The translations under genes were made by a program, and so were the position numbers. A stretch of DNA of 64,000 nt from Comamonadaceae bacterium OTU4NAUVB1 (GTDB lineage Bacteria; Pseudomonadota; Gammaproteobacteria; Burkholderiales; Burkholderiaceae_C): positions 62,001 to 126,000 of the forward strand of contig CP099604.1 of NCBI GenBank assembly GCA_024372625.1, written 5' to 3'. The notes beneath the pieces are model-generated. The model ran no database searches. It saw nothing but the letters and a program-made list of their open reading frames with translations, and was not told where the DNA came from. Position 1 is the first letter of the stretch, and each line of letters opens with the position of its first letter. This document shows positions 1-64,000 of the stretch, in pieces.

Positions 1-309
1 GTCGCGGATGTCGCCGGGCGCCTCCACGCAGCGCCGGCCCGCGGCCTCGATCAGGCGCCGGGTCTCCGCCGCGTCGCTGGCTTCCTCGGCCAGGAAGGAG
101 ATCAGGACGTCGGCGCCTTCGCGCGCAAACGCCAGCGCCACCGCGCGGCCGATGCCGCTGTCGCCGCCGGTGATCAGGGCGGCCTTGCCGGCGAGTTTTC
201 CCGAGCCCTGGTAGGTGGATTCGCCGAAATCGGGGCGAGGCGACATGTCGCTTTCGAGGCCCGGCGGCTGCTGCGGCTGTTCGGGGAAGGGGGGCGTGGG
301 GTTCTGCAT
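1..309 (-). CDS. SDR family oxidoreductase, N-terminal part (runs off the window)
   Basis: Reading leftward from an ATG at 309, the frame stays open to the window edge, giving 103 residues. The glycine-rich NAD(P)-binding motif TGGDSGIG is at residues 47-54, preceded by a proline/glutamine-rich leader of about 35 residues. That leader plus the TGGDSGIG form matches the YghA/YdaD subgroup of short-chain dehydrogenases, which are soluble NAD(P)-dependent oxidoreductases often found among general-stress genes. The catalytic Ser/Tyr/Lys lie beyond the edge, so the substrate cannot be judged. Family assignment is confident; the physiological role is inference only. Confidence 0.85.
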   Translation of the reverse strand, partial: MQNPTPPFPEQPQQPPGLESDMSPRPDFGESTYQGSGKLAGKAALITGGDSGIGRAVALAFAREGADVLISFLAEEASDAAETRRLIEAAGRRCVEAPGDIRD

Positions 310-408
310 GGCGATCGAAGGTCCGTTAGCGGGTGGGTCGAGGCGGTGCCCAAAGGGGCGCGTGTGCGACCAACATAGGAGCCCGCGCGCACGGGTCGCT
401 GTAGGAAA

Positions 409-1095
409 TCAGCCCAACGTGTCCGCGGGCCGGACCATCGCTTCGCGGCGCGCCGGCGGACCGGCGAGCCGGTCGATCTGTCGATCGTGCAGGCGCGGAA
501 TCGTCAGCAGCATGCACACCGCGCCCGCGAAGGCGCAGGCCATGTCCTTCTGCGCGTCCCAGATGTCGCCCTGCATCCCCAGGAAGTCCTCCGCGTCGGC
601 CCCCGCGGTCACGGCGACGAGCCATTCGACGATCTCGTAGGTGGCGCTGAACGTCATGACCACGCACACCGTCAGGAACGGCAGCAGGTGCCTCGATCGC
701 CATCGCAGCTTGCGGACGAACAGCTCCCGCGCCGCCAGGGCCGGCACGAAACCCTGGACGAAGTGCCCGATGCGGTCGTAGGGATTGCGGCTCAGGTCGA
801 ACGCGTCCGCGATCCATCCGCCCAGCGGGACGCGCGGAAAGGTGTAGGCCGCTCCGGCGACCAGACCCACGCACTGCACGGCGATGCCGGCGTACAGGAT
901 CGGGGTCAGCGGGAACGTCCTCCCGGTCCGCCACAGCCACGGCAGGACGATCGCCAGCGGCGCGATCTCCATGGCCCAGGTGAACCGGTCGTGGGGCTGG
1001 ACGCCCGACAGGGCGACGGCGGCGAGGACCAGGCCGTTGAGCAGGAGGAGGACGCGCGGCAGGCGCGCGCGAGGAGCGTCTTCGATGGGATTCAT
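409..1095 (-). CDS. yjdF: DUF2238 inner-membrane protein, YjdF-like
   Basis: A 228-residue polytopic membrane protein with about six hydrophobic segments. It carries the conserved DUF2238 blocks: RNPYDRIGHFVQGF after the third segment and a YEIVEW...GMQGDIWDAQKDM stretch towards the end. Acidic and aromatic residues at the membrane interface are typical of the family, whose biochemical function is not established. The frame is open further upstream to 1269, but that extension is arginine/proline-rich and atypical, so I chose the ATG at 1095. It is divergent from the SDR gene at 1278, with about 180 bp between the two starts. Confidence 0.85.
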   Translation of the reverse strand: MNPIEDAPRARLPRVLLLLNGLVLAAVALSGVQPHDRFTWAMEIAPLAIVLPWLWRTGRTFPLTPILYAGIAVQCVGLVAGAAYTFPRVPLGGWIADAFDLSRNPYDRIGHFVQGFVPALAARELFVRKLRWRSRHLLPFLTVCVVMTFSATYEIVEWLVAVTAGADAEDFLGMQGDIWDAQKDMACAFAGAVCMLLTIPRLHDRQIDRLAGPPARREAMVRPADTLG

Positions 1096-1277
1096 GTCGT
1101 GGGTCGCGCGAGCCGTCGGGCCGAGGTGGGTGGTGACCGCCCGTCTTCGCAGAGCCTTCCCGGAACCGCGCGACCGCCGGTGTAGGCCAGGACTCGGATG
1201 CGGATGCTGGAATGTCCGACGCCCCGTGGCCGGGCGGGCGACATCGCTCGCGCGGGCCGGGTCCTCCAATCGCCGTC

Positions 1278-2327
1278 ATGAACACAACCCGCCCACCCGA
1301 AGACCCGACCGCCCGTCCCGCGACGGCCCATTCCCACCCCGCGCGCCGCACGGTCGTCGTGACCGGCGCCTCGGCCGGCATCGGCCGTGCCATCGCCTGC
1401 GAATTCGCCCGCCACGGCTGGCGGGTCGCCCTGCTCGCGCGCGGCATCGACGGCCTGGAGGGCGCGCGACGCGATGTCGAACGCCTCGGCGGCGAGGCGC
1501 TGGTGATCCCGACCGACATCGCCGACGAGGCCGCGGTCGAGTCCGCGGCGGCCCACGTGCAGGCGCGCTGGGGCCGCATCGACGTCTGGGTGAACAACGC
1601 CATGGCCACGGTCTTCTCGGAGGTCCTGGACGTCGCGCCCGAGGACTTCCGGCGCGCCACGGCGGTGACCTACCTGGGCGCGGTCTGGGGCACGCTGGCC
1701 GCGCTGCGCCGCATGAAGGCCGTGGACCGGGGATGCATCGTGCAGGTCGGCTCGGCGCTGGCCTATCGCTCGATCCCGCTGCAGGCGGCCTACTGCGGCG
1801 CCAAGGCCGCGCTGCGCGGCTTCACCGACTCGCTGCGCTGCGAACTCGTGCACGCGCGCAGCGACGTGCACGTCACCATGGTCCAGCTCGCCGCCTTCAA
1901 CACGCCGCAGTTCGACTGGGGCCGCACCACGCTGGCGGGACGCCCGCGCCCGATGGGCAAGATCTTCCAGCCCGAGGTCGCTGCGCGCGCGGTCTATTGG
2001 GCGGCGACGCATCGGCGGCGTGAACTGTGGGTCGGCTGGCCGGCGGTCACGGCGATCCTCGGCACGCGCTGGATGCCCGGCCTGGCCGACCGCCTGCTCG
2101 GACGCGACGGCGTCGACGGCCAGCAGACCGACGAGCCGGTGTCGCAGGCGCGCATGGACAACCTCCATGCGCCGGTGCCGGGGGACCATGGCGCGCACGG
2201 CCGCTTCGACGACCTGGCGCGGCCACACAGCACCCAGGCCTGGCTCACCACGCACCGGGGCACGGCGGCGCTGGCCGCGACGGCGCTGGTGGCCGCCGCC
2301 GGGCTGTGGCTCCGACGGTCGCGCTGA
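1278..2327 (+). CDS. SDR family oxidoreductase with a C-terminal membrane anchor
   Basis: The product has 349 residues. TGASAGIG (29-36) binds the dinucleotide. NNAM replaces the usual NNAG near residue 107. Ser160, Tyr173 and Lys177 form the catalytic set. The family usually needs about 250 residues; here roughly 100 extra follow the Rossmann fold and end in a hydrophobic helix and a basic tail (LWLRRSR), so the enzyme is probably tethered to the inner membrane. Larger SDRs of this layout are often called DltE-like or 'SDR family NAD(P)-dependent oxidoreductase'. Substrate unknown. The ATG at 1278 is preferred over one at 1212 because homology begins shortly after it. The 3' end is convergent with 2337. 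Confidence 0.85.
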   Translation: MNTTRPPEDPTARPATAHSHPARRTVVVTGASAGIGRAIACEFARHGWRVALLARGIDGLEGARRDVERLGGEALVIPTDIADEAAVESAAAHVQARWGRIDVWVNNAMATVFSEVLDVAPEDFRRATAVTYLGAVWGTLAALRRMKAVDRGCIVQVGSALAYRSIPLQAAYCGAKAALRGFTDSLRCELVHARSDVHVTMVQLAAFNTPQFDWGRTTLAGRPRPMGKIFQPEVAARAVYWAATHRRRELWVGWPAVTAILGTRWMPGLADRLLGRDGVDGQQTDEPVSQARMDNLHAPVPGDHGAHGRFDDLARPHSTQAWLTTHRGTAALAATALVAAAGLWLRRSR

Positions 2328-2336
2328 GCGTACCCA

Positions 2337-2567
2337 TCAGGACCCGGTCTTGGAGAGGCCCCGCACGTTCATCACCGCCAGGCAGACCTGGAGCGCGATC
2401 AGCGCCCAGGCCTGGGTGTGCAGGCCCCAGGCCACCCACAGCACGTTGCTGCCGAGGAAGGTCCAGAAACCGACGTAGCGCCGGCGCTTGTCGTTCGATC
2501 CGACCAGGTAGGCCGCCGCCAGGGAAGCGGCGAACGCGGGCCATTGCAGCATGTCGATGAATTGCAT
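2337..2567 (-). CDS. small membrane protein, hypothetical
   Basis: The product has 76 residues with three closely packed hydrophobic segments, roughly residues 8-22, 31-47 and 50-66. Short basic loops (SNDKRRR, residues 24-30) suggest an inner-membrane protein with alternating topology. I do not recognise a named family; the arrangement resembles small PnuC- or SWEET-like half-transporter fragments, but no diagnostic motif is visible. The ATG at 2567 is preferred because the upstream extension to 2621 lacks a ribosome site and is not hydrophobic. It sits 60 bp upstream of the end of the SDR gene at 2628 on the same strand, so both may be on one transcript. Confidence 0.6.
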   Translation of the reverse strand: MQFIDMLQWPAFAASLAAAYLVGSNDKRRRYVGFWTFLGSNVLWVAWGLHTQAWALIALQVCLAVMNVRGLSKTGS

Positions 2568-2627
2568 CCGGGAGCAGGGAAGGTTGATTCGGTTGGAATG
2601 GGGTGAAGCGACCGTCGGCAATGCCGT

Positions 2628-3431
2628 TCAGGACGCGGGCGATGCCGAGCCGGGCTCGGCCATCTTGCGGTGCTGCGCGGCCAGCAGGGGCGCGGGCGTG
2701 ACGTTGGCGAGCGCCACCTGGACCTTGTTCTTCCAGCCGGCCACGACGTCGCCCTCGCCGGCCATCATGGCGTCGAAGCCGACCTTGGCGACGTCGACCG
2801 GATCGGACTTCTTGTCGTCCTGACCGACCTGCGTGTCGAGCATGTCGGCACGCGCGAAGAACGCGGTGTCGGTCGGCCCCGGCATCAGCACGCTCACCGT
2901 CACGCCGCTGTCCTTCAGCTCGTCGCGCAAGGCGAAGGCGAAGGAGTCGAGGAAGGCCTTGGTGCCGTTGTACACGGCCTGGAAGCTCCCCGGCAGGACA
3001 CCGGCGATCGATCCGGTGATGAGGATGCGGCCCGCGCCACGCTCGCGCATGTCCTGGCCGACCTTGTGGATCAGATAGAGCGTGCCGGTGACGTTAGTGT
3101 CGACGACGCGGCGCACGTCGCCGAAGTCCTGATCGAGAAAGGCGTGACCCAATCCGCGGCCGGCATTGGCGAGCAGCGCATGGACCTGCCGTCCCCGGAT
3201 CGCCTCGTGAAGCCGGTCGACGCCTTCCATCGTCGACAGATCGACCTGAAGCGATTCCACCTGCACCCCGATGGCGCGCAATTGCGTCGCGGCGTCCTCG
3301 ATGCGGGACTCGTCGGCCGCGATGAGCAGATCGAAACCGTGTCGCGCGCAGCGCACGGCGAGTTCGTAGCCGATGCCGCTGGACGCACCGGTGACGATGG
3401 CGAGACCGCCTTCAACGGACATTGAATTCAT
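2628..3431 (-). CDS. SDR family oxidoreductase
   Basis: The product has 267 residues, a normal length for a classical SDR. TGASSGIG is at residues 14-21, the NAG motif at 89-91, and the catalytic triad is Ser141, Tyr154 and Lys158. This is a soluble NAD(P)-dependent oxidoreductase of the DltE/YqjQ-like type; the substrate is not predictable. The start at 3431 has a GGAAAGG-like ribosome site about 9 bases upstream. A further Met at 3422 is possible. The reading frame stays open to 3704 but that part has no SDR similarity. The next leftward gene is the 76-residue membrane protein. Confidence 0.85.
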   Translation of the reverse strand: MNSMSVEGGLAIVTGASSGIGYELAVRCARHGFDLLIAADESRIEDAATQLRAIGVQVESLQVDLSTMEGVDRLHEAIRGRQVHALLANAGRGLGHAFLDQDFGDVRRVVDTNVTGTLYLIHKVGQDMRERGAGRILITGSIAGVLPGSFQAVYNGTKAFLDSFAFALRDELKDSGVTVSVLMPGPTDTAFFARADMLDTQVGQDDKKSDPVDVAKVGFDAMMAGEGDVVAGWKNKVQVALANVTPAPLLAAQHRKMAEPGSASPAS

Positions 3432-3968
3432 GGACGACGCCTTTCCCCATTGATAGAATTGGAGCGGGTGATGCTGTCCGCCGTCCGATGTCGCTTCGTC
3501 GGACAATGGCGCCCGTCGGAAAGAGTGGGTTCCTACTCGCATCGCCCGCGCGTGCGACACCTCCGCGCAATTCACGTCACGCGGCTGAGACAGCCGATTC
3601 GGACTCCAAAAGTCGGTGCCCGACTGCGTATTGCACGCGAGCCGCGCAATGCGGCAATTGTCGGTTGGAGCGCAAAAACTCCATGGATGGGAGGGTGCGC
3701 CCATTCAATGTTCACTGCATTAACCCATGTTAAATTTCAGGGTGAATGTGCATGCGGACATCGAGATGGATCGCGTCCTACAGGTCATGGGCACGCTGAT
3801 TTCTTAACCTCGCTTAATCCGTGCGATCGACCCGGTCCGACCGGGATCCGGCCGCGACGGAACCGGCCGCATCGGGTCGGATCGTTTTCGTCCGGGGTGC
3901 CTTTGCTCCCGATGTCCACCCGATGTCCGGACGGGTCAGTTTCTCCCGGATCAAAAAGAACAAGCACC
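3432..3968. other. 537-bp intergenic region, locally AT-rich
   Basis: No convincing gene is visible. Base composition drops markedly around 3590-3830, with ATTAACCC, TTAAATTT and CTTAACCTCGCTTAAT stretches, unlike the GC-rich coding DNA on both sides. This is where promoters for the leftward SDR gene (3431) and the rightward small genes would lie. It holds one copy of GGCAATTG (3653-3660), an octamer also seen in the intergenic regions at 24 kb and 55 kb. I found no terminator hairpin with a T-run. Confidence 0.5.
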
Positions 3969-4211
3969 ATGCCGAGTCTCCGTTTCGTCACCGAGATTTC
4001 CGATGAACGCATCGCGTCGATCGGAAGGTCCGTCGCGTCGTGGTCGGGCCGGGGCGCGGAGGTGCGGGTGGATTCGATCGCCCTGCAGCAATGCCGCATC
4101 CGCCTTGCCCCCGCGCAACGGCGCGGCTCCGGGACCGAGGGCTGGCTGCGTTCGGAGCGGCGCATGGAGGCGCACGAGACCCGGAACGCATCGCGCGGCA
4201 TCGACGCGTGA
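3969..4211 (+). CDS. possible small hypothetical protein overlapping the glycosyltransferase start
   Basis: An 80-residue frame starts at an ATG at 3969 and stops at 4211, with its TGA overlapping the GTG start of the glycosyltransferase (GTGA at 4208-4211). That overlap is typical of translational coupling and is the main argument for it. The composition (MPSLRFVTEISDERI, then arginine/serine-rich) is soluble-looking but matches no family I know. There is no strong ribosome site. It could equally be untranslated leader sequence. Treat as tentative. Confidence 0.3.
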   Translation: MPSLRFVTEISDERIASIGRSVASWSGRGAEVRVDSIALQQCRIRLAPAQRRGSGTEGWLRSERRMEAHETRNASRGIDA

Positions 4212-4912
4212 TCGGTGTCGTCATCCCTGCCCACAACGAGGAGCAGCTCATCGGAGCGTGTCTCGATGCGGTCATGCTCGCCGCGCGCCATCCGGCGTTG
4301 ATCGGGGAGTCGGTCGAGGTCTGGGTCGTGCTGGACGACTGCGCCGACGACACCGGGGCGATCGTCTCGCGCCGTGGGGCGCAGGCCCTCGCGGTCGATC
4401 TGAGGAACGTGGGCGCCGCCCGCGCGTTCGGGGCGAGCCGGGTGCTGTCGAACGGCGCACGCTGGCTGGCCTTCACCGACGCGGACAGCCGCGTCGCGCA
4501 GGACTGGCTGGTGCGTCAGATCGAACTGGACGCGGACGTGGTGTGCGGCACCGTCACGGTGGAGGACTGGTCGCCGCATCGCGAGCGTGCGCTGCAGCTT
4601 CAGCACCATTACCGCGCCACCTACAACGATGCCGATGGCCATGCCCACGTGCATGGCGCGAACCTGGGCGTGAGCGCGGCTGCCTACCAGCGCGCGGGCG
4701 GCTTCGCGGCGCTCGCGACCAGCGAGGACGTCGCGCTGGTCGAGGCGCTGCGGGCGAGCGGCGCGCGCATCGCATGGAGTGCGGCCCCCCGCGTGGTGAC
4801 GAGTGCGCGGCGCGTCGCGCGCGCGCCGCTCGGCTTCGCGGCCGCGTTGTGTTCGGCGGCGGACGCCTTGTTCGTCGCATCGGATGTGCATGAACTCTGT
4901 CGGGGCACCTGA
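4208..4912 (+). CDS. family 2 glycosyltransferase (GT-A fold), short form
   Basis: The product has 234 residues from a GTG start. The N-terminal strand MIGVVIPAHNEEQLI is the classic GT2 opening, and TDADS at 90-94 provides the DxD-type motif that binds the metal and nucleotide-sugar. An NLG-containing acceptor-region segment (HGANLGVSAAAY, about residue 150) and an SEDV segment follow, as in many GT2 enzymes. No membrane helix is seen, so it is a soluble or peripheral enzyme. Sugar and acceptor are unknown; small Burkholderiales enzymes of this type often sit beside methyltransferase or PIG-L genes, but none is present here. An in-frame ATG at 4040 would add 56 unconserved residues. Confidence 0.8.
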   Translation: MIGVVIPAHNEEQLIGACLDAVMLAARHPALIGESVEVWVVLDDCADDTGAIVSRRGAQALAVDLRNVGAARAFGASRVLSNGARWLAFTDADSRVAQDWLVRQIELDADVVCGTVTVEDWSPHRERALQLQHHYRATYNDADGHAHVHGANLGVSAAAYQRAGGFAALATSEDVALVEALRASGARIAWSAAPRVVTSARRVARAPLGFAAALCSAADALFVASDVHELCRGT

Positions 4913-4988
4913 GCGCCTGCCGGTCCGATCGGACCGGCCGGGTCGGCCCGGATGCTCCGCCAGACATCGAACTCTCTGAATTTCAACC

Positions 4989-5255
4989 ATGGGTATCTAT
5001 TCAGTTCGCAAGCGCTCGTTCCGGGAAACGAGAAGGTTCAAGGCGGTCGACCAGCACGGCATCGAACACACCGTGGTCGAGCGCATCGCGATGCTCCACG
5101 ACGTGGGTGCCAGCGGATGCATCGTCGACGCCGAGCCCGGATCGCTCAACTACTACTCCGCGACCAGCGGCGACGCCATGGAGCGGCTGCTCGACGGTTC
5201 GCTCAAGACCAAGGACGGTCGGCTGGAATTCGCCGTCAAGCCGCAGGAGGCCTGA
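4989..5255 (+). CDS. small conserved-looking hypothetical protein
   Basis: An 88-residue soluble protein with a basic N-terminus (VRKRSFRETRRFK) followed by mixed beta-strand/turn sequence (EHTVVERIAMLHDVG) and an acidic centre. The even composition and clean boundaries suggest a real gene, but I recognise no domain and cannot propose a function. It lies 76 bp after the glycosyltransferase and 113 bp before the GST on the same strand. The start ATG at 4989 follows a weak ribosome site. Confidence 0.6.
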   Translation: MGIYSVRKRSFRETRRFKAVDQHGIEHTVVERIAMLHDVGASGCIVDAEPGSLNYYSATSGDAMERLLDGSLKTKDGRLEFAVKPQEA

Positions 5256-5368
5256 GCCGCCGCGGCGCGGGGTGCGGGCGGGCCATGACGCCCGGGTGGG
5301 TCGCCGGTGCCCCGCGCGGCGCGCGGGATCGCCGGCATGATGCGTCTCCCGATGCCACAGGCCCCGCG

Positions 5369-6058
5369 ATGATCACGCTCTACCACTGCGTCAGCGCCCG
5401 TTCCTTCCGTCCGCTCTGGATGCTGGAGGAGTTGGCGGTGCCCTACGAACTCGTCATGCTGCCGTTCCCGCCGCGGGTGCTGGCGCGTTCCTACCTCGAC
5501 TTGAACCCGCTCGGAACCGTCCCGCTGCTGCTCGACGGCGCGACGCGCCTGACCGAATCGGTGGCGATCTGCCAGTACCTCTGCGCCACGCACGCGCCGA
5601 CGCCGCTGCAGGTCGAGCCCGGCGAGCCCGACTTCGGCGCCTACCTTGACCGGCTGCATTTCGGCGAAGCGACGCTGACCTTCCCGCAGACCCTGGTGCT
5701 GCGCTATGCGCGCTTCGAGCCGGCGCACCGGCGCCAGCCGGTCGTGGCGGACGATTACGCCAGGTGGTTCCTGGCCCGGCTGCGCACGCTGGAACCCCGG
5801 CTGGACGCGCACGATCACGTGTGCGCCGACCGCTTCACCGCCGCCGACGTCTCCGTGGGCTATGCGCTCATGCTCGCCGAGCACCTCGGCCTGGCGCCCC
5901 GGTTCACGCCGGCCGTGGCCCGCTACTGGGAGCGGCTGCAACAGCGCGACGGCCACCGCCGCGCGTTGCGGGCCGAGGAGGAGGCCGCGCGTTCGCAAGG
6001 CGTCTCCACGGTGCCCGCGCCGGTGGTCCCGGCGGACCCGGAGGCTGACGGCACCTGA
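5369..6058 (+). CDS. glutathione S-transferase family protein
   Basis: The product has 229 residues. The thioredoxin-like N-terminal domain occupies roughly 1-80: MITLYHCVSARSFRPLWML, then NPLGTVPLLLD with the cis-proline, and TESVAI carrying the Glu-Ser pair that contacts the glutathione gamma-glutamyl group. The all-helical C-terminal domain runs from about 90 to 205, with a TAADVSVGYAL segment typical of bacterial GSTs. A proline-rich tail follows. It is expected to be a cytoplasmic dimer conjugating or isomerising electrophiles; substrate unknown. The start at 5369 gives the canonical N-terminus; upstream in-frame sequence is unlike GST. Confidence 0.9.
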   Translation: MITLYHCVSARSFRPLWMLEELAVPYELVMLPFPPRVLARSYLDLNPLGTVPLLLDGATRLTESVAICQYLCATHAPTPLQVEPGEPDFGAYLDRLHFGEATLTFPQTLVLRYARFEPAHRRQPVVADDYARWFLARLRTLEPRLDAHDHVCADRFTAADVSVGYALMLAEHLGLAPRFTPAVARYWERLQQRDGHRRALRAEEEAARSQGVSTVPAPVVPADPEADGT

Positions 6059-6086
6059 CGCGAGGCCGGGTCCCGCAGCCTGTGTA

Positions 6087-6105
6087 CAGGTTGGCACGCA
6101 ACCTG
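6087..6105. promoter_or_regulatory. inverted repeat upstream of the ABC importer operon
   Basis: CAGGTTG-GCACG-CAACCTG is a perfect 7-bp inverted repeat with a 5-bp spacer, ending 14 bp before the ATG of the ABC ATPase gene. It would overlap the ribosome-binding or promoter-proximal region. A plausible reader is the GntR protein encoded at the end of the same cluster (10376-11098), since FadR-class regulators bind short palindromes and often control adjacent genes. The repeat is seen; the regulator link is inference. Confidence 0.45.
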
Positions 6106-6119
6106 CATACGGGTCGTGC

Positions 6120-7169
6120 ATGACCCTTCGCCCCGTGCCGAACCTCCCCGCCGGCGCCGTCGCCCCGGCGAACGCCAGCGCCGTCGAACTCGTCGCCCTC
6201 AGCAAGCGCTACGGCGACGGCGCCCCGGCGGTGGACGCCATCGACCTGAGGATCGCGCCGGGCAGCTACTGCTGCCTGCTTGGCCCGTCGGGCTGCGGCA
6301 AGAGCACGACCCTGCGCATGATCGCCGGCCACGAGAGCGTGACCAGCGGCGACATCCTGCTGCACGACCGCAACATCACCGACCTGCCGGCAGCGGGCCG
6401 GGGCACGGCCATGATGTTCCAGAGCTTCGCGCTGTTCCCGCACCTCTCGGCGCTGGACAACGTGGCCTTCAGCCTGAAGATGAAGGGAGTGGCGAAAGCG
6501 GAGCGACACCGGCGCGCGGCCGACCTGTTGGAGCGGGTGTCGATGGGACCGCTGGCGCAGCGCAAGCCGCACGAACTCTCCGGTGGCCAGCAGCAGCGCG
6601 TCGCGCTGGCGCGGGCGCTCATCACCGAGCCCCGGGTGCTGCTGCTCGACGAGCCGCTCTCGGCGCTCGACCCGTTCCTGCGCGTCCAGATGCGCGCCGA
6701 ACTGCGCCGCTGGCAGAAGGACCTGGGCCTGACCTTCATCCACGTCACGCACTCGCAGGAGGAGGCGATGGCGCTGGCCGACACGATGGTTGTCATGAAC
6801 CGCGGCACCATCGCCCAGGTCGGCACGCCCCACCAGATCTACAACCGTCCGGCGAGCGAGTTCGTCGCCCGCTTCATGGGCGGCCACAACGTGCTGCACC
6901 TGAGCACGGGCAAGGCCGCCGTGCGCAGCGACCACATGCGCCTGGCGCCACGCACCGACGCCGCCGGCGGGCTGCCCGCGACCATCACCGACGTCGAGTA
7001 CCAGGGCACCTACGTGCTGCTCACCCTGCAGGCGCTGGACGCCGCCGGCCCCACCGCCGTCGCGGTGATGGTGGCGGAGTCGGCGTTCGGCGCGCAGCCC
7101 TGCCGGGCGGTCGGCGAGCACGTGTCGCTGTCCTGGGACGCGTCCGACGTCCACCTGCTGGCCGCCTGA
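6120..7169 (+). CDS. ABC transporter ATP-binding protein, polyamine (PotA) type
   Basis: A 349-residue protein that powers import by the adjacent permeases. Walker A GPSGCGKST is at 55-63, the Q-loop near MMFQSF (98-103), signature LSGGQ at 153-157, Walker B VLLLDEP at 173-179, and the H-loop HVTHSQEEA follows. After about residue 270 comes the OB-type TOBE domain found in PotA, FbpC and MalK proteins. The order ATPase, binding protein, permease, permease matches spermidine/putrescine-type importers. The start ATG at 6120 gives about 20 residues before the domain. First gene of the operon, with a 7-bp inverted repeat just upstream. Confidence 0.95.
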   Translation: MTLRPVPNLPAGAVAPANASAVELVALSKRYGDGAPAVDAIDLRIAPGSYCCLLGPSGCGKSTTLRMIAGHESVTSGDILLHDRNITDLPAAGRGTAMMFQSFALFPHLSALDNVAFSLKMKGVAKAERHRRAADLLERVSMGPLAQRKPHELSGGQQQRVALARALITEPRVLLLDEPLSALDPFLRVQMRAELRRWQKDLGLTFIHVTHSQEEAMALADTMVVMNRGTIAQVGTPHQIYNRPASEFVARFMGGHNVLHLSTGKAAVRSDHMRLAPRTDAAGGLPATITDVEYQGTYVLLTLQALDAAGPTAVAVMVAESAFGAQPCRAVGEHVSLSWDASDVHLLAA

Positions 7170-7272
7170 GGCCGTTCGACGCTGCCCGACGCCACGTGGC
7201 CTCCGCTCCGCCGCGCCCCCGCCGTTCCTTCCCCCTTCACCCATCCATCCCTTCACCCCGAGGTCTCCCGCC

Positions 7273-8556
7273 ATGAACGACGACATCCACTCCACGAACC
7301 CCCTCGCCCGGCAGCGCCGCACCCTACTCAAGGGCGGCGCCGGCCTCGCCGGCATCCTGGCCGCCGGCATGGCGCCGGCCGTGCACGCCCAGGAGGCCAT
7401 CGTGCTGCGCTACCTCGGCACCGCGGTCAACCAGGACAAGGCCATCGCCGACAAGTTCAAGGCCGACACCGGCATCACGGTGCAGTACGTGGCCGTGCCC
7501 ACCGACGACGTGATCAAGCGCGCCGTCACCGCGCCCAACAGCTTCGACCTGATCGACGCCGAGTTCTTCTCGCTCAAGAAGATCGTGCCCACGGGCAACC
7601 TGAAGGGCATCGACACCCAGCGCATCAAGAACGCCGACAAGATCACGTCGCTGTTCACCAAGGGCACGGTCAACGGCAAGGCGGTGGGCGACCAGGGCAC
7701 CGCGCCCAAGAAGGTGATCTACCTGGAAGGCGAGAAGAGCAAGGTCTTCGCCTCGACGCCCACGCGCTTCATGTCGCTGATCCCGACGGTCTACAACGCC
7801 GACACGCTGGGCATCCGTCCCGACCTCGTCAAGCGCCCCATCACCAGCTGGGCCGAACTGCTCAACCCCGAATTCAAGGGCAAGACGGCGCTGCTGAACA
7901 TTCCCTCCATCGGCATCATGGACGCGGCCATGGTGGTCGAGGCGCTGGGCAAGTACAAGTACCCCGACAAGGGCAACATGACCAAGGCGGAGATCGACCT
8001 GACCATCAAGACGCTCATCGAGGCCAAGCGCGCCGGCCAGTTCCGCGCGCTGTGGAAGGACTTCAACGAGTCGGTCAACCTGATGGCGTCCGGCGAGGTG
8101 GTCATCCAGTCGATGTGGAGCCCGGCCGTCACGGCGGTGCGCACCAAGGGCATCGACTGCGTCTTCCAGCCGCTGAAGGAGGGGTATCGCGCCTGGGCCG
8201 CCGGCTTCGGCCTGCCGGCCACGCTGTCGGGCCGCAAGCTCGACGGCGCCTACGAGTTCATCAACTGGTTCCTCGACGGCTGGGCCGGCGCCTACCTCAA
8301 CCGGCAGGGCTACTACAGCGCCGTGCTCGACACCGCCAAGTCCAAGATGGAAGCCTACGAGTGGGCCTACTGGATGGAGGGCAAGCCCGCCACGCAGGAC
8401 ATCAAGAGCCCCAAGGGCGACCTGCTGGCCAAGACCGGCGCGGTGCGCGACGGCGGCAGCTACGAGCAGCGCATGGGCGCCATCGCGTGCTGGAACGCGC
8501 TGATGGACGAGAACACGTACATGGTCCAGAAATGGAACGAGTTCGTGGCGGCCTGA
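7273..8556 (+). CDS. ABC transporter periplasmic substrate-binding protein, PotD/family 1-like
   Basis: The product has 427 residues. The N-terminus carries RQRRTLLKGGAGLAGILAAG followed by AVHA, which looks like a twin-arginine-dependent signal peptide cleaved around residue 40. The mature part is an extracellular solute-binding fold with lysine-rich loops and YEFINWFLD near the C-terminus, as in PotD/IdiA-like proteins. Its position between a PotA-type ATPase and two PotB/PotC-type permeases makes it the receptor of this importer. The ligand is not evident. The neighbouring racemase-like gene suggests an amino-acid or hydantoin/carbamoyl-type compound rather than a classical polyamine; this is inference. 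Confidence 0.92.
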   Translation: MNDDIHSTNPLARQRRTLLKGGAGLAGILAAGMAPAVHAQEAIVLRYLGTAVNQDKAIADKFKADTGITVQYVAVPTDDVIKRAVTAPNSFDLIDAEFFSLKKIVPTGNLKGIDTQRIKNADKITSLFTKGTVNGKAVGDQGTAPKKVIYLEGEKSKVFASTPTRFMSLIPTVYNADTLGIRPDLVKRPITSWAELLNPEFKGKTALLNIPSIGIMDAAMVVEALGKYKYPDKGNMTKAEIDLTIKTLIEAKRAGQFRALWKDFNESVNLMASGEVVIQSMWSPAVTAVRTKGIDCVFQPLKEGYRAWAAGFGLPATLSGRKLDGAYEFINWFLDGWAGAYLNRQGYYSAVLDTAKSKMEAYEWAYWMEGKPATQDIKSPKGDLLAKTGAVRDGGSYEQRMGAIACWNALMDENTYMVQKWNEFVAA

Positions 8557-8575
8557 GCGCGGCGAACTCCCACCC

Positions 8576-9466
8576 ATGAAACGTCCTCGCGCCGGATCGC
8601 TCCCGGCGTGGCTGCAGGCCACGCCGATGGGGGCCGTGTTCCTCGTGTTCTTCGTGCTGCCGGTGCTGCTGGTGGCGGTGGTGAGCGTGTGGCCGCAGAA
8701 CGACTACACGTTGCAGCCGGGCTTCACGCTGGAGAACTACGCGACGATCCTGCGCGGCTGCCCGTTCGATGCCGACTCGGGCGAACTGTGCGTGACGCTC
8801 AAGACCTACCTGTCGACGCTGAAGTTCGGCCTGCTGGTCTGGGCGATCACGCTGGTGCTGGGCTTCACCATCGCCTATTTCGTCGCCTTCCACGTGCCCA
8901 GCCTGGCCGCGCAGACGGCGATCTTCACCCTCATGACGATCCCGTTCTGGACCTCCAACGTGATCCGCATGATCTCGTGGATGCCGCTGCTCGGGCGCAA
9001 CGGCTGGGTCAACGACACCCTGCAGTCGCTCGGCGTCACCCAGGCGCCGGTGGACTGGCTGCTCTACTCGGACTTCTCGGTGGTGCTGGCCTTCGTGCAC
9101 CTCAACACCACCTTCATGCTGGTGCCGATCTTCAACTCGATGATGAAGATCGACCGCTCGCTGATCGAGGCGGCCGACGACTGCGGCGCCTCGGCCTGGC
9201 AGACGGTGTGGCAGGTGATCGTGCCGCTGTGCCGCACCGGCATCCTGATCGGCTCGATCTTCGTCATCACGCTGGTGATGGGCGACTTCGTCACCGTCGG
9301 CGTGATGGGCGGCCAGCAGATCGCCTCGGTCGGCAAGATCATCCAGGTCCAGACGTCCTACCTGCAGTTCCCGCTCGCCGCGGCCAACGCGGTGGTGCTG
9401 CTGGGGGTGGTGATGCTGTTCATCGTCGCGCTCAACCGCCTTGTCGACCTCAGAAAGGAGCTGTGA
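8576..9466 (+). CDS. ABC transporter permease, PotB-like
   Basis: The product has 296 residues with six predicted membrane segments. The cytoplasmic EAA loop (EAADDCGASAWQTVWQVIVPL, about residue 200) contacts the ATPase. A large periplasmic loop of about 45 residues (with the pair CPFDADSGELC) separates the first two helices, as in PotB-type proteins. Gene spacing is short: it starts 20 bp after the binding-protein gene and ends one base before the second permease. It forms half of the inner-membrane channel. Confidence 0.93.
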   Translation: MKRPRAGSLPAWLQATPMGAVFLVFFVLPVLLVAVVSVWPQNDYTLQPGFTLENYATILRGCPFDADSGELCVTLKTYLSTLKFGLLVWAITLVLGFTIAYFVAFHVPSLAAQTAIFTLMTIPFWTSNVIRMISWMPLLGRNGWVNDTLQSLGVTQAPVDWLLYSDFSVVLAFVHLNTTFMLVPIFNSMMKIDRSLIEAADDCGASAWQTVWQVIVPLCRTGILIGSIFVITLVMGDFVTVGVMGGQQIASVGKIIQVQTSYLQFPLAAANAVVLLGVVMLFIVALNRLVDLRKEL

Positions 9467-9467
9467 G

Positions 9468-10358
9468 ATGGCCGGCGCTTCCCGTTCGCGTTCGCGCGGC
9501 TTCTGGCCGCTGGCCCTGGTCTGCGCGCTCTACGTGCTGTTCCTCTACGGCCCGGTGATGACCATCTTCGTGCTGAGCTTCCAGGGCCCCGAGGGCGGGC
9601 TGACCTTTCCGATGCGCGGCGCCTCGCTCCACTGGTACCGCGAACTCTGGAACGGCCTGGGCACGGTCGACATCGGCGCGGCGGTGCGCCGCTCGCTCGC
9701 CCTGGGCGTGGTGGTGATGGGCGTGACCGTGCTGCTGTCGGTGCTCGCCGGCCTGGCGTTCCGCAAGGGACTGCGGGGCGGGCCGGCGCTGTTCTACACG
9801 GCGGTGGCCAGCCTCATCATGCCGTCGATCGTGGTGTCGCTGGGCATCGCGCTGCAGTTCCGGCTGCTCGACGGCGCCGTCGGCGCGGCGCTCGACGCAC
9901 TGGGCTGGACCGAGGCGCGCGAAGGCTTCGCGACCCTGACCGGTCTCTACAGCTCGGCCCTGGGCGCGCACCTGACCTGGACGCTGCCCTTCGGCCTGCT
10001 GATCATGTTCGCCGTCTTCAACCGCTTCAATCCCGCCTACGAGGAAGCCGCGCGCGACCTCGGCGCCACGCCGTGGCAGGCCCTGCGCCATGTCGTGCTG
10101 CCCTTGATCGGGCCGTCGCTGGTGGGCGTGGGCATGTTCGGCTTCACGCTCAGCTGGGACGAGATCGCGCGCACCTCGCAGGCCATCGGCGACGTCAACA
10201 CGCTGCCGCTCGAACTCCAGGGGCTGACCTCGACCGTGACGACGCCCTCGATCTACGCCCTGGGCACGGTCACGACGCTGCTGTCGTTCTTCGTCATCGG
10301 CCTGGCGCTGGGCGCGGCCTTCCTGCTGCGGCGCCGCGCGCGGGCCGTGGCGCGCTGA
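9468..10358 (+). CDS. ABC transporter permease, PotC-like
   Basis: The product has 296 residues with six hydrophobic segments and the EAA loop EEAARDLGATPWQALRHVVLP around residue 195. It pairs with the PotB-like permease to form the importer channel. The ATG at 9468 is chosen because AAGGAG sits 7-8 bases upstream within the end of the preceding gene and the stop of that gene is one base away. An in-frame upstream Met at 9441 lies inside the preceding gene and has no ribosome site. Confidence 0.93.
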   Translation: MAGASRSRSRGFWPLALVCALYVLFLYGPVMTIFVLSFQGPEGGLTFPMRGASLHWYRELWNGLGTVDIGAAVRRSLALGVVVMGVTVLLSVLAGLAFRKGLRGGPALFYTAVASLIMPSIVVSLGIALQFRLLDGAVGAALDALGWTEAREGFATLTGLYSSALGAHLTWTLPFGLLIMFAVFNRFNPAYEEAARDLGATPWQALRHVVLPLIGPSLVGVGMFGFTLSWDEIARTSQAIGDVNTLPLELQGLTSTVTTPSIYALGTVTTLLSFFVIGLALGAAFLLRRRARAVAR

Positions 10359-10375
10359 GCGGCGCGGCGGCCCGC

Positions 10376-11098
10376 ATGGCCCCTGGCGATCCCGCGTCCG
10401 CCGCCGTGCCGCCGGGCGACGACGCGATCTACGAACGCATCCTCGCGGCGGTGCTCGAACGGCGCCTGCCGCCGGGCACGCCGCTGGTCGAGGAACAGCT
10501 CGCCGGCGCCTTCGGCGTCTCGCGCACGCGCATCCGCCCGGCGCTGACGCGCCTGGCCGCCGAGCACCTGGTGACGCTCACGCCGCACCGCCGCGCGACC
10601 GTCACCCGACCGACCGCGCAGGAAGCGCGCGAGGTGTTCGAGGCGCGCCGCCTGATCGAGCCCACGCTGGCGGCCTTCTTCGTCGAGCGCGCCACGGACG
10701 CCGACCTCGACGGGCTGCGCGCCTGCGTCGAGGCGGAAGAACAGGCCCGCCGACAGGGCGACGCCCGCCTCGCGATCCGGCTGGCCGGCGACTTCCACCT
10801 GCGGCTGTCGCAAGGCTCGGGCCACCTGACGCTCGGGCGCATCCTGCGCGGGCTGGTCTCGCGCACGACGCTGGTGCTCATGACCTACGGCGCGGAGCCG
10901 CGCGCGGCACCCGAGGCGGTCGCCGCCTGCGGCTGCCAGGACCATCGCGCGCTGATCGATGCCCTGCGCTCGCGCGATGCCGCCGGGGCCGCGCGCCGCA
11001 TGGAGGAGCACCTCGCGCGACTGGAAGCGCAACTGTGCTTCGCGCCGCCCGCGCCGCCGCCGCCCGACCTGGCCCGGCTGTTCGCCGCCGGCTGCTGA
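10376..11098 (+). CDS. GntR family transcriptional regulator, FadR/FCD type
   Basis: The product has 240 residues. A winged helix-turn-helix at about 15-80 includes LVEEQLAGAFGVSRTRIRPALTRLAAE and the wing VTLTPHRRATVT. The C-terminal helical FCD domain (about 90-225) has the DFHLRLSQGSGH segment that carries the metal/ligand His residues in this class. It probably senses an organic acid or amino-acid ligand and controls the importer genes before it. It starts 17 bp after the permease gene on the same strand, so it is probably in the operon and self-regulated. Confidence 0.9.
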   Translation: MAPGDPASAAVPPGDDAIYERILAAVLERRLPPGTPLVEEQLAGAFGVSRTRIRPALTRLAAEHLVTLTPHRRATVTRPTAQEAREVFEARRLIEPTLAAFFVERATDADLDGLRACVEAEEQARRQGDARLAIRLAGDFHLRLSQGSGHLTLGRILRGLVSRTTLVLMTYGAEPRAAPEAVAACGCQDHRALIDALRSRDAAGAARRMEEHLARLEAQLCFAPPAPPPPDLARLFAAGC

Positions 11099-11162
11099 AC
11101 GCACCGCGCGCCGCTCCGCCCATCCGCCATTCTCCATCCCCACGCCAAGCGTCCCGACCGCC

Positions 11163-11903
11163 ATGCCCCGCCTGCTCGTCCTCAACCCCAACACCTCCGC
11201 CGGCGTGAGCGCGCTGCTGGCCACCCACGTGCGGGCGGCCTGCGGCGACCGCGCGATCGCCGTGGACGTCGTCACGGCCCGGCTGGGCGCGCCCTACATC
11301 GCCTGCGAGGCCAGCTACGCCGTCGCCGGGCACGCCGTGCTCGACGCCTGGGCGAGCGCCGTGCGGCCGCCGGCCGACCCGCCCGGCGCCGTGCTGCTGG
11401 GCTGCTTCGGCGACCCGGGCCTGCTGGCGCTGCGCCAGTGCGCGACGGTGCCGGTGGTGGGGCTGGCCGAGGCGGCGTTCGACGAGGCGGCGCGACACGG
11501 TCGCTTCGCCGTGGTCACCGGCGGCGCGGCCTGGGCGCCGATGCTGCGGCGCCTGGCGCACGCCCTGGGCCATGGGGAGACGCTGGCCGCCATCGAGATC
11601 GTGGCGCCCACGGGCGCCGAGCTGGCCGCCGATCCGCCGATGGCCGCGCGCGTGCTGGCCCAGGCCTGCGCGCGCGCGGCCCGCGCCGAGGGGGTGGGGG
11701 CCGTCATCGTCGGGGGCGCCGGGCTGGCCGGCATGGCGGCGCGCCTCCAGGGCGCCGCGCCCGTGCCGCTGATCGACAGCGTGGCCGCCGGCGCGCGGCG
11801 GGCCCTGGCGGTGCTCGAGGCCGCGCCGTCGCGCGCGGTGTCGCGCTGCGCCGTGCCGTGGACGGGCGTGTCGGCTGAACTGCGCGACCTCGGCACGGGC
11901 TGA
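11163..11903 (+). CDS. Asp/Glu/hydantoin racemase family protein with one catalytic Cys missing
   Basis: The product has 246 residues. The family opening LLVLNPNTSAGVS is at 4-16, and the first catalytic cysteine is Cys81 in LLGCFGDPG. In the second half the canonical GCAG-type motif, whose cysteine is the second acid/base residue, reads VGGAGLAG, with Gly at 185. True two-base racemases need both cysteines, so this protein may be a one-Cys isomerase/lyase relative or non-racemising. It follows the GntR gene by 64 bp and closes the importer cluster, which suggests it acts on the imported compound or a breakdown product. Confidence 0.85.
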   Translation: MPRLLVLNPNTSAGVSALLATHVRAACGDRAIAVDVVTARLGAPYIACEASYAVAGHAVLDAWASAVRPPADPPGAVLLGCFGDPGLLALRQCATVPVVGLAEAAFDEAARHGRFAVVTGGAAWAPMLRRLAHALGHGETLAAIEIVAPTGAELAADPPMAARVLAQACARAARAEGVGAVIVGGAGLAGMAARLQGAAPVPLIDSVAAGARRALAVLEAAPSRAVSRCAVPWTGVSAELRDLGTG

Positions 11904-12053
11904 AGCAACGTCCCGCGCGCGCCCGGACACCGTCTCCGGCGGGTGACGGTCACGCGGCTGGTACAACGCCATCACGTCGCCTTGTAAGTAAAAAAGCTAC
12001 GTTTCTTCAAATAGCATTTCTCCAGCGCACCGTTGCGCCGAGGAAGGAATGTC

Positions 12054-13160
12054 ATGAACGTGGTTTCGGAAGAGAAGCGGCGCGTGTTCCACGCGCTGGA
12101 CGCGGCGCGCGGGCTGGCCGCACTGGTCGTGGTGCTCTATCACATTCCCGGGTCGTTCCGGGGCACCCATTTCGGCAGCGGCTACCTCGCGGTCGACTTC
12201 TTCTTCGGGCTCAGCGGCTTCGTGCTCGCCCACGCCTACCTTGAGCGGCTGGGCACCGGCCGCATGACGTTGCGCGAATTCGCCGTGGCGCGGCTGATCC
12301 GCCTGTACCCGCTCTACGCGCTGTCGCTGGCGGTGCTGCTCGCGATCCTGGCCGTGATGGCGGCGACCGGCCTGCCGCTGCCCTGGTCGCCGATCGCCCT
12401 GGCCGGCAAGCTGCCGTTCGCCGTGGCGATGCTGCCGTCGCCCACGCTGGACGTCGAGGCCTACCTCTACGCCTTCAACATCCCGGCCTGGTCGATCCTG
12501 TTCGAGCTGGCGGTCAACCTGCTGTTCGCGCTGGTCGCCCGCCCCTTGCGCCACGCCCGCGCTCGGTGGGGGCTGATCGCCGTGTCGGGCGCGATCCTGG
12601 CGCTGCAGATCCGGACGCAGCACGACCTCGGCGGCGACACATGGCACACGCTGGCCGCGGGCGTTCCCCGCGTGTGCTTCTCGTTCTTCGTCGGGGTGCA
12701 GATCCACGAGTGGCTCCGCCACCGGCACGCGGGCACGTCGCTGCACCCGCTCTGGAGCGTGCCGGCCCTCGGCGTGCTGCTGGCCTGCCTGTGCGGGCCC
12801 GACCGGCACTGGCTGGTCCTCGCCAGCATCTTCCTGGTCTTTCCGGCGCTGATCGCGACGCTGGCGCTGGGCGACGTGCCCGGCGGCATCGCGGGCCGCG
12901 CGCTGCGCCGGCTCGGCGTGCTCTCGTATGCCGTCTACATGCTGCACGGCCCGATCCTGATGATCTGGGCGACGTGGTTCGCCGCGCCGGGATGGCCGGC
13001 CGCCACGCGGGTCGCGGGCCTGGCCGTCCTGCTGGCCGCCGTCGTCGCGGCCAGCTGGCTCGCCGACGCCTGGGTCGACGCGCCCGTGCGGGCCCGGCTG
13101 GGGCGGTGGGCGCGCGCCCGCGCGGGCCGGCGGACGGCGCCGGTCCGGGCCTCCGCCTGA
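12054..13160 (+). CDS. acyltransferase 3 family membrane protein (OafA-like)
   Basis: The product has 368 residues with about ten hydrophobic segments. The N-terminus has LDAARGLAALVVVLYH, the Arg...His arrangement conserved in acyltransferase-3 proteins, and the second helix region has FFFGLSGFVLAHAY. These inner-membrane enzymes move acetyl or other acyl groups onto surface sugars, lipids or exported metabolites. The acceptor is unknown, and no polysaccharide genes are nearby. The ATG at 12054 has AGGAAGGA about 7 bases upstream. The 150 bp upstream is AT-richer (TTGTAAGTAAAAAAGC) and probably contains its promoter. Confidence 0.88.
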   Translation: MNVVSEEKRRVFHALDAARGLAALVVVLYHIPGSFRGTHFGSGYLAVDFFFGLSGFVLAHAYLERLGTGRMTLREFAVARLIRLYPLYALSLAVLLAILAVMAATGLPLPWSPIALAGKLPFAVAMLPSPTLDVEAYLYAFNIPAWSILFELAVNLLFALVARPLRHARARWGLIAVSGAILALQIRTQHDLGGDTWHTLAAGVPRVCFSFFVGVQIHEWLRHRHAGTSLHPLWSVPALGVLLACLCGPDRHWLVLASIFLVFPALIATLALGDVPGGIAGRALRRLGVLSYAVYMLHGPILMIWATWFAAPGWPAATRVAGLAVLLAAVVAASWLADAWVDAPVRARLGRWARARAGRRTAPVRASA

Positions 13161-13325
13161 ACCGGCCCGCCCGGTGCCCCGCCGCGCACCCGAGGGATGC
13201 CCCGGGGTGGGCGGCGGCGCCCGAGTACCGATGCCGGGCGCCACGGTATCGGCGCGCGCGGCGATTCGGTCTATCTTGCTGGCCTTCGGCCGCCTCGTCG
13301 CGGCGCACCGCAAGGACACGGACAC

Positions 13326-14054
13326 ATGACACAGGAATTCGAAGGCAAGGTCGCGCTCGTCACCGGCGCCGCCTCGGGCATCGGCCTCGCGAGCACCGAG
13401 ATGCTGCTGGCCGGCGGCGCCCGCGTGGTGCTGGCCGACCGCGACGCGGCCGCGCTGCGGGCGCTGGGCGAACGGCTGGGCGAGCGGGCCCTGCCGCTCG
13501 CGGTCGACCTGCTCGATCCCCGGGCGTGCGCCGCGCTGGTGCCGCAGGCGCTGCGGATGGGCGGGCGCATCGACATCCTGCATGCCAACGCCGGCACCTA
13601 CGTGGGCGGCGACCTGGTCGATGCCGACACGCACGAGATCGACCGCATGCTCAACCTGAACGTCAACGTCGTCATGAAGAACGTGCACGACGTGCTGCCG
13701 CACATGATCGAGCGCGGGTCCGGCGACATCGTCGTCACCAGCTCGCTCGCCGCGCACTACCCGACGCCGTGGGAGCCGGTCTACGCGTCGTCCAAGTGGG
13801 CGGTCAACTGCTTCGTGCAGACCGTGCGTCGCCAGGTCTTCAAGCACGGCCTGCGGGTGGGTTCGATCTCGCCGGGGCCGGTGATCAGCGCGCTGCTGGC
13901 GGACTGGCCGGCCGACAAGCTGGCCGAGGCCAAGGCGTCGGGCAGCCTGCTGGAGACCGCCGAGGTGGCCGAGGTGGTGCGCTTCATGCTCACGCGCCCG
14001 CGCGGCATGACCATCCGCGACGTGGTCATGCTGCCGAGCAACTTCGACCTCTGA
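13326..14054 (+). CDS. SDR family oxidoreductase, polyol-dehydrogenase-like
   Basis: The product has 242 residues. TGAASGIG is at 13-20, HANAG around 90, and SS...Y..SK (VTSSLAAHYPTPWEPVYASSK) gives the catalytic residues. The sequence style resembles ribitol or sorbitol dehydrogenases of the SDR family: a long 'Y-P-T-P-W-E-P-V-Y' active-site loop and a terminal VVMLPSNFDL. It is probably an NAD-dependent soluble enzyme. It stands alone between the acyltransferase and carbonic anhydrase genes, so context does not narrow the substrate. The ATG at 13326 is used; the longer frame from 13197 has no SDR content. Confidence 0.82.
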   Translation: MTQEFEGKVALVTGAASGIGLASTEMLLAGGARVVLADRDAAALRALGERLGERALPLAVDLLDPRACAALVPQALRMGGRIDILHANAGTYVGGDLVDADTHEIDRMLNLNVNVVMKNVHDVLPHMIERGSGDIVVTSSLAAHYPTPWEPVYASSKWAVNCFVQTVRRQVFKHGLRVGSISPGPVISALLADWPADKLAEAKASGSLLETAEVAEVVRFMLTRPRGMTIRDVVMLPSNFDL

Positions 14055-14196
14055 GCCGCCCCGCGCCCGGCGGGTTCATGGCTTCGCCCACAGCCGTCCC
14101 CTGGTTCGGCTGACAAGGCGCCGGGCGGCATGGCGCGGACAATGCCCGTCCCCGCGAGCCGGCATCCCGCCACCGCACGAACACCCCCGAGCCCCG

Positions 14197-14874
14197 ATGA
14201 ACCCCGCCCCCTTCAAACCCTTCTCGCGCCTGATCGACGGCGTCGAGAACTTCCGCAGCAAGCAGTTCGAGGAAAACCGCGAGCTGTTCCAGCAACTGGC
14301 CACGCAGCAGCAGCCCAAGACCCTGTTCATCTGCTGCGCCGACAGCCGCGTCGTGCCCGAGCTGATGACGCAGACCGACCCCGGCGAGCTGTTCCTGTGC
14401 CGCAACATCGGCAACGTGGTGCCGGCCTACGGCGAGATGATGGGCGGCGTCTCGGCGGTGGTGGAGTACGCGTGCACGGCGCTGGAAGTGACCGACGTGG
14501 TGGTCTGCGGCCATTCCGACTGCGGCGCCATGAAGGCGCTGCTCAACCCCGACGATCCGGTGCTGCGCCGGATGCCGACGGTCGCGTCGTGGCTGCGCAA
14601 CGCCGAGGCGGCGCGCAGCGTCGTCGAGGCGACGCTGCCGCACCTCGAAGGCGCCGAGCGCGTGGCTGCGCTGGTGGTGCAGAACGTGCGCACGCAGCTC
14701 GGCCACCTGCGCACGCACCCCGCCGTCGCCGCGCGCCTGGCGACCCAGCAGCTGACGCTGCACGGCTGGGTCTACGACATCGAGACGGGCGACGTGCGCG
14801 CGGTGGACGAGGCGAGCGGCGAACTGCGGCCGCTGCGCGGCGACGAGGACGTGCCCGGCATCGACATCGAATGA
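14197..14874 (+). CDS. can: beta-class carbonic anhydrase
   Basis: The product has 225 residues and interconverts CO2 and bicarbonate in the cytoplasm. Zinc ligands are Cys47, His106 and Cys109, and the Asp49-Arg51 dyad of the CADSR motif completes the active site (CCADSR and CGHSDCGAM are both visible). Length is normal for a beta-class enzyme. Its last codons overlap the start of the bestrophin gene (ATGA, 14871-14874), so the two should be translationally coupled. That pairing suggests the enzyme works with a bicarbonate/anion channel rather than only in general metabolism. Confidence 0.94.
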   Translation: MNPAPFKPFSRLIDGVENFRSKQFEENRELFQQLATQQQPKTLFICCADSRVVPELMTQTDPGELFLCRNIGNVVPAYGEMMGGVSAVVEYACTALEVTDVVVCGHSDCGAMKALLNPDDPVLRRMPTVASWLRNAEAARSVVEATLPHLEGAERVAALVVQNVRTQLGHLRTHPAVAARLATQQLTLHGWVYDIETGDVRAVDEASGELRPLRGDEDVPGIDIE

Positions 14875-15758
14875 TCGTCCAGCGCAGCCTGAACCTGCGG
14901 CGCGTGCTGGCGGTGATCGGTCCGCCCCTTCTTGTCCTGCTGGTCTACGACGTCGCGGTCACCTACCTCTACATGGTCGAGGACTGGAAACGCCTGGGCC
15001 TGGACAACCTGCCACTGCCGCTGGTGGGCACCGCCGTCGCGCTGGTCGTGACGCTGCGCAACAACGCGGCCTACGCGCGCTGGTGGGAGGGCCGCATGCT
15101 GTGGGGCCAGATCGTCAACGACTCGCGCAGCTTCGTGCGCGGCCTGATCGCCATGACCGGCGACACGGCGCTGCAGATCCGCCTGACCAAGCAGCAGGTG
15201 GCCTACACCCAGGCCCTGCGGATGCACCTGCTGCGCAGCCCGCCCTGGGAGGACATGCGCCGCCTGCTCCCGCCCGAGACCATCGGGCGCGTGCGCGAGG
15301 CGGCCAACGTGCCGCTGGCGCTGCAGACCGACATCGCCGACCGCCTGGGCCGCGCCCGCGTGGCCGGCCAGCTCGACGCCATCGGCATGGCCGCGCTCCA
15401 CGTCAGCCTGTCGGCCCTGGCGAGCGCGCAGGGCGGGCTCGAACGCATCAAGAACACGCCGCTGGCGCGCCAGTACAGCCAGTTCCCGCGCATCTTCGTG
15501 CGCGTCTTCTGCCTGCTGCTGCCGCTGGGGATGGTGCACGACCTGGGCTGGTTCACGCCGCTGGGCTCGGCGCTGGTAGGCTTCATGTTCCTGGCGCTCG
15601 ACCAGGTCGGCATCGACCTGGAGGACCCGTTCGAGGGGCGCCTGCACGACGTGCCCATGCAGGCCATCACGCGCGCCATCGAGGTCGACCTGCACCAGAT
15701 GATCGGCCACCTGTCGGAGCCGCCGGCCGTCGAGGTCGAGCGGGGCGTGCTGAACTGA
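14871..15758 (+). CDS. bestrophin family ion channel (UPF0187, YneE-like)
   Basis: The product has 295 residues. The N-terminal half has the hydrophobic pair characteristic of bestrophins (VLAVIGPPLLVLLVYDV and LVGTAVALVVTLRNNAAYARWWEGR). The NNAYARWWEGR block, which follows the second helix, is strongly family-specific. Two further hydrophobic segments occur around 205-245, then EDPFEGRLHDVPM near residue 250, equivalent to the conserved acidic C-terminal region. Members form pentameric channels; bacterial ones can be cation- or anion-selective. The ATGA overlap with the carbonic anhydrase gene argues for a linked role, possibly bicarbonate movement. Confidence 0.9.
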   Translation: MIVQRSLNLRRVLAVIGPPLLVLLVYDVAVTYLYMVEDWKRLGLDNLPLPLVGTAVALVVTLRNNAAYARWWEGRMLWGQIVNDSRSFVRGLIAMTGDTALQIRLTKQQVAYTQALRMHLLRSPPWEDMRRLLPPETIGRVREAANVPLALQTDIADRLGRARVAGQLDAIGMAALHVSLSALASAQGGLERIKNTPLARQYSQFPRIFVRVFCLLLPLGMVHDLGWFTPLGSALVGFMFLALDQVGIDLEDPFEGRLHDVPMQAITRAIEVDLHQMIGHLSEPPAVEVERGVLN

Positions 15759-15771
15759 CGGCCCACCGCGC

Positions 15772-17271
15772 CTACGGACGGGCCCGGTACGCGGCGACCA
15801 CGGCGCCCAGGAGGGCGATGCCTTCCTCGATGCGTTCGGGCGCCAGTCCGGCGTAGCCCAGCACCAGCCCGCACGGCCGCGTCGGCGCGGGTCCGGCCGG
15901 CGCGGCGAAGAGCGGCGAGACCGGATAGACCCCGAGCCCCCGCGCGCGCGCGTCCGACACCAGCCGTGCCTCGTCCGCCGCGCCCAGGGACGGCAGCCAC
16001 AGCACCTCGTGGAGCCCGGCGGCGGTCCCGGCCACGCGGGCGTCGCCCGGCAGGTGGCGCGCGACGGCGGCCAGCAGCGCGGCGCGCCGGCGCTCGTTGG
16101 CGCGCCGCACGCGGCGGACGTGGCGCTCGTACGCCCCGCTGTCGATCAGGCCGGCGAGCACGCGCTGCGCCAGCAGCGGGGCGTGGCGGTCGGCCAGGCG
16201 CCTGGCCTGCCGGAACACGTCCACCAGCGCCGGCGGCAGGACCAGGTAGCCCAGGCGCAGCTGCGGCGACAGCGCCTTGGAGAAGGTGCCCACGTAGATC
16301 ACGCGGCCGTCGGCGTCGATCGTCTTGAGGGCGTCGATGGGACGCTGGCCGTAGCGGAATTCCCCGTCGTAGTCGTCCTCGACGATCCAGGCGCGCCGCC
16401 GCCGCGCCCAGGCCAGCAGCGCGGCCCGGCGGCCCACCGGCAGCACGCCGCCGAGCGGGAACTGGTGCGACGGCGTCACGTAGGCCAGCCGCGCGCGGTC
16501 GTCCTCGGGCAGCCGGGCCGTGTCGATGCCCTGCGCGTCCACCGGCACCGGCAGCGCGACGGCGCCGGTGGCCTCGAAGCAGCGGCGCGCCATCGGATAG
16601 CCCGGCTCCTCGAAGGCGAAGGCGTCGCCCGCCTCCAGCAGCAGGCGCGCGCACAGGTCGATGCCCTGCTGCGCGCCCTGCACGATGACGATGCACCCGG
16701 CGTCGCAGGCCAGCCCCCGGGCGCGCCAGAGGTAGCCCTGCAGGGCCTGCCGCAGGACGGCCTCGCCTTCGGGCGGCGCGTAGTACAGGCTCGGCTGGGC
16801 GCGCAGCAGCTCGGCCTGGCAGGCGCGCTGCCAGGCGCGCGTCGGGAAGTCGCGCGCGGCCACGGCGCCGTACAGGAAATCGATGCGCACCGGCGCGGCC
16901 CGCGCGAGGTCCGGCAGCGCCATGGCCGCGATGCGCCGGCCGCAGGCCGACAGCGCGGGCGCCGGCGCGGCGTCCCGGTCGGAGGCCACGCCGGCCGGCG
17001 ATCCGGTGCCCGGTGCCTGCGATGCGGCGACCGTGGCGACCCGGCCCGGCGACGTGACCAGGAAGCCCTCGGCGGCCAGCTGCTCGTAGGCCGCCGTGAC
17101 GGTGGTGCGCGACACGCCCAGGTCGGCCGCCAGGGCGCGCGTGGAAGGCGCCCGCGCACCGGCGGCCAGGGCGCCGCTGGCGATCTGCGCGCGCAGCAGG
17201 TCGCAGATGCGGCGGCCCTTGTGCACGCCGGAAGCGCCGCCGCGCGCGGGAAGGGGGTCGAACTGGTCCAT
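15772..17271 (-). CDS. MocR/PdxR-type regulator (GntR helix-turn-helix fused to aminotransferase domain)
   Basis: The product has 499 residues. The GntR winged helix is at about 15-90 (STRALAADLGVSRTTVTAAYEQLAAEGFL). After a linker, a fold-type-I aminotransferase domain fills the rest, with YVTPSHQFPLG, DDYDGEFRY and the PLP-lysine segment GTFSKALSPQLRLGYLVLP. Such proteins bind PLP and an amine and control genes for vitamin B6, amino-acid or export functions. It is divergent from the PaiB-like gene (17354) with only 82 bp between starts, so it probably regulates the PaiB/LysE pair. The ATG at 17271 gives the expected N-terminus. Confidence 0.92.
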   Translation of the reverse strand: MDQFDPLPARGGASGVHKGRRICDLLRAQIASGALAAGARAPSTRALAADLGVSRTTVTAAYEQLAAEGFLVTSPGRVATVAASQAPGTGSPAGVASDRDAAPAPALSACGRRIAAMALPDLARAAPVRIDFLYGAVAARDFPTRAWQRACQAELLRAQPSLYYAPPEGEAVLRQALQGYLWRARGLACDAGCIVIVQGAQQGIDLCARLLLEAGDAFAFEEPGYPMARRCFEATGAVALPVPVDAQGIDTARLPEDDRARLAYVTPSHQFPLGGVLPVGRRAALLAWARRRRAWIVEDDYDGEFRYGQRPIDALKTIDADGRVIYVGTFSKALSPQLRLGYLVLPPALVDVFRQARRLADRHAPLLAQRVLAGLIDSGAYERHVRRVRRANERRRAALLAAVARHLPGDARVAGTAAGLHEVLWLPSLGAADEARLVSDARARGLGVYPVSPLFAAPAGPAPTRPCGLVLGYAGLAPERIEEGIALLGAVVAAYRARP

Positions 17272-17353
17272 CGAGATCCATGGCAACTGGTTCTTTTCAT
17301 TGTGCCGGTCCCCGGCGACAGTGCGGAACCCCGAACCCCGCGAGCGCCCGCCG

Positions 17354-17989
17354 ATGTACATCCCGCCCCATTTCCTGGAAGACCGCCCCGAGGCCCTGCA
17401 CCGCGTGATCCACGCGCACCCGCTGGGCATCCTGGTCTCGCACGCCCCGGGCGAGGGGCCGGCGCTGGACGCGGAGCACCTACCGTTCGCGTTCGACCCC
17501 GGGGCCGGCGCGCACGGCACGCTGTCCGCGCACGTGGCGCGCGCCAATCCGCTCTGGCGGCGCTGTGCGACCGGCACGCCCGTGATGGTGGTCTTCCGCG
17601 CCGCCGAGGCCTACGTCTCGCCCAACTGGTACCCGAGCAAGCACGAGGCCCACCGCCAGGTCCCGACCTGGAACTACGAGGTGGTCCATGCGCACGGCGT
17701 GCTGACCGTGCGCGACGACGAACGCTTCGTGCGCGGCCTCGTCGCGCGGCTGACACGGCGCCACGAGGCGGGCGAGCCGGTGCCCTGGAAGATGGGGGAT
17801 TCGGCGCCCGATTTCATCGATGGCATGCTGCGCGCCATCGTCGGCATCGAGATCGCCGTCACCGCGCTGACGGGCAAGGCCAAGCTGAGCCAGAACCGCG
17901 AGGTGCGCGACCGCGAGGGCGCGGCGGACGCGCTGGCCGCGCGCGGCGAGACCGCGCTGGCCGCGTCGATGCGGCGCGCCGGTCGGTGA
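17354..17989 (+). CDS. FMN-binding PaiB-like protein
   Basis: The product has 211 residues. MYIPPHFLEDRPEALHRVIHAHPLGILVS is the standard opening of the PaiB/FMN-binding split-barrel family. The SPNWYPSKHEAHRQVPTWNYE block in the middle is highly conserved in it. Members were first described as negative regulators of sporulation/degradative enzymes in Bacillus, but in Proteobacteria they are commonly flavin-binding proteins next to MocR regulators and LysE exporters. That is exactly the arrangement here. It is divergent from the MocR gene and ends 10 bp before the LysE-like gene. Confidence 0.9.
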   Translation: MYIPPHFLEDRPEALHRVIHAHPLGILVSHAPGEGPALDAEHLPFAFDPGAGAHGTLSAHVARANPLWRRCATGTPVMVVFRAAEAYVSPNWYPSKHEAHRQVPTWNYEVVHAHGVLTVRDDERFVRGLVARLTRRHEAGEPVPWKMGDSAPDFIDGMLRAIVGIEIAVTALTGKAKLSQNREVRDREGAADALAARGETALAASMRRAGR

Positions 17990-17999
17990 GGAGGCGCCC

Positions 18000-18617
18000 G
18001 TGTCGCTGTTCGCGTTCCTGATGACGGCCCTGCTGCTGGCCGTGACCCCCGGCCCCGGCATCGCCTACGTGGTGGCGCGCACCGTCGCGGGCGGGCGCCG
18101 CGAGGGCCTGGCCTCCTGCCTGGGCACCGGCCTCGGCGGCCTGCTCCACGTGGCGGCGGCGGCGCTGGGGCTGTCGCTGCTGGTGGCCCGGTCGGCGACC
18201 GCGTTCGGCCTGGTGAAGTGGCTGGGCGCGGCCTACCTGGTGTACCTGGGGCTGCGCCTGCTGCTGCATTCCGCGCCGGCGGCGGGGGTGGCGCCGGTGC
18301 CGCCGCGTGGCGCCCGCGCCGCGCTGCGCGAAGGCATCGTGGTCGAGGCGCTGAACGTCAAGACGGCGCTGTTCTTCCTGGCCTTCCTGCCGCAGTTCGT
18401 CGCGCCGGGCGAGCCGCTGGCGCCGCGACTGGCCGTGCTGGGCACGGTGTGCGTCGCGCTCAACACGGGCGTGGACGTGCTGGCGGTGTTCGCCGCCGAG
18501 CGCCTGCTGCGCTCGGACGCCGCGCGGGCCGCGCGCGCCCGGCTGCTCAACCGGACCTCGGGCGCCATGCTGATCGGGCTGGGAGCCCTCCTGGCGGCGA
18601 CGCGGCGCGAGGCCTGA
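18000..18617 (+). CDS. LysE/RhtB family amino-acid exporter
   Basis: The product has 205 residues with five to six hydrophobic segments. The opening MSLFAFLMTALLLAVTPGPGIAYVVARTVAGGRREGL contains the TPGP motif diagnostic of LysE/RhtB transporters. These export amino acids or related metabolites from the cytoplasm. The gene begins with GTG at 18000, with GAGGAGG a few bases upstream, only 10 bp after the PaiB-like gene, so the two form a short operon. The divergent MocR regulator probably controls both. It is convergent with the PepSY gene (8 bp apart). Confidence 0.9.
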   Translation: MSLFAFLMTALLLAVTPGPGIAYVVARTVAGGRREGLASCLGTGLGGLLHVAAAALGLSLLVARSATAFGLVKWLGAAYLVYLGLRLLLHSAPAAGVAPVPPRGARAALREGIVVEALNVKTALFFLAFLPQFVAPGEPLAPRLAVLGTVCVALNTGVDVLAVFAAERLLRSDAARAARARLLNRTSGAMLIGLGALLAATRREA

Positions 18618-18624
18618 GCGACCC

Positions 18625-20025
18625 TCAGCCGTCGCCGAAGACCAGGCGGTCGAACGCCAGCATCGCCAGCATCGAGGCGCCCACCAGCGGGAACACGAGG
18701 CCGCCCACGGCCAGCAGCGCCGCGACGCCGAACAGCGCACGGCGGTCGGCGCCCGGCGGCGGTGCGCCGAGCGCGCCGGCCGGACGGCGCTTCCACCACA
18801 TCGCCACGCCGCTCGCGCACAGCACCAGGATGCCCAGGCACGCGGCGACCAGCGCGATCTGGTTGGGAACGCCGAATTCCTGGCCCAGGTGCACGTTGAT
18901 GCCCCATTCCAGCCAGCGGCCGAGTGGCCCGTAGTCGGCGTAGCGCATGTCCAGCAGCGGCCGGCCGTCGTACCGGTCGAGGTGGATCACGCGCTGGCGC
19001 GCCAGGTCGTCGGGGTAGACCGAGGCGGTGTAGACACCGGTCGGTCCCCGGGGCGGCGTCAGGGTGTAGCCCGGGCCGATGCCCAGGCGTTCGACGATGG
19101 CCATCGCGGCGGCCAGGTCGATCCCGGCGGAAGGCGCGCCGCGGCCGTCGGCGGCCGTGGCCGGGGCGGCGTGGCCGTCGTGTTCCTCGTGCCCGTCGTG
19201 CCCGTCGCGCGCCTCCGGCGGCGTCGAGCGCGGCAGGCGCGCCTGCGCCAGCGACCAGGTCGTCGGCGCGTCGTCGCCCAGGCGCGGCGCCGACGACATC
19301 GGCACCTGCACCCGCACGCCGGCGGGGTAGCCGAAGTTCGACCCGTTGGCCCAGCGGTTGACCTGCGCGCCCCACAGCACCGACCACGGCAGACCCGTAA
19401 CCGCCAGGAAGACCAGCGCGCCGCCCACGATCACGCCCGTGACGGCGTGCAGGTCGCGCCAGAACACGCGCTGGCGCGGCCGACCGCGCACGCGCGTCAC
19501 GCCGCCGCCCCGGCGGCCGCGCGGCCACCACAGGAACACGCCCGTGGCCACCAGCAGCACGGCCCAACCCGCGGCCAGCTCGACGAAGCCGCGCGCTATC
19601 GGGCCGAAATACTTCAGGCTGTGCAGCCGGCGGATCGTCCAGGCGACCGAGCCCTGGTCGCTCAGTTGGCCCAGCACCCGCGCGTCGCGCGGATCGACGT
19701 AGACCGACAGGCGCTCGCCCGCCGCCGTCGCCACACCGACCTCGGCCGAGGCGCCGGCGCGCGCGGCCGGCACGTACCTGAACCAGTCGCCCGGATGCGC
19801 GGCCAGCGCCGCGCCGACGATCTCGCCCGGCGCGCGCGTCGCGCCGGCGGCGGACGGCACGGTCTTCAGGTCGCGGTGGAAGTACCCGTCGATCTGCGTC
19901 TTGAAGACGTAGGCGCCGCCGGTCAGGGCCAGCCAGGCCAGGAACGGCAGCACCAGCAGCCCGGCGTAGAAATGCCAGCGCCAGACCGCGCGCTCGAAGC
20001 GGCCACGAAGGGGGACGGTGGCCAT
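18625..20025 (-). CDS. PepSY-associated inner-membrane protein with a His-rich loop
   Basis: The product has 466 residues and at least four membrane helices: about 18-42, 148-168, 192-214 and two near the C-terminus. This layout matches PepSY_TM proteins that accompany TonB-dependent siderophore receptors and may act as ferric-siderophore reductases. The conserved WRWHFYAGL at the first helix and RDLHAVTGV at the third supply haem/metal-type histidines. An unusual histidine/aspartate-rich stretch lies at 274-286 (GHDGHEEHDGH) in the large loop. It starts one base downstream of the TonB-receptor stop, so it is in that operon. Confidence 0.9.
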   Translation of the reverse strand: MATVPLRGRFERAVWRWHFYAGLLVLPFLAWLALTGGAYVFKTQIDGYFHRDLKTVPSAAGATRAPGEIVGAALAAHPGDWFRYVPAARAGASAEVGVATAAGERLSVYVDPRDARVLGQLSDQGSVAWTIRRLHSLKYFGPIARGFVELAAGWAVLLVATGVFLWWPRGRRGGGVTRVRGRPRQRVFWRDLHAVTGVIVGGALVFLAVTGLPWSVLWGAQVNRWANGSNFGYPAGVRVQVPMSSAPRLGDDAPTTWSLAQARLPRSTPPEARDGHDGHEEHDGHAAPATAADGRGAPSAGIDLAAAMAIVERLGIGPGYTLTPPRGPTGVYTASVYPDDLARQRVIHLDRYDGRPLLDMRYADYGPLGRWLEWGINVHLGQEFGVPNQIALVAACLGILVLCASGVAMWWKRRPAGALGAPPPGADRRALFGVAALLAVGGLVFPLVGASMLAMLAFDRLVFGDG

Positions 20026-20026
20026 C

Positions 20027-22189
20027 TCAGAACCGGTAGGTCGCCGACAGCGCGACGTTGCGCCCCTGGCCCGGCGTGATCCAGCGGCTCACGTGCAGGT
20101 GGCTGGAGACGACGTAGCGCCGGTCGAACAGGTTGCGCAGCGCCAGCTGCACCTCGACCGACCGGCCCGCCGCGAGCGGCTGGCGCCAGGTCTGCACGAG
20201 GTCGAAGCGGGCGTAGCCGGGCAGCACGGTCGTGTTGGCCTCGTCGGCGAAGCGCCGGCCCTGCACGTACAGGCCGGCGCCGGTGCGCCAGCGCGCGTCC
20301 CAGGCGTACTGGGCCCACAGGCTGGCCGACTGGCGCGCCACGTTGGGCACGCGGCGCCCGCCGTAGACGGGGTTGTCGAGGTAGCGCGCGTCGGTCCAGG
20401 CATAGGCCATGGCAACGTTCAGGCGCTCGGTCAGGTCGCCGCGCAGCGACGCTTCCAGGCCCTCGGAGCGGGCGCTGCCGCCGGTGGTGAAGTCGAACAG
20501 GTTCGACGGCGTGCCCAGGTCCGACGCGATCATGTTCTTCTGGTCGAGCCGGTAGAGCGCCACGTCGCCGACCAGCCGGCCGTCGCGCCACGCGGACTTC
20601 CAGCCGACCTCGGCCTGCGCCGAGCGGCGCGAGGGCAGCGACCGGTTGTCCGACGACGCCACCTGGTTGGGCGACAGGCCCGTGGACACGTTGGCGTAGA
20701 GCGTGTCGCGCTCCGACAGCCGCCGCAGCACGGCCAGCTTGGGCGACCAGCGCGACTCGTCCACCGGCTGCACGCCGGCCGTGCCGTACAGGAAAGTCTG
20801 GCGCGTGAAGCGCAGGCCGGCGACGACCGACCAGTCGCCCAGGTCGATGCGGTCCTGCGCCGACGCCGCCGTGCTCTCCAGGTCCTGCGTGGTGAGCGTT
20901 GAGGGCAGCGCGACGCCCGCCGCCGGGGCCGTCACGCGGCCATACACGGGGGCGTAGACGTTGATCGGCGGGCTGGTGACGGCCGGCACCGCGAGCGAGG
21001 GCTGGTTCAGCCGCTCGCGGTAGTGCTCGGCGCCCAGGTGGAACTGGTGGCGCAGGCCGCCCCAGGCCCGGGTGCCGGTGACCGATGCCGCCACCGAGTC
21101 GATGCGCCGCGTGGTCTCCGGCTCCCACGCCGACACGCGCGCCCAGGTGCCCGCCGGCGCGCCGGCCAGCGGGTTGCCGTTGAGCAGGTTCTTGATCGAG
21201 GTCGAGCGGCCTTCCAGGTGGGTCAGGTCCAGCGCCAGGCGCGTGTCGGCCCCCAGGGCGACGTCGCCGTGCAGGTCGACGACGCGGTTGTCGGTGGTGG
21301 AGTCGCCGAAGGGCTCGCCGAACTGGCGGTCGCGCGGCACGTCGACCGGCCGGCCGCCCAGCGCGGGGATGCCGTAGTCGGGCCGGTAGGTCTGGTTCGT
21401 GGCCTCCACGTTGGCGCGCAGGTGGTAGCGGTCGCCGTCGCTCTTCGCGACGCCGAACCGCACCCCGTCGAGCCGGTCGGGCACGTGGCGCCACTCGCTC
21501 GCGGCCGAGTGCGTGGCGCTCAGCCGGGCGGCGAGTTCATTCTCGGCCGATAGCACGCGGTTGAGGTCGATCGAGGTCTCGCGCGCGCCGTGGCTGCCGG
21601 CGCCGAGCGTCACGCTGCCGAAGTCGGCCAGCTGCGGCTGGCGCGTCACGAGGTTGACGGTGCCGCCCGGCTCGCTGCGCACGCCCAGCGCGGCGCCGGG
21701 GCCGCGCAGCACCTCGATCCGGTCGAGGAAGGCCGGCACGAACGGATGGTTCGACAGCCGCACGCCGTCGCGCAGCACGCGGTTGGACCCGGTGCCGCTG
21801 TCGGCGACCGCGCCGCGCAGGATGAAGAACTGTGTGTGCGCGCCGTTGAAGCCGGAATCCGCCTGGGCCCCCGGCACGTTGCGCAAGGCGTCCTGCAGCG
21901 TGGTCCCGGCCTGCTCGCGGACCTGTTCGGTCGGCACGTCCGTCACGGAGAAGGGGGTGTCGAGCGTCGAGCCGGCGCTGCCGGTGGCGAGGCCGCCCGC
22001 GCGCTGCGCGGCGGGCAGGGCGGGCGCGGTCACCGTCACCGGCGCCAAGGTGCGCGCGTCGCCCTCCTGGGCGGACGCGGGCGACGCCGGCAGCAACAGG
22101 GCGGCGCCGGCGGTGGCCAATGCGCTGGAGAGCGTGGGGGCCGAGCGGCGGCGGACGGTCGGGCTTTCGCCCGGAAAGGAAAGGACCAT
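20027..22189 (-). CDS. TonB-dependent siderophore receptor
   Basis: The product has 720 residues, normal for a ferric-siderophore receptor. A signal peptide ends near PASAQ (about residue 40). The plug domain follows (TPFSVTDVPTEQVREQAGTTLQDALRNVPG, then GGTVNLVTRQP). A 22-strand barrel fills the remainder and ends NVALSATYRF with the C-terminal Phe needed for outer-membrane insertion. It would import a ferric or other metal chelate using TonB energy. The ATG at 22189 has GGAG upstream; the in-frame extension to 22504 does not look like a signal. DUF2946 gene upstream and PepSY gene downstream complete a metal-uptake operon. Confidence 0.94.
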   Translation of the reverse strand: MVLSFPGESPTVRRRSAPTLSSALATAGAALLLPASPASAQEGDARTLAPVTVTAPALPAAQRAGGLATGSAGSTLDTPFSVTDVPTEQVREQAGTTLQDALRNVPGAQADSGFNGAHTQFFILRGAVADSGTGSNRVLRDGVRLSNHPFVPAFLDRIEVLRGPGAALGVRSEPGGTVNLVTRQPQLADFGSVTLGAGSHGARETSIDLNRVLSAENELAARLSATHSAASEWRHVPDRLDGVRFGVAKSDGDRYHLRANVEATNQTYRPDYGIPALGGRPVDVPRDRQFGEPFGDSTTDNRVVDLHGDVALGADTRLALDLTHLEGRSTSIKNLLNGNPLAGAPAGTWARVSAWEPETTRRIDSVAASVTGTRAWGGLRHQFHLGAEHYRERLNQPSLAVPAVTSPPINVYAPVYGRVTAPAAGVALPSTLTTQDLESTAASAQDRIDLGDWSVVAGLRFTRQTFLYGTAGVQPVDESRWSPKLAVLRRLSERDTLYANVSTGLSPNQVASSDNRSLPSRRSAQAEVGWKSAWRDGRLVGDVALYRLDQKNMIASDLGTPSNLFDFTTGGSARSEGLEASLRGDLTERLNVAMAYAWTDARYLDNPVYGGRRVPNVARQSASLWAQYAWDARWRTGAGLYVQGRRFADEANTTVLPGYARFDLVQTWRQPLAAGRSVEVQLALRNLFDRRYVVSSHLHVSRWITPGQGRNVALSATYRF

Positions 22190-22338
22190 GGGAAATTCTC
22201 CGGCGACCGCCGTCGTGGCCGTCGCTTGGGACGTCGTCCGCCGGGCGTCCGGGCCCGTGCGGCGCGACGTCGTCGAACCGTGGCCCCGCGGCGCGACGGG
22301 CGCGGACGCCATCGACGAGCGGGGAAGGAGGGATCGGT

Positions 22339-22701
22339 TCAGGCGCGCGGTGGCGGCCCGCGCGCGGGCAGGGGCGCGCGGGTGGCCGCGGCGATGCGGG
22401 CCGACGGGATGGACCGGACCGCGCGGCCCAGGGACAGGAGCCGGGGTGACCGCGGCGCCACGGCATCGGGCGGCGGTACGCCGGCGGCGGCGCACAGCGC
22501 GCAATCCATCGCCATGCGGCCGGGTTCGTGCGCGCCGTCGTCACCGCGCACCACCACGCGGACCATGCCGGCGCTGGAACACACCACCTCCAGCGACCGC
22601 GGATGCACCAGCGGCGCCGCCATCGCCACGCCCAGCGAGCACAGGAACCACGCCAGCACGCAGCGGTGCAGGAGGGCGAGGCGGCGGCGGCGCGGATGCA
22701 T
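22339..22701 (-). CDS. DUF2946 family protein
   Basis: The product has 120 residues. A basic N-terminus and one hydrophobic helix (LALLHRCVLAWFLCSLGVAMAAP) suggest a signal or anchor. The mature part carries DCALCAAAG with the CxxC pair typical of DUF2946. The family is small, poorly characterised and usually beside copper- or siderophore-type TonB receptors. Here it lies upstream of the receptor on the same strand. A role in metal sensing or handling in the periplasm is inference from this linkage. Start at 22701 chosen over 22746 because the signal-like segment begins there. Confidence 0.72.
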   Translation of the reverse strand: MHPRRRRLALLHRCVLAWFLCSLGVAMAAPLVHPRSLEVVCSSAGMVRVVVRGDDGAHEPGRMAMDCALCAAAGVPPPDAVAPRSPRLLSLGRAVRSIPSARIAAATRAPLPARGPPPRA

Positions 22702-22810
22702 GGCGGATCGATTATCGGACGAGCATCGCCATCGGTGTCGGGACATATCGCCCCAGTGCGGCTCGGCCCGACCGGGCCTGCGGACGTGCGGCCTGCCGGC
22801 CGCCGCTGCT

Positions 22811-23233
22811 TCAGCGAGGACGCGTCGGCGGTCCCGCGTCGGTCGCGTCGACCGCGAGTTCGGGGTAGCCCGTCGCGTCGTCGCGCGCGCGCGACAGGCG
22901 CCAGCCGGGCAATCCGACCAGCAGCACCTCGACGGTCGTGCGCACGCGGTTGCCCGTGACGACGTGCTCGCCGCTCACTGCGCCCGTGGCGGATGCGACG
23001 CTCATGTGCAGGTGCGCGCCTTGCGGCGTGACGGTGCCCGACAGGCTCAGGATCTCGTGGTCGCTGGGCAGCCGCGCAGCCTCGTCTGCACCGGCGAAGC
23101 GCAACCGCGCCTCGCCGATGCTGCCGATGCCGCAGACCACGAAGGCACCATCTGGAAAGGCCTGGCGGGCCAGGGCCTCCAGGGCGGGCCTCAGGTCGTC
23201 GCCGGGCAGCAGGCGCAGGGGAAGGGATCGCAT
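22811..23233 (-). CDS. PPC/DUF296 domain protein
   Basis: The product has 140 residues and consists of one PPC (DUF296) domain. Family landmarks are MRSLPLRLLPGDDL, VVCGIGSIGEARLRF, ILSLSGTV and the histidine motif HLHMSVASATGAVSGEH (close to HLH...G.v.GGH). In plants this domain is attached to AT-hooks; stand-alone bacterial forms are trimeric proteins of unknown function. The last 20 residues are divergent and Pro/Arg-rich. An alternative ATG at 23272 would add 13 residues. It lies between the TonB operon and the DUF4142 gene, both on the same strand. Confidence 0.8.
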   Translation of the reverse strand: MRSLPLRLLPGDDLRPALEALARQAFPDGAFVVCGIGSIGEARLRFAGADEAARLPSDHEILSLSGTVTPQGAHLHMSVASATGAVSGEHVVTGNRVRTTVEVLLVGLPGWRLSRARDDATGYPELAVDATDAGPPTRPR

Positions 23234-23402
23234 GGGGAAGGAAGCATCGAGGGCGGTGGGGTCCTCGATCATGCGGCCGCCCCCCGATGCGCGTGGGGCG
23301 CGTGGTGCACGTGAAAACCGCGCCGGCGAGCGACCGGTGTGCCACGCACCCCGCGGACCGGGTGCCGCCCCGGCTCGAGACCGGCACGCGCGGTCGATCC
23401 GG

Positions 23403-24020
23403 TTACTTGTTCTTCGCGCCGTCGAGTTCCTGGGCGTGCTTCAGATGGCCCTGGACCACCGGCAGCATCTTGTCCGCCAACGCCTTGAGGTCCGCGTCCT
23501 GGGCGTTGGCCTGGGTCTTCTTCAACAGCTTCTCGGTCGCGACGTGGTCGCCGACGCCCGAGGTCTTGACATAGCTCTTGTCGAACGAGTTGCCGCTCAT
23601 CAGCTTGAGCTTGGTCATCGCGGCCTTGTGCTTGACATCCGGGCTGTCCGGCAGCTTCACGTCCTTGGCCTGGGCGAGTTGGGTCACGTCGCCCAGGGCC
23701 TTGGTGTGGTCGTCCACCATGGCCTGCGCGAACGCCTTGACCTTGGGGTCGGCAGCCTTCTCGAGCGCGAGCTGGCCGGTGGCGATCTCGGCCAGATTGG
23801 CATGCGCGATGTCCCTGAGCATGCCGGCGTCGGCCCGGCTGGTCTTGCCGGCCATCGCGCCGGTGTTCGGCGCGGCCATGCCGCCGGAGGTGCCGGTGGT
23901 GCCGGGAGCGGCATTGGCGGGTTGCGCGTGCGCCACCGGCGCCAGCAGCATGGCGGCGGGAAGGAGCAGGACGCCGCAAGCGGAAGCGATGCGGGCGAGA
24001 CGGGGAGCGGTTCGGGTCAT
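23403..24020 (-). CDS. DUF4142 domain exported protein
   Basis: The product has 205 residues. A signal peptide ends at about residue 33 (PVAHAQ). The rest is a DUF4142 ferritin-like helical bundle: MLRDIAHANLAEIATGQLALEKAADPKVKAFAQAMVDDHTKALGDV is characteristic. These periplasmic proteins are abundant in soil Proteobacteria, are often stress-induced, and their biochemistry is unsettled. The start ATG at 24020 has AAGGA about 9 bases upstream. It is divergent from the manganese catalase gene across a 411-bp region, which suggests shared stress control. Confidence 0.87.
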   Translation of the reverse strand: MTRTAPRLARIASACGVLLLPAAMLLAPVAHAQPANAAPGTTGTSGGMAAPNTGAMAGKTSRADAGMLRDIAHANLAEIATGQLALEKAADPKVKAFAQAMVDDHTKALGDVTQLAQAKDVKLPDSPDVKHKAAMTKLKLMSGNSFDKSYVKTSGVGDHVATEKLLKKTQANAQDADLKALADKMLPVVQGHLKHAQELDGAKNK

Positions 24021-24431
24021 GGCGAGGTTTCCTTTGTAAAAGCCCACTCTGGACACGTCGCTCCGGCCGCGATTGTCGGAGAGGGACTTCAAATCATGGC
24101 AGCCAGTCAGGAAGCGGCCGGTCGCCGCATTGCAAGCAATTGCATCGGCGCATTGCCCGTGGGCATTCCAATTGCCCCACGGACCGATGGGAAGCCCCAC
24201 TGCAATTGCGAATAAGGCCGCGCACATTGCAACATGGCGTCAGATGTTGATCCCGGTTAATCGGCAATCGAATTGGCGAGTGCTATTAGGCGGGAGTCAT
24301 TTCACGTGTCAGTCAATACAACAGTCTCTCGCGCCATTGGACGACATGGAAGCGACGACGCAGGAGACGAACTGAAGGCCGGTCGACACACCGATCCCAC
24401 CCATCCATCATCTTCATTGAAGGAGTCCACG
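24021..24431. promoter_or_regulatory. 411-bp divergent intergenic region with clustered ATTGC motifs
   Basis: This region between the DUF4142 and manganese catalase genes holds no gene. Between 24125 and 24300 it contains at least seven ATTGC/GCAAT elements, including two GCAATTGC palindromes and the octamer GGCAATTG read on the minus strand (24169-24176). CGGCAATCG near 24272 recurs upstream of the CsbD-like gene at 55 kb. Such clustering in the promoter region of two stress-type genes suggests a shared regulator. The AT-richer composition could also explain part of it. Confidence 0.4.
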
Positions 24432-25337
24432 ATGTTCTCTCACAACAAGCGTCTTCAATACACCTTGCGTGTCAGCGAGGCCAATCCCGGACTGGCCAAC
24501 CTCATGCTGGAGCAGTTCGGCGGACCGCAGGGCGAACTCGCCGCGGCGTGCCGCTATTTCACCCAGGCCATCGGCGAGGACGATCCCGGTCGCAAGGACA
24601 TGCTCTTCGACATCGCGACCGAGGAACTGAGCCACCTCGAGGTCATCGGCACGATGGTGGCGATGCTCAACAAGGGCGCGAAGGGCCGGCTGGCCGAGGG
24701 CGTCGATTCCGAGGCGGACATGTACCGCTCGATCACGGCCGCGGGCAACGACAGTCACGTGACGCAGGTTCTCTACGGGGGCGGACCGCCGCTGGTCAAT
24801 TCGGCGGGCGTTCCCTGGACCGCCGCGTACATCGACACCATCGGCGAGCCGACGGCCGACCTGCGCTCCAACATCGCGGCGGAGGCGCGCGCGAAGATCG
24901 TCTACGAGCGACTGATCAATTTGACGGACGATCCGGGCGTCAAGGACGCGCTCAACTTCCTCATGACGCGCGAGATTGCGCACCAGAAGTCGTTCGAGAA
25001 GGCGCTCTACGCCATCACCCCGAACTTCCCGCCGGGCAAGCTGCCGGGCAAGCCGGAGTTCACGAATGTCTACTTCGACATGTCCAAGGGCAACGACGTG
25101 AAGGGTCCGTGGAACGATGGCCCGGGCTGGGAGGTGGTCAGCGATCCCGAAGCGCAGATGGCGGTCGACGGCGGCGACGGCGTGGCGGCCGTGGGCCTGA
25201 CGTCGGCGGAGAAGGACGTGGTGCTCACCATGGCCGCGCGGACGGCGTCCGACGCGACCAGCAACCCCCGCACCGGCGCGGAACTGGGCATGTCGCCTGC
25301 CGACGCCCAGGCGGTCGGCGCGACGACCACGCGCTGA
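24432..25337 (+). CDS. manganese catalase
   Basis: The product has 301 residues and converts hydrogen peroxide to water and oxygen using a dinuclear manganese centre. The four-helix ferritin-like core is visible with the expected ligands: Glu35, Glu65, His68, Glu151 and His184, in the motifs GELAAACRYF, ATEELSHLE, AAEARAKIVYERL and TREIAHQKSF. Length matches Mn catalases of non-haem type (about 270-300). A strong ribosome site (GAAGGAG) precedes the ATG. No signal peptide, so cytoplasmic. A rho-independent terminator follows at 25386. The DUF4142 gene diverges from it and a Crp/Fnr gene follows. Confidence 0.94.
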   Translation: MFSHNKRLQYTLRVSEANPGLANLMLEQFGGPQGELAAACRYFTQAIGEDDPGRKDMLFDIATEELSHLEVIGTMVAMLNKGAKGRLAEGVDSEADMYRSITAAGNDSHVTQVLYGGGPPLVNSAGVPWTAAYIDTIGEPTADLRSNIAAEARAKIVYERLINLTDDPGVKDALNFLMTREIAHQKSFEKALYAITPNFPPGKLPGKPEFTNVYFDMSKGNDVKGPWNDGPGWEVVSDPEAQMAVDGGDGVAAVGLTSAEKDVVLTMAARTASDATSNPRTGAELGMSPADAQAVGATTTR

Positions 25338-25385
25338 CCCACGGCCGGGCCCGACGATTCACCTTGGTGCATTGCGCACCCCTTG

Positions 25386-25417
25386 GCCCGGCGGTCCCTG
25401 ATCGCCGGGCTTTTTTT
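25386..25417 (+). terminator. rho-independent terminator after manganese catalase
   Basis: An 8-bp perfect stem, GCCCGGCG (25386-25393) pairing with CGCCGGGC (25403-25410), a 9-base loop, then seven T residues at 25411-25417. It lies 49 bp after the stop of the catalase gene and separates it from the Crp/Fnr gene. Confidence 0.92.
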
Positions 25418-25489
25418 CGCGCGCGGCGATCGCCCGCGCATGCCGCAGACTCACGGCTTTTCGATGTATTTGATTTCGAGGTCTTTTCC

Positions 25490-26242
25490 ATGCTCCTGGC
25501 CAACGTCCTGAAGAACCGCGCTTCCGAACTGTCGTCCGCCGACCGGCACGTCCTGCAGGCGGCCATCCGGGAGACGCGGACGTTCGAGGCCGGGGAGACC
25601 GTCGTGCACCAGGGCCTCCCGGTGAACGTCAGCACGTTGCTGGTGGAAGGCTTCATGACGCGCCACGTCGATGCGCCCGATGGGCGGCGCCACCTGGTCG
25701 CGGTGCACGTGCCGGGCGACTTCGTGGACCTGCATGCCTATGCGCTCAAGCGGCTCGACCACGACGTCGGCGCCCTCACGGTCACGACGGCGGCGATCGT
25801 GCCGCATTCGGCGCTCAAGCGCATCCAAGAACTCGACGGCCGTCTGGCGCGGCGGCTGTGGTTCCTCACGCTGCTCGACGCGGCCATGCACCGGCAGTGG
25901 ATCTTCCGCCTCGCCAGCCTCAACGCGTCCGAACGCATCGCGCACTTCCTGTGCGAGATGAACGCCCGGCTGCTGGCGATCGGCCTGTCCGACGGCGAGT
26001 CGTTCTTCCTGCCGATGACGCAGTCCGACCTCGGGGAGGTCTGCGGCCTGACGAACGTCCACGTCAACCGCGTCCTGCGCGAATTGAGGGAGGCGGGGCT
26101 GTGCCAGCTGCGCTCCTCCCACGTGCGCATCACGGACCTGAAGGGACTGGTGGCGCGCGCCAGGTTCGACCCGAACTACCTCTACCTCAACGCGCGGACG
26201 ACGGCTCGCGCGGCGGGGGGCGCCGGCGATCCGGGCGCCTGA
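25490..26242 (+). CDS. Crp/Fnr family transcriptional regulator
   Basis: The product has 250 residues. A cyclic-nucleotide-type beta-roll sensor occupies about 15-130 (FEAGETVVHQGLPVNVSTLLVEGFMTR), followed by the dimer helix and a C-terminal winged helix at about 165-235 (MTQSDLGEVCGLTNVHVNRVLRELREAGL). There is no N-terminal cysteine cluster, so it is not an iron-sulfur FNR. It lies just after the catalase terminator and so has its own promoter. It is a reasonable candidate regulator of the catalase/DUF4142 pair; that is inference from position. Confidence 0.9.
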   Translation: MLLANVLKNRASELSSADRHVLQAAIRETRTFEAGETVVHQGLPVNVSTLLVEGFMTRHVDAPDGRRHLVAVHVPGDFVDLHAYALKRLDHDVGALTVTTAAIVPHSALKRIQELDGRLARRLWFLTLLDAAMHRQWIFRLASLNASERIAHFLCEMNARLLAIGLSDGESFFLPMTQSDLGEVCGLTNVHVNRVLRELREAGLCQLRSSHVRITDLKGLVARARFDPNYLYLNARTTARAAGGAGDPGA

Positions 26243-26260
26243 ACGCGCGCCGGTCCTCGG

Positions 26261-26962
26261 CTACAGGGAGGCCCCGCCGCAGATCACGAGTTCCTGCCCG
26301 GTGATCGCGGCGGCCGACGGCGACAGCAGGTAGGCCACGAGGTCGGCCACTTCCTGCGGCTGGACGTATCGGCCCATCGGCGGGAGCTTCGGTGGCGAGC
26401 TGGCGCGGCCGGGCTGCAGCAGCATCGGCGTCTCGGTGGCGCCCGGCGCCACCACGTTCACGGTGATGCCCCGGGGCGCGAGTTCCGCCGCCCAGCTGCG
26501 CGCCATGCCGACCATGGCGGCCTTGGTGGCGACGTACTGGCTGCGGCCCGCCGCGCCGCGCGAGGTGCGGCTGCCGATCAGCACGATGCGCCCGCCCGCG
26601 GCCATGCGCGGCGCGAAGGTGCCGGCGAGCAGTTCGCCGGTCGCGACATGGAGGTGCCACAGCCGGGCGCTGGCGAGCGGATCGAGCGCCCCCAGCGGCG
26701 CGGCGTGCATCATGCCGGCGGCATGCACCAGGGCATCGGGCACCGGCAGCCCCGCCAGACAGGCCGCGACCCGGTCGTGGTCCGCCAGGTCCACCCGGTG
26801 CCCCTGGAAGCGGTCGCCCAGGCCGTCCACCGCCGAGCGGCTCAGGCCGTCGACGCTCCAGCCGGCGTCCAGCAGCGTGCGGGCGATCGCGTGTCCGATG
26901 CCCGAACTCGCCCCGGTCACCAGCGCGCGGCGGGGTGCGGGGAGCGGTGCCGCCACGCTCAT
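26261..26962 (-). CDS. SDR family oxidoreductase, last gene of the acid-sugar operon
   Basis: The product has 233 residues. TGASSGIG is at 16-23, HAAG replaces NNAG, and the catalytic S...Y..K appears as LIGSRTSRGAAGRSQYVATK. It ends in the usual VAYLLSPSAAAITGQELVICGGASL. The start codon overlaps the stop of the sialidase-fold gene (ATGA at 26959-26962), so it is translationally coupled to it. The probable role is an NAD(P)-dependent oxidation or reduction of a pathway intermediate; the exact step is unknown. Confidence 0.87.
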   Translation of the reverse strand: MSVAAPLPAPRRALVTGASSGIGHAIARTLLDAGWSVDGLSRSAVDGLGDRFQGHRVDLADHDRVAACLAGLPVPDALVHAAGMMHAAPLGALDPLASARLWHLHVATGELLAGTFAPRMAAGGRIVLIGSRTSRGAAGRSQYVATKAAMVGMARSWAAELAPRGITVNVVAPGATETPMLLQPGRASSPPKLPPMGRYVQPQEVADLVAYLLSPSAAAITGQELVICGGASL

Positions 26963-28146
26963 GCCTTGGCCCAGGCTTCGTCCGCGACCACGTACTTGAT
27001 GGCCTGGCGGAAGTAGGTGTAGGACATGTGCAGGCGGCCGTCGGCGGACTGCTTGACGCTCGGGTAGGAGAACTCGCGGTTGAGCCTGGCCTCGGAGTTG
27101 TTGGTCATGCAGTAGCCGTCGCCCTCGTCGAGGTTGCGCCGCCACGGCCAGGTGCGCCCGCCGTCGGCTGAGATCGCCAGCGTCATCGGCGCGCGCGGGG
27201 CGCCCCAGAAGGCGGCGCGTTCGACGGCCGGCGCCTCGGTCAGCACGTTGGAGGCGTCGTTGTGGCGGTTCTCGTCCTCGATCTCGTCGTAGAGCGATTC
27301 GCGCCGCTCGGTGGCGTCGGCGGCGCTGCTGGCGTTGAAGATCAGCGCCAGGTCGCCGTTGGCGAGCGCCGTCAACTGGATCGAGGAATTGTTGTTGGGC
27401 AACTCGGTCGGCACCGACGCGGACCAGGTCTCGCCGTCGTCGCCGGAGCGGCTTTCATGAATGGCGTCGGCCCAGCGGCTGCGGAACAGCGCCAGCAGGG
27501 TGCCGTCGGCCAGTGGCGCGATGCTCATGTGCACGCAGCCGGTGCTGCCGGGGACGGGCACCTCGCGCCAGCTGCGGCCCCGGTCGTCGGACAGCTTCAC
27601 GGCGCTCACGTCGTGGTTGCCGCTCCACTTCTCGCCGGCCCGGGTGCGGCAGTAGTAGATCGGCAGCAGCCACCGGCCGCTGGCCGTGACCACCGGCGGC
27701 TGGCGCACGAAGGTGCCCGGCGTGGCGAACAGCGTGCCGATGTTGCCCCAGGTCCGGCCCAGGTCGGCGGACTGGCGGAACCGCACCACGGCCGTGTCCT
27801 GGTTGCCCGAGGCCTGCGCGGTCCAGATCAGCCAGAGCACGTCGTCGGCCAGGAAGAGGATCGGGTTCTGCTCGGAGCGGTCCGGGTCGTCCGAGAGCTG
27901 CACCGCCGGCGTCCACGCGGTGCCGCCGGCCGGCAGGCGCGACAGGAAGATCGAGATGTCGCCCACGCCTTCCTGGGTGCCCGCGAACCACACGCACAGC
28001 AGGTCGCCGTCGGGCAGCGGCAGCAGGTTGGAGGCATGGTTCTGCGGCCGGTCGGTGGGCAGCATCGCCTGCTGGCGGGCCGCGTCGTTCGGATGGGGGG
28101 CCAGGACGCCGTCGCGTCGCAGGCCTTCGGTGCTCGTCTCGGTCAT
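26959..28146 (-). CDS. sialidase-fold (BNR/Asp-box) protein, cytoplasmic
   Basis: The product has 395 residues forming a six-bladed beta-propeller. At least four Asp-box repeats (S-x-D-x-G-x-T-W) are visible: SADLGRTW, SDDRGRSW, SGDDGETW and SADGGRTW. There is no signal peptide, unlike secreted sialidases. Bacterial proteins of this type lie in sugar-acid clusters and may be hydrolases, lyases or epimerases rather than true exo-sialidases. Here it sits between a DapA-family aldolase and an SDR. It may release or rearrange a sugar acid inside the cell. Function is inference; the fold is confident. Confidence 0.82.
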   Translation of the reverse strand: MTETSTEGLRRDGVLAPHPNDAARQQAMLPTDRPQNHASNLLPLPDGDLLCVWFAGTQEGVGDISIFLSRLPAGGTAWTPAVQLSDDPDRSEQNPILFLADDVLWLIWTAQASGNQDTAVVRFRQSADLGRTWGNIGTLFATPGTFVRQPPVVTASGRWLLPIYYCRTRAGEKWSGNHDVSAVKLSDDRGRSWREVPVPGSTGCVHMSIAPLADGTLLALFRSRWADAIHESRSGDDGETWSASVPTELPNNNSSIQLTALANGDLALIFNASSAADATERRESLYDEIEDENRHNDASNVLTEAPAVERAAFWGAPRAPMTLAISADGGRTWPWRRNLDEGDGYCMTNNSEARLNREFSYPSVKQSADGRLHMSYTYFRQAIKYVVADEAWAKA

Positions 28147-28178
28147 GTTCGTTCTCCAGGGCGTCGGATCGGTCGTGC

Positions 28179-29069
28179 TCAGGGCTGGATCGCGCAGTCG
28201 CGCAGCACTTGGCGGATGGCCTCGTCCTGCTCGGCCGACAGGCGCACCGGGTACTTGCTGTTGCCCACGTCAAAGCCCAGCAGGCGCACCGCGCGCTTGA
28301 CGGCCGCCGGCGCGAAGGCGACCTTGTAGAGCGATTCGCGCAGGCGCGTCACGGCCTCCTGGGCCTGCCGCGAGCCGGCGATGTCGCCGGCCTGGAAGCG
28401 CCGCCAGACGGCGTTGATCTCGCGCGGCGCGACGTTGGCCAGCCCCGAGACGGCGCCCGCGCAGCCCTCGACGAAGCCCTGGTGGATCAGGCTGTCGGGA
28501 CCGTTGAAGACCACGAAGTCCTCGGCTTGGCGCGCGGCGTCGATGAAGCCCTTGAGGCTCTCGTAGGTGCCGGCGCTGTCCTTGATGCCGACGATGCGGG
28601 GGTGGGCCGCCAGGCGCCGCGTGGTCTCCGGGGCGATCGTGTTGCCGGTGCGCGCCGGGATGTTGTAGAGGTAGACCGGCACGTCCAATGCGTCCGCCAC
28701 GGCCGTGAAATGCCAGACCAGGTCGTCCTGGGAGAGCGGCACGAAGTTGGGCGTGATGGCGGCGACCGCGTCCACGCCCATGGCCGCGATGCGCCGACCC
28801 ATGCGGATGCACTCGGCCGTGGAGTTCTCGCCCACGTGGCCGACCACCGGTGCGCGCCCGCGCACCTGGTCGACCGTGGCCTCGGCCACGGCCAGCCGCT
28901 CCGACTCCGTGAGGGCGAAGAACTCGCCGTTGGTGCCGCCGCAGAAGATGCCGTTGCCCGCGGCGAGCTGGCGCTCGACCTGCTCGCGGAAGGACTTCTC
29001 GTGGAAACGGTCGTCGGCGTCGACGGGCGTCACGATGGCGGTCAGCACGCCTTCGATCTTCTTGGACAT
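28179..29069 (-). CDS. DapA/N-acetylneuraminate lyase superfamily aldolase
   Basis: The product has 296 residues forming a TIM barrel that makes a Schiff base with a 2-keto acid. Lys163 (VGIKDSAGT) is the Schiff-base lysine and Tyr135 (YNIPARTG) the acid/base residue. The carboxylate-binding motif reads GGTNGEF (44-50), where lysine-biosynthetic DapA has GTTGE, so it is more likely a catabolic 2-keto-sugar-acid aldolase or dehydratase. It lies in the operon with a kinase, PdxA2-type enzyme and sialidase-fold protein. Gene names such as dapA would mislead; left unnamed. Confidence 0.88.
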   Translation of the reverse strand: MSKKIEGVLTAIVTPVDADDRFHEKSFREQVERQLAAGNGIFCGGTNGEFFALTESERLAVAEATVDQVRGRAPVVGHVGENSTAECIRMGRRIAAMGVDAVAAITPNFVPLSQDDLVWHFTAVADALDVPVYLYNIPARTGNTIAPETTRRLAAHPRIVGIKDSAGTYESLKGFIDAARQAEDFVVFNGPDSLIHQGFVEGCAGAVSGLANVAPREINAVWRRFQAGDIAGSRQAQEAVTRLRESLYKVAFAPAAVKRAVRLLGFDVGNSKYPVRLSAEQDEAIRQVLRDCAIQP

Positions 29070-29118
29070 GGGTGCGCTCCTTGGGATGCGTGGGTGGGAG
29101 GTGGCGGAGGAAACGTTA

Positions 29119-29146
29119 GGCGGTCAGGCGGTCAGGCGGTCAGGCG
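29119..29146. repeat. 8-bp tandem repeat, three copies, overlapping a stop codon
   Basis: GGCGGTCA is repeated exactly three times (29119-29142), followed by a partial copy. On the minus strand each copy holds a TGA, and because the period is 8 the three TGAs fall in all three reading frames, the first being the stop of the iron-type alcohol dehydrogenase gene. It therefore works as a three-frame stop. Slippage is the likely origin. Confidence 0.9.
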
Positions 29147-30279
29147 AACAGCTGGCGGTAGACCGCCTCGATGTCGGGCGCGGCGACCGGGCCGGGCACG
29201 TTCTTGATGAGGCGCTGGACGTCCAGCGCGCCCTGCACCAGCGTGGGCAGGTGGTCCGGGGCGATGCCCAGTTCCTGCAGGCTGGTGGGCAGCGCGAGGC
29301 GCTTCACCAGTGCGGCGAAGTACGCCACCAGCGCGTGCGACTTGGCCTCGGCGTCCAGGCCGGTGTCGACGCCGGGCAGCAGGTCGTGGACGCGGGCGAG
29401 CTTGTCGACCGCCATCGGCCGCACGAACGCGAAGCACGGCGCCAGCAGGATCGCGTTGGCCACGCCGTGGGCGATGTGGTACTTGCCCCCCAGCGGGTAG
29501 GACATGGCGTGGACCAGGTGCGTGCCGGCGTGGGCGATGCAGGCGCCGCCGTGGTAGGAGGCCCAGAGCATGTCGAGCTTCGCCTGCAGGTTGTCCGGCT
29601 CGGCGACCGACACCTCGAGGCTGGCGAACAGCTTCTTCAGGCCGATCATGGCGTGGTCCTCGCACACCGGATTGGCGATGTTCGAGGTGAAGCACTCGAT
29701 CAGGTGGCACAGCGCGTCCACCCCCGTGGAGGCGGCGATGCGGTGCGGCATCGAGGTGGTCAGCTCCGGCGCCAGCACCACGAAATCGGGCAGCAGCACC
29801 GGCGAGATGACGCCGACCTTGGTCTCGCGCGCCGGGATGGCGAGGATGGCGTTGGGCGTGGCCTCCGAGCCGGTACCGGCGGTGGTGGGCACCAGCATCG
29901 AGGCGACGCGGCGGGTCACCTTGACGGCGCCGGCGAGCAGGTCCTCGAGCGAGGGGGAGTCCGGCGCGGCGAGCGCCGACAGCAGCTTGGCCACGTCGAG
30001 CACGCTGCCGCCGCCCACGCCGATCACCAGGTCCACGCCTTCGACGCGGTGGTCGCGCAGGATGGCGCGCACGTCCTCGTCGCTGGGCTCGGGCGGCACC
30101 GAATCGATCACCTGGACCTCGGCGGCCAGGGCGCGCACCTGCCGCAGCAGGCGCTGCACGCCGTCGATGCGCACGATGTTGGCGTCGCTCACGAAGAGCA
30201 CGCGCTGCCGGCCGCGAATCAGGTAGGCGATGTCGTCGAGGACACCGACGCCCGCGAGGACGGTGCTGTGGATGTGCAT
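29140..30279 (-). CDS. iron-containing alcohol dehydrogenase family protein
   Basis: The product has 379 residues. NAD-binding GVGGGSVLDVAK is at about 87-98 and the second family signature PTTAGTGSEATP at 131-142. Metal ligands look intact: Asp188, His192, His257 and His271 (TGVDALCH, GTHLVHAMSYPLG and HIAHGVANA). It oxidises or reduces a hydroxy/keto group of a pathway intermediate, or could act like a maleylacetate-reductase type enzyme. Third gene in the leftward operon, after the PdxA2-type gene by 31 bp. An 8-bp tandem repeat overlaps its stop. Confidence 0.92.
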   Translation of the reverse strand: MHIHSTVLAGVGVLDDIAYLIRGRQRVLFVSDANIVRIDGVQRLLRQVRALAAEVQVIDSVPPEPSDEDVRAILRDHRVEGVDLVIGVGGGSVLDVAKLLSALAAPDSPSLEDLLAGAVKVTRRVASMLVPTTAGTGSEATPNAILAIPARETKVGVISPVLLPDFVVLAPELTTSMPHRIAASTGVDALCHLIECFTSNIANPVCEDHAMIGLKKLFASLEVSVAEPDNLQAKLDMLWASYHGGACIAHAGTHLVHAMSYPLGGKYHIAHGVANAILLAPCFAFVRPMAVDKLARVHDLLPGVDTGLDAEAKSHALVAYFAALVKRLALPTSLQELGIAPDHLPTLVQGALDVQRLIKNVPGPVAAPDIEAVYRQLFA

Positions 30280-30310
30280 GGGGAAAGGCTCCGGGAAGTG
30301 GGAAAGGGGA

Positions 30311-31309
30311 TCAGCGGCGGGTGGCGAGTTCGGCGCCCTGGCGCAGGGCCTCGATCAGGCTGCGCTCGTCGGCGATGCCCTTGCCCGCGATGTCGAACGC
30401 CGTGCCGTGGTCGACCGAGGTGCGGATCACGTCCAGGCCCACGGTGATGTTCACGCCCGCCTCCAGGCCCATCACCTTGACCGGGCCGTGGCCCTGGTCG
30501 TGGTACATCGCCACCACCAGGTCGAAGTCGCCCCGGCCGGCGCGGAAGAACAGGGTGTCGGCGGGCAGCGGGCCCTCGATGTTCAGGCCCCGGGCGCGCA
30601 GCACCTCGATGGCGGGGACGATCTTCTCCTCTTCCTCGCCATAGCCGAACAGCCCGTTCTCGCCGGCGTGGGGGTTGATGCCGCAGACGGCGATGCGCGG
30701 GTTCTCGATCTTCGCCTTGCGCAGGGTCTCGTAGCCGCGCTCGATGGTGCGCTGCACCAGGCCGGGCTCGATCCGGCGGATCGCGTCGATGATGCCGATG
30801 TGGGTCGTGACGTGGATCACGCGCAGGTTGGGCGCCACCAGCATCATCGAGACCTCCTCGACGCCGGTCAGGTGGGCCAGCATCTCGGTGTGGCCGGGGA
30901 ACTTGTGGCCGCCCGCGTGCAGCGCTTCCTTGTTGAGCGGCGCGGTGCAGATCGCGTCGATCCGGCCGTCCTTGGCCAGCTCGACCGCGCGCTCGATGAA
31001 GCGGAAGGCCGCGTCGCCCGCCACGGCGGACAGCTTGCCGAACGGCAGGTCGTCGGGGATCAGCCCGAGGTCGAAGCAGTCGATGACGCCCTGCTCGAAG
31101 CGGGCTTCCTCCATCGAAGCGATGGGGCGCACGCGCACGTCCAGGCGCAGCAGCGCGGCGGCCTTGCGCAGGCGGCCGGCGTCGCCCACGACCACCGCGC
31201 GCGCGAGGGTGGCGAGGTCGTGGCGGGCGAAGCTCTTGACGATGATCTCCGGGCCGATGCCGGTGGCATCGCCCATGGTGATGCCGATGACGGGGACGTA
31301 AGCGCTCAT
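30311..31309 (-). CDS. pdxA2: PdxA2-type 4-phospho-sugar-acid dehydrogenase (PdxA family)
   Basis: The product has 332 residues of the PdxA family: ITMGDATGIGPEI opening, metal-binding histidines in FPGHTEMLA, HVTTHIG and YHDQGHGPVK, and INPHAGENGLFG. The family oxidises and decarboxylates 4-phospho-hydroxy acids. PdxA proper makes pyridoxal phosphate, but PdxA2 proteins next to DUF1537 kinases convert D-threonate or D-erythronate 4-phosphate to dihydroxyacetone phosphate and CO2. The DUF1537 kinase is directly upstream (23 bp), so the catabolic role is much more likely. Symbol given for the subgroup, not a proven substrate. Confidence 0.9.
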   Translation of the reverse strand: MSAYVPVIGITMGDATGIGPEIIVKSFARHDLATLARAVVVGDAGRLRKAAALLRLDVRVRPIASMEEARFEQGVIDCFDLGLIPDDLPFGKLSAVAGDAAFRFIERAVELAKDGRIDAICTAPLNKEALHAGGHKFPGHTEMLAHLTGVEEVSMMLVAPNLRVIHVTTHIGIIDAIRRIEPGLVQRTIERGYETLRKAKIENPRIAVCGINPHAGENGLFGYGEEEEKIVPAIEVLRARGLNIEGPLPADTLFFRAGRGDFDLVVAMYHDQGHGPVKVMGLEAGVNITVGLDVIRTSVDHGTAFDIAGKGIADERSLIEALRQGAELATRR

Positions 31310-31332
31310 GGTGGTCTTTCGAACGGTGTAAT

Positions 31333-32610
31333 TCAGGAAGGGGCGGACCCGGCGCGGGCCAGGTGCGCGCGGAGGGCCTGGCGCGCCCGCTCGAGCGAGG
31401 CGTCGTCACCGAAGGCGCCCGCCTTGGTGGCGACGAACCGGCGGTGGGGGCCCAGCTCGCGCAGCAGCACCACGCCCGGCTCGCTTTCGCCCAGCACCTG
31501 GAGCCGGGCGATGCCGAGCCGTCCCAGCATGATGCGCGCGGTCTCGCCGCCGGTGAGGACCAGCCCCCCGGACTCGCGCATTGCGGGCGCCAGATGCAGC
31601 GCCAGGTGGCGCGCCAGCCGGGGACCCTCGGCCGGGTCGAGCACGGCGTCCGCACCAATCCAGACCACCGGTTCCAGGCCGCGCGCCAGGTCGGCGCGGA
31701 CCGCCTCGGCCCAGGGCGCCGGCGTCGCGCCGGCCACCGGCGGGGTCCGTAGCAGGTCGGCGCCGATGGCGTGGGCGGACGAGCCGGGCCGCGCGCGCAG
31801 GCAGCCGATCTGCCGCTCGGCGACGGGCGACAGGCTGCCAACCACCGTCAGCAGACCGCATCTTGCCAAGCCTGGCTCCCAGGCGTCGTCGACGGGCGCC
31901 GATCGGGACGCGGGCGTGGGCAGGGGCGGGACGCGGCGCGCGAGTTCGCGCGCAAGGCCCGCCGAGGCGACCCAGAACACGTCCGGCAGGTCCAGCGTCG
32001 CGGCCGCGAGCGCATGCAGGTGCGCGGCGTGCCCGGTGTCGAACACCAGCGCCTGGCGACCCGCCTCGCGCGCCTGGGTGATGTGTCGCCGCAGCGCGTC
32101 GGGCGGACCCTCCAGCAGGACCACCGGAACGAGCCCGGTGCGCAGGCCGGCGGCCTCCAGCAGGTGCGCCGGGCGGGCCTCGCGGTCCGCATGCTCCAAC
32201 CGCCAGGTGGCGGTCTCCGCCAGGGGCGTGCCGTCGACGTGGACGAGGCCGCCGCGCACGGTGCGTCCCAGGTCGGGAAAGGCTGGTGCGACCAGCGCCA
32301 GGCCGAGCGCAGGCTGCAGCGCCGCGACCTCCGCCGCCCAGCCGCCGCGCAGGGTGGAATCGATCTTCTTCACGACGCGGCGGCCCGCGCCGTGTCGGGC
32401 CAGCGTCGCGCGCGCCTTGTCGGCCGCCACGGTGGCGACGTCGCGCCGGCTGTCGGTGTCCACCGTCACAACCGCCGCCGACGGCGTGGGCGCCCCGGCA
32501 TCGCCGTCGCCGAGCAGGACGGCGCCGTCGAAGCCGGCCGCGACGAACCCAGCGGCGCAGTCGGCGGCCCCGGAGAGATCGTCCGCGATGATGAGGAACG
32601 CGTGGGTCAC
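31333..32610 (-). CDS. four-carbon acid sugar kinase (DUF1537 family)
   Basis: The product has 425 residues from the GTG at 32610. The N-terminal substrate domain opens with FLIIADDLSGAADCAAGF and contains TDSR and KKIDSTLRGG; the C-terminal nucleotide-binding domain has LVLTGGETARIMLGRLG. DUF1537 proteins phosphorylate D-threonate, D-erythronate or 3-oxo-tetronates at C4. Together with the PdxA2-type gene it forms the core of that pathway. An ATG at 32697 would add 29 residues that lie over the operator palindromes and are not conserved, so I prefer the GTG. It is the first gene of the operon, preceded by three operator-like palindromes. Confidence 0.9.
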   Translation of the reverse strand: MTHAFLIIADDLSGAADCAAGFVAAGFDGAVLLGDGDAGAPTPSAAVVTVDTDSRRDVATVAADKARATLARHGAGRRVVKKIDSTLRGGWAAEVAALQPALGLALVAPAFPDLGRTVRGGLVHVDGTPLAETATWRLEHADREARPAHLLEAAGLRTGLVPVVLLEGPPDALRRHITQAREAGRQALVFDTGHAAHLHALAAATLDLPDVFWVASAGLARELARRVPPLPTPASRSAPVDDAWEPGLARCGLLTVVGSLSPVAERQIGCLRARPGSSAHAIGADLLRTPPVAGATPAPWAEAVRADLARGLEPVVWIGADAVLDPAEGPRLARHLALHLAPAMRESGGLVLTGGETARIMLGRLGIARLQVLGESEPGVVLLRELGPHRRFVATKAGAFGDDASLERARQALRAHLARAGSAPS

Positions 32611-32619
32611 GGTGTCGGT

Positions 32620-32697
32620 TGATCGGGCCGATCGACGAATGTCTGATGCAAGCCTTATTTGATTGAATCGATCATACATTACGACTGAATCGATCAT
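32620..32697. promoter_or_regulatory. three operator-like palindromes before the acid-sugar operon
   Basis: Three 15-bp elements are visible: TGATTGAATCGATCA (32661-32675), CGACTGAATCGATCA (32683-32697) and TGATCGGGCCGATCG (32620-32634). Arms are TGATyGA/TCrATCA around one central base. Centres are 41 and 22 bp apart, about four and two helical turns, so the sites face the same side of the DNA. The same motif occurs in three copies at 33979-34055 before the Bug and DeoR genes. The natural reader is the DeoR protein at 34171. Confidence 0.7.
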
Positions 32698-32858
32698 TGT
32701 TGGGGTTTGTACGAGGCAGCGGACTTATCGCCGGCCGGTTCGATCGGCGGGCATGGATCGCGGGTTCCTGTCGGCGCCACGCCGTGCGAACAAGCCGGAA
32801 ACCCGGCCGCTTCGTTGGTCACGCGTAGGCGCCCGGACTGTGCGTCCGGGATGCCGCG

Positions 32859-33851
32859 TCACAGCTTGATGTCGGCTTCCGTCACGATCTTCTGGTACTT
32901 GTCCGTCTCGGCCTTCTGGAACTTGACGAAGGCGTCGACCGACTGCGGCTCGAGCTCCAGGCCCTGGGCGGCGAACTTGGCCATCGCCTCGGACTTGAGG
33001 GCGAGGTTCACCTCCTTGTTGAGGCGCGTCACGATGGCCGTGGGGGTGCCGGCGGGCGCCCACAGACCGTACCAGCTGAAGAACTCGAAGCCGGGCAGGG
33101 TGTCGGCCACGGTCGGGACGTCGGGCAGCGACGCGACGCGGCCCTTCGCCGTGGTGGCGATCACCTTGAGCATGCCCGACTTGTGGTACTGCAGCGAGCC
33201 TAGCACCGGGTCGATGAAGGCGTCGATCTGCCCGCCGATCAGGTCCTGGAATGCCGGCGCCGTGCCCTTGTAGGGAACGATCAGCGCGTTGATGCCGGCC
33301 GTGCGCTTGAGCTGCTCGGTCGAGAGGTGGCCGGCCGAGGCGATCGAGCCGACCGCGAAGGTCATCTTCCCGGGGTTGGCCTTTGCGTACTGGACCATGC
33401 CCGCGAGGTCGTTGAACGGCAGGTTCTTGTTCACCGCCACCGACAGCGGCGCCTTGGCCACCAGCGCGATCGGCTGGAAGTCCTTCTCGATCTTGTAGGG
33501 CGCCGCGCTGGAGATCATCGGCCCGCTCAGAAACGTCGAGGCGTTGAACAGCAGCGTGTAGCCGTCCGCCGGAGCGCGCGCCACGGCGCCGGCGCCGATG
33601 GTCGCGTTGCCGCCCGGACGGTTGTCCACGATGACCGGCTGGCCGAGCTGCTCGGACAGGCGCTGCGCCAAGGTGCGGCCGACGGCGTCGAGCGTGCCGC
33701 CGGGCGGAAACGGGATGATGACCCGGATCGTCTGCGCGGGATAGGCCTCGGCGGCGGTCGCGAACGGCGCGGCCGAGCCGAAGGCGGCGGCCAGGGCGAA
33801 CTGCAGGCCGGCCGACAGGAGGCGGCGCTTCGATGAACGGTGTGAGGTCAT
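32859..33851 (-). CDS. Bug/TctC family tripartite tricarboxylate receptor
   Basis: The product has 330 residues. A basic N-terminus and hydrophobic core form a signal peptide cleaved near residue 35. The mature start, YPAQTIRVIIPFPPGGTLDAVGR, is the standard Bug opening, followed by GQPVIVDNRPGG and, near residue 205, VPYKGTAPAFQDLIGGQIDAF. It is a periplasmic two-lobed receptor for carboxylate-type ligands. There is no TctA/TctB nearby, so it must share a membrane partner or act only as a sensor. It is divergent from the DeoR gene and shares operator-like palindromes with it, so its ligand is probably the acid sugar of this cluster. Confidence 0.93.
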   Translation of the reverse strand: MTSHRSSKRRLLSAGLQFALAAAFGSAAPFATAAEAYPAQTIRVIIPFPPGGTLDAVGRTLAQRLSEQLGQPVIVDNRPGGNATIGAGAVARAPADGYTLLFNASTFLSGPMISSAAPYKIEKDFQPIALVAKAPLSVAVNKNLPFNDLAGMVQYAKANPGKMTFAVGSIASAGHLSTEQLKRTAGINALIVPYKGTAPAFQDLIGGQIDAFIDPVLGSLQYHKSGMLKVIATTAKGRVASLPDVPTVADTLPGFEFFSWYGLWAPAGTPTAIVTRLNKEVNLALKSEAMAKFAAQGLELEPQSVDAFVKFQKAETDKYQKIVTEADIKL

Positions 33852-33978
33852 GGTGAAGGGGCGGGGTAGGGACGTTGGGAGCCGTTGCGCCAGGGGAGGG
33901 TCCGGGCACCGGAAGCGTTCGCGGTCAGGCCGCGTCTCACGGATCGGTCACGAACGGCAAGCATTCAGGACCCATCAA

Positions 33979-34055
33979 TGATTGCATCGATCAGATCATG
34001 ATCTGTTCAATCAAAAAATCGGTAGTTTCCCTTCGTCCGTTGATCGAACCGATGA
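33979..34055. promoter_or_regulatory. three operator-like palindromes between the Bug and DeoR genes
   Basis: TGATTGCATCGATCA (33979-33993), TGATCTGTTCAATCA (33999-34013) and TGATCGAACCGATGA (34041-34055) match the palindrome seen before the kinase gene. Centres are 20 and 42 bp apart, the mirror image of the 41 and 22 bp spacing at the operon promoter. The region (33852-34170) is AT-rich and serves two divergent genes. A DeoR tetramer or looped complex could bridge such sites. Confidence 0.7.
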
Positions 34056-34170
34056 AAATGCACGATCGCCGGACCGTTGCAATGCCATCGCCAGCTCAGC
34101 CGCGACAATCGCGCGACCGGCGTTCGATTCCGCCGTGCACACCTTCTTCTCCTTCCGGAACATTCGAAGC

Positions 34171-34953
34171 ATGAAAGTCGCCAACCGTCGCGAGGCCATC
34201 CTGGACGCCGTCCACCAGGGAATTTCCGACCTCACCTCGCTGTGCGAGAAGTTCGGCGTCTCCGAGGCCACGGCGCGGCGCGACCTGCACGTGCTGCAGC
34301 AGGAGGGCCGCCTGCTGCGGACCTACGGCGGGGCGGTGGCCCATCCGATCCAGCACGAGCCGGAGGAATCCCTGGAATCCCGCCAGTCGCAGCACCATGC
34401 GGCCAAGACGGAGATCGCCCGGCGGGCGGCGCGCCTCGTGCGCGAGGGCGACACGGTTTTCATCGACGCCGGCACCACGACCCAGTGCTTCGCGCGCGAA
34501 CTGGCGGCCGAGACCCGTGCCCAGGTCTTCACCAACAACCTGCTGGTGGTGCAGGGCCTGGCTGCGCGCGGCATGGCGGTGTCGCTGCTCGGCGGCGACC
34601 TGCGCGCGGGCAGCATGAGCGTCTTCGGGCCGCTGGCCGACCTGTCGCTGGAACGGCTGACCTTCGACAAGGTCTTCACCAGCGCCGACGGCGTCGATGC
34701 GGAACTCGGACTGTGCGAGGGCTCGGCCGAACAGGCCTGGTTCAAGGAGAAGGTGTTCCGCCGGGCGCGGCAGGTCGTGGTGCTCGCCACCGCCGAGAAG
34801 CTCAGCCGCCGCTCCCAGATGTACTGGACGCCCATGAACCGGGCCTGGACCCTGGTCACCGACGCCCCGCCGCAGCACCACCCGCTGCAGCCCTTCGTGG
34901 ATCACGTGCTGATCGAGGTGCTGCCGGGTCCGGCGTCGGGCGAGGGCCGCTAG
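34171..34953 (+). CDS. DeoR/GlpR family transcriptional regulator
   Basis: The product has 260 residues. The DeoR helix-turn-helix is at about 4-55 (RREAILDAVHQGISDLTSLCEKFGVSEATARRDLHVLQQEGRLLRTYGGA). The C-terminal sensor is an ISOCOT-type domain with DTVFIDAGTTTQCFA and TNNLLVVQGL, which bind phosphorylated sugar ligands in this family. A phosphorylated four-carbon acid made by the DUF1537 kinase is therefore a sensible inducer. It diverges from the Bug gene, and matching palindromes occur in both nearby promoters. Expected to repress the cluster in absence of ligand. Confidence 0.93.
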   Translation: MKVANRREAILDAVHQGISDLTSLCEKFGVSEATARRDLHVLQQEGRLLRTYGGAVAHPIQHEPEESLESRQSQHHAAKTEIARRAARLVREGDTVFIDAGTTTQCFARELAAETRAQVFTNNLLVVQGLAARGMAVSLLGGDLRAGSMSVFGPLADLSLERLTFDKVFTSADGVDAELGLCEGSAEQAWFKEKVFRRARQVVVLATAEKLSRRSQMYWTPMNRAWTLVTDAPPQHHPLQPFVDHVLIEVLPGPASGEGR

Positions 34954-35034
34954 GGTGCCGGGCGTCGGGGCGGCGCGGTGCGCCGCCCGGGATCGGGGCG
35001 GGTCGACTTGGTGCACCCGTCGCACGGGTGGAGC

Positions 35035-36234
35035 ATGAACGCGCTCCGGCGTCACCCGGTGGGCACCATCGTGCTGGCGCAGCTCTTCGGCACGTCGCTG
35101 TGGTTCAGCCCGAACAGCGCGGCCGACGACCTGATGCGTGCCTGGTCGCTGTCGCCCGCCGCCTTCGGCCATCTCACCAGCGCGGTGCAGGTGGGCTTCA
35201 TCGCGGGGACGCTGCTGCTGGCGGTCTCGGGCCTGGCCGACCGCTTCTCCGCGAGCCGCATCTTCGCCATCGCCAGCGTGACGGGGGCCGCCGTCAACGC
35301 CGCCTTCGCGCTCGCGCCGGTGGGGTTCGGCCAGGCGCTGGCGCTGCGCCTGGGGGTCGGCCTGTGCCTGGCGGGCATCTACCCGCTGGGCATGAAGATG
35401 GTGATCGGCTGGCGCCGCGGCCCTGCGGGCGCCTCGCTGGGCCTGCTCGTGGCCATGCTGACGCTCGGCACCGCGCTGCCCCACGCCATCCGTGCCGCCG
35501 GCGGCGAACTGTCCTGGCAGGCCGTGGTCCTGACGTCGTCGTTCCTGGCGTGGGCCGGCGCGGCCGCGATCTTCCTGCTCGGCGACGGCCCGCACCTGCC
35601 GGCATCGCCGCCAGGGCGGAGGCCCTGGGGCCAGGCCCTCGCGGTCTTACGGGAGCGTTCGTTCCGGGCCAGCGCGTTCGGCTATTTCGGGCACATGTGG
35701 GAGCTGTACGCGTTCTGGACGGTGGCGCCGTTCCTGGTCCTGACGGCCGTGCGACGCTCGGGCGTCGCGGTGGCGTCGCAACCCCGCCTCGTGTCGGCGC
35801 TGTCGTTCGCCGTCATCGCGGTCGGCGCGCTCGGCTGCATTCTTGCCGGCCGGCTCAGCGGCCGCTTCGGCAGCGCGCGGGTGGCCGCGGTGGCGCTCGC
35901 GACCTCCGGGGCGATGTGCCTGCTGTACCCGCTGCTGGCCAGCCGGGCCGGCTGGGTCGTCTGCGTGCTCGCGCTGCTGGTCTGGGGCTGCGCCGTGATC
36001 GCCGATTCGGCCCAGTTCTCCGCCCTCTCCGCGAGTGTCTGTCCGCCGCACGCGGTGGGCACGGCGCTGGCCTTTCAGAACAGCATCGGCTTTCTCGTGA
36101 CCGTCGCCTCCATCACCCTGGTGACGGCCAACGTCCAATCGATGGGCAACGCCGTGGCGTGGCTGCTGCTGCCCGGTCCGCTGTTCGGACTCGCGATGTT
36201 CAGGACCCTGCTGCGGGCGCGGATCGCCCCTTGA
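35035..36234 (+). CDS. MFS transporter
   Basis: The product has 399 residues with about twelve hydrophobic segments. The opening [24 protein letters not shown] resembles a group of MFS proteins common in Burkholderiales, and the loop between helices 2 and 3 ([10 protein letters not shown]) is close to the MFS motif A. It is 81 bp after the DeoR gene on the same strand, so it might be co-transcribed with it, but no direct evidence ties its substrate to the acid-sugar pathway. Export or uptake cannot be distinguished from sequence. Confidence 0.87.
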
Positions 36235-36483
36235 CGCCTTGACACCTTGCCAGCGCGGCGAAGCGGTGCTTCCCGGACCGGGCATGTGGATTGCTCCCAC
36301 GGGACCCGGGCATGGGTCGCCTCAACGACGGGGACGACGGTACGACGCAGAAGGCGGTCAAAAGCGCCCCCGGGTCTGCAAACCTTGCGGCCTTTCTTGC
36401 CGATCGCTCCGCCGCGGCCCGGACGGTCGCGACGGCTGCGGCCGGGCTTTGGCGCCAGGGTCTTCCTGGCAGAAGGGAATTCG

Positions 36484-37260
36484 GTGGCCGACATGACGCA
36501 TCCGTTGCCCGGAACGGGTCCCGCTGCGAGGCAGCCACCTCCCGGCCTTGCTGCGACCGGGGCGTCCCCGGCGTGGACCGCCAACCGCCTGCTCGCCGGC
36601 CTGGCGCCCGAAGACGTCGCGCGCTGGTCGCCGCACCTGCGGGCCCTGGACCTGCCGGCGGGCCACGTGCTCGTGGCGCCGCGCGGGAAACCCCGGCATG
36701 TCTACTTTCCGACCACGGCGATCGTCTCGCTGGTCCATGTCCAGGAGGACGGCTCGACGGTGGAGGTCGCGGTGACGGGCCGGGAAGGGTTCGTCGGCGT
36801 GCCGGTCGTCACGGGCGGCGACGTCATGCCCTACCAGGCACTCATGCAGACGCCGGGGCAGGTGTGGCAGCTGCCCGTGGAACTGCTCAGGGCCGAAGTC
36901 GCGCGTGGCGGCCCGGTGCTGCGTCACCTGCTGCTGTTCGTGCAGGCGCTCTTCACCCAGGTCTCGCAGACGGCCGTGTGCAACCGGCATCACTCGCTGG
37001 AGCAGCACCTGTGCCGCTGGTTGCTCCTGATGTTCGACCGGCTCGACGACCGGCAGCTCGCCATGACCCAGGAAGCGATCTCCACGATGCTGGGCGTGCG
37101 TCGCGAGACCGTGACCGAGGCGGCCGGCGCGCTCCAGGCCGCGGGCCTGATCCGCTACGCGCGCGGGCGCATCGACCTCGTCGACCGCCGGGGGCTGGAG
37201 GGCAGGGCGTGCGAGTGCCATGCCTTCGTCGCGCAGGAGTACCGGCGGCTGCTGGGTTGA
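36484..37260 (+). CDS. Crp/Fnr family transcriptional regulator
   Basis: The product has 258 residues from the GTG at 36484, which has AGAAGGG 7-8 bases upstream; an ATG at 36493 is the alternative. A beta-roll sensor (about 30-150; HVYFPTTAIVSLVHVQEDGSTVEVAVTGREGFVG) is followed by a winged helix (QEAISTMLGVRRETVTEAAGALQAAGLI). The YFP(T/E)...GREG(F/M)VG style is that of a large group of Burkholderiales regulators that bind no known cyclic nucleotide. No conserved cysteine cluster. Target genes unknown; it is monocistronic and convergent with 37350. Confidence 0.87.
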   Translation: MADMTHPLPGTGPAARQPPPGLAATGASPAWTANRLLAGLAPEDVARWSPHLRALDLPAGHVLVAPRGKPRHVYFPTTAIVSLVHVQEDGSTVEVAVTGREGFVGVPVVTGGDVMPYQALMQTPGQVWQLPVELLRAEVARGGPVLRHLLLFVQALFTQVSQTAVCNRHHSLEQHLCRWLLLMFDRLDDRQLAMTQEAISTMLGVRRETVTEAAGALQAAGLIRYARGRIDLVDRRGLEGRACECHAFVAQEYRRLLG

Positions 37261-37349
37261 GAGCCGATTGCGGCCGGAGCGGTCGTGGGCCGAAGGAGAG
37301 CGGCAACACGCATGGCCTGCGGCCGCACGGCTCGGGCGACGCTGACCCC

Positions 37350-38222
37350 TCAGGCCGCGAACCGCTGCCCGCGCGCCATCAGCTCCGGCGTGCCGATGAC
37401 TTCGTTCAGTCCGTCGAAATCGAGCATCTCGGCCTGCAGCGGCGAGGTCGTGCCGTTCGAATGCAGGCTCGCGAAGTAGCGCTGCAGCTGCGCCGCCACG
37501 AAGCGCGCGGTGCCGCCGGGGAAGATGACGATCCGGAAGCCCCGCGCCCCGAGGGCCTCGGCGCTCTGCACCGGGCTCTTGCCGCCTTCCACCATGTTCG
37601 CCAGCATCGGCAGGTGCGGCGCGAAGCGCGCGCAGGCCGCGTCCATGTCGGCCTCGTTGCGCAAGGCCTCGATGAAGAGGGCGTCGACGCCGCACCGGCG
37701 GTACGCCTCGGCCCGCTCGAAGGCCGCGTCCAGCCCTTCGATTGCCACCGCGTCGGTGCGCGCCAGGATCAGGGTCCGGTCGGACCGGCGGGCATCGAGC
37801 GCGGCCTTCAGCTTGCCGCACATCTCGGCGACCGGCACCAGCGTCTTGCCGTCGAGGTGGCCGCAGCGCTTGGGAAAGTCCTGGTCCTCGAGCTGGATCA
37901 TGGCCGCGCCCGCCGCCTCGAAGCCGCGCACCGTGCGCTGCACGTTGAGTGCGTTGCCATAGCCGGTGTCGCCGTCGACGATCACCGGGATCGACACCCG
38001 GTCGGTGATGCGTGCCAGCACGTCGGTGGTCTCGCTGGCCGTGGTCAGCCCGACGTCGGAGCGGCCCAGCTGCGAATAGGCGACGGCGCCGCCCGAGAGG
38101 TAGAGGGCCTCGAAGCCGGCCTGCTCCGCCAGGAGCGCGGTGAGCGCGTCGTACACGCCGGGCGCCAGCAGGGGGCGCGGCTGCGCGAGCCGTTCGCGCA
38201 GCGCCATGCGGGGGGCGCTCAT
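37350..38222 (-). CDS. isocitrate lyase / PEP mutase superfamily C-C lyase
   Basis: The product has 290 residues. DGDTGYG at 83-89 holds the metal-binding aspartates and KRCGH at 118-122 the catalytic cysteine found in isocitrate, 2-methylisocitrate and 2,3-dimethylmalate lyases (PEP mutases lack it). So it cleaves a C-C bond of a hydroxy-dicarboxylate, or a related acid, releasing pyruvate, glyoxylate or succinate type products. Overlaps the Bug gene by 4 bp (ATGA) and is the last gene of the dioxygenase operon. Not prpB by context, as no methylcitrate genes are near. Confidence 0.88.
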   Translation of the reverse strand: MSAPRMALRERLAQPRPLLAPGVYDALTALLAEQAGFEALYLSGGAVAYSQLGRSDVGLTTASETTDVLARITDRVSIPVIVDGDTGYGNALNVQRTVRGFEAAGAAMIQLEDQDFPKRCGHLDGKTLVPVAEMCGKLKAALDARRSDRTLILARTDAVAIEGLDAAFERAEAYRRCGVDALFIEALRNEADMDAACARFAPHLPMLANMVEGGKSPVQSAEALGARGFRIVIFPGGTARFVAAQLQRYFASLHSNGTTSPLQAEMLDFDGLNEVIGTPELMARGQRFAA

Positions 38223-39187
38223 TCGGGCTTCGCCCCGGTCGCGGCCACGACCTTGCCCCAGCGCACGATCTCCGCGGCGACGAACTGCTGGAACTCGGCC
38301 GGCGTGCTGCCCACCGGCACCAGGCCTTCGTCGGCGAGGCGCCGGGCCATCTCGGGCGAGGCGAGCGCGGCGCGCGCGGCGCCGGCGAGCCGGTCGACCA
38401 GCTCCCTGGGCATCCTCGCCGGACCGAACAGGCCGTACCAGGAGTTGTATTCGTAGCCCGGCAGCACCTCGGAGATCGCCGGCACGTCGGGGTACGCGGG
38501 CAGGCGCCGGGGACTGGTCACGGCCAGCGCCTTGAGGCGCCCGCCCTTGATCAGCGACTGCACCGTGGCCACGCCCGCGAACACCAGGTCGATCTGCCCG
38601 GCCACCACGTCCTGGATCGCCGGGCCGGTGCCCTTGTAGGGCACGCCGACGATGTCGATGCCGGCGTCGCGCCGGAGCATCTCGCCCGCGAGGTGGTTGG
38701 CCGAGCCGATCCCGGCCACCGCCACGTTGAGCTTGCCGGGCTGCGCCTTCGCCAGCGCGATCAGTTCGACCACGTTGGTGGCCTTGAACGACGGGCGGGC
38801 CACCAGCATCGCGGGCGAACTCGCGATCTGGCTGATGGGCGTGAAGTCCTTGACGGGGTCGAAGGGCAGGCTGTCGTAGAGGGAGGCGTTGATCGCGTGG
38901 CTGGTGTAGCTCAGCAGCAGCGTCTGTCCGTCGGGCTCGGCCTTGGCCGTGGCCAGCGCGGCGATGTTGCCCGCCGCGCCGGGGCGGTTGTCGACGATGA
39001 ACGGCCGGTCCAGCCGCCGGCCGAGTTCGAGGGCGATGGCCCGCGCGACGATGTCGGTGCCGCCGCCGGGCGTGGCGCCGACCAGCAGCCGGGTGGCCTG
39101 CGGCTGGGCCGCCGCCGTGCCGAGCATCGTCAGCCCGCCGGGCAGGACCAGCGCGTTCGCCAGCGCGAGGAGTCCACGCCGGTTCAT
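38219..39187 (-). CDS. Bug/TctC family receptor, dioxygenase operon
   Basis: The product has 322 residues. Signal peptide about 1-27 (MNRRGLLALANALVLPGG...AAAQ). The mature domain has the Bug pattern: RLLVGATPGGGTDIVAR, DRPFIVDNRPGAAGNIA and GVPYKGTGPAIQDVVAGQIDLVFAG. It recognises a carboxylate in the periplasm. The gene overlaps both neighbours by ATGA junctions, so receptor, dioxygenase and lyase are made together, and its ligand is probably the operon's substrate. No TctA/B in the window. Confidence 0.92.
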   Translation of the reverse strand: MNRRGLLALANALVLPGGLTMLGTAAAQPQATRLLVGATPGGGTDIVARAIALELGRRLDRPFIVDNRPGAAGNIAALATAKAEPDGQTLLLSYTSHAINASLYDSLPFDPVKDFTPISQIASSPAMLVARPSFKATNVVELIALAKAQPGKLNVAVAGIGSANHLAGEMLRRDAGIDIVGVPYKGTGPAIQDVVAGQIDLVFAGVATVQSLIKGGRLKALAVTSPRRLPAYPDVPAISEVLPGYEYNSWYGLFGPARMPRELVDRLAGAARAALASPEMARRLADEGLVPVGSTPAEFQQFVAAEIVRWGKVVAATGAKPE

Positions 39188-40305
39188 GGCGCCACGCCCG
39201 CCTGCCAGGCCTTCAGGGGCATGCCCATGACGGCCGCCTGGCGTCGCTCGTAGTCGACGAACTCGGGGGTGATCGCGCTGCCGCGCACGCCGCCGCGCAC
39301 CGCGCCGGCGCGCACGTCGCCGTAATACTCCTCCCATTCGGGCGGCAGGGGCTGTGACGAGGGAATCGACATCCAGAGGCGGAACAGGTGGCGCTTGCGG
39401 TCCGCGTCCTCGAAGTCCTCGAAGGGCGTGCGCGAGTGCAGGGTGACGTAGTTGTTGAGGAACTGCATGTCGCCGCGCTCCAGCGACATCGTGTAGCAGA
39501 AGCGCGGATCGGGCAGCAGTTCGTCGAGCAGGTCGAGCGCCTCGATCTGCGGGGGCGTGAGGCGCGGCGCCTCCGGAAAATCGCGCTGGGCCGCCACCGT
39601 GTTCTTGCGGTTGGTGCGCATGGCGAAGTGCGTCGGATCGCTGCCCAGGATCGGGCAGTTGTAGAACGGCGGCTGGCTCGGGTCCTGCGTGCCCTGGTAG
39701 CTGTGGTGGATCGGCTGGCGGAGCACCTCGACCAGGTCCGGCCGCACGCGCCGCACCGCGTCGATCACCGCGATCGAGCTGACGACCTTGCTGGTCCCGC
39801 CGGCCTTGGCGGTGCGGCGGCACAGCAGGCCCACCACGTCGCAGGAGTCCTGGTGGAAGTCGAGACCGGCGTTGGTGTTGTAGCCGCGCCCGCCCTTGAC
39901 CTTGTAGTCGCCGCCCTCGTCGCGCACGTCGTTCATGATCTGGCTGGCGCGGTTCTGGGTGCGCGCCACGCCCATGTACAGGCTCATGCCCCACACGGCG
40001 AGGCGCGTCTCGTCCTCGCTCCAGCGCTCGACCGGAAAGCCCTTGAGCAGGCACATGCCCCAGCGGCCCTGCGTGGTCGCCATGGCCTGGGCCAGGGCGC
40101 CGGCCGCGTCGGCGTCGAGCGGGAAGTCGGCCTGGGTCATCGCCAGGAAGGGCTTGTCGAGCCGCCTGGCGTGGGCCAGCGCGGCATCGAGGCCGGCCAC
40201 CACCTCGGCGCCGAGGTGCTGGATCCATGATTCGTCCTGCTGGACGTCGGCGGCGAGCCAGGCGCGGGGCCCGGTGCCCAGGTGGTCGGGGATGTCTCTG
40301 TTCAT
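39184..40305 (-). CDS. TauD/TfdA family Fe(II)/2-oxoglutarate dioxygenase
   Basis: The product has 373 residues, longer than TauD (about 280). The iron ligands are His151 and Asp153 (LDFHQDSCD) with the distal His290 (NNYVTLHSRTPF); Arg309 in HLFRLW would hold 2-oxoglutarate. Long TauD relatives of this form are common in Burkholderiales and resemble gamma-butyrobetaine or clavaminate-synthase-like hydroxylases. It would hydroxylate the imported acid, or cleave an ether or amine bond. First gene of the operon, divergent from the LysR gene at 40377. Confidence 0.9.
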   Translation of the reverse strand: MNRDIPDHLGTGPRAWLAADVQQDESWIQHLGAEVVAGLDAALAHARRLDKPFLAMTQADFPLDADAAGALAQAMATTQGRWGMCLLKGFPVERWSEDETRLAVWGMSLYMGVARTQNRASQIMNDVRDEGGDYKVKGGRGYNTNAGLDFHQDSCDVVGLLCRRTAKAGGTSKVVSSIAVIDAVRRVRPDLVEVLRQPIHHSYQGTQDPSQPPFYNCPILGSDPTHFAMRTNRKNTVAAQRDFPEAPRLTPPQIEALDLLDELLPDPRFCYTMSLERGDMQFLNNYVTLHSRTPFEDFEDADRKRHLFRLWMSIPSSQPLPPEWEEYYGDVRAGAVRGGVRGSAITPEFVDYERRQAAVMGMPLKAWQAGVAP

Positions 40306-40357
40306 GTGGCGCAGTCTAGGCAGGCCGCGCCAGGGAAAATAGCGATGTTCCTTGGTG

Positions 40358-40370
40358 TCCTGAGTCAGGA
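40358..40370. promoter_or_regulatory. palindrome before the LysR gene
   Basis: TCCTGA-G-TCAGGA is a perfect 6-bp palindrome with one central base in the 71-bp gap between divergent dioxygenase and LysR genes. It overlaps the ribosome-binding region of the LysR gene, suggesting autoregulation by steric block. A longer TTCCT...AGGAA pair (40348-40371) surrounds it. Confidence 0.5.
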
Positions 40371-40376
40371 AATTTG

Positions 40377-41276
40377 ATGAAGCTGGATGCGTTCTCCACG
40401 CTCGACGCCGTGCTGCGCGGCGGCACGCTCGCCGCGGCGGCGGCCGAGATGGACCTCACGCCGAGCGCGGTGAGCATGAAGATGAAGCAGCTGGAGGTCT
40501 ACATGGGCCAGCCGCTGTTCGACCGCTCGGGCCTGCAGGTGCGCCCGACGCGCCTGGCCCACGACGTCTCGACCGTCATGCGCGATGCCCTGCAGCAGCT
40601 CGAATCGCTGCGCAAGCGTCCGGGCGTGAGCATCGAGGGCGTGGTGCGGCTGGGCATGATCGAGTCGATGCAGCCCGTGCTGCTGCCCGGCGTGCTCCGG
40701 CTGCTGCGCGACCGCTACCCGCTGCTGGACGTGCGGCCCACGCGCGGCCGCAGCACCGGCCTGGTGGCCGCGGTGAAGGCGGGGGAACTCGACGCGGCGC
40801 TGGTCGCGCAGCCCGAGCGCGGCGCGTCCAGCCGCCTGCGCTGGCGCTCGATGCTGCGGCGCGAACTCGTGCTGATCGCGCCGCCGGGCGTGCAGGAGAG
40901 CAGTGTCGCGGCCCTGTTCCGGCAGCACGAGTGGATCCGCTACGACCGCGACACGGTCACCGGCGCGCTGGCGGCGCGCTACGTCGGCACGCACGTGAAG
41001 GAAAAGCGCAGCGAGCTCGAGTTCGACACGGTCGCGGCCATCGTCTCGATGGTGAGCGCGGGCCTGGGCATCTCGCTGGTGCAACTGGCCGACCCGAGGC
41101 TGTGCCAGATCTATCCGGTGCGCATCGTGCGGCTGGGCCGGGGTGCGCCGGTGCTGCAGCTGTCGCTGGTGACCCGCAAGGCCGACGACGACGACCGGTC
41201 GCTGGGCGTGCTGCGCGATGCGATGACCTCCGTGTGCATCGACGCGCAGCGCCAGCGGGCGTCGAGCGGGGTGTGA
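40377..41276 (+). CDS. LysR family transcriptional regulator (dioxygenase operon)
   Basis: The product has 299 residues. N-terminal winged helix about 1-60 (LDAFSTLDAVLRGGTLAAAAAEMDLTPSAVSMKMKQLE). The remainder is a periplasmic-binding-protein-like effector domain (VRLGMIESMQPVLLPGVLRLLRDRYPLL). It diverges from the dioxygenase/Bug/lyase operon with 71 bp between starts, the standard position for its activator. ATG at 40377 chosen; a TTG one codon upstream also reads in frame. Ligand probably the operon substrate. Confidence 0.92.
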   Translation: MKLDAFSTLDAVLRGGTLAAAAAEMDLTPSAVSMKMKQLEVYMGQPLFDRSGLQVRPTRLAHDVSTVMRDALQQLESLRKRPGVSIEGVVRLGMIESMQPVLLPGVLRLLRDRYPLLDVRPTRGRSTGLVAAVKAGELDAALVAQPERGASSRLRWRSMLRRELVLIAPPGVQESSVAALFRQHEWIRYDRDTVTGALAARYVGTHVKEKRSELEFDTVAAIVSMVSAGLGISLVQLADPRLCQIYPVRIVRLGRGAPVLQLSLVTRKADDDDRSLGVLRDAMTSVCIDAQRQRASSGV

Positions 41277-41285
41277 GGCCGCGCG

Positions 41286-41319
41286 CCGCCGGGGGTCTTC
41301 GGGCCCTGGCTCCCGGCGG
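41286..41319. terminator. possible hairpin between convergent LysR genes
   Basis: CCGCCGGG (41286-41293) pairs with CCCGGCGG (41312-41319) across an 18-base loop in the gap between two convergent genes. There is no T-run on either side, so it may be only GC-rich filler or a weak, factor-assisted stop. Confidence 0.3.
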
Positions 41320-41387
41320 GCGAACCGGGCCGGCCGGGTCCGGCCGCACCCGCGGGCGCCGTCATCAGAGGATGCGTGGGCTGACCG

Positions 41388-42314
41388 TCAACCCGGACCC
41401 GGGTCGGGCCTCGCGCCGGGTCGTGCCGCCTCGCCTTCGGCGACCGTCAGGAACCGGCGCAACGCGGGGTTCGGATTGCGGCCGTGGTGGGCCAGTGCGA
41501 TGCCGATGGTCGCGGCCGGCGGCAGGTCGGCGATGGGGCGGAAGACGGCGCCGGAGGAGCGCTGGTAGACCGTGTTGGCCGCCGGAACCAGCGCCACGCC
41601 CAGCCCGCTGGCGACCAGGCCCAGCACCGTCTGCACCTGCACGGCCTCCTGAGTGACGCGGGGCGCCACGCCCGCGTCCTGGAGCACCCGGCTGGCGGCG
41701 GCGTGCAGGCCGCCCACCGGCGACGGGGCGTAGGCGATGAACGGCTGGTTTTCCAGTTGGGCCAGCCGGATCGACGGCTTGCGCGCGAGCGCATGGCCCT
41801 TGGGCAGGGCCAGGCAGAAGTGGTCCTCCTCGACCTGCTGGAAGCGCAGCTCGGGCGGCCGGGTGGTGGGCAGCCGGACCAGGCCGAGATCGAGCGCCCC
41901 CGTCGCCACGCGCGAGAGCAGTTCCAGGTTGGTTCCTTCGCTCAGGCTGAGGTGGACGGCGGGGCAGCGCTGGCTGAACGCCTGCACCAGGCGCGGCAGC
42001 AGCCGCACCGTGACCGAACCGCTGAAGCCGATGCGCAGCCGCCCCGCGTCGCCGGCTTCGGCCTGCAGCGCGGCGGCCGCGATCTGCGAAGCGGCTTCCA
42101 GGCTGCGCCGGGCCGCCGCGAGCGCCGCTTCGCCCGCTGCCGTGAGGCGCACGCCGCGCGACCCGCGCACGAACAGCGGCAGGCCGATCTCCTCCTCCAG
42201 CTTGCGGATCGCCACCGACAGCGGCGGCTGCGCCATGTGCAGGCGTTGCGCCGCGACGCTGAAGCTGCCTTCCTCGGCCAGCACGATGAACTGACGCAGC
42301 TGACGCAATTCCAT
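41388..42314 (-). CDS. LysR family transcriptional regulator (acyl-CoA cluster)
   Basis: The product has 308 residues. Winged helix about 1-60 (MELRQLRQFIVLAEEGSFSVAAQRLHMAQPPLSVAIRKLEEEIG), then an effector domain of the BenM/CatR type (GRLRIGFSGSVTVRLLPRLVQAF, ENQPFIAYAPSPVGG). It diverges from the Bug gene at 42446 with 131 bp between starts, so it most likely activates the whole rightward acyl-CoA cluster. The region between holds GTATAT and ATATAC half-elements (about 42326-42366) that could be its site. Confidence 0.92.
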   Translation of the reverse strand: MELRQLRQFIVLAEEGSFSVAAQRLHMAQPPLSVAIRKLEEEIGLPLFVRGSRGVRLTAAGEAALAAARRSLEAASQIAAAALQAEAGDAGRLRIGFSGSVTVRLLPRLVQAFSQRCPAVHLSLSEGTNLELLSRVATGALDLGLVRLPTTRPPELRFQQVEEDHFCLALPKGHALARKPSIRLAQLENQPFIAYAPSPVGGLHAAASRVLQDAGVAPRVTQEAVQVQTVLGLVASGLGVALVPAANTVYQRSSGAVFRPIADLPPAATIGIALAHHGRNPNPALRRFLTVAEGEAARPGARPDPGPG

Positions 42315-42445
42315 CCATACACCCCGTATATAGAAGAGTCCACCAAAAGTATTGGATCGAATATACCCCGCTGCCTACCATCGGTCTTCATCACAAGGTG
42401 GCGCCCGATGTCCGGGCCGCGCACCGAACTCCAGGAGACAACCTC

Positions 42446-43432
42446 ATGACCACCTTCACCCGTCGCGCGGTGGGCACCGCGCTGGGCCTGCTGGCACTCT
42501 GCACGGTGGCCCCGGCCGCCCTGGCGCAAGCCACGGCCTATCCGTCCAGGGCCGTCAGGATCGTGGTGCCGTATTCGCCCGGCGGCACCAACGACAGCGT
42601 GGCGCGGCTGCTGGCGCAGCAACTGGGCGAGCGGATGGGCCAGCCCTTCATCGTCGAGAACAAGCCCGGGGCGTCGGGCAACCTGGGCGCCGAACTCGTG
42701 GCGCGCGCGCCCGCCGACGGCTACACGCTGCTGCTGGTGACCATGGGCCACACCATCCATCCGTCCCTCTACAAGAACCTGCGCTACGACATCCGCACCG
42801 ACCTCGTCCCGGTGACCTCGCTCACCAGCGGTCCGGCGCTGGTCATGGTCAACCCGGGCCTCGGCATCAACAGCGTCAAGGACCTGATCGCGCGCGCCAA
42901 GGCCAAACCGGGCGAGCTGAACTTCTCGTCCGCGGGCAACGGCTCCTCCACGCACCTGGGCACCGAATACCTCAGCGAACTCGCCGGCATCAAGATGACG
43001 CACATCCCGTTCAACGGCAGCGCGCCGGCCATGATGGACGTCATCGCCGGCAACTCGCAGGTGGTGATGGACATGATGTTCTCCGCCACGCCGCAGGTGA
43101 AAGGGGGCAAGCTCAAGGCGATCGCGCAGACCGGCGCCACGCGCTCGCCGAGCATGCCGGACGTGCCCACCGTGGCGGAGTCGGGTCTGCCGGGCTTCGA
43201 GGTGTCGGTGTGGAACGGCCTGATGGCGCCGGCGGGCACCCCCAGGGACGTGATCGCCAGGCTCAACGCCGAAATCCGGCGCGAGCTCGCCACCCCGGAG
43301 TTCAAGGAGCGTCTGGCGGCCCAGGGCTACGAGCCCGCCGGGTCCACGCCCGAGCAGTTCGGCCAGCGCATCGCCGCCGACATCGACCGCTGGGCCAAGG
43401 TGGTCAGGAGCTCGGGCGCCAAGGCCGAGTGA
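42446..43432 (+). CDS. Bug/TctC family receptor, acyl-CoA cluster
   Basis: The product has 328 residues. Signal peptide ends near ALAQA (about 28). The mature domain shows YPSRAVRIVVPYSPGGTNDSVAR, GQPFIVENKPGASGNLGAELVARAPADGYTLL and MTHIPFNGSAPAMMDVIAGNSQVV, all standard Bug blocks. A ribosome site (CAGGAGA) lies 8 bases before the ATG. It probably recognises the carboxylic acid degraded by the enzymes encoded after it; the acyl-CoA synthetase gene follows by 35 bp. Confidence 0.93.
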   Translation: MTTFTRRAVGTALGLLALCTVAPAALAQATAYPSRAVRIVVPYSPGGTNDSVARLLAQQLGERMGQPFIVENKPGASGNLGAELVARAPADGYTLLLVTMGHTIHPSLYKNLRYDIRTDLVPVTSLTSGPALVMVNPGLGINSVKDLIARAKAKPGELNFSSAGNGSSTHLGTEYLSELAGIKMTHIPFNGSAPAMMDVIAGNSQVVMDMMFSATPQVKGGKLKAIAQTGATRSPSMPDVPTVAESGLPGFEVSVWNGLMAPAGTPRDVIARLNAEIRRELATPEFKERLAAQGYEPAGSTPEQFGQRIAADIDRWAKVVRSSGAKAE

Positions 43433-43467
43433 GCGCCGTGCATCCCTCACCTTCCACGAAATCGCCC

Positions 43468-45615
43468 ATGTCCGCACATCCCGCGCTCAGCCGCCTGCTG
43501 CACCCCCGTTCCGTCGCCGTCGTCGGCGCGTCCGACGACCCGCTGCGCATCGGCGGACGCCCCATCGCCTACATGCGGCAGCAGGGGTTCCAGGGTCGGT
43601 TGATGCCCGTCAACCCCAATCGCCCGCAGATCCAGGGCCTGCCGGCCTTCGCCAGCGTGGCCGACCTGCCGGAGACGCCGGACGTGGCCATCGTCGCGGT
43701 GGCCGCCCGGCTCGCGCCGCAGGTGGTCGCCGACCTGGGGGCGCGCGGCACGCAGGCGGCCATCGTGTTCTCCGCCGGCTTCGCCGAGATGGGCCCCGAG
43801 GGCGCCGCGCTGGAGCACCGGATGCTGGCGGCCGCGCGGTCGAGCGGGGTGCGCCTGCTGGGGCCCAACTCGCTGGGCGTGCTCAGTCCGCGCCTGGGCT
43901 TCTACGGAAGTTTCACCTCGGTGGTCGAGATGGGCTTTCCCGACGCCGGGCGCGTGGGCATCGCCAGCCAGTCCGGCGCGTACGGCAGCCACATCCTGGG
44001 GCTCGCGCGCGAGTTCGGCATCGGGGTCTCGTCGTGCGCGATGAGCGGCAACGAGAGCGACATCACCCTCGGCGAGCTGGTGCAGGCCTTCGTCGACGAT
44101 GGCGACACCGATGTCATCGCCGTCTACTCCGAGGGCGTCCGCGACGGCGCGCGCCTGCTCGCGGCGCTGGAGGCGGCGCGCCGCGCGCGCAAGCCGGTGG
44201 TGATGATGAAGGTCGGCACCAGCGCCGTGGGCAGTGCGGCGGCCCAGTCGCACACCGCCTCCATCGCCGGCAACGACGCCGTGACCGACGCCGTGCTGGC
44301 CGACCACGGCGTGGTGCGCGCGCGTTCCACCGAACACATGCTCGACGTCGCCCGCCTGGCCACGCGGCGCATCTACCCGGTGGGCAATTCCCTGGGCGTG
44401 ATCACCGTGAGCGGCGGCGCCGGCGTGATCGTCTCGGACGCGGCAGAGACCGTCGGCCTGGCCATGCCCGAGATGCCCGCCGCGGCGCAACAGCACCTGA
44501 GGGCGCTCATCCCCTTCGCCGCGCCGCGCAACCCCGTGGACTGCACCGCGCAGTTCATGAACGACCTGAGCATCGCGGGCCGCTTCACCGAAGCCGTGGT
44601 GCAGGAGGGCGGCTACCAGTCCATCCTGGGCTTCTTCACCTACACGGTAGGCGCGGCGTCGATCGCCGACGGACTGCGCGCGCAGCTCAAGGCGGTGCGA
44701 GACCGCCACCCCGACCGGCTGTTCGTGCTGTGCATCCTGGCCTCCAGGGAGCGCGTGCGCCAGTACGAGGCCGATGGTTTCACCGTGTTCGAGGACCCGG
44801 CCCGCGCCGTCGTCGCCATCGAGGCCATGGGCCGCTTCGGGGAAGCCTTCGCGCGCCGGCCGGGTCGCGCCGCCCCCGTGGTGGCATGGGTCGCGCTGCC
44901 GGCGGAGACGCCCAGCGAAGCCGAGGCCAAGCACGTGCTGGGCGAGGCCGGCATCGCGGTGGCGCCCGAGCGGACCTGCGCCACCGCCGACGCGGCGGTG
45001 GCCGCCGCCGAGGCGCTGGGCTGGCCCGTGGTCATGAAGATCCTGTCGCCCGACATCCTGCACAAGTCCGAGATCGGCGGCGTGCTGCTGGACGTGGCCG
45101 ATGCCGACGCGGTGCGTGCCGGTTTCGCCACGCTGATCGAACGCGGCCGGCAGGCCGTGCCTACGGCGCGCATCGAGGGCGTGCTGGTGGCCAAGCAGCT
45201 CGGCGGCGGCGTCGAGTGCATCCTGGGCATCCAGCGCGACCCGGTGTTCGGGCCGGTGGCGATGTTCGGGCTGGGCGGCATCTTCGTCGAGGTGATGAAG
45301 GACGTCGTGCTGCACCAGTGCCCGTTCGGCGAGGACGTGGCCGAGCGGATGATCCGCTCGATCAAGGGCGCGCCGCTGCTGCTGGGCGCGCGCGGCAAGC
45401 CGCCGGTGGACGTGAAGGCGCTCGCGGCGATGCTCTCGCGCCTGTCGGTGTTCGCGCACCGGGCGGGCGAACGCCTGCAGTCGATCGACCTGAACCCGGT
45501 GTTCGCGTTGCCCGACGGCCAGGGCGCCTACGCCGCGGACGCCGTCCTGTCGCTGCTGCCGATCGCGCCGGCGGGCGGGGCGGCGGTGGCGCCCGGCGAA
45601 GCGGTGGTCGCATGA
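43468..45615 (+). CDS. acyl-CoA synthetase, NDP-forming type (acetate-CoA ligase family)
   Basis: The product has 715 residues, a fused alpha-beta form. CoA-binding Rossmann domain about 8-100 (SVAVVGASDD), succinyl-CoA ligase-like domains about 150-460 with the phospho-acceptor His262 (QSHTASIAGND), and a C-terminal ATP-grasp domain about 485-700 (WPVVMKILSPDILHKSEIGGVLL; GGVECILGIQRDPVFGPVAMFGLGG). It makes an acyl-CoA from a free acid with ATP, forming ADP and phosphate. First enzyme of the cluster after the Bug receptor; the stop overlaps the next start (ATGA). Confidence 0.92.
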   Translation: MSAHPALSRLLHPRSVAVVGASDDPLRIGGRPIAYMRQQGFQGRLMPVNPNRPQIQGLPAFASVADLPETPDVAIVAVAARLAPQVVADLGARGTQAAIVFSAGFAEMGPEGAALEHRMLAAARSSGVRLLGPNSLGVLSPRLGFYGSFTSVVEMGFPDAGRVGIASQSGAYGSHILGLAREFGIGVSSCAMSGNESDITLGELVQAFVDDGDTDVIAVYSEGVRDGARLLAALEAARRARKPVVMMKVGTSAVGSAAAQSHTASIAGNDAVTDAVLADHGVVRARSTEHMLDVARLATRRIYPVGNSLGVITVSGGAGVIVSDAAETVGLAMPEMPAAAQQHLRALIPFAAPRNPVDCTAQFMNDLSIAGRFTEAVVQEGGYQSILGFFTYTVGAASIADGLRAQLKAVRDRHPDRLFVLCILASRERVRQYEADGFTVFEDPARAVVAIEAMGRFGEAFARRPGRAAPVVAWVALPAETPSEAEAKHVLGEAGIAVAPERTCATADAAVAAAEALGWPVVMKILSPDILHKSEIGGVLLDVADADAVRAGFATLIERGRQAVPTARIEGVLVAKQLGGGVECILGIQRDPVFGPVAMFGLGGIFVEVMKDVVLHQCPFGEDVAERMIRSIKGAPLLLGARGKPPVDVKALAAMLSRLSVFAHRAGERLQSIDLNPVFALPDGQGAYAADAVLSLLPIAPAGGAAVAPGEAVVA

Positions 45616-46511
45616 CGTCCGACGCCCCGACCCCGGTGGTCGCGCGGCTCGATCCCCGGGCGCTGCTGGCACGCGGCTTCGAGCCCGTCGAGCAGCGCTA
45701 CGGCGAGCGCGACAGCATCCTCTACGCGCTCGGCTGCGGCCTGGGCGGCGACGCGATGGACGAGGGCCCGCTGCGCTACGTCTACGAAGGCGCCGCCGGT
45801 GGACTTCGGGCACTGCCCACCTTGATCAACGTGCTGGGCTACGGCGGCTTCTGGGCCGACCGGCCGGACACCGGCATCACCTGGCGCCGGCTCGTGCATG
45901 CCGAGCAGGCGATCGTGCTGCACCGCCCGCTGGCGGCGCGGGGGCACGTCGTCGGCCGCAACCGCGTGACCGGCCTGCACGACAAGGGCGCCGGGAAGGG
46001 CGCGCTGATGGTCCAGCAACGCGAGGTGACCGACGCCACGAGCGGCGAGCCGCTCGCCACCGTCACGCAGACCACCATGCTGCGCGCGGACGGCGGCTTC
46101 GGCGGCGCGCACGGCACGCCCCTGGCGGCCCCGCACGCCGTGCCCGACCGCGCGTCCGATGCGGTCTGCGACCTGCCGACGTCCCCGCGCGCCGCGCTGC
46201 TCTACCGCCTGAGCGGAGACTTCAATCCGCTGCATGCCGATCCGGCCGTGGCGCGGACGGCGGGGTTCCCGCGCCCCATCCTGCATGGCCTGGCGACCAT
46301 GGGCGTGGCCCTGCATGCCGTGCTGAGGACGCTGCTGGGCTACGACGCCGGCGACGTGCGCGGGATGCGCGTGCGCTTCGTGGCGCCGGTGCTGCCCGGC
46401 GAGACGCTGCGCACCGAGCTGTGGCGCGATGGCGCGGTGGTGTCGCTTCGGACGACGGCGCTGGCGCGCGGCGTGGTCGTGCTCGGCGCGGGCCGCGTCG
46501 ACCTGGCCTGA
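45612..46511 (+). CDS. MaoC-type enoyl-CoA hydratase 2 (double hot-dog)
   Basis: The product has 299 residues, the length of a full hydratase 2 with an N-terminal non-catalytic and a C-terminal catalytic hot-dog domain. The catalytic motif is clear: LYRLSGDFNPLHADPAVARTAGF then PILHGLATMG, close to the YRLSGDxNPLHxDP pattern of eukaryotic multifunctional enzyme 2. Such enzymes hydrate trans-2-enoyl-CoA to (3R)-hydroxyacyl-CoA. Start overlaps the synthetase stop. The following SDR could oxidise the (R)-alcohol. Bulky or branched acyl chains are usual for this enzyme class. Confidence 0.88.
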   Translation: MTSDAPTPVVARLDPRALLARGFEPVEQRYGERDSILYALGCGLGGDAMDEGPLRYVYEGAAGGLRALPTLINVLGYGGFWADRPDTGITWRRLVHAEQAIVLHRPLAARGHVVGRNRVTGLHDKGAGKGALMVQQREVTDATSGEPLATVTQTTMLRADGGFGGAHGTPLAAPHAVPDRASDAVCDLPTSPRAALLYRLSGDFNPLHADPAVARTAGFPRPILHGLATMGVALHAVLRTLLGYDAGDVRGMRVRFVAPVLPGETLRTELWRDGAVVSLRTTALARGVVVLGAGRVDLA

Positions 46512-46591
46512 CGGGCACCGCCCGCGCGTCCGAACCCCACGACCCGACAACCCGACAACCCGACAACGAACACATCGAAGGAATCGCCATC

Positions 46592-47341
46592 ATGGATCTG
46601 CAGATCAGGGACAAGGTCGCCATCGTCACGGGCTCCGCGCGCGGCCTGGGCGCCGCCACGGCACGCCGGCTGGCCGAGGAGGGCGCGCACGTCGTCGTCA
46701 CCGACATCCTGCGCGAGCAGGCCGAGGCCACCGCCGCCGCGCTGGTCGCCGACGGCCTGTCGGCCCATTGCGTCGTCGCCGACATCACCAAGGCCGCCGA
46801 GGTGCAGGGGCTGGTGGACGAGACGGTGGCGCGCTTCGGCGGTGTCCACATCCTCGTGAACAACGCCGGTTTTCCCCGCGACCGCTACCTGGTCAAGATG
46901 AGCGAGGACGACTGGGACCTGGTGATGGAGGTGATGCTCAAGGGCGCCTTCCTGGCCAGCAGGGCGGTGATGCCCCGTTTCATCGAACAGGGTTGGGGCC
47001 GCATCGTCAACATCAGCTCGCGCGCGCACTTCGGCAATCCGACGCAGGCCAACTACTCGGCCGCCAAGGCCGGGCTGATCGGCATGGCCAAGGCGCTGGC
47101 GATCGAGGAGGGACGCTACGGCGTCACGGTGAACTGCGTGGCCCCGGGCTTCATGGAGACCGAGATGGTGCAGGCGCTCGCCACCTACGAGACCATCAAG
47201 GAACGCGCCGTGGCCCTGCAGCCGATCAAGCGCGTGGGCAAGCCGGCGGACATCGCCGACGCCGTGGCGTTCCTGGCCTCGGAGCGCGCCGGCTTCATCA
47301 CCGGCGAGGTGCTGCACGTGACCGGTGGCCGCTATGGCTGA
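46592..47341 (+). CDS. SDR family 3-hydroxyacyl-CoA dehydrogenase (FabG-like)
   Basis: The product has 249 residues. TGSARGLG at 14-21, NNAG at about 90, and Ser..Tyr..Lys in NISSRAHFGNPTQANYSAAK. It ends in a FabG-like VAFLASERAGFITGEVLHVTGGRYG. Close to FabG and to 3-hydroxyacyl-CoA dehydrogenases, it probably oxidises a 3-hydroxyacyl-CoA made by the hydratase encoded just before. GAAGGAA is a ribosome site upstream; three CCCGACAA tandem octamers (46543-46566) lie in the gap before. The end overlaps the enoyl-CoA hydratase start by 8 bp. Confidence 0.88.
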   Translation: MDLQIRDKVAIVTGSARGLGAATARRLAEEGAHVVVTDILREQAEATAAALVADGLSAHCVVADITKAAEVQGLVDETVARFGGVHILVNNAGFPRDRYLVKMSEDDWDLVMEVMLKGAFLASRAVMPRFIEQGWGRIVNISSRAHFGNPTQANYSAAKAGLIGMAKALAIEEGRYGVTVNCVAPGFMETEMVQALATYETIKERAVALQPIKRVGKPADIADAVAFLASERAGFITGEVLHVTGGRYG

Positions 47342-48152
47342 GTTCGTGCGCTGCGAGGTGACGGCCGGCGTCGCCGTCCTGACGCTGGACAACCCGCCCT
47401 TGAACGTCGTGTGCCGGGGCCTGACGCAGGCGCTGGACCGCGCCCTCGACGCCGTCGAGGCCGACGCGTCGGTGCGCGCGGTGGTGGTGACGGGCGCGAG
47501 CGACCGCGCCTTCTGCGCGGGCTCGGACATCGCCGAGTTCCAGCCCCTGATGACGCCGGGCCGCATCGGTCCGGAGAAGCTGGCGCTGCAGCACCGCGTG
47601 TTCGGCCGGCTCGACGACCTGGCGAAGCCGACCGTCGCGGCGCTCAACGGCCTGGCCTTCGGCGGCGGGCTGGAGATCGCGGTGTGCTGCGACCTGATCG
47701 TGGCCGACGAGACGGCGCGCCTCGCGCTGCCCGAGATCAAGCTGGGCGTCTTTCCCGGCAGCGGCGGCGCGGTGCGCGTCACCCGCCGCGTGGGCGAAGG
47801 GCGCGCCAAGGAGCTGATGTTCCTCGGCGAGCCGATCGACGCGGCCACGGCGCTGGCCTGGGGCCTGATCAACCGCGTCGCGCCGCGCGGCACCGCGCTG
47901 GCGGCCGCCCTGGCGCTGGCGACCACGCTGGCCCTGCGGCCGCCCCTGGCGCTGGCGCTGTGCAAGCGCGCCATCGACCTGAGCTTCGATCTCACGGAGG
48001 ACGCGGCCATCGCCGCCGCGCTGCCGCTGTCCGAACGGGTCTTCACCTCGGCCGAGTCCAGGGAAGGCGTGCGCGCCTTTCTGGCCCGGGAGACGCCGCG
48101 GTTTCCCGACTTCCGCATTCCCGCCGGTGCCCCCGGTGCCTTGAAAGACTGA
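47334..48152 (+). CDS. enoyl-CoA hydratase/isomerase family (crotonase)
   Basis: The product has 272 residues. Oxyanion-hole segments ASDRAFCAGSDI (55-66) and NGLAFGGGLEIAVCCD (105-120) are clear. Both catalytic acids of true hydratases are present, Glu114 (GGGLEIA) and Glu134 (LPEIKLG). So it can hydrate enoyl-CoA, giving (3S)-hydroxyacyl-CoA, opposite in stereochemistry to the MaoC enzyme of the same operon, or may cleave or isomerise a later intermediate. Overlaps the SDR by 8 bp and precedes the thiolase by 4 bp. Confidence 0.9.
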   Translation: MAEFVRCEVTAGVAVLTLDNPPLNVVCRGLTQALDRALDAVEADASVRAVVVTGASDRAFCAGSDIAEFQPLMTPGRIGPEKLALQHRVFGRLDDLAKPTVAALNGLAFGGGLEIAVCCDLIVADETARLALPEIKLGVFPGSGGAVRVTRRVGEGRAKELMFLGEPIDAATALAWGLINRVAPRGTALAAALALATTLALRPPLALALCKRAIDLSFDLTEDAAIAAALPLSERVFTSAESREGVRAFLARETPRFPDFRIPAGAPGALKD

Positions 48153-48156
48153 GAAC

Positions 48157-49353
48157 ATGAAACGCGCAGCCATCGTCTCGCCCCTCCGCACGCCCATCGG
48201 TGCCTTCGGCGGGGGTCTGAGGACCGTGCCCGTGGAGGAACTCGGCGCGACCGTCGCCCGGGCCATCGTCGAGCGCACCGGCCTCGACCCGGCCCGCATC
48301 GAGGACGTCGTCTTCGGCCATTCGTACATGAACGGCGAGGTGCCCTGCACCGGCCGCTGGATCGCGCTGCAGGCGGGTTTCCCGATCGGCGTGGCGGGCA
48401 TGCAGCTCGACCGCCGCTGCGGCAGCGGCCTGCAGGCCATCGCGACGGCCGCCATGATGGTGCAGACCGGCGTGGCCGACGTGGTCATGGCCGGCGGCGT
48501 CGAGAGCATGAGCAACGTCGAGTACTACACCACCGACATGCGCTGGGGCAAGCGCGCGGGCACGGTCGCATTCCACGACCGGCTGGAGCGTGGCCGCGAG
48601 CGTTCGCAGCCCGAATCGCGCTTCGGCAGGATCAGCGGAATGATCGAGACGGCCGAGAACCTGGCGCGCGACCACGGCATCAGCCGGGAGGCATCCGACG
48701 CCTTCGCGCTGCGCAGCCACCAGCGCGCCGCCGCCGCCTGGGCGTCGGGCAAGTTCGCCCAGGAGGTGGTGCCGGTGGACGTGCCCCAGCGCAAGGGCGA
48801 CCCGGTGCGGGTGGAACGCGACGAGGGCATCCGCGGCGACCTCACGCTGGAACAGCTGGCCAGGCTCCGACCGATCGCCAAGGGCGGCGTCGTCACCGCC
48901 GGCAACGCCTGCCAGCAGAACGACGCGGCGGCGGCCTGCCTGATCGTGGCCGAGGACCGGCTCGAGGCGCTCGGCCTCACGCCCATCGGCTACCTGCACA
49001 GCTGGGCGGCGGCCGGCTGCGAGCCCTCGCACATGGGGATCGGCCCGGTGCCGGCGGTGGCCAAGCTGTTCGCGCGCAACGGCCTGGGCTTCGACGACAT
49101 GGGCCTGGTCGAGCTCAACGAAGCCTTCGCCTGCCAGGCCCTGGCGGTGGCCAAGGGGTGGGGCTGGAACGATCCGGAGCGCTTCAACGTCAACGGCTCG
49201 GGCATCTCGCTGGGCCATCCGGTCGGCGCGACGGGCGTGCGCATCATGACCTCGCTGCTGCACGAGATGGACCGGCGCGGCGCGCGCTACGGCCTGGAGA
49301 CCATGTGCATCGGCGGCGGGCAGGGGCTGGCGGCGGTGTTCGAGCGCGCCTGA
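48157..49353 (+). CDS. thiolase (acetyl-CoA C-acyltransferase)
   Basis: The product has 398 residues, standard thiolase length. Nucleophile Cys88 is in DRRCGSGLQA; the second half has NVNGSGISLGHPVGATG with the catalytic His and METMCIGGGQG with the acid/base Cys. MAGGVESMSN is also diagnostic. It cleaves 3-ketoacyl-CoA with CoA to release acetyl- or propionyl-CoA, completing the beta-oxidation-like sequence of the cluster. It lies 4 bp after the crotonase gene and 5 bp before the CoA-transferase gene. Confidence 0.94.
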   Translation: MKRAAIVSPLRTPIGAFGGGLRTVPVEELGATVARAIVERTGLDPARIEDVVFGHSYMNGEVPCTGRWIALQAGFPIGVAGMQLDRRCGSGLQAIATAAMMVQTGVADVVMAGGVESMSNVEYYTTDMRWGKRAGTVAFHDRLERGRERSQPESRFGRISGMIETAENLARDHGISREASDAFALRSHQRAAAAWASGKFAQEVVPVDVPQRKGDPVRVERDEGIRGDLTLEQLARLRPIAKGGVVTAGNACQQNDAAAACLIVAEDRLEALGLTPIGYLHSWAAAGCEPSHMGIGPVPAVAKLFARNGLGFDDMGLVELNEAFACQALAVAKGWGWNDPERFNVNGSGISLGHPVGATGVRIMTSLLHEMDRRGARYGLETMCIGGGQGLAAVFERA

Positions 49354-49358
49354 CCCGC

Positions 49359-50609
49359 ATGACCTATCCCTTCCTGAACCGGCTGCGGGTCATCGAGAGC
49401 TCGGCCTTCATCGCCGCGCCCCTCGCGGGGCTGACCCTGGCTCAGCACGGCGCCGACGTGATCCGCATCGACATGATCGGTGGCGGCATCGACTACCGCC
49501 GCATGCCGCGCATGCCGCATCCCCAGGGGCGGGGCCGCAGCCTCTACTGGACGGCGCTGAACAAGGGCAAGCGCTCGGTCGCCGTCGACCTGCGCCGCCC
49601 GGAGGGCCGCGAACTGATCCAGGCGCTGGTCACCGCCCCCGGTCCCGAGGCCGGCGTGCTCCTGACCAACATCGGCACGCCCTGGCTGGACCACGGCGTG
49701 CTCGCCGGGCGGCGCGCCGACGTCGTCAGCTGCACCATCCAGGGCAACGGCGACGGCAGCACGGCGGTCGACTACACGGTCAACACGTCCACCGGCTACC
49801 CGCTGGTGACCGGCGACGGCTCCGCGCAGCGACCGGTCAATCACGTGCTGCCGGCCTGGGACATCGCCTGCGCCTACCAGGCGGCCTTCGGCATCCTGGC
49901 GGCGGTGGACCGGCGCCGGCGCACCGGCGAGGGGGCCGAGCTGAAGCTGGCCCTGTCCGACACCGCCTTCACCCTGCTGTCGCACCTGGGCGTGCTGGCC
50001 GAGGTCGAGCTCCTGAAGCAGGAGCGGCCGTCCATCGGCAACCACCTCTACGGCGCCTTCGGACGCGACTTCGCGACCGCCGACGGGCAGCGGCTGATGG
50101 TCGTGGCGATTTCGGCCGGCCAGTGGAAATGCCTGGTGTCGGCCTGCGGCATCGCGGCTGGCGTGGCCGATCTGCAGCAGCGCACGGGGCTCGACCTGTC
50201 CGACGAAGCCTGCCGTTTCGAGGCCCGCGACGCGATCGCGGACCTCCTGGTGCCCTGGTTCGCCGCGCGCGACCGGGCGTGCGCGGAGCGCGAACTGAAG
50301 GCCGGCAACGCCACCTACGGGGGCTACGACACGGTGTCGGAGCTGCTGGCGCGCGATCCGCGCTTCGACGCGTCCCGTAATCCGGTGTTCGAGCGCATCG
50401 ACACCCCCGGCGTCGGCGAGCACATCGCCGCCGGCTCGGCGCTGCGGGCGGCGGGTCTGGCGCGCGCGCCCACCGCGCCGGCCGCGCTGCTCGGCGCCCA
50501 CACCGACGAGGTCCTGCACGACGTGCTGGGCCTGGACGGCGCGGCCATCGGCCGGCTGCACGACGCCGGCGTGGTCGCCGGCACCGAAGCCGACCCCACC
50601 GTGGGATGA
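49359..50609 (+). CDS. CaiB/BaiF family CoA-transferase (class III)
   Basis: The product has 416 residues. Class III features are RVIESSAFIAAPLAGLTLAQHGADVIRID at the N-terminus, YWTALNKGKRSVAVDL, and LALSDTAFTLLSHLG with the likely catalytic Asp at about residue 190. It transfers CoA between carboxylic acids without ATP. A second activation system beside the synthetase suggests that a diacid, or a recycled intermediate such as succinate or acetate, is a partner. The ATG at 49359 is 5 bp after the thiolase stop. Confidence 0.9.
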   Translation: MTYPFLNRLRVIESSAFIAAPLAGLTLAQHGADVIRIDMIGGGIDYRRMPRMPHPQGRGRSLYWTALNKGKRSVAVDLRRPEGRELIQALVTAPGPEAGVLLTNIGTPWLDHGVLAGRRADVVSCTIQGNGDGSTAVDYTVNTSTGYPLVTGDGSAQRPVNHVLPAWDIACAYQAAFGILAAVDRRRRTGEGAELKLALSDTAFTLLSHLGVLAEVELLKQERPSIGNHLYGAFGRDFATADGQRLMVVAISAGQWKCLVSACGIAAGVADLQQRTGLDLSDEACRFEARDAIADLLVPWFAARDRACAERELKAGNATYGGYDTVSELLARDPRFDASRNPVFERIDTPGVGEHIAAGSALRAAGLARAPTAPAALLGAHTDEVLHDVLGLDGAAIGRLHDAGVVAGTEADPTVG

Positions 50610-50613
50610 AGCG

Positions 50614-51513
50614 ATGACCGCCAACGACCGGACGTCCCTGGCGGACGACCCCTGGTGCCAGGCGTGGGTGGGCCGCGAGGAACGTGCCGTCGCGGCCATC
50701 GCGCCCGAGGCCGTGGCCGCGCTGGCCGCCACGCTGGACCGTCCCGCGCCGCGCGCGGGCGATGCGCTGCCGCCGGGCTGGCAGTGGCTGTTCTTCAACC
50801 CGGTCGCGGCGCAGGCCGAACTGGGCGACGACGGCCATCCGGTGCGCACGCCGCAAGGCTTCCTGCCGCCGCTGGCGCTGCCGCGCCGCATGTGGGCGGG
50901 CAGCCGCATCCGCTACCTGGCGCCGCTGCCCGTCGGTGCCACGGCCACGCGCGTCAGCCGCATCGAACGCGTCACGCCCAAGGCCGGGCGCAGCGGCGGC
51001 ATGTGCTTCGTCACCGTCACGCACCGCATCGCCAGCGCGGGCCGCGACCGCATCGTCGAGGAGCAGGACATCGTCTACCGCGAGGCGTCGTCCGCCGCGG
51101 TGGCATCGACGACCCCCGCGGCCCCCGCGGCCCCGGACGCCGTGGCGGAGCCGGCGCGCTGGCGGCGCGCGTTGCGGCCCGACCCGGTGCTGCTGTTCCG
51201 CTATTCGGCGCTGACCTTCAACGGTCACCGCATCCACTACGACCGGCCGTACGCCCGCGAGGTCGAGCACTACCGCGACCTGGTCGTGCACGGCCCCCTG
51301 ACGGCCACCCTGCTGCAGGCGCTTGCCCGCGATGCGTGGCCCGGTCGGACGCTCGACGCGTTCGACTTCAAGGGCCTGCAACCGCTTTTCGTGGACGAGC
51401 CGCTGGCGCTGTGCGCCGACCCGGACGGTGCGGACCGCCTCGCCCTGCGCGCCCTGGCACCGGACGGCGCGACGGCCATGCGCGCGACGGCCCTTTTCCA
51501 TCCCCGGGGCTGA
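50614..51513 (+). CDS. FAS1-like/MaoC hot-dog hydratase, mesaconyl-C4-CoA-hydratase-like
   Basis: The product has 299 residues. N-terminal dehydratase-like domain about 15-150 (WQWLFFNP, LPRRMWAGSRIRYLAPL, VEEQDIVYRE) and C-terminal domain with LFRYSALTFNGHRIHYDRPYARE and VVHGPLTATLL. The pattern is that of hydratases acting on mesaconyl-C4-CoA and similar branched unsaturated C5 acyl-CoAs, where FNGHRIHYD holds the catalytic histidine. It ends the operon. With the CoA-transferase next door, a branched dicarboxylate (mesaconate, itaconate or citramalate type) is a reasonable candidate substrate. This is inference. Confidence 0.85.
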   Translation: MTANDRTSLADDPWCQAWVGREERAVAAIAPEAVAALAATLDRPAPRAGDALPPGWQWLFFNPVAAQAELGDDGHPVRTPQGFLPPLALPRRMWAGSRIRYLAPLPVGATATRVSRIERVTPKAGRSGGMCFVTVTHRIASAGRDRIVEEQDIVYREASSAAVASTTPAAPAAPDAVAEPARWRRALRPDPVLLFRYSALTFNGHRIHYDRPYAREVEHYRDLVVHGPLTATLLQALARDAWPGRTLDAFDFKGLQPLFVDEPLALCADPDGADRLALRALAPDGATAMRATALFHPRG

Positions 51514-51749
51514 ACCCGTCCAGCACCCGGCGCGCGGCGGTCGCGGCGTCCCCGGCGATCGCCGGGCCGGGTGTCGCGCCCGGCCGCGACGATGCACGGA
51601 ACCGATGTCCGATGGCCCGAAACCGCCGCCGTGGCCGGCGCCGTTCCGCCCGATTCGAATAAAATGCGGATCGGGTGGCATGCCGTTTCGGGCATTCCAG
51701 GATTTGCGCAGGTCGGGCCGCCGCGCGGTCTCGCCACGCCAGGAACCTC

Positions 51750-53012
51750 ATGTCCGACACCCCGATCCAGTGGATCGCGGCAGCCATCTTCGCTGTCGCC
51801 TTGCTGCACACCTTCAGCGCCAAGCAGTTCGAGCGCCTTTCCCATCGCTACCCGCGCCATGCCGGCCTGTTTCACCTGCTCGGCGAGGTCGAGGTCGTCT
51901 TCGGGTTCTGGGCCATCGTCCTGGTCGTCTTGATGGCGGTCGTCGTCGGCGGCGGCAGTGCCCTGGACTATGCGGAGTCCCGCAACTACACCGAACCGCT
52001 CTTCGTCTTCGTGGTGATGGTGATCGCGGCGTCGCGTCCCGTGCTGCGCACCGTGATGTCGCTGGTCGATGCCCTCGCGCGCATCGCGCCGGTTCGCACG
52101 CCGCTCGCGACGGCCTGGCTGGGGCTGGCCGCCGTCCCCCTGCTCGGCTCGCTGATCACGGAGCCCGCCGCCATGACGATCGCCGCGCTGATGCTCGCGC
52201 CGCAGATCTTCCGGCCCGACGTGCCCGAACGCCTGAAGTATCTGGCGCTCGGCGTGCTCTTCGTCAACGTCTCCATCGGCGGGACGCTCACGTCGTATGC
52301 CGCGCCGCCGGTGCTGATGGTGGCGACCACCTGGCAGTGGGACAGCGCGTTCATGCTGGCCACGTTCGGCTGGAAGGCGGCGCTGGCCGTGCTGCTGAAC
52401 GCCACGCTCGCCACCGGCATCCTGCGCCGGCATCTGCGGCCCGCGCCGGCGGGCGAGGGGGCCGTGCCGGCGCACGCCCGCATGCCGCTGTCGGTGGTCG
52501 CCGTCCACCTGGCGCTGCTGGCCGGGGTGGTGCTCTTCGCCCACCATCCGGTCGTGTTCCTCGGCCTCTTCCTGATGTTCCTCGGTTTCACCCAGGCCTA
52601 CGAGCGTCACCAGAGTCCGCTCATCCTGAAGGAGGCGCTGCTGGTCGGGTTCTTCCTGGCGGGGCTGGTGGTGCTGGGTGGCATGCAGCAATGGTGGCTC
52701 CAGCCGATCGTCTCCGGACTCGCACCCGTGGCGCTGTTCGTGGGCGCGCTCGGACTCACCGCCATCACCGACAACGCCGCGCTGACCTACCTGGGCTCGC
52801 TGATCGTCGGCATTTCCGACCCGTCGAAGTACATGCTCGTCGCGGGTGCCGTGGCGGGGGGCGGACTGACCGTGATCGCCAACGCCCCCAATCCCGCGGG
52901 CGTGGCGTTGCTCAAGCGCGGCTTCGCCGACGAGACCATCGGCGCGGGCGGCCTGCTGCTCGGCGCGCTGGGCCCGACCTGCGTCGCGGCGGCAGCGTTC
53001 ATGTTCCTCTGA
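51750..53012 (+). CDS. putative Na+/H+ antiporter (membrane protein)
   Basis: The product has 420 residues with about eleven hydrophobic segments. Polar, conserved-looking stretches sit inside the membrane part: GSLITEPAAMTIAALMLAP, NVSIGGTLTSYAAPPVLMVA, TAITDNAALTYLGSLIVG and IANAPNPAGVALLKRGF. These match the 'putative Na+/H+ antiporter' family (DUF1504-like) related to the ion transporter superfamily with arsenite/Na pumps. The ion is inferred. The 236 bp before it shows no gene. ATG at 51750 is preceded by AGGAACC. Confidence 0.85.
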   Translation: MSDTPIQWIAAAIFAVALLHTFSAKQFERLSHRYPRHAGLFHLLGEVEVVFGFWAIVLVVLMAVVVGGGSALDYAESRNYTEPLFVFVVMVIAASRPVLRTVMSLVDALARIAPVRTPLATAWLGLAAVPLLGSLITEPAAMTIAALMLAPQIFRPDVPERLKYLALGVLFVNVSIGGTLTSYAAPPVLMVATTWQWDSAFMLATFGWKAALAVLLNATLATGILRRHLRPAPAGEGAVPAHARMPLSVVAVHLALLAGVVLFAHHPVVFLGLFLMFLGFTQAYERHQSPLILKEALLVGFFLAGLVVLGGMQQWWLQPIVSGLAPVALFVGALGLTAITDNAALTYLGSLIVGISDPSKYMLVAGAVAGGGLTVIANAPNPAGVALLKRGFADETIGAGGLLLGALGPTCVAAAAFMFL

Positions 53013-53082
53013 AGGCGCGCCCGCTGGCCGTGCCTCAGGCCACGAACGTGCAGACCGACGCGAAGGTGCGCGCGTCCATGTT

Positions 53083-53300
53083 GGTGCGCCTTCGGGCGGC
53101 GCCAAGACGCCCAAGCCGCTGCTGGACCGCTGGAACACCGAGATCGTCAAGGTGCTCAACACCCCGGACGTGCGCAGAACCTGCTCAAGCACGGCCAGAC
53201 CGCGGGCCCGACCAGCCGCGAGGAACTCGGCAAGTTCATCGCGGAGGAGAACGTCAAGTGGGGCCGGATCATCCGCGAACGCAAGATCACGGCCGACTGA
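53083..53300 (+). pseudogene. remnant of a Bug/TctC receptor gene (C-terminal fragment, frameshifted)
   Basis: Translation of 53101-53175 gives AKTPKPLLDRWNTEIVKVLN then TPDVR; after a one-base shift at about 53175 it continues as NLLKHGQTAGPTSREELGKF and ends KWGRIIRERKITAD before TGA at 53298-53300. This is the canonical C-terminus of a Bug receptor (P-LLDRWN-EIVK-L--PDV---L...G), here in two frames and without the N-terminal 250 residues. So it is the decayed tail of a lost receptor gene, following the antiporter by 70 bp. Confidence 0.85.
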
Positions 53301-53398
53301 GCATCGCGGCCGGCCGCGCCGGCCCGACCGGAATCCAGGCGCGGTCGACCGCCACCCGGTGCGCCGGGCGTTCCCGCGCGCGCCGGGCGGACCGCGCT

Positions 53399-53749
53399 TC
53401 AGCGCGGCCGGCCCAGCATCGCGCCGGGGGGCAGCACCGCGCACTTCACGCCCGCGCGGACGATCTCCAGCGGAATGACGGGGTCGCGCACCTCGGCGGC
53501 CACCCGCGCCAGATCGAGCAAGGTCAGGGACACGCTGCCGCGGTCCATCGCGCGGTAGGTGCTGGCCGCCCGGTTCAGGGCCTGCAGCTGGGAAAAGGAC
53601 AGCCGTTCGGACAGGCTATCGCCGACGCATTCGGCCTTGTCGGGGGGAACGCCGTACCGCTCGAGCGCACTGGCGATGCGTTGCGAGGCGCAACCCGCGC
53701 TCAGGAGCAGGACGATGGCGGCGCAGGCAGTGACGCGCGTCTTTTTCAT
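53399..53749 (-). CDS. small lipoprotein, hypothetical
   Basis: The product has 116 residues. A signal sequence (MKKTRVTACAAIVLLLSAGC) ends with lipobox LSAG-Cys20, so it is lipid-anchored. The mature part is soluble and helical, with two further cysteines (KAECVGD and VKCAVLP) that may form a disulfide. No known domain. It is followed leftward by the convergent Bug remnant. The spacing from the downstream membrane-protein gene is 167 bp, so it may be separately transcribed. Confidence 0.75.
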   Translation of the reverse strand: MKKTRVTACAAIVLLLSAGCASQRIASALERYGVPPDKAECVGDSLSERLSFSQLQALNRAASTYRAMDRGSVSLTLLDLARVAAEVRDPVIPLEIVRAGVKCAVLPPGAMLGRPR

Positions 53750-53916
53750 GGGATGGGTTGGAGATCGGTGAGGCGCGGCGGAGCGCCGGGAGGTCTGCGC
53801 GTGCCGCCGCGCCGGCGGCGTGCCGACGCTCGGGCCTCGGACCCCCACGCGGGCGTCGAGGTCCGCCGCGTGGTCGCTCGCCGATGGCGGTCGGCGATCC
53901 GGGCTCCGGCCGCTGC

Positions 53917-54924
53917 TCATGCCGTCGCGTGCGACGCGGCCGTCTCCAGGCGCAGCGCGGTGCGTCGCCCCAGGAAGCCGGCGGCGGCCGAGATGGCGAG
54001 GCCCAGCAGCATGACCGCCACGCCGGCCCAGGCCGCCTGGCTCACCGCCTTGGCAGCGGCATCGCCCGCTTCGCGTGCCTTCTGTTCCGCCTGCGCCTTC
54101 AGCTGGTCGTACTTGGCGACGGCTTGCTCGTACGTGCGCTGATAGTTCGACGCGATCGCTTCGGCCTCCGCGCGACCCTTGCCGGTGCGCGCGGCGATGA
54201 TGTTGACCAGGGCTTCCTTGTCCGCCGCGTCCAGGCCGGGTTCGGCCTTGTTGCGCAGGCGCTCGAAGAAGGCGCTCAGCTCGTTGCCCGCGTCCTGGGG
54301 CTTGGCGGTGGCGTCGCCGGCGGCGGCCTTGCCATCCTTGAGCGCCTCGCCGGCCTTGGACTTCAGCACCGCCGGATCGAGCTCGGCCTTGCCGGACTGG
54401 CGCAGCAGGGACTCGAGTTCCTTGCGGGCTTCGGAGAAATCGAAGTCGATGCCGTTCTTCTGCAATTGCTCCTTCACGCCCGACGCCATGCCCGGCGCGA
54501 CGGCGGCGACGCCCTGACCGGCCAGCGAGATGCCGCTGCCCGCCACGCGGGTGGCGGTGCCGACCACGCCGCCGGCCAGCGAGGACAGCGCGTAGACGGT
54601 GATCAGCGTGGTGACCGCCCAGCACAGCACGCCGTGCAGGACGCCCTTGCCCGGGGCCGCGCGGCCGGCGAAGAACGCACCGACGGCCAGCGCGAGCAGG
54701 GTCGAGACGCCGACCCACACGCCCGCGCCGGTGCCGAAGCCCGCCAGCGGGTTGCGCTCGCCCATCGCGTCGATGGAACCCGCACCGATGGCGGTGCCCA
54801 GGACGCCGAGGAACAGGTAGGTCACCAGGGCGAGGAAGAGGCCCGCCACGACGGCCCCCCAGGAGATGCGCGCGATGGGCGCGAGGCGCGGTGCCGTGAC
54901 GACGGCTTCGTTCGAATGGATCAT
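53917..54924 (-). CDS. membrane protein with long central helix, hypothetical
   Basis: The product has 335 residues. Three or four hydrophobic segments occupy about 20-145; then a charged, alanine-rich, probably coiled-coil stretch from about 150 to 295 (heptad-like, KAREAGDAAAKAV); a last hydrophobic helix is at 298-320. The order suggests an inner-membrane protein with a large helical domain. Resembles general-stress membrane proteins near CsbD in Burkholderiales. No enzymatic motif. It lies 21 bp after the CsbD-like gene, so probably the same operon. Confidence 0.72.
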   Translation of the reverse strand: MIHSNEAVVTAPRLAPIARISWGAVVAGLFLALVTYLFLGVLGTAIGAGSIDAMGERNPLAGFGTGAGVWVGVSTLLALAVGAFFAGRAAPGKGVLHGVLCWAVTTLITVYALSSLAGGVVGTATRVAGSGISLAGQGVAAVAPGMASGVKEQLQKNGIDFDFSEARKELESLLRQSGKAELDPAVLKSKAGEALKDGKAAAGDATAKPQDAGNELSAFFERLRNKAEPGLDAADKEALVNIIAARTGKGRAEAEAIASNYQRTYEQAVAKYDQLKAQAEQKAREAGDAAAKAVSQAAWAGVAVMLLGLAISAAAGFLGRRTALRLETAASHATA

Positions 54925-54945
54925 GGGGTCAGGTCCTCCGGCGCA

Positions 54946-55197
54946 TCAACGCTTGGCGGACCAGAGGGCCCCGAGGACGAAGCACGCGCCGGCGACGACG
55001 GCCACCGTCCCGACGGGGTTCTTCACGGCCGCCTCGCGCAAGGACTCGACGATCCGGCCGTAGCCGTACTGGGCACCGCCGGCGGCGCGGCGCGCCTTGC
55101 CGGCGTATTCGGTGCCGGTGTCGCCGGTGGCGGCGCCGAACGCTTCCTGCACGCGGCCGGCGATGTTTTGAAAAGCGCCTTCGGTCTTGTCGAACAT
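54946..55197 (-). CDS. CsbD-like/YjbJ-like stress protein with C-terminal membrane helix
   Basis: The product has 83 residues. The first half (MFDKTEGAFQNIAGRVQEAFG, GDTGTEYAGKARRAAGGAQ) has the CsbD-type repeats of Gly/Ala and basic residues. The C-terminal half has a hydrophobic helix (VGTVAVVAGACFVLGALW), unusual for the soluble CsbD proteins but seen in related Burkholderiales proteins. General stress function inferred. Ribosome site AGAAGAAA. First gene of the two-gene operon with the long membrane protein. Confidence 0.75.
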   Translation of the reverse strand: MFDKTEGAFQNIAGRVQEAFGAATGDTGTEYAGKARRAAGGAQYGYGRIVESLREAAVKNPVGTVAVVAGACFVLGALWSAKR

Positions 55198-55618
55198 GAT
55201 GATTTCTTCTGTGGATGGGTGGAATGGAAAAAAAAGCGACGTCGATGCGCGATACGGCTCTGCGGCCGCATTCGCACCCGTCGTCGATGCCTGGGCATCG
55301 CGCGCGGTCGTCGTGCGGAAGGCCGCGCGCATCGACGGCGGGTCCGGTGATCGTAAGCAGCGGATCGCGCGGTCCAGGCCTGCAGATGCACTAGGCGACG
55401 TAGTGCGTTTGAACCACTTCGTCCCGTTGCGGCCTCGACTTGTAGGCGCCGATCCTGGCGGCGGGTCGGCAATGTCCAATTGGGCGGGCGGCGACGCGCA
55501 TGGCCATTTGGATTCGGCAATCGTCGACTGGCGACTGGCAACTAGCGACGGTCAATTGGAGAGTGGCAATTGGCAACCGGCAATAGTGGACAAGTCCGCG
55601 CCGGGCGACCTGGGATCC
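55198..55618. promoter_or_regulatory. 421-bp intergenic region before the CsbD-like gene
   Basis: No gene is visible. From 55490 to 55590 it is AT-richer with several CAATTGG/GGCAAT elements, including GGCAATTG (55565-55572) and CGGCAATCG near 55517, shared with the catalase promoter region. A run of eight A residues at 55229-55236 lies shortly before the CsbD-like start. It probably holds the promoter of the stress operon. Confidence 0.4.
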
Positions 55619-56404
55619 TCAGAAATGGCGTGCCAGGGACAGTCGCAGCATGTTCTGCGCCGTGAAGTTGACTTTCGGATCCCACGCCGCCCGGGCCGAC
55701 CACGTCGGCCAGTCATACCCCAGGGACAGCCCGGTCCGGCGGATGAACCGACCCTCGACGGTGCCCTGCTTGGCGAGCAGGTCGACGATGAACCTGTCGC
55801 CCCCCGACAGCTTCTGGCGCCAGACCAGATGCACGTGCTGCTGGTCCGGTTGCGTCCGGTTGTCGCGCACCACCTGCAGCGTCATCGAGCTCGCCTCGCT
55901 CCAGCGAAGGCCGCCGTAGAGGGTGTAGGCATCGTTGGGATCGAAGTTCAGGTTGACGTAGGGGCGCAGGTTGGTGCGTCCCAGCCCCGCGCCCGCGAAC
56001 CAGCGCTCGCCCGCCTCGACGGCCAGCGCGCCACCCAGGAAGCCGCCCGACGCGGCCTGCAGCGAGGGCAGGATTCGCACGTCCCCCCACGTGAAGACGT
56101 CGTCCCAGCCGCCGCGCGGTTCCGAGAATCCCAGGGCCGGCGAGCGGAACTACCCCAGCCAGACATTGCCCTTGCCGTACGTGTAGCGCAGGTTGACGTC
56201 GAGGCCGGGGCCCGCGGGCATGCCGCCCCCCGCCATGCCGTAGGAACCCAGGGTGAGCTTGAACGGCTCCGGCCGGCCGGCCTCGACCGACTGGCCGGCT
56301 GGCACCTGGGCGCGCGCCGGCAGGCAGGTCCCGCCCAGCGCGCCGAGCGCCACGAGGGTCCCGACGGCCACGATGCCCGGCGGCCGGCCGTGTCGACGTC
56401 GCAT
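55619..56404 (-). pseudogene. outer-membrane beta-barrel protein interrupted by an in-frame amber stop
   Basis: The reading frame begins at 56404 with a signal peptide (LVALGALGGTCLPARA) and runs to TAG at 56152-56150. The same frame continues without shift to 55619, giving a 260-residue barrel ending LRLSLARHF with a C-terminal Phe. The residues around the stop are VWLG, stop, FRSPALGF; a single TGG (Trp) to TAG change would restore a full protein. Alternating hydrophobic strands (GLRWSEASSMTLQVVRDN; LSLGYDWPTWSARAAWD) support an outer-membrane protein. Could be a recent mutation or sequencing error. Confidence 0.75.
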
Positions 56405-56418
56405 CGGGTGCACGGGCG

Positions 56419-56619
56419 CTAGACCAGCGCCATCGCCTGCGCGGCCGACAGCACGTCCCCGAAGAAGGCGAACACCTGCGTGAGTTGCCGGTGCTGCAGG
56501 TCGAACAGGGCGTAGCCGACGGCGCTCGCGCCACCGTCCGGCCGCGGCGACTCGTCGCCGACGAACATCTCGATGACGTAGCAGAGCCCGAGCTGGATCT
56601 TCACGCAACCTCTGGTCAT
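56419..56619 (-). CDS. short hypothetical protein
   Basis: The frame gives 66 residues (start 56619, alternatively GTG a few codons later), with a mixed composition (YVIEMFVGDESPRPD, then FDLQHRQLTQVFAFFGD). It lies just upstream of the broken barrel gene on the same strand. There is no strong ribosome site and no recognisable family. The absence of arginine-rich nonsense makes it more plausible than the background frames, but it is weak. Confidence 0.4.
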   Translation of the reverse strand: MTRGCVKIQLGLCYVIEMFVGDESPRPDGGASAVGYALFDLQHRQLTQVFAFFGDVLSAAQAMALV

Positions 56620-56818
56620 TCGGGTCCGGGCTTTCTGGAACTTTGAACTTGGAAAAGGTGCTCGCGACACGCCGGAACCGCATCCTTCCGGGCCACCGGT
56701 CCACCGCATCCGGGGTCCGGCTGGCGAACGCGTCACGCGCGCCGCAGTGTCCGTGCCCAGGCTGAACCCCGGGTGAATGGCGCGTGGCCCGGGCACGACG
56801 CGGCGTCGCGCCGCGTGA

Positions 56819-57775
56819 CTACCCGGCCGGCCGCAGCCCCGCGAGGATGGCGTCGCGCAGTCCCGTGATGACCGCCTCCTTGGGCGAGCCTTTCAGCCAC
56901 GCCAGTCCCACCGGGGGCAGGGACCAGGGCAGGGCCTGCGGCAGCACCTCGCCGGCGCCGTCCTGCGCCACCGCCTGGGCGATGTCGTCCGGCAGGATGG
57001 TGACCCCGCGCGGCAGGCGTCGCAGCGCCGAGGCGATCGTGCGCACGGCGTAGGCCTCCAGCAGCGGCACCGGCGCCCGCTTGCCGGCACCGGAGAAGAG
57101 CGCGTCGATCACCTGGCGGATGGGGGTGTCGGCGGGCGGGAACAGCCAGTCCATGTCCGAGAGCTGCGCGATGTCGATGTGCGGGTAGCCGCCCAGCCGG
57201 GCCGCGCTGGGGCGGGCCACCACCAGGCGGGGCTGCTGCTGGTAGAGCAGCACCTGCTGGAGGTCGGCGTCGACCTCGGCCTGGGAGAACCGGCAGATGG
57301 CGCAGTCCAGCGAGCGTTCGTGCAGCGCACGCAGCAGGTTGCCGGTGAGGTCTTCCACCGACGCCACCCCGAGGCGTGGCTGGTAGGCGAAGAGGTGTTC
57401 CCAGGTGAGGTCGAGCACCCGGTCGGAGGCGTAGGGCAGCACCCCCAGCCGCAGGCGGCCCCGCCGCCCGACCCGCACGCCGTCGAGCTCCCGCACCAGC
57501 GCCTGGTTCTCCGCCACGGTGTGGCTGGCGCGGGCGATCACGAGTTCGCCCGCGACGGTGGGCGCCAGCCCCCGACCGGTCCGCACGAACAGCAGGGTGC
57601 CGAAGATCTCCTCGATGTCCGCCAGGGCCCGGGTCACGGTCGGCTGGCTGGTGCCCAGCATCTCCGCCACGCGGGTCACGGAGCGGTGTTGCGCCAGGGC
57701 GATCAGCAGGGTGTAGTGCCGCAGCTTGAGCCGGTTCTCCAGGGCATCGGGAAGGGGCGCGGGGCGCGGGCTCAT
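56819..57775 (-). CDS. LysR family transcriptional regulator (GGT cluster)
   Basis: The product has 318 residues. Winged helix at about 15-75 (LKLRHYTLLIALAQHRSVTRVAEMLGTSQPTVTRALADIE) followed by an effector domain (GRLRLGVLPYASDRVLDLTWEHLFAY). The N-terminal style is that of GbpR/CysB-like LysR proteins. It diverges from the gamma-glutamyltransferase-family gene with 101 bp between starts and an 8-bp perfect inverted repeat between them, and so should control that operon. Confidence 0.92.
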   Translation of the reverse strand: MSPRPAPLPDALENRLKLRHYTLLIALAQHRSVTRVAEMLGTSQPTVTRALADIEEIFGTLLFVRTGRGLAPTVAGELVIARASHTVAENQALVRELDGVRVGRRGRLRLGVLPYASDRVLDLTWEHLFAYQPRLGVASVEDLTGNLLRALHERSLDCAICRFSQAEVDADLQQVLLYQQQPRLVVARPSAARLGGYPHIDIAQLSDMDWLFPPADTPIRQVIDALFSGAGKRAPVPLLEAYAVRTIASALRRLPRGVTILPDDIAQAVAQDGAGEVLPQALPWSLPPVGLAWLKGSPKEAVITGLRDAILAGLRPAG

Positions 57776-57796
57776 GGGTGGGCGAGGTATAGCAAT

Positions 57797-57818
57797 CCAT
57801 GCATTCTGTCATGCATGG
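57797..57818. promoter_or_regulatory. perfect inverted repeat in the LysR/GGT divergent promoter
   Basis: CCATGCAT-TCTGTC-ATGCATGG: 8-bp arms and a 6-bp spacer, in the 101-bp gap between the LysR gene and the GGT-family gene. It contains the T-N11-A spacing typical of LysR recognition sites (T at 57800, A at 57812). Most likely the LysR binding site. Confidence 0.65.
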
Positions 57819-57876
57819 ACATGCCCCCTGGTCTATTTCATGCTTCACGTTTTCCACGCCGTCCGACCGCATCCCC

Positions 57877-59715
57877 ATGAGCACTTTCACCACCCGTCCC
57901 GAGATCACCGGCACCTTCGGCGTCGTTTCGTCCACCCACTGGCTCGCCTCGCAGACGGCGATGGGCGTGCTCGAGCGCGGGGGCAACGCCTTCGACGCGG
58001 CGGTGGCCGGCGGCTTCGTGCTGCAGATGGTCGAGCCGCACCTGAACGGTCCGGGTGGCGAGGTGCCGCTGCTGCTGTGGAGCGAGGCCGAGCAGCGCAT
58101 GCTCGCCGTCAACGGCCAGGGCGTGGCGCCGGCCGAGGCCTCGGTGACGACGTTCCGGCGCCTGGGGTTCGAACAGGTGCCCGGCATCGGCCTGCTCCCG
58201 GCGACCGTGCCGGGTGCCTTCGGGGCCTGGATGCGCGTGCTGCGCGACCACGGCACCTGGTCGCTCGCCGAGGTGCTGGCACCGGCGATCGCCTGTGCGC
58301 GCGACGGTTTCCCGCTGATCGAACGCGCCGTCCAGGCGATCTACGCGGTCCAGGACCTGTTCCGCACGCAATGGACGTCGTCGGCCGAGACCTGGCTGCC
58401 CGACGGCCGGGTGCCCGCGCCCGGCGCGCTGTTCTGCCTGCCGGTGCTGGCCGCCACCTACGAGCGGCTGATCGACGAGGCGCAGCGGCGCGGACCGGGG
58501 CGCACCGCGGAGATCGACGCCGCGGTGGACATCTGGTATCGCGGCTTCGTCGCCAGGGCGATCGATCGCTACTACCGCACCGCCGAAGTCCGCGACACCA
58601 GCGGGGAGCGCCACGGCGGCCTGCTGCGCTACGACGACATGGCCAACTGGCGCGCCAGCGTCGAGTCGCCGCTGACGATGGACTTCGGCCGCTACACCCT
58701 GGCCAAGTGCGGCTTCTGGAGCCAGGGTCCGGCCTTCCTGCAGCAGATCGGCATGCTGCGCCACGCCGGGCTGGAACGCCACGCGCCGCACACCGCCGGC
58801 TTCGTGCACCGCATCGCCGAAGCCGCCAAGCTCGCCATGGCCGACCGTGCCGCCTGGTATGGCGCCGCGCCGGGTGCTTCGCCCGACGCGCAGGCCGCGC
58901 TGCTGGGCGACGACTACCTGCGCGCGCGCTGGGCCGAGACCGGCGAACGCGCCTCGGCCGACTTCCGGCCCGGCCACCCCGGGGGCCGCGCGCCGCGCCT
59001 GCCGGACCTCGCCGTGGCGCAGCGCACCGTCGAGTCCGCCGACCTGCGCTTCGGCATCGGCGAGCCGACCTTCGCCGCGCTGCCGCCGGTGGCGGAGTGG
59101 GCCGAGCGCGAGGTCTTCGTCGGCGACACCTGCCACATCGACGTGATCGACCGGCACGGCAACATGGCCGCCGCCACCCCGTCGGGCGGCTGGCTGTCGT
59201 CCAGCCCGACCGTTCCGGCGCTCGGCTTCGCCATCAACACCCGCCTGCAGATGACCTGGATGGACGAGGGCCTGCCCAACACCGTGACGCCCGGCGTGCT
59301 GCCCTGCACCACGCTGTCGCCGTCGATGGCGCTGCGCGACGGGCGTCCCTACATGGCCTTCGGCACGCCCGGGGGCGATCAGCAGGACCAGTGGTCGCCG
59401 GCGTTCTTCCTGCGCCACGCGGTCCACGGCATGAACCTGCAGCAGGCCATCGACGCGCCGGCCTGGCACGTCGACCACTTCCCCGCCTCGTTCTGGCCGC
59501 GCCAGACCACCCTCAACCGCCTGAGCATCGAATCGCGTTTCGATCCGGCGGTGATCGAGGCCCTGCGCGCCGCGGGCCACGAGGTGCGGGTGGGCGAGCC
59601 GTGGTCCGAGAGCCGCCTGTCGGCCTGCACCCAGGAGCGCGACGCCCGGGGCCGGCTCGTGCTGCGGGCGGCCGCCAACCCGCGCGGCATGCAGGGCTAC
59701 GCGGTCGGCCGCTGA
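57877..59715 (+). CDS. gamma-glutamyltransferase family N-terminal-nucleophile hydrolase
   Basis: The product has 612 residues, somewhat longer than typical GGT (about 580). The family hallmarks are VSSTHWLASQTAMGVLERGGNAFDAAVAGGFVLQMVEPHLNGPGG and a self-cleavage Thr418 in VGDTCHIDVIDRHGNMAAATPSGGW, which would become the N-terminal nucleophile. Unlike periplasmic GGTs it has no signal peptide, resembling cytoplasmic relatives such as oxamate amidohydrolase. So it probably hydrolyses an amide, but the substrate is unknown. A Bug receptor and a GAF protein follow it, 60 bp apart and then overlapping. Confidence 0.9.
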   Translation: MSTFTTRPEITGTFGVVSSTHWLASQTAMGVLERGGNAFDAAVAGGFVLQMVEPHLNGPGGEVPLLLWSEAEQRMLAVNGQGVAPAEASVTTFRRLGFEQVPGIGLLPATVPGAFGAWMRVLRDHGTWSLAEVLAPAIACARDGFPLIERAVQAIYAVQDLFRTQWTSSAETWLPDGRVPAPGALFCLPVLAATYERLIDEAQRRGPGRTAEIDAAVDIWYRGFVARAIDRYYRTAEVRDTSGERHGGLLRYDDMANWRASVESPLTMDFGRYTLAKCGFWSQGPAFLQQIGMLRHAGLERHAPHTAGFVHRIAEAAKLAMADRAAWYGAAPGASPDAQAALLGDDYLRARWAETGERASADFRPGHPGGRAPRLPDLAVAQRTVESADLRFGIGEPTFAALPPVAEWAEREVFVGDTCHIDVIDRHGNMAAATPSGGWLSSSPTVPALGFAINTRLQMTWMDEGLPNTVTPGVLPCTTLSPSMALRDGRPYMAFGTPGGDQQDQWSPAFFLRHAVHGMNLQQAIDAPAWHVDHFPASFWPRQTTLNRLSIESRFDPAVIEALRAAGHEVRVGEPWSESRLSACTQERDARGRLVLRAAANPRGMQGYAVGR

Positions 59716-59775
59716 ACCGTTTTCCGCCGTCCTCCTCCGTTTTCCTCCACTTCAACTTCCACTTCGAGCTTTTCC

Positions 59776-60741
59776 ATGACGTCCATCCTCCGACGCGGCC
59801 TGCTGGCCGCCGCGCTCCTCGGCACCGCCGGCCTGGCCCTCGCGGCCTATCCCGAGAAGACCATCACCCTGATCGTGCCCTGGGCCGCCGGCGGTTCCAC
59901 CGACATCCTGGCGCGCGCCCTGGCGGAGCAGCTGACCCGGTCGATGGGCCAGCCGGTGATCGTCGACAACCGCGCGGGCGCCTCCGGCAACATCGGCTCC
60001 AATTTCGTCGCCAAGGCCCGCCCGGACGGCTACACCCTGCTGGTGGGCTCCATGAGCACCCACGCGATGAACCCCGCGATGATGGAGAAGATGCCCTTCC
60101 GGGGCGTCGAGGACTTCACGCCCATCGCGCAGATGGCCAACGTCGTCAACACGCTGGTGGTCAGCAACGCCGTGCCGGCGAAGACCGTCCGGGAATTCAT
60201 CGCCTACGCCAAGGCCAATCCCGGCAAGCTGAACTACGCCAGCGCGGGCCCCGGCTCCACCAACCACCTGAGCGCGGTGCTGTTCGAAAAGGCGGCCGGT
60301 ATCCAGATGGTGCACGTGCCCTACAAGGGGGGCGCGCCGGCGGTGCTCGACACCGTGGCGGACCAGACCCAGGTGCTGTTCTCGGCCGGCACCCAGACGC
60401 TGCCGCACGTGAAGGCCGGCAAGCTGAAGCTGCTGGCCGTCACCGAGGCCAAGCGTTCGCCCCTGCTGCCCGACGTCCCCGCCGTGGCCGAGACCCTGCC
60501 CGGCTACGAGCTGAGCGTGTGGTACGGCCTGTTCGGCCCCGCCGGCATGCCCGGCGACCTGGTCGCACGGCTGAACCAGGCGACCAACGCCGCGCTGGCG
60601 GACCCCGCCGTCCGCACCCGCATGGAGGGCATCGGCGTCGAGGTCGTCCAGACCACGCCCGCGCTGTTCGCCGACACCCTGAGGAAGGACGCCGAGCGTT
60701 ACGGCAAGACCATCCGCGACCTGGGCATCAAGAATGAATGA
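59776..60741 (+). CDS. Bug/TctC family receptor, GGT cluster
   Basis: The product has 321 residues. Short signal peptide (about 1-23, ending LALA). Mature domain: YPEKTITLIVPWAAGGSTDILARALAEQL, GQPVIVDNRAGASGNIGSNFVAKARPDGYTLL and MVHVPYKGGAPAVLDTVADQTQV. Ligand likely the amide or carboxylate handled by the GGT-family enzyme. Overlaps the GAF gene by 8 bp. No TctA/B nearby. Confidence 0.93.
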   Translation: MTSILRRGLLAAALLGTAGLALAAYPEKTITLIVPWAAGGSTDILARALAEQLTRSMGQPVIVDNRAGASGNIGSNFVAKARPDGYTLLVGSMSTHAMNPAMMEKMPFRGVEDFTPIAQMANVVNTLVVSNAVPAKTVREFIAYAKANPGKLNYASAGPGSTNHLSAVLFEKAAGIQMVHVPYKGGAPAVLDTVADQTQVLFSAGTQTLPHVKAGKLKLLAVTEAKRSPLLPDVPAVAETLPGYELSVWYGLFGPAGMPGDLVARLNQATNAALADPAVRTRMEGIGVEVVQTTPALFADTLRKDAERYGKTIRDLGIKNE

Positions 60742-61321
60742 GGTGCCTGCCCTGGCTCCCGCGCCTGCCGAGCCGCCCGGCCTGACACTGCCGGCGACGG
60801 TCTGCCGGCGGCTCGCCCACGACCTGCCGCGGGCCGCCGGGCCGGAGGCCGCCCTGGCCATCGTCGAAGGCGTGCGCCAGGAACTGCTGGGCGACGGCCT
60901 GCTCACGGTCAACCTGAACGTCACGCCGGCGGACGCCGCGCCGGACGTGGTCGAGCTGCAGCGTGCCTGGTCCTCGCGACCGGTGCACTACCCGGTGGCG
61001 GGCCGCAAGCGCAAGATGCTCACGGCCTGGACGCGTCAGTTGCTGCAACGCGCCGAGGTGTTCGTGGGGGAGGGCGACGATGCCCTCGCCGCCGTGTTCG
61101 ACGACGCGCAACGGATCCGTTCCATGGGCCTGCACGCGGTGGTCAACGTGCCGCTGGTCGAGCCCGGCGGCCGGTGCTTCGCCACCTTCAACGTGCTCGG
61201 CGGCAACGGCGCCTGGACCGCGCAGGAGCGCCTGCTCGTCGAGCTGCTCGCCGCGCTGGCGCTGCCGGCGGTCCGGGGCTTCGCCGAACGGTCGCGCGAG
61301 GCGGGGACGATGCCCCGCTAG
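60734..61321 (+). CDS. GAF-domain protein
   Basis: The product has 195 residues. A GAF-like domain spans about 30-185, with GLHAVVNVPLVEPGGRCFATFNVLGGNGAWTAQERLLVELLAALA at its end, typical of GAF small-molecule sensing folds. No effector domain (kinase, HTH, cyclase) is attached, so it is either a soluble ligand-binding protein or an uncharacterised enzyme/accessory factor. It overlaps the receptor gene by 8 bp, so it is co-translated, suggesting a sensor or modulator for the same small molecule. Convergent with the serine hydrolase gene. Confidence 0.78.
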   Translation: MNEVPALAPAPAEPPGLTLPATVCRRLAHDLPRAAGPEAALAIVEGVRQELLGDGLLTVNLNVTPADAAPDVVELQRAWSSRPVHYPVAGRKRKMLTAWTRQLLQRAEVFVGEGDDALAAVFDDAQRIRSMGLHAVVNVPLVEPGGRCFATFNVLGGNGAWTAQERLLVELLAALALPAVRGFAERSREAGTMPR

Positions 61322-61336
61322 GCCGGGCGCGAACGC

Positions 61337-61360
61337 GGGCGGTGCTTCAGGACACCGCCC
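61337..61360. terminator. GC-rich hairpin between GAF and serine-hydrolase genes
   Basis: GGGCGGTG (61337-61344) pairs with CACCGCCC (61353-61360) over an 8-base loop. It overlaps the stop of the leftward hydrolase gene and lies 16 bp after the GAF stop. No T-run follows on either strand, so it would need help to terminate. Confidence 0.45.
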
Positions 61361-62588
61361 CGTACACCAGGTTCTTGTAGAGCATCCGGGTGTGGATGCG
61401 GTTCGACGGGCACTGCGCCATCAGCACCCCGACGAGTTGCTCGCGGGGATCGATCCAGAAGCTGGTGCCCCAGGCGCCCGCCCACATCGCGTCGCCCACG
61501 CTGCCCGGCGTCCAGCCCACGCCGTCGTACAGGCGCACGCCCCACCCCAGCCCGAAGCCGTAGCCCGGCCCGGTGGTCCCGGCCGGCACCCCGGCCTTGC
61601 CGACGAGGTGATCGGACAGCATGAACTCCACGGTCTTGCGCGACAGGTAGCGGGTGCGGCCGTCCGTGCCCCCGTTGAGCACCATCTGCGCGAACCTGAG
61701 GTAGTCCGCCCCCGTGCCGACGAGGCCCGCGCCGCCCTTGAGGTAGGTGCGCGGCGCGGGGTCGGTGTCCTGTCGATAGGCGCGCAGCATCGACGCCTTC
61801 AGCGGGTCGCTGTCCAGCGTCTCGGCCAGGCGGGCGCGGCGGGCGGGCGGCACCCACCAGGCGGTGTCGGTCATGCCCAGCGGGCCGATGAGCATTTCTT
61901 GCATCAGCACGTCCAGCCGCTTCCGGGTCGCGCGTTCCAGGAGCAGGCCCAGCACGTCGGTGGCGATCGAATAGAACCAGGTCGTGCCCGGCTGATAGGC
62001 CAGCGGGATGGTGCCCAGGCGCCGGAGCATCTCGTCGCCGGCGATGTCGACTTCCAGCGCTTCGATGTTCAGGTCCGCGTACAGCCTGCCGATGCGCGGC
62101 GAGGGGCTGGCCGGTCCGTAGACGAAGCCGGCGGTGTGCATCAGCAGGTCCTGCACGGTGATGGGCCGGGCCAGCGGCACGTCGCCGTTCGGCGTCTCGA
62201 CCTTGAGGTCCCGGAGTTCGGGCAGCCAGGCCGTGACGGGATCGTTGATCTTCAGCGTCCCCTGCTCGGTCAGCATCATGGCGAGCACCGACGTCATCGG
62301 CTTGGTCATGGAAGCGAGGCGGAACAGCGCATCGCGCGGCATCGGCCGGGTCTTGGCCGCGTCGATGAACCCGACGGCCTCGTGCTGCACCAGCGCGCCC
62401 TCGTGCGCGACCAGCGACACCGCGCCGGCGAAGGTGCCCCGGTCGACCTGCGTGCCCAGTGCCGGAGCGATGCGCCCGATGCGGTCCGTCGACATCGCCG
62501 GACCCGGGGTGGGCCGGACGCCGGCGCAACCGCCGAGGAACGTGCTTCCGAGGATGGAAAAGGTGATCCCGCGCCGCGTGATGCTCAT
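61347..62588 (-). CDS. serine hydrolase, class C beta-lactamase/esterase family, lipoprotein
   Basis: The product has 413 residues. The SxxK nucleophile motif is Ser93-Met-Thr-Lys96 (FRLASMTKPMTS). A tyrosine motif YSIATDVL is near residue 208. The N-terminal leader ends STFLGGC with lipobox Leu-Gly-Gly-Cys21, so it is a lipoprotein of the cell envelope. Proteins of this shape are penicillin-binding-protein-like esterases or carboxylesterases (EstB type) rather than clinical AmpC; no KTG is obvious. Ribosome site GGAG upstream. Monocistronic. Confidence 0.87.
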   Translation of the reverse strand: MSITRRGITFSILGSTFLGGCAGVRPTPGPAMSTDRIGRIAPALGTQVDRGTFAGAVSLVAHEGALVQHEAVGFIDAAKTRPMPRDALFRLASMTKPMTSVLAMMLTEQGTLKINDPVTAWLPELRDLKVETPNGDVPLARPITVQDLLMHTAGFVYGPASPSPRIGRLYADLNIEALEVDIAGDEMLRRLGTIPLAYQPGTTWFYSIATDVLGLLLERATRKRLDVLMQEMLIGPLGMTDTAWWVPPARRARLAETLDSDPLKASMLRAYRQDTDPAPRTYLKGGAGLVGTGADYLRFAQMVLNGGTDGRTRYLSRKTVEFMLSDHLVGKAGVPAGTTGPGYGFGLGWGVRLYDGVGWTPGSVGDAMWAGAWGTSFWIDPREQLVGVLMAQCPSNRIHTRMLYKNLVYGAVS

Positions 62589-62791
62589 CGTCTTGTCTCC
62601 ATGTGCCTGATCGGGCCACCAGTCTGCGACATCCGCGCGCCCGGCATGGACGGGCAAAACCCGCAGGTGGGGCCGTGCGGCGGGCAGGTCCGCCCGGGGA
62701 CCCCGCCGATGCGCCGCGACACGGCCCGGCGCCGCCCTTCCTACAATCGCGCCGGCCATGTCGGCGACCGGGCGGTCGGCGGCGTGGTCAT

Positions 62792-62880
62792 CCGCTGGGG
62801 GTGTTGGCACGACCGCAAGGCGTGGCGACTGAGAAAGTCCCTTCGAACCTGACTGAGGTAATCCTCGCGCAGGGAAGCAA
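62792..62880 (+). ncRNA. TPP (thiamine pyrophosphate) riboswitch, THI element
   Basis: All conserved blocks are present in order: GGGGGTG (62797-62803), CTGAGA (62829-62834), AACCTGA (62846-62852), GAGG/CCTC stem with GGTAAT (62855-62866) and GCGCAGGGAAGC (62867-62878). The helix between first and second block (GGCACGAC...GCGTGGC) can form P3. It lies 85 bp upstream of the thiamine-binding-protein gene (62966) on the same strand, so thiamine pyrophosphate should repress that gene. Confidence 0.93.
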
Positions 62881-62965
62881 GTCCCGGAGCCTGCGGGTCC
62901 GCGCCATCCGGCGCCGGCACGATGGCCCCGGGCGCTCGCCGACCTGACGTCTGCACGAGTTTTTC

Positions 62966-63397
62966 ATGGCACATCCATCGTTTCCACTTTCGCGCCCCGT
63001 CCGGCGCGCGCTCGCGTCGCTGTCGTTCCTGGCCTGCGCGGCGAGCGGGGCCCAGCCGGCGCCCTCCGTCGTCGCCGCGCCGACGCCCAGCGGCCACGTG
63101 CTGGCCGAGATCCAGGTCATCCCCCGGCCGGCGGGCACGGCCACCGACCGCTACCGCCATGTCGACGCCGCCATCGCCGTGATCCAGTCCTCCGGCCTGC
63201 GCTACGAAGTCCACGGCCTGGGCACGGTGGTCGAAGGCCCGCCGGAAAGGATCTGGCCGCTCCTGCAGGCCGTCCACCAGGCCACGCTCGAAGCCGGGGC
63301 CGAGCGCACGCTGAGCATCATCAAGGTCTCCAGCGGCGCCGAGGCGGGCGGGCCGCGCGTCGAGGACCTGACGCGCAAGTTCCGCAACGGACGCTGA
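62966..63397 (+). CDS. MTH1187/YkoF-like thiamine-binding protein, apparently exported
   Basis: The product has 143 residues. The domain (about 42-140) has the MTH1187-type pattern: HVLAEIQVIPRP, RYRHVDAAIAVIQSSGLRYEVHGLGTVVEGPPERIWPLLQAVHQATLEAGAERTL. Such proteins bind thiamine or its precursor. Before it is a 30-residue signal-like sequence (RRALASLSFLACAASGAQ). Cytoplasmic members lack this, so a periplasmic location is suggested. A TPP riboswitch directly upstream supports a thiamine role. No transporter permease is within the window; one may lie beyond. Confidence 0.87.
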   Translation: MAHPSFPLSRPVRRALASLSFLACAASGAQPAPSVVAAPTPSGHVLAEIQVIPRPAGTATDRYRHVDAAIAVIQSSGLRYEVHGLGTVVEGPPERIWPLLQAVHQATLEAGAERTLSIIKVSSGAEAGGPRVEDLTRKFRNGR

Positions 63398-63676
63398 CGC
63401 GATCCCGGCGCGCCCGGGCCTGGCGGCGCGACCGCCTCGCCATCGCGCGGCCCGGAAATTTCCGCGCGGCGTGCGCGATCACCACCACGGTCACGGGCAC
63501 GGGCACATGGCCGCGGACTTGCCCTGCCGTTTCGCCACGGGCGGGGGCCGGGTCGGGGCTGGGGTCGGGGTTGAACGGCAACGACGGCGGCGCATGCGTG
63601 CCGCTGCGTCGCCACGCCCCTTGCGACCGCGACACGTCGCTGTTCGCAGGGCTCTGCCCGCGTTTCGCCCGCGAGG

Positions 63677-63979
63677 TCAGCGGATGCCGGAGTGGTGCTT
63701 GAAACGCCCGAATGCCGCGTCCTTGCCCGGCTTGCCGTGCCCCCTGGTGGCCAGCAGGGCCCCGATCCAGCCGAAGTAGAAGAGCACCTGGAGGGCGCTG
63801 CGCGCGAGGAGCGCGCGCAGGCCCTCGGGCGTCTCGGTGCCGGTCCAGTGGAGCTGCAGGCCCACCAGCCAGCCGAACGACTTGGCCCAGTCCGCCAGCA
63901 TGGACTGACCCTCGATCGACGGGCGCACGGCCTGTCCCATGCCGATGACGGCGGCCAGGGCCCAGACGATGGCTACCAT
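63677..63979 (-). CDS. small membrane protein, hypothetical (start uncertain at window edge)
   Basis: From the ATG at 63979 there are 100 residues with two hydrophobic segments (VAIVWALAAVIGMG and ALQVLFYFGWIGALLA). A central WAKSFGWLVGLQLHWTGTETPEGLRALLAR stretch looks like conserved non-random sequence. The frame stays open to the edge at 64000, so the true start may lie outside; GTG at 63988 also reads in frame. No family recognised. The 279 bp to its left (63398-63676) contains no convincing gene. Confidence 0.6.
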   Translation of the reverse strand: MVAIVWALAAVIGMGQAVRPSIEGQSMLADWAKSFGWLVGLQLHWTGTETPEGLRALLARSALQVLFYFGWIGALLATRGHGKPGKDAAFGRFKHHSGIR

Positions 63980-64000
63980 GCGCAACACTCGCAGAAAGAC

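Follow-up and report, generated by a model that had tools for sequence, protein, structure and literature searches.

The D-glucarate/galactarate route, which employs the GarL aldolase, the GarR semialdehyde reductase and the GarK kinase, splits a 2-keto-3-deoxy dicarboxylate into pyruvate and a semialdehyde acid that is then reduced and phosphorylated. Sialic acid (nan) catabolism combines a sialidase fold with the aldolase NanA, and D-threonate and D-erythronate are catabolized by DtnK or DenK together with PdxA2; an excerpt of the source describes both kinases as DUF1537 proteins (PMC10971088). The excerpted account of the GH143 enzyme BT1020 from Bacteroides thetaiotaomicron presents a sialidase-like protein that releases Dha, a seven-carbon sialic acid analogue, and whose 'five-fold' structure differs slightly from other sialidases (PMC6811678).

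Here we consider a locus in a window of 64,000 nucleotides (the whole stretch of DNA that was analysed) from Comamonadaceae bacterium OTU4NAUVB1. It shares the kinase and PdxA2 with D-threonate/D-erythronate catabolism but adds a pyruvate aldolase, an iron-type alcohol dehydrogenase (Fe-ADH) and a sialidase-fold (BNR) protein upstream, so that the tetronate would arise inside the cell rather than by import. The predicted chemistry resembles that of the D-glucarate/galactarate route, although the substrate would be one carbon longer, a DapA-type aldolase, the Fe-ADH and DUF1537/PdxA2 would replace GarL, GarR and GarK, and the top of the pathway is sialic-acid-like. In common with nan catabolism are the sialidase fold, an aldolase of the NanA superfamily and a NanQ-like YhcH gene at many BNR loci; unlike it, the locus has an altered propeller residue and a C4 acid end.

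The same gene set is present in region GR6 of Escherichia coli BEN2908, and a grouping of sialidase, dapA and adh was noted in Sinorhizobium meliloti. In the excerpt of that source the kinase and PdxA2 are discussed in terms of vitamin B6, and neither a catabolic pathway nor a substrate is offered, unlike in the present proposal (PMC12928451). The statement of the first-pass annotation that no described pathway has exactly this combination agrees with the literature found, although the grouping itself was already in print.

Organization and regulation of the locus

All eight open reading frames of the first-pass annotation are present, with six genes reading leftward from 32610 to 26261, then a Bug receptor and a divergent DeoR regulator, and family scans bore out each assignment (adh_short_C2, BNR_2, DHDPS, Fe-ADH, PdxA, SBD_N plus NBD_C (=DUF1537), TctC, and HTH_DeoR plus DeoRC). 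The minus-strand run begins with a DUF1537 four-carbon acid sugar kinase (31333..32610, 425 aa, GTG start), followed by PdxA2 (30311..31309, 332 aa; PdxA PF04166 362.5 bits, gathering score 27), the Fe-ADH (29140..30279, 379 aa; Fe-ADH and ADH_Fe_C domains), a DapA-superfamily pyruvate aldolase of GTNGE type (28179..29069, 296 aa; DHDPS 210.9 bits), the BNR_2 protein (26959..28146, 395 aa; visual inspection gave no sign of a signal peptide) and an SDR oxidoreductase (26261..26962, 233 aa; Pfam adh_short_C2 120.7 bits). Given the short gaps from kinase to SDR (23, 31, 70, 32 and -4 bp), the run is operon-like. The SDR most likely starts at 26962 rather than 27145, giving a 4-bp overlap with the BNR stop. 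An SDR match covering at least 60% of a query was found at 63 of 80 BNR loci, and none in the Escherichia/Klebsiella loci L014, L036, L037 and L043 or in the E. coli 536 cluster; this distribution suggests an optional partner of the BNR protein.

The Bug/TctC solute-binding receptor (32859..33851, minus strand, 330 aa; TctC 205.6 bits) lies 248 bp upstream of the six-gene run. It is 75% identical to a Comamonas protein (locus L008) in a conserved position, and is likely an uptake component. The divergent DeoR/GlpR-type regulator (34171..34953, plus strand; HTH_DeoR 47.6 and DeoRC 136.8 bits) has its most probable start at ATG 34171 (MKVANRREA...) instead of 33982, since the aligned Comamonas L008 protein has an ATG at MKVANRRDA. 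Two candidate DeoR operators were found on the plus strand, TGATTGAATCGATCA (32660..32674) 5' of the DUF1537-SDR operon and TGATTGCATCGATCA (33979..33993) between Bug and DeoR. Weaker motif matches flank the former (32620-32634 and 32682-32696) and lie near the latter (33999-34013). The 15-bp motif has exactly two perfect matches in the 4.66-Mb genome, each ahead of one leftward transcription unit, and the TGATTGAATCGATCA 15-mer recurs 5' of DUF1537 in Comamonas L008, at 5459. We suspect that the DeoR protein governs both units via the predicted TGATTGNNNCGATCA operator.

Distribution of the gene set

Among Burkholderiales, the BNR gene was found in 2 of 300 genomes, one being the source genome and the other (G248) having a match of 34% over 253 residues, and this order therefore gives no neighbourhood statistics. 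Across 80 BNR loci, which were not de-duplicated (L024 and L025, for example, are two contigs of one strain), all five core families occur within about 10 kb at 53, each match covering at least 60% of a query. Under a looser rule that admits any significant match the count is 54, including L039 with its DUF1537 fragment; L022, L039 and L056 have the four other core families and lack a full DUF1537. In GC-rich loci, the reading frames used were those confirmed by homology or family scan. The five-family grouping is also present in annotated records of Caballeronia (where kinase and PdxA are apparently fused), Azospirillum, Agrobacterium, Rhizobium, Paracoccus and Methylobacterium. The kinase was not seen in the annotated cluster of a Pantoea stewartii record and is represented by a nucleotide-binding-domain piece only in a Roseomonas record. 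Given the co-occurrence at 53 of 80 loci, we consider the grouping real. The first-pass annotation had named co-occurrence in advance as the test of whether the Fe-ADH, aldolase and propeller belong with DUF1537/PdxA2, and the gene set passed it, both at these loci and in Pantoea genomes where the set is split: in all 12 searched, aldolase, Fe-ADH and DUF1537 lie together at a second locus.

In 149 Erwiniaceae genomes, BNR occurs in 12, the aldolase orthologue in 18 and both in 11 (hypergeometric 2.6e-11, a value that ignores kinship). In the twelfth BNR genome, G342, the BNR frame is shortened, and a fragmented DtnK-like gene lies at a distance of about 4 kb. Seven of the 18 aldolase-bearing genomes are without BNR; all seven have a DtnK above cut-off and a Fe-ADH adjoining the aldolase, and in five the kinase is linked.

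Of the 5426 complete E. coli genomes, 1044 match the cluster, and 299 of 72,556 plasmid records carry a BNR relative. The gene set extends over Pseudomonadota, Bacillota and actinobacteria; it travels together across distantly related bacteria, often plant- or gut-associated. The five actinobacterial loci contain no Fe-ADH; all five genomes have an unlinked one, yet the family also matches 13 of 14 control genomes. A Telmatospirillum metagenome-assembled genome gave just 31-34% aldolase-family matches, none near a DUF1537 gene. A D-2-hydroxyacid dehydrogenase lies beside some cores.

Enzymes of the core

The aldolase has GTNGE rather than GTTGE, as first read. Compared with E. coli DapA it keeps Lys161, Tyr133 and Arg138, with Asn in place of Thr45 and Phe in place of Tyr107. 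It falls short of TIGR00674 for DapA (190.1 bits, cut-off 206.15), which a Paenibacillus relative passes (235.1), and of the NanA models TIGR00683 (114.8, cut-off 382) and NF003164 (135.3, cut-off 281). A DapA of lysine synthesis was rejected on account of the missed cut-off together with Asn45 and Phe107. GTNGE aldolases form a clade of 45 rows (100/97) apart from YagE and YjhH (100/100), its neighbours on a weak branch (90/31). T44-N45-F107-Y133-K161 with a basic residue at DapA position 138 (Arg in 79, Lys in 6) is found in 85 of 103 aligned sequences; the position is Leu in E. coli NanA, YagE and YjhH, and V, M or L in alphaproteobacterial aldolases of TT/ST type. The alignment suggests that, at the site where DapA binds its C4 semialdehyde, GTNGE aldolases retain a basic residue, which would fit a C4 semialdehyde acid.

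Three kinds of aldolase adjoin the same BNR, kinase and PdxA genes, namely the GTNGE clade, the separate alphaproteobacterial TT/ST clade and, in all five actinobacterial loci, an HpaI/GarL type (L086, the one scanned against families, scores best with GarL and HpaI, below both cut-offs). This argues that the pathway needs a pyruvate aldolase.

The BNR protein is modelled with the fold of the GH33 sialidase catalytic domain, where BT1020 has its 'five-fold' structure. In a profile alignment that covers the stretch around His206 and Arg222, the sialidase Glu of NanC, which we take to be the catalytic glutamate, is replaced by His206, invariant in 35 of 35 sequences, and Arg222 aligns with the next Arg of NanC. 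Tyr361 and Arg318 are also invariant and may correspond to the GH33 Tyr nucleophile and Arg triad. The profile match to 5mqr, presumably the Dha hydrolase BT1020 of GH143, is weak (E 0.027 over 67 positions); 5MQR is absent among the 50 fold matches listed, which excludes nothing. We regard the BNR protein as a putative ketosidase-like enzyme at the pathway's entry, whose substrate would be a 2-keto-3-deoxy sugar acid.

For the Fe-ADH, the best NCBIfam relative is 4-hydroxybutyrate dehydrogenase (NF058672; 204.7, below the cut-off of 500), with lactaldehyde reductase at 196.7 bits; the E. coli 536 enzyme is closer to ErcA and lactaldehyde reductase. We propose that it may act as a C4 semialdehyde-acid reductase. 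The window kinase exceeds the gathering scores of SBD_N (133.5 vs 25) and NBD_C (67.5 vs 28.3), and its best NCBIfam relative is the D-threonate kinase DtnK (NF047819), at 115.9 against a cut-off of 450. PdxA2 likewise remains below D-threonate 4-phosphate dehydrogenase (NF002891; 334.5 vs 583) and passes the general pdxA cut-off (365.7 vs 290.35). The E. coli 536 proteins pass both specific cut-offs (kinase 534.8, PdxA2 678.4), as do those of Pantoea G300 (526.9 and 651.8). Among the other proteins tested, the kinase from Firmicutes and PdxA2 from Firmicutes, Mycolicibacterium and Rhizobium stayed below them. The D-threonate assignment therefore rests on the enterobacterial relatives. The best PDB relative of the window PdxA2 is 4jqp (575.6 bits), followed by 2hi1 and 6e85 (PdxA 2, D-threonate 4-phosphate dehydrogenase; 294-295 bits) and 1ps7/1ptm (PdxA; 201 bits). 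We propose that it would be a D-threonate-4-phosphate dehydrogenase giving DHAP and CO2.

Proposed pathway and its alternatives

From the gene families, their grouping and co-occurrence, the conserved residues, the predicted fold and the motif, all of them observed, we infer the substrate, each reaction, the direction of the Fe-ADH and the operator function. We suggest, at about even confidence, that the locus serves to import a seven-carbon 2-keto-3-deoxy dicarboxylic sugar acid and to break it down in a linear pathway. Import would involve the Bug-type receptor here and SSS, DASS/SLC13, MFS or ABC systems elsewhere, and the BNR protein would free or prepare the sugar acid. The GTNGE aldolase would then split the C7 acid into pyruvate and threuronate, a C4 semialdehyde acid whose aldehyde the Fe-ADH would reduce to D-threonate; the kinase would form D-threonate 4-phosphate, which PdxA2 would oxidize and decarboxylate to DHAP. 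The core is taken as linear because the seven BNR-less Erwiniaceae genomes keep aldolase, Fe-ADH and D-threonate kinase. Counting against the pathway are the scores of the window kinase and PdxA2 below the D-threonate-specific cut-offs, the general PdxA name of 4jqp, the V, M or L at position 138 of the TT/ST aldolases, the closeness of the Fe-ADH to lactaldehyde reductase, the actinobacterial loci without Fe-ADH, the three loci lacking a full DUF1537 and the Telmatospirillum result; nor do these steps account for the SDR and the D-2-hydroxyacid dehydrogenase. An acid-sugar catabolic locus ending in DHAP, as first proposed, is supported (the DHAP end by gene family), and so is a substrate larger than a C4 acid.

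The gene set has the look of a full catabolic route, not described until now, for an acidic sugar of seven carbons, and among candidate substrates Dha, a rare sugar of plant cell walls, fits best. Tentatively, and as one possibility that we would not yet favour outright, the pathway could be bacterial catabolism of Dha (3-deoxy-D-lyxo-hept-2-ulosaric acid) from the plant pectin rhamnogalacturonan-II, with the BNR protein as a cytoplasmic Dha ketosidase. Dha would be converted to pyruvate and threuronate, then to D-threonate, D-threonate 4-phosphate and finally DHAP plus CO2, and the D-2-hydroxyacid dehydrogenase with a D-galactonate-type MFS could provide a reduced form with a second point of entry. 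The D-lyxo isomer would yield D-threonate. Of the eight stereoisomers, however, six would yield other tetronates, and the low DtnK score of the window kinase would also suit an unlikely variant of the C7 logic in which another 3-deoxyheptulosarate or related keto-diacid gives L-threonate or erythronate. Against this variant, the window aldolase (60-67%, 41 loci) and BNR (63-68%, 55 loci) have enterobacterial orthologues in clusters whose kinases, in the cases tested (E. coli 536 and G300), score above the DtnK cut-off, suggesting that the whole family shares a single substrate. Two other sources were rejected: aldol cleavage of Kdo would give arabinose, not a tetronate acid, and with ascorbate-derived L-threonate the pyruvate aldolase would be superfluous.

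The first-pass annotation had the propeller cleave a conjugate, here into a tetronate for DUF1537/PdxA2 and a 2-keto-3-deoxy sugar for the aldolase, the Fe-ADH removing the resulting C2/C3 aldehyde (glycolaldehyde, lactaldehyde). The modelled glycosidase fold, the nearness of the Fe-ADH to lactaldehyde reductase, almost that of any family, and the place of 2-keto-3-deoxy-aldonate aldolases such as YagE in the DapA superfamily are all compatible with such a scheme, but 7 of 18 aldolase-bearing Erwiniaceae genomes dispense with the propeller and the basic position 138 differs from YagE, YjhH and NanA. We find this core logic rather improbable, and we prefer to see in the C4 acid a product of aldolase plus Fe-ADH. 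Salvage related to vitamin B6, with DUF1537 and PdxA2 recycling 4-hydroxythreonine-type compounds to pyridoxal phosphate, is suggested for the BEN2908 copy in the excerpted source (PMC12928451). The general pdxA score agrees with it, as does 4jqp, named 4-hydroxythreonine-4-phosphate dehydrogenase, a general name. It seems very unlikely to us, since it leaves the co-occurring aldolase, Fe-ADH, propeller and transporters unaccounted for, the source genome has another PdxA elsewhere, and among the remaining PDB relatives PdxA2/D-threonate-4-phosphate dehydrogenase scores about 92 bits above PdxA. That the propeller is a true sialidase feeding a sialic-acid-like nonulosonate into the pathway is scarcely credible despite its fold, given the invariant His206, the missed nanA cut-off, the absence of NanK/NanE-type genes from the annotated clusters examined and a C6 amino sugar product mismatched with a DUF1537/PdxA2 end.

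For the C7 pathway, a specific substrate and step order would supersede several misleading names in a common gene set whose annotations now point to vitamin B6, to a sialidase and to the lysine pathway, and would assign a function to a common metabolic island of E. coli. We found no catabolic route for Dha in the published literature searched, a gap that the Dha route would fill. If true, the Dha reading would also explain the origin of the D-threonate used by DtnK/PdxA2, and why the genes are shared by gut E. coli, Gilliamella (bee gut) and Lonepinella (koala gut) and by plant-associated Pantoea, Erwinia, Rhizobium and Methylobacterium.

At seven loci, a GH28 polygalacturonase-like gene (426.9 bits; the cut-off for PglB is 600) begins 3.3-7 kb upstream of BNR. 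All seven are Pantoea, so this pectin-gene neighbourhood represents one event at best. A tartrate dehydrogenase (572.5 bits, cut-off 470.4), which has no place in the proposed pathway, is encoded next to the Pantoea GH28 gene.

Results

The eight genes first described at 26261-34953 are present in the window, and every family that the first-pass annotation had assigned to them was recovered as Pfam domains: an SDR, a sialidase-fold protein (BNR_2), an aldolase (DHDPS), an Fe-ADH, PdxA, a DUF1537 kinase (SBD_N plus NBD_C), the TctC receptor (Bug) and the DeoR regulator. The gaps within the six-gene run are 23, 31, 70, 32 and -4 bp, and the SDR and DeoR starts are better placed at 26962 and 34171, respectively. 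Given that PdxA has two matches in this genome (the DUF1537 N-domain has four), the PdxA2 of the window is not its sole PdxA. Crp/Fnr-type regulators flank the locus, one on each side (25490-26239 (+) and 36247-37257 (+)), and a manganese catalase gene adjoins it (24273-25334 (+)). A second small catabolic-looking set at 37350-40305 (-) comprises a PEP mutase/isocitrate-lyase-like enzyme, another TctC receptor and a TauD/TfdA dioxygenase.

With up to two mismatches, the candidate operator TGATTGNNNCGATCA matches the window 16 times on the two strands together (shuffled mean 2.8), and ten of the 16, spread over six sites, fall within 32620-34055. Only two exact matches exist in the whole 4,655,332-base genome, one before the DUF1537-SDR operon (32660-32674) and the other between Bug and DeoR (33979-33993). 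Allowing one mismatch gives 23 genome matches in all; a backward-pattern control gave 0. In the corresponding locus of Comamonas sp. BIGb0124 the pattern occurs 12 times, where the mean is 1.5. Two of these occurrences are exact: one lies upstream of Bug; the other, the same 15-mer as in the window, stands just before DUF1537. From this placement in the two loci, Bug, the six genes and DeoR can be joined as a candidate regulon predicted from sequence, and the unit is probably co-regulated.

Of the 134 pattern matches from a genome scan with the BNR protein, 118 were confirmed as relatives, and the best 80 of the 118 were kept. At 57-89% identity, these come mostly from Enterobacterales, with further hosts among Pasteurellaceae, Gilliamella, Comamonas, Methylobacterium, Telmatospirillum, Bacilli, Lucifera and Rhodococcus/Mycolicibacterium. 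Counting a family only if the match covers at least 60% of the query, we found BNR at all of these best 80 loci, SDR at 63, PdxA, DUF1537 and an SSS transporter at 61 each, the aldolase at 59, Fe-ADH at 58, YhcH at 46, DASS at 8 and HpaI at 5. All five core families (BNR, aldolase, Fe-ADH, DUF1537 and PdxA) occur together at 53 of the 80. The 27 incomplete loci comprise three truncated where the contig or locus stops (L007, L010, L059), three without a full DUF1537 (L022, L039, L056), 13 from Pantoea with SSS-BNR-(YhcH)-SDR only, five actinobacterial loci with an HpaI-type aldolase and no Fe-ADH, and those of Bacillus swezeyi (L058), Metabacillus (L075) and Telmatospirillum (L078). The loci without a full DUF1537, from Pantoea stewartii, P. 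ananatis and Actinobacillus, keep the other four core families, and in P. ananatis DUF1537 is reduced to a short piece.

Twelve of the 13 split Pantoea genomes were searched for a second locus, and all 12 have one, with an aldolase orthologue (74-77% identity to that of E. coli 536), an adjoining Fe-ADH and DUF1537 about 2 kb off. Bacillus swezeyi and Metabacillus also have a second-locus aldolase (37-38% to E. coli 536), with PdxA there too, bringing the count to 14 of 15 split genomes; the Telmatospirillum MAG, searched for a second core locus, is the sole exception. The 53 complete loci and these 14 genomes bear out the gene grouping proposed in the first-pass annotation, which is a real, conserved catabolic unit.

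BNR relatives occur on 299 of 72,556 plasmid records, and in the laboratory strain Agrobacterium fabrum GV3101 all five core families are encoded on pAt. In E. coli, 1044 of 5426 complete genomes match the cluster, 1043 of them over at least 80% of a 6-kb query from locus L014. The genes nagE and glnS flank the cluster in E. coli 536, and in E. coli K-12 they are direct neighbours and the site is empty. The rarity of the BNR protein among the sampled Burkholderiales suggests that the window copy was acquired. A TerC-family membrane protein lies between the aldolase and BNR in E. coli 536 (10700-11458 of locus L087) and in L014, L027, L036, L037 and L043; no SDR match was seen in these Escherichia, Pseudocitrobacter and Klebsiella loci.

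Among 149 Erwiniaceae genomes, 12 have BNR, 18 have the aldolase orthologue and 11 have both (hypergeometric 2.6e-11, a value that ignores kinship). In the sole BNR genome without the orthologue (G342), the BNR frame is shortened and pieces resembling DtnK, the D-threonate kinase, lie about 4 kb off, which we read as a decaying copy (contig C1, about 2745383-2751317). All seven genomes with the aldolase but without BNR have DtnK over its cut-off, Fe-ADH adjoining the aldolase, and a D-2-hydroxyacid dehydrogenase and an MFS transporter downstream of it; kinase and PdxA are adjacent in five. The MFS copies that were scanned resemble D-galactonate transporters most, with scores below the cut-off. 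The dehydrogenase/MFS pair occurs together with SSS-BNR in six Erwinia/Pantoea loci (L010, L046, L047, L053, L059, L065). Given this pattern around the aldolase, our reading is a single core that can be entered by either of two routes, the second of which, as the pair suggests, would be for a 2-hydroxy acid. The core in L141-L148 and L150 likewise has a D-2-hydroxyacid dehydrogenase and a D-galactonate-type MFS transporter beside it.

The aldolase alignment (n=103) held 98 matches, not de-duplicated and including unlinked paralogues, with the window protein and four E. coli K-12 references. Thr44, Asn45, Phe107, Tyr133 and Lys161 are shared by 85 of the 103, and in these 85 position 138 is basic, with Arg in 79 and Lys in 6. 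This position is Leu in NanA, YagE and YjhH and Arg in E. coli DapA, where the residue binds the carboxylate group of aspartate semialdehyde, a four-carbon compound. A tree thinned to 61 rows, with long branches for several references, places the 45 GTNGE rows in a single clade (100/97) that excludes DapA, NanA and YagE/YjhH. A further clade is made up of five alphaproteobacterial rows whose motif is TT or ST and whose residue at 138 is not basic. The actinobacterial aldolase of L086 scores best against GarL and HpaI, below their cut-offs, and matched all five actinobacterial loci by tblastn. GarL and HpaI are aldolases for C6 and C7 keto-dicarboxylates. Because three aldolases were recruited beside the same kinase, PdxA and BNR, we argue that the pathway needs a pyruvate aldolase reaction.

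Kinase and PdxA2 are both over the curated D-threonate cut-offs in E. coli 536 and in Pantoea G300. Scanned against the D-threonate-specific families, both window proteins fall below the cut-offs, as do the kinases of Lucifera, Bacillus swezeyi and Metabacillus for D-threonate, and the PdxA2 of Paenibacillus, Lucifera, Mycolicibacterium and Rhizobium for D-threonate 4-phosphate dehydrogenase. Among PDB entries, 4jqp (575.6 bits) is nearest to the window PdxA2 and carries the general PdxA name, and the next entries are PdxA2 / D-threonate 4-phosphate dehydrogenase (294-295 bits) and then PdxA (201).

Discussion

The first-pass annotation suggested a larger substrate, such as a sugar-acid conjugate, that is turned into a four-carbon acid in the cell. 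The conjugate reading is probably wrong, given that seven Erwiniaceae genomes keep the aldolase, Fe-ADH and DtnK without BNR. We consider instead a 3-deoxyhept-2-ulosarate, which a pyruvate aldolase would cut, the new aldehyde then being reduced to a tetronate. When the eight stereoisomers were tallied by the Fischer rules, D-threonate arose only from the D-lyxo and D-xylo forms. The D-lyxo form is Dha, described as a rhamnogalacturonan-II side-chain sugar (PMC6353982) and as a seven-carbon sialic acid analogue freed by GH143 in Bacteroides (PMC6811678). The two-in-eight stereochemical match is modest evidence for Dha. The sialidase-like entry enzyme and the NanQ-like YhcH of the loci fit Dha, as do organic-acid-type carriers (TctC in the window; a carrier annotated SLC13, below the DASS cut-off, in E. 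coli 536) and the fact that many hosts come from plants or the gut. Dha as the pathway substrate is a tentative proposal, and we keep it so because these facts do not name the substrate with certainty.

A literature search of mainly open-access papers, judged by their titles, the opening of their abstracts or single passages, listed no account of Dha catabolism or of a pathway with this gene set. The founding DUF1537 papers reportedly date from 2016, and that work is taken up in a review (PMC10971088). Another paper, which has the founding work among its references, records the E. coli copy and points out a similar S. meliloti cluster, with the kinase/PdxA2 pair taken as B6-related (PMC12928451). 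The unit is widespread, and both the order of steps and the concrete substrate suggested here are directly testable.

Upstream of SSS-BNR-SDR, seven Pantoea loci (L012, L018, L019, L020, L023, L030, L038) have a GH28 polygalacturonase-like gene, and six of the seven have a tartrate dehydrogenase and a LysR regulator close by. In Caballeronia sp. SBC2 (L089, 6046-8352), one annotated 2307-bp gene, named pdxA, stands in place of kinase and PdxA, an apparent fusion.
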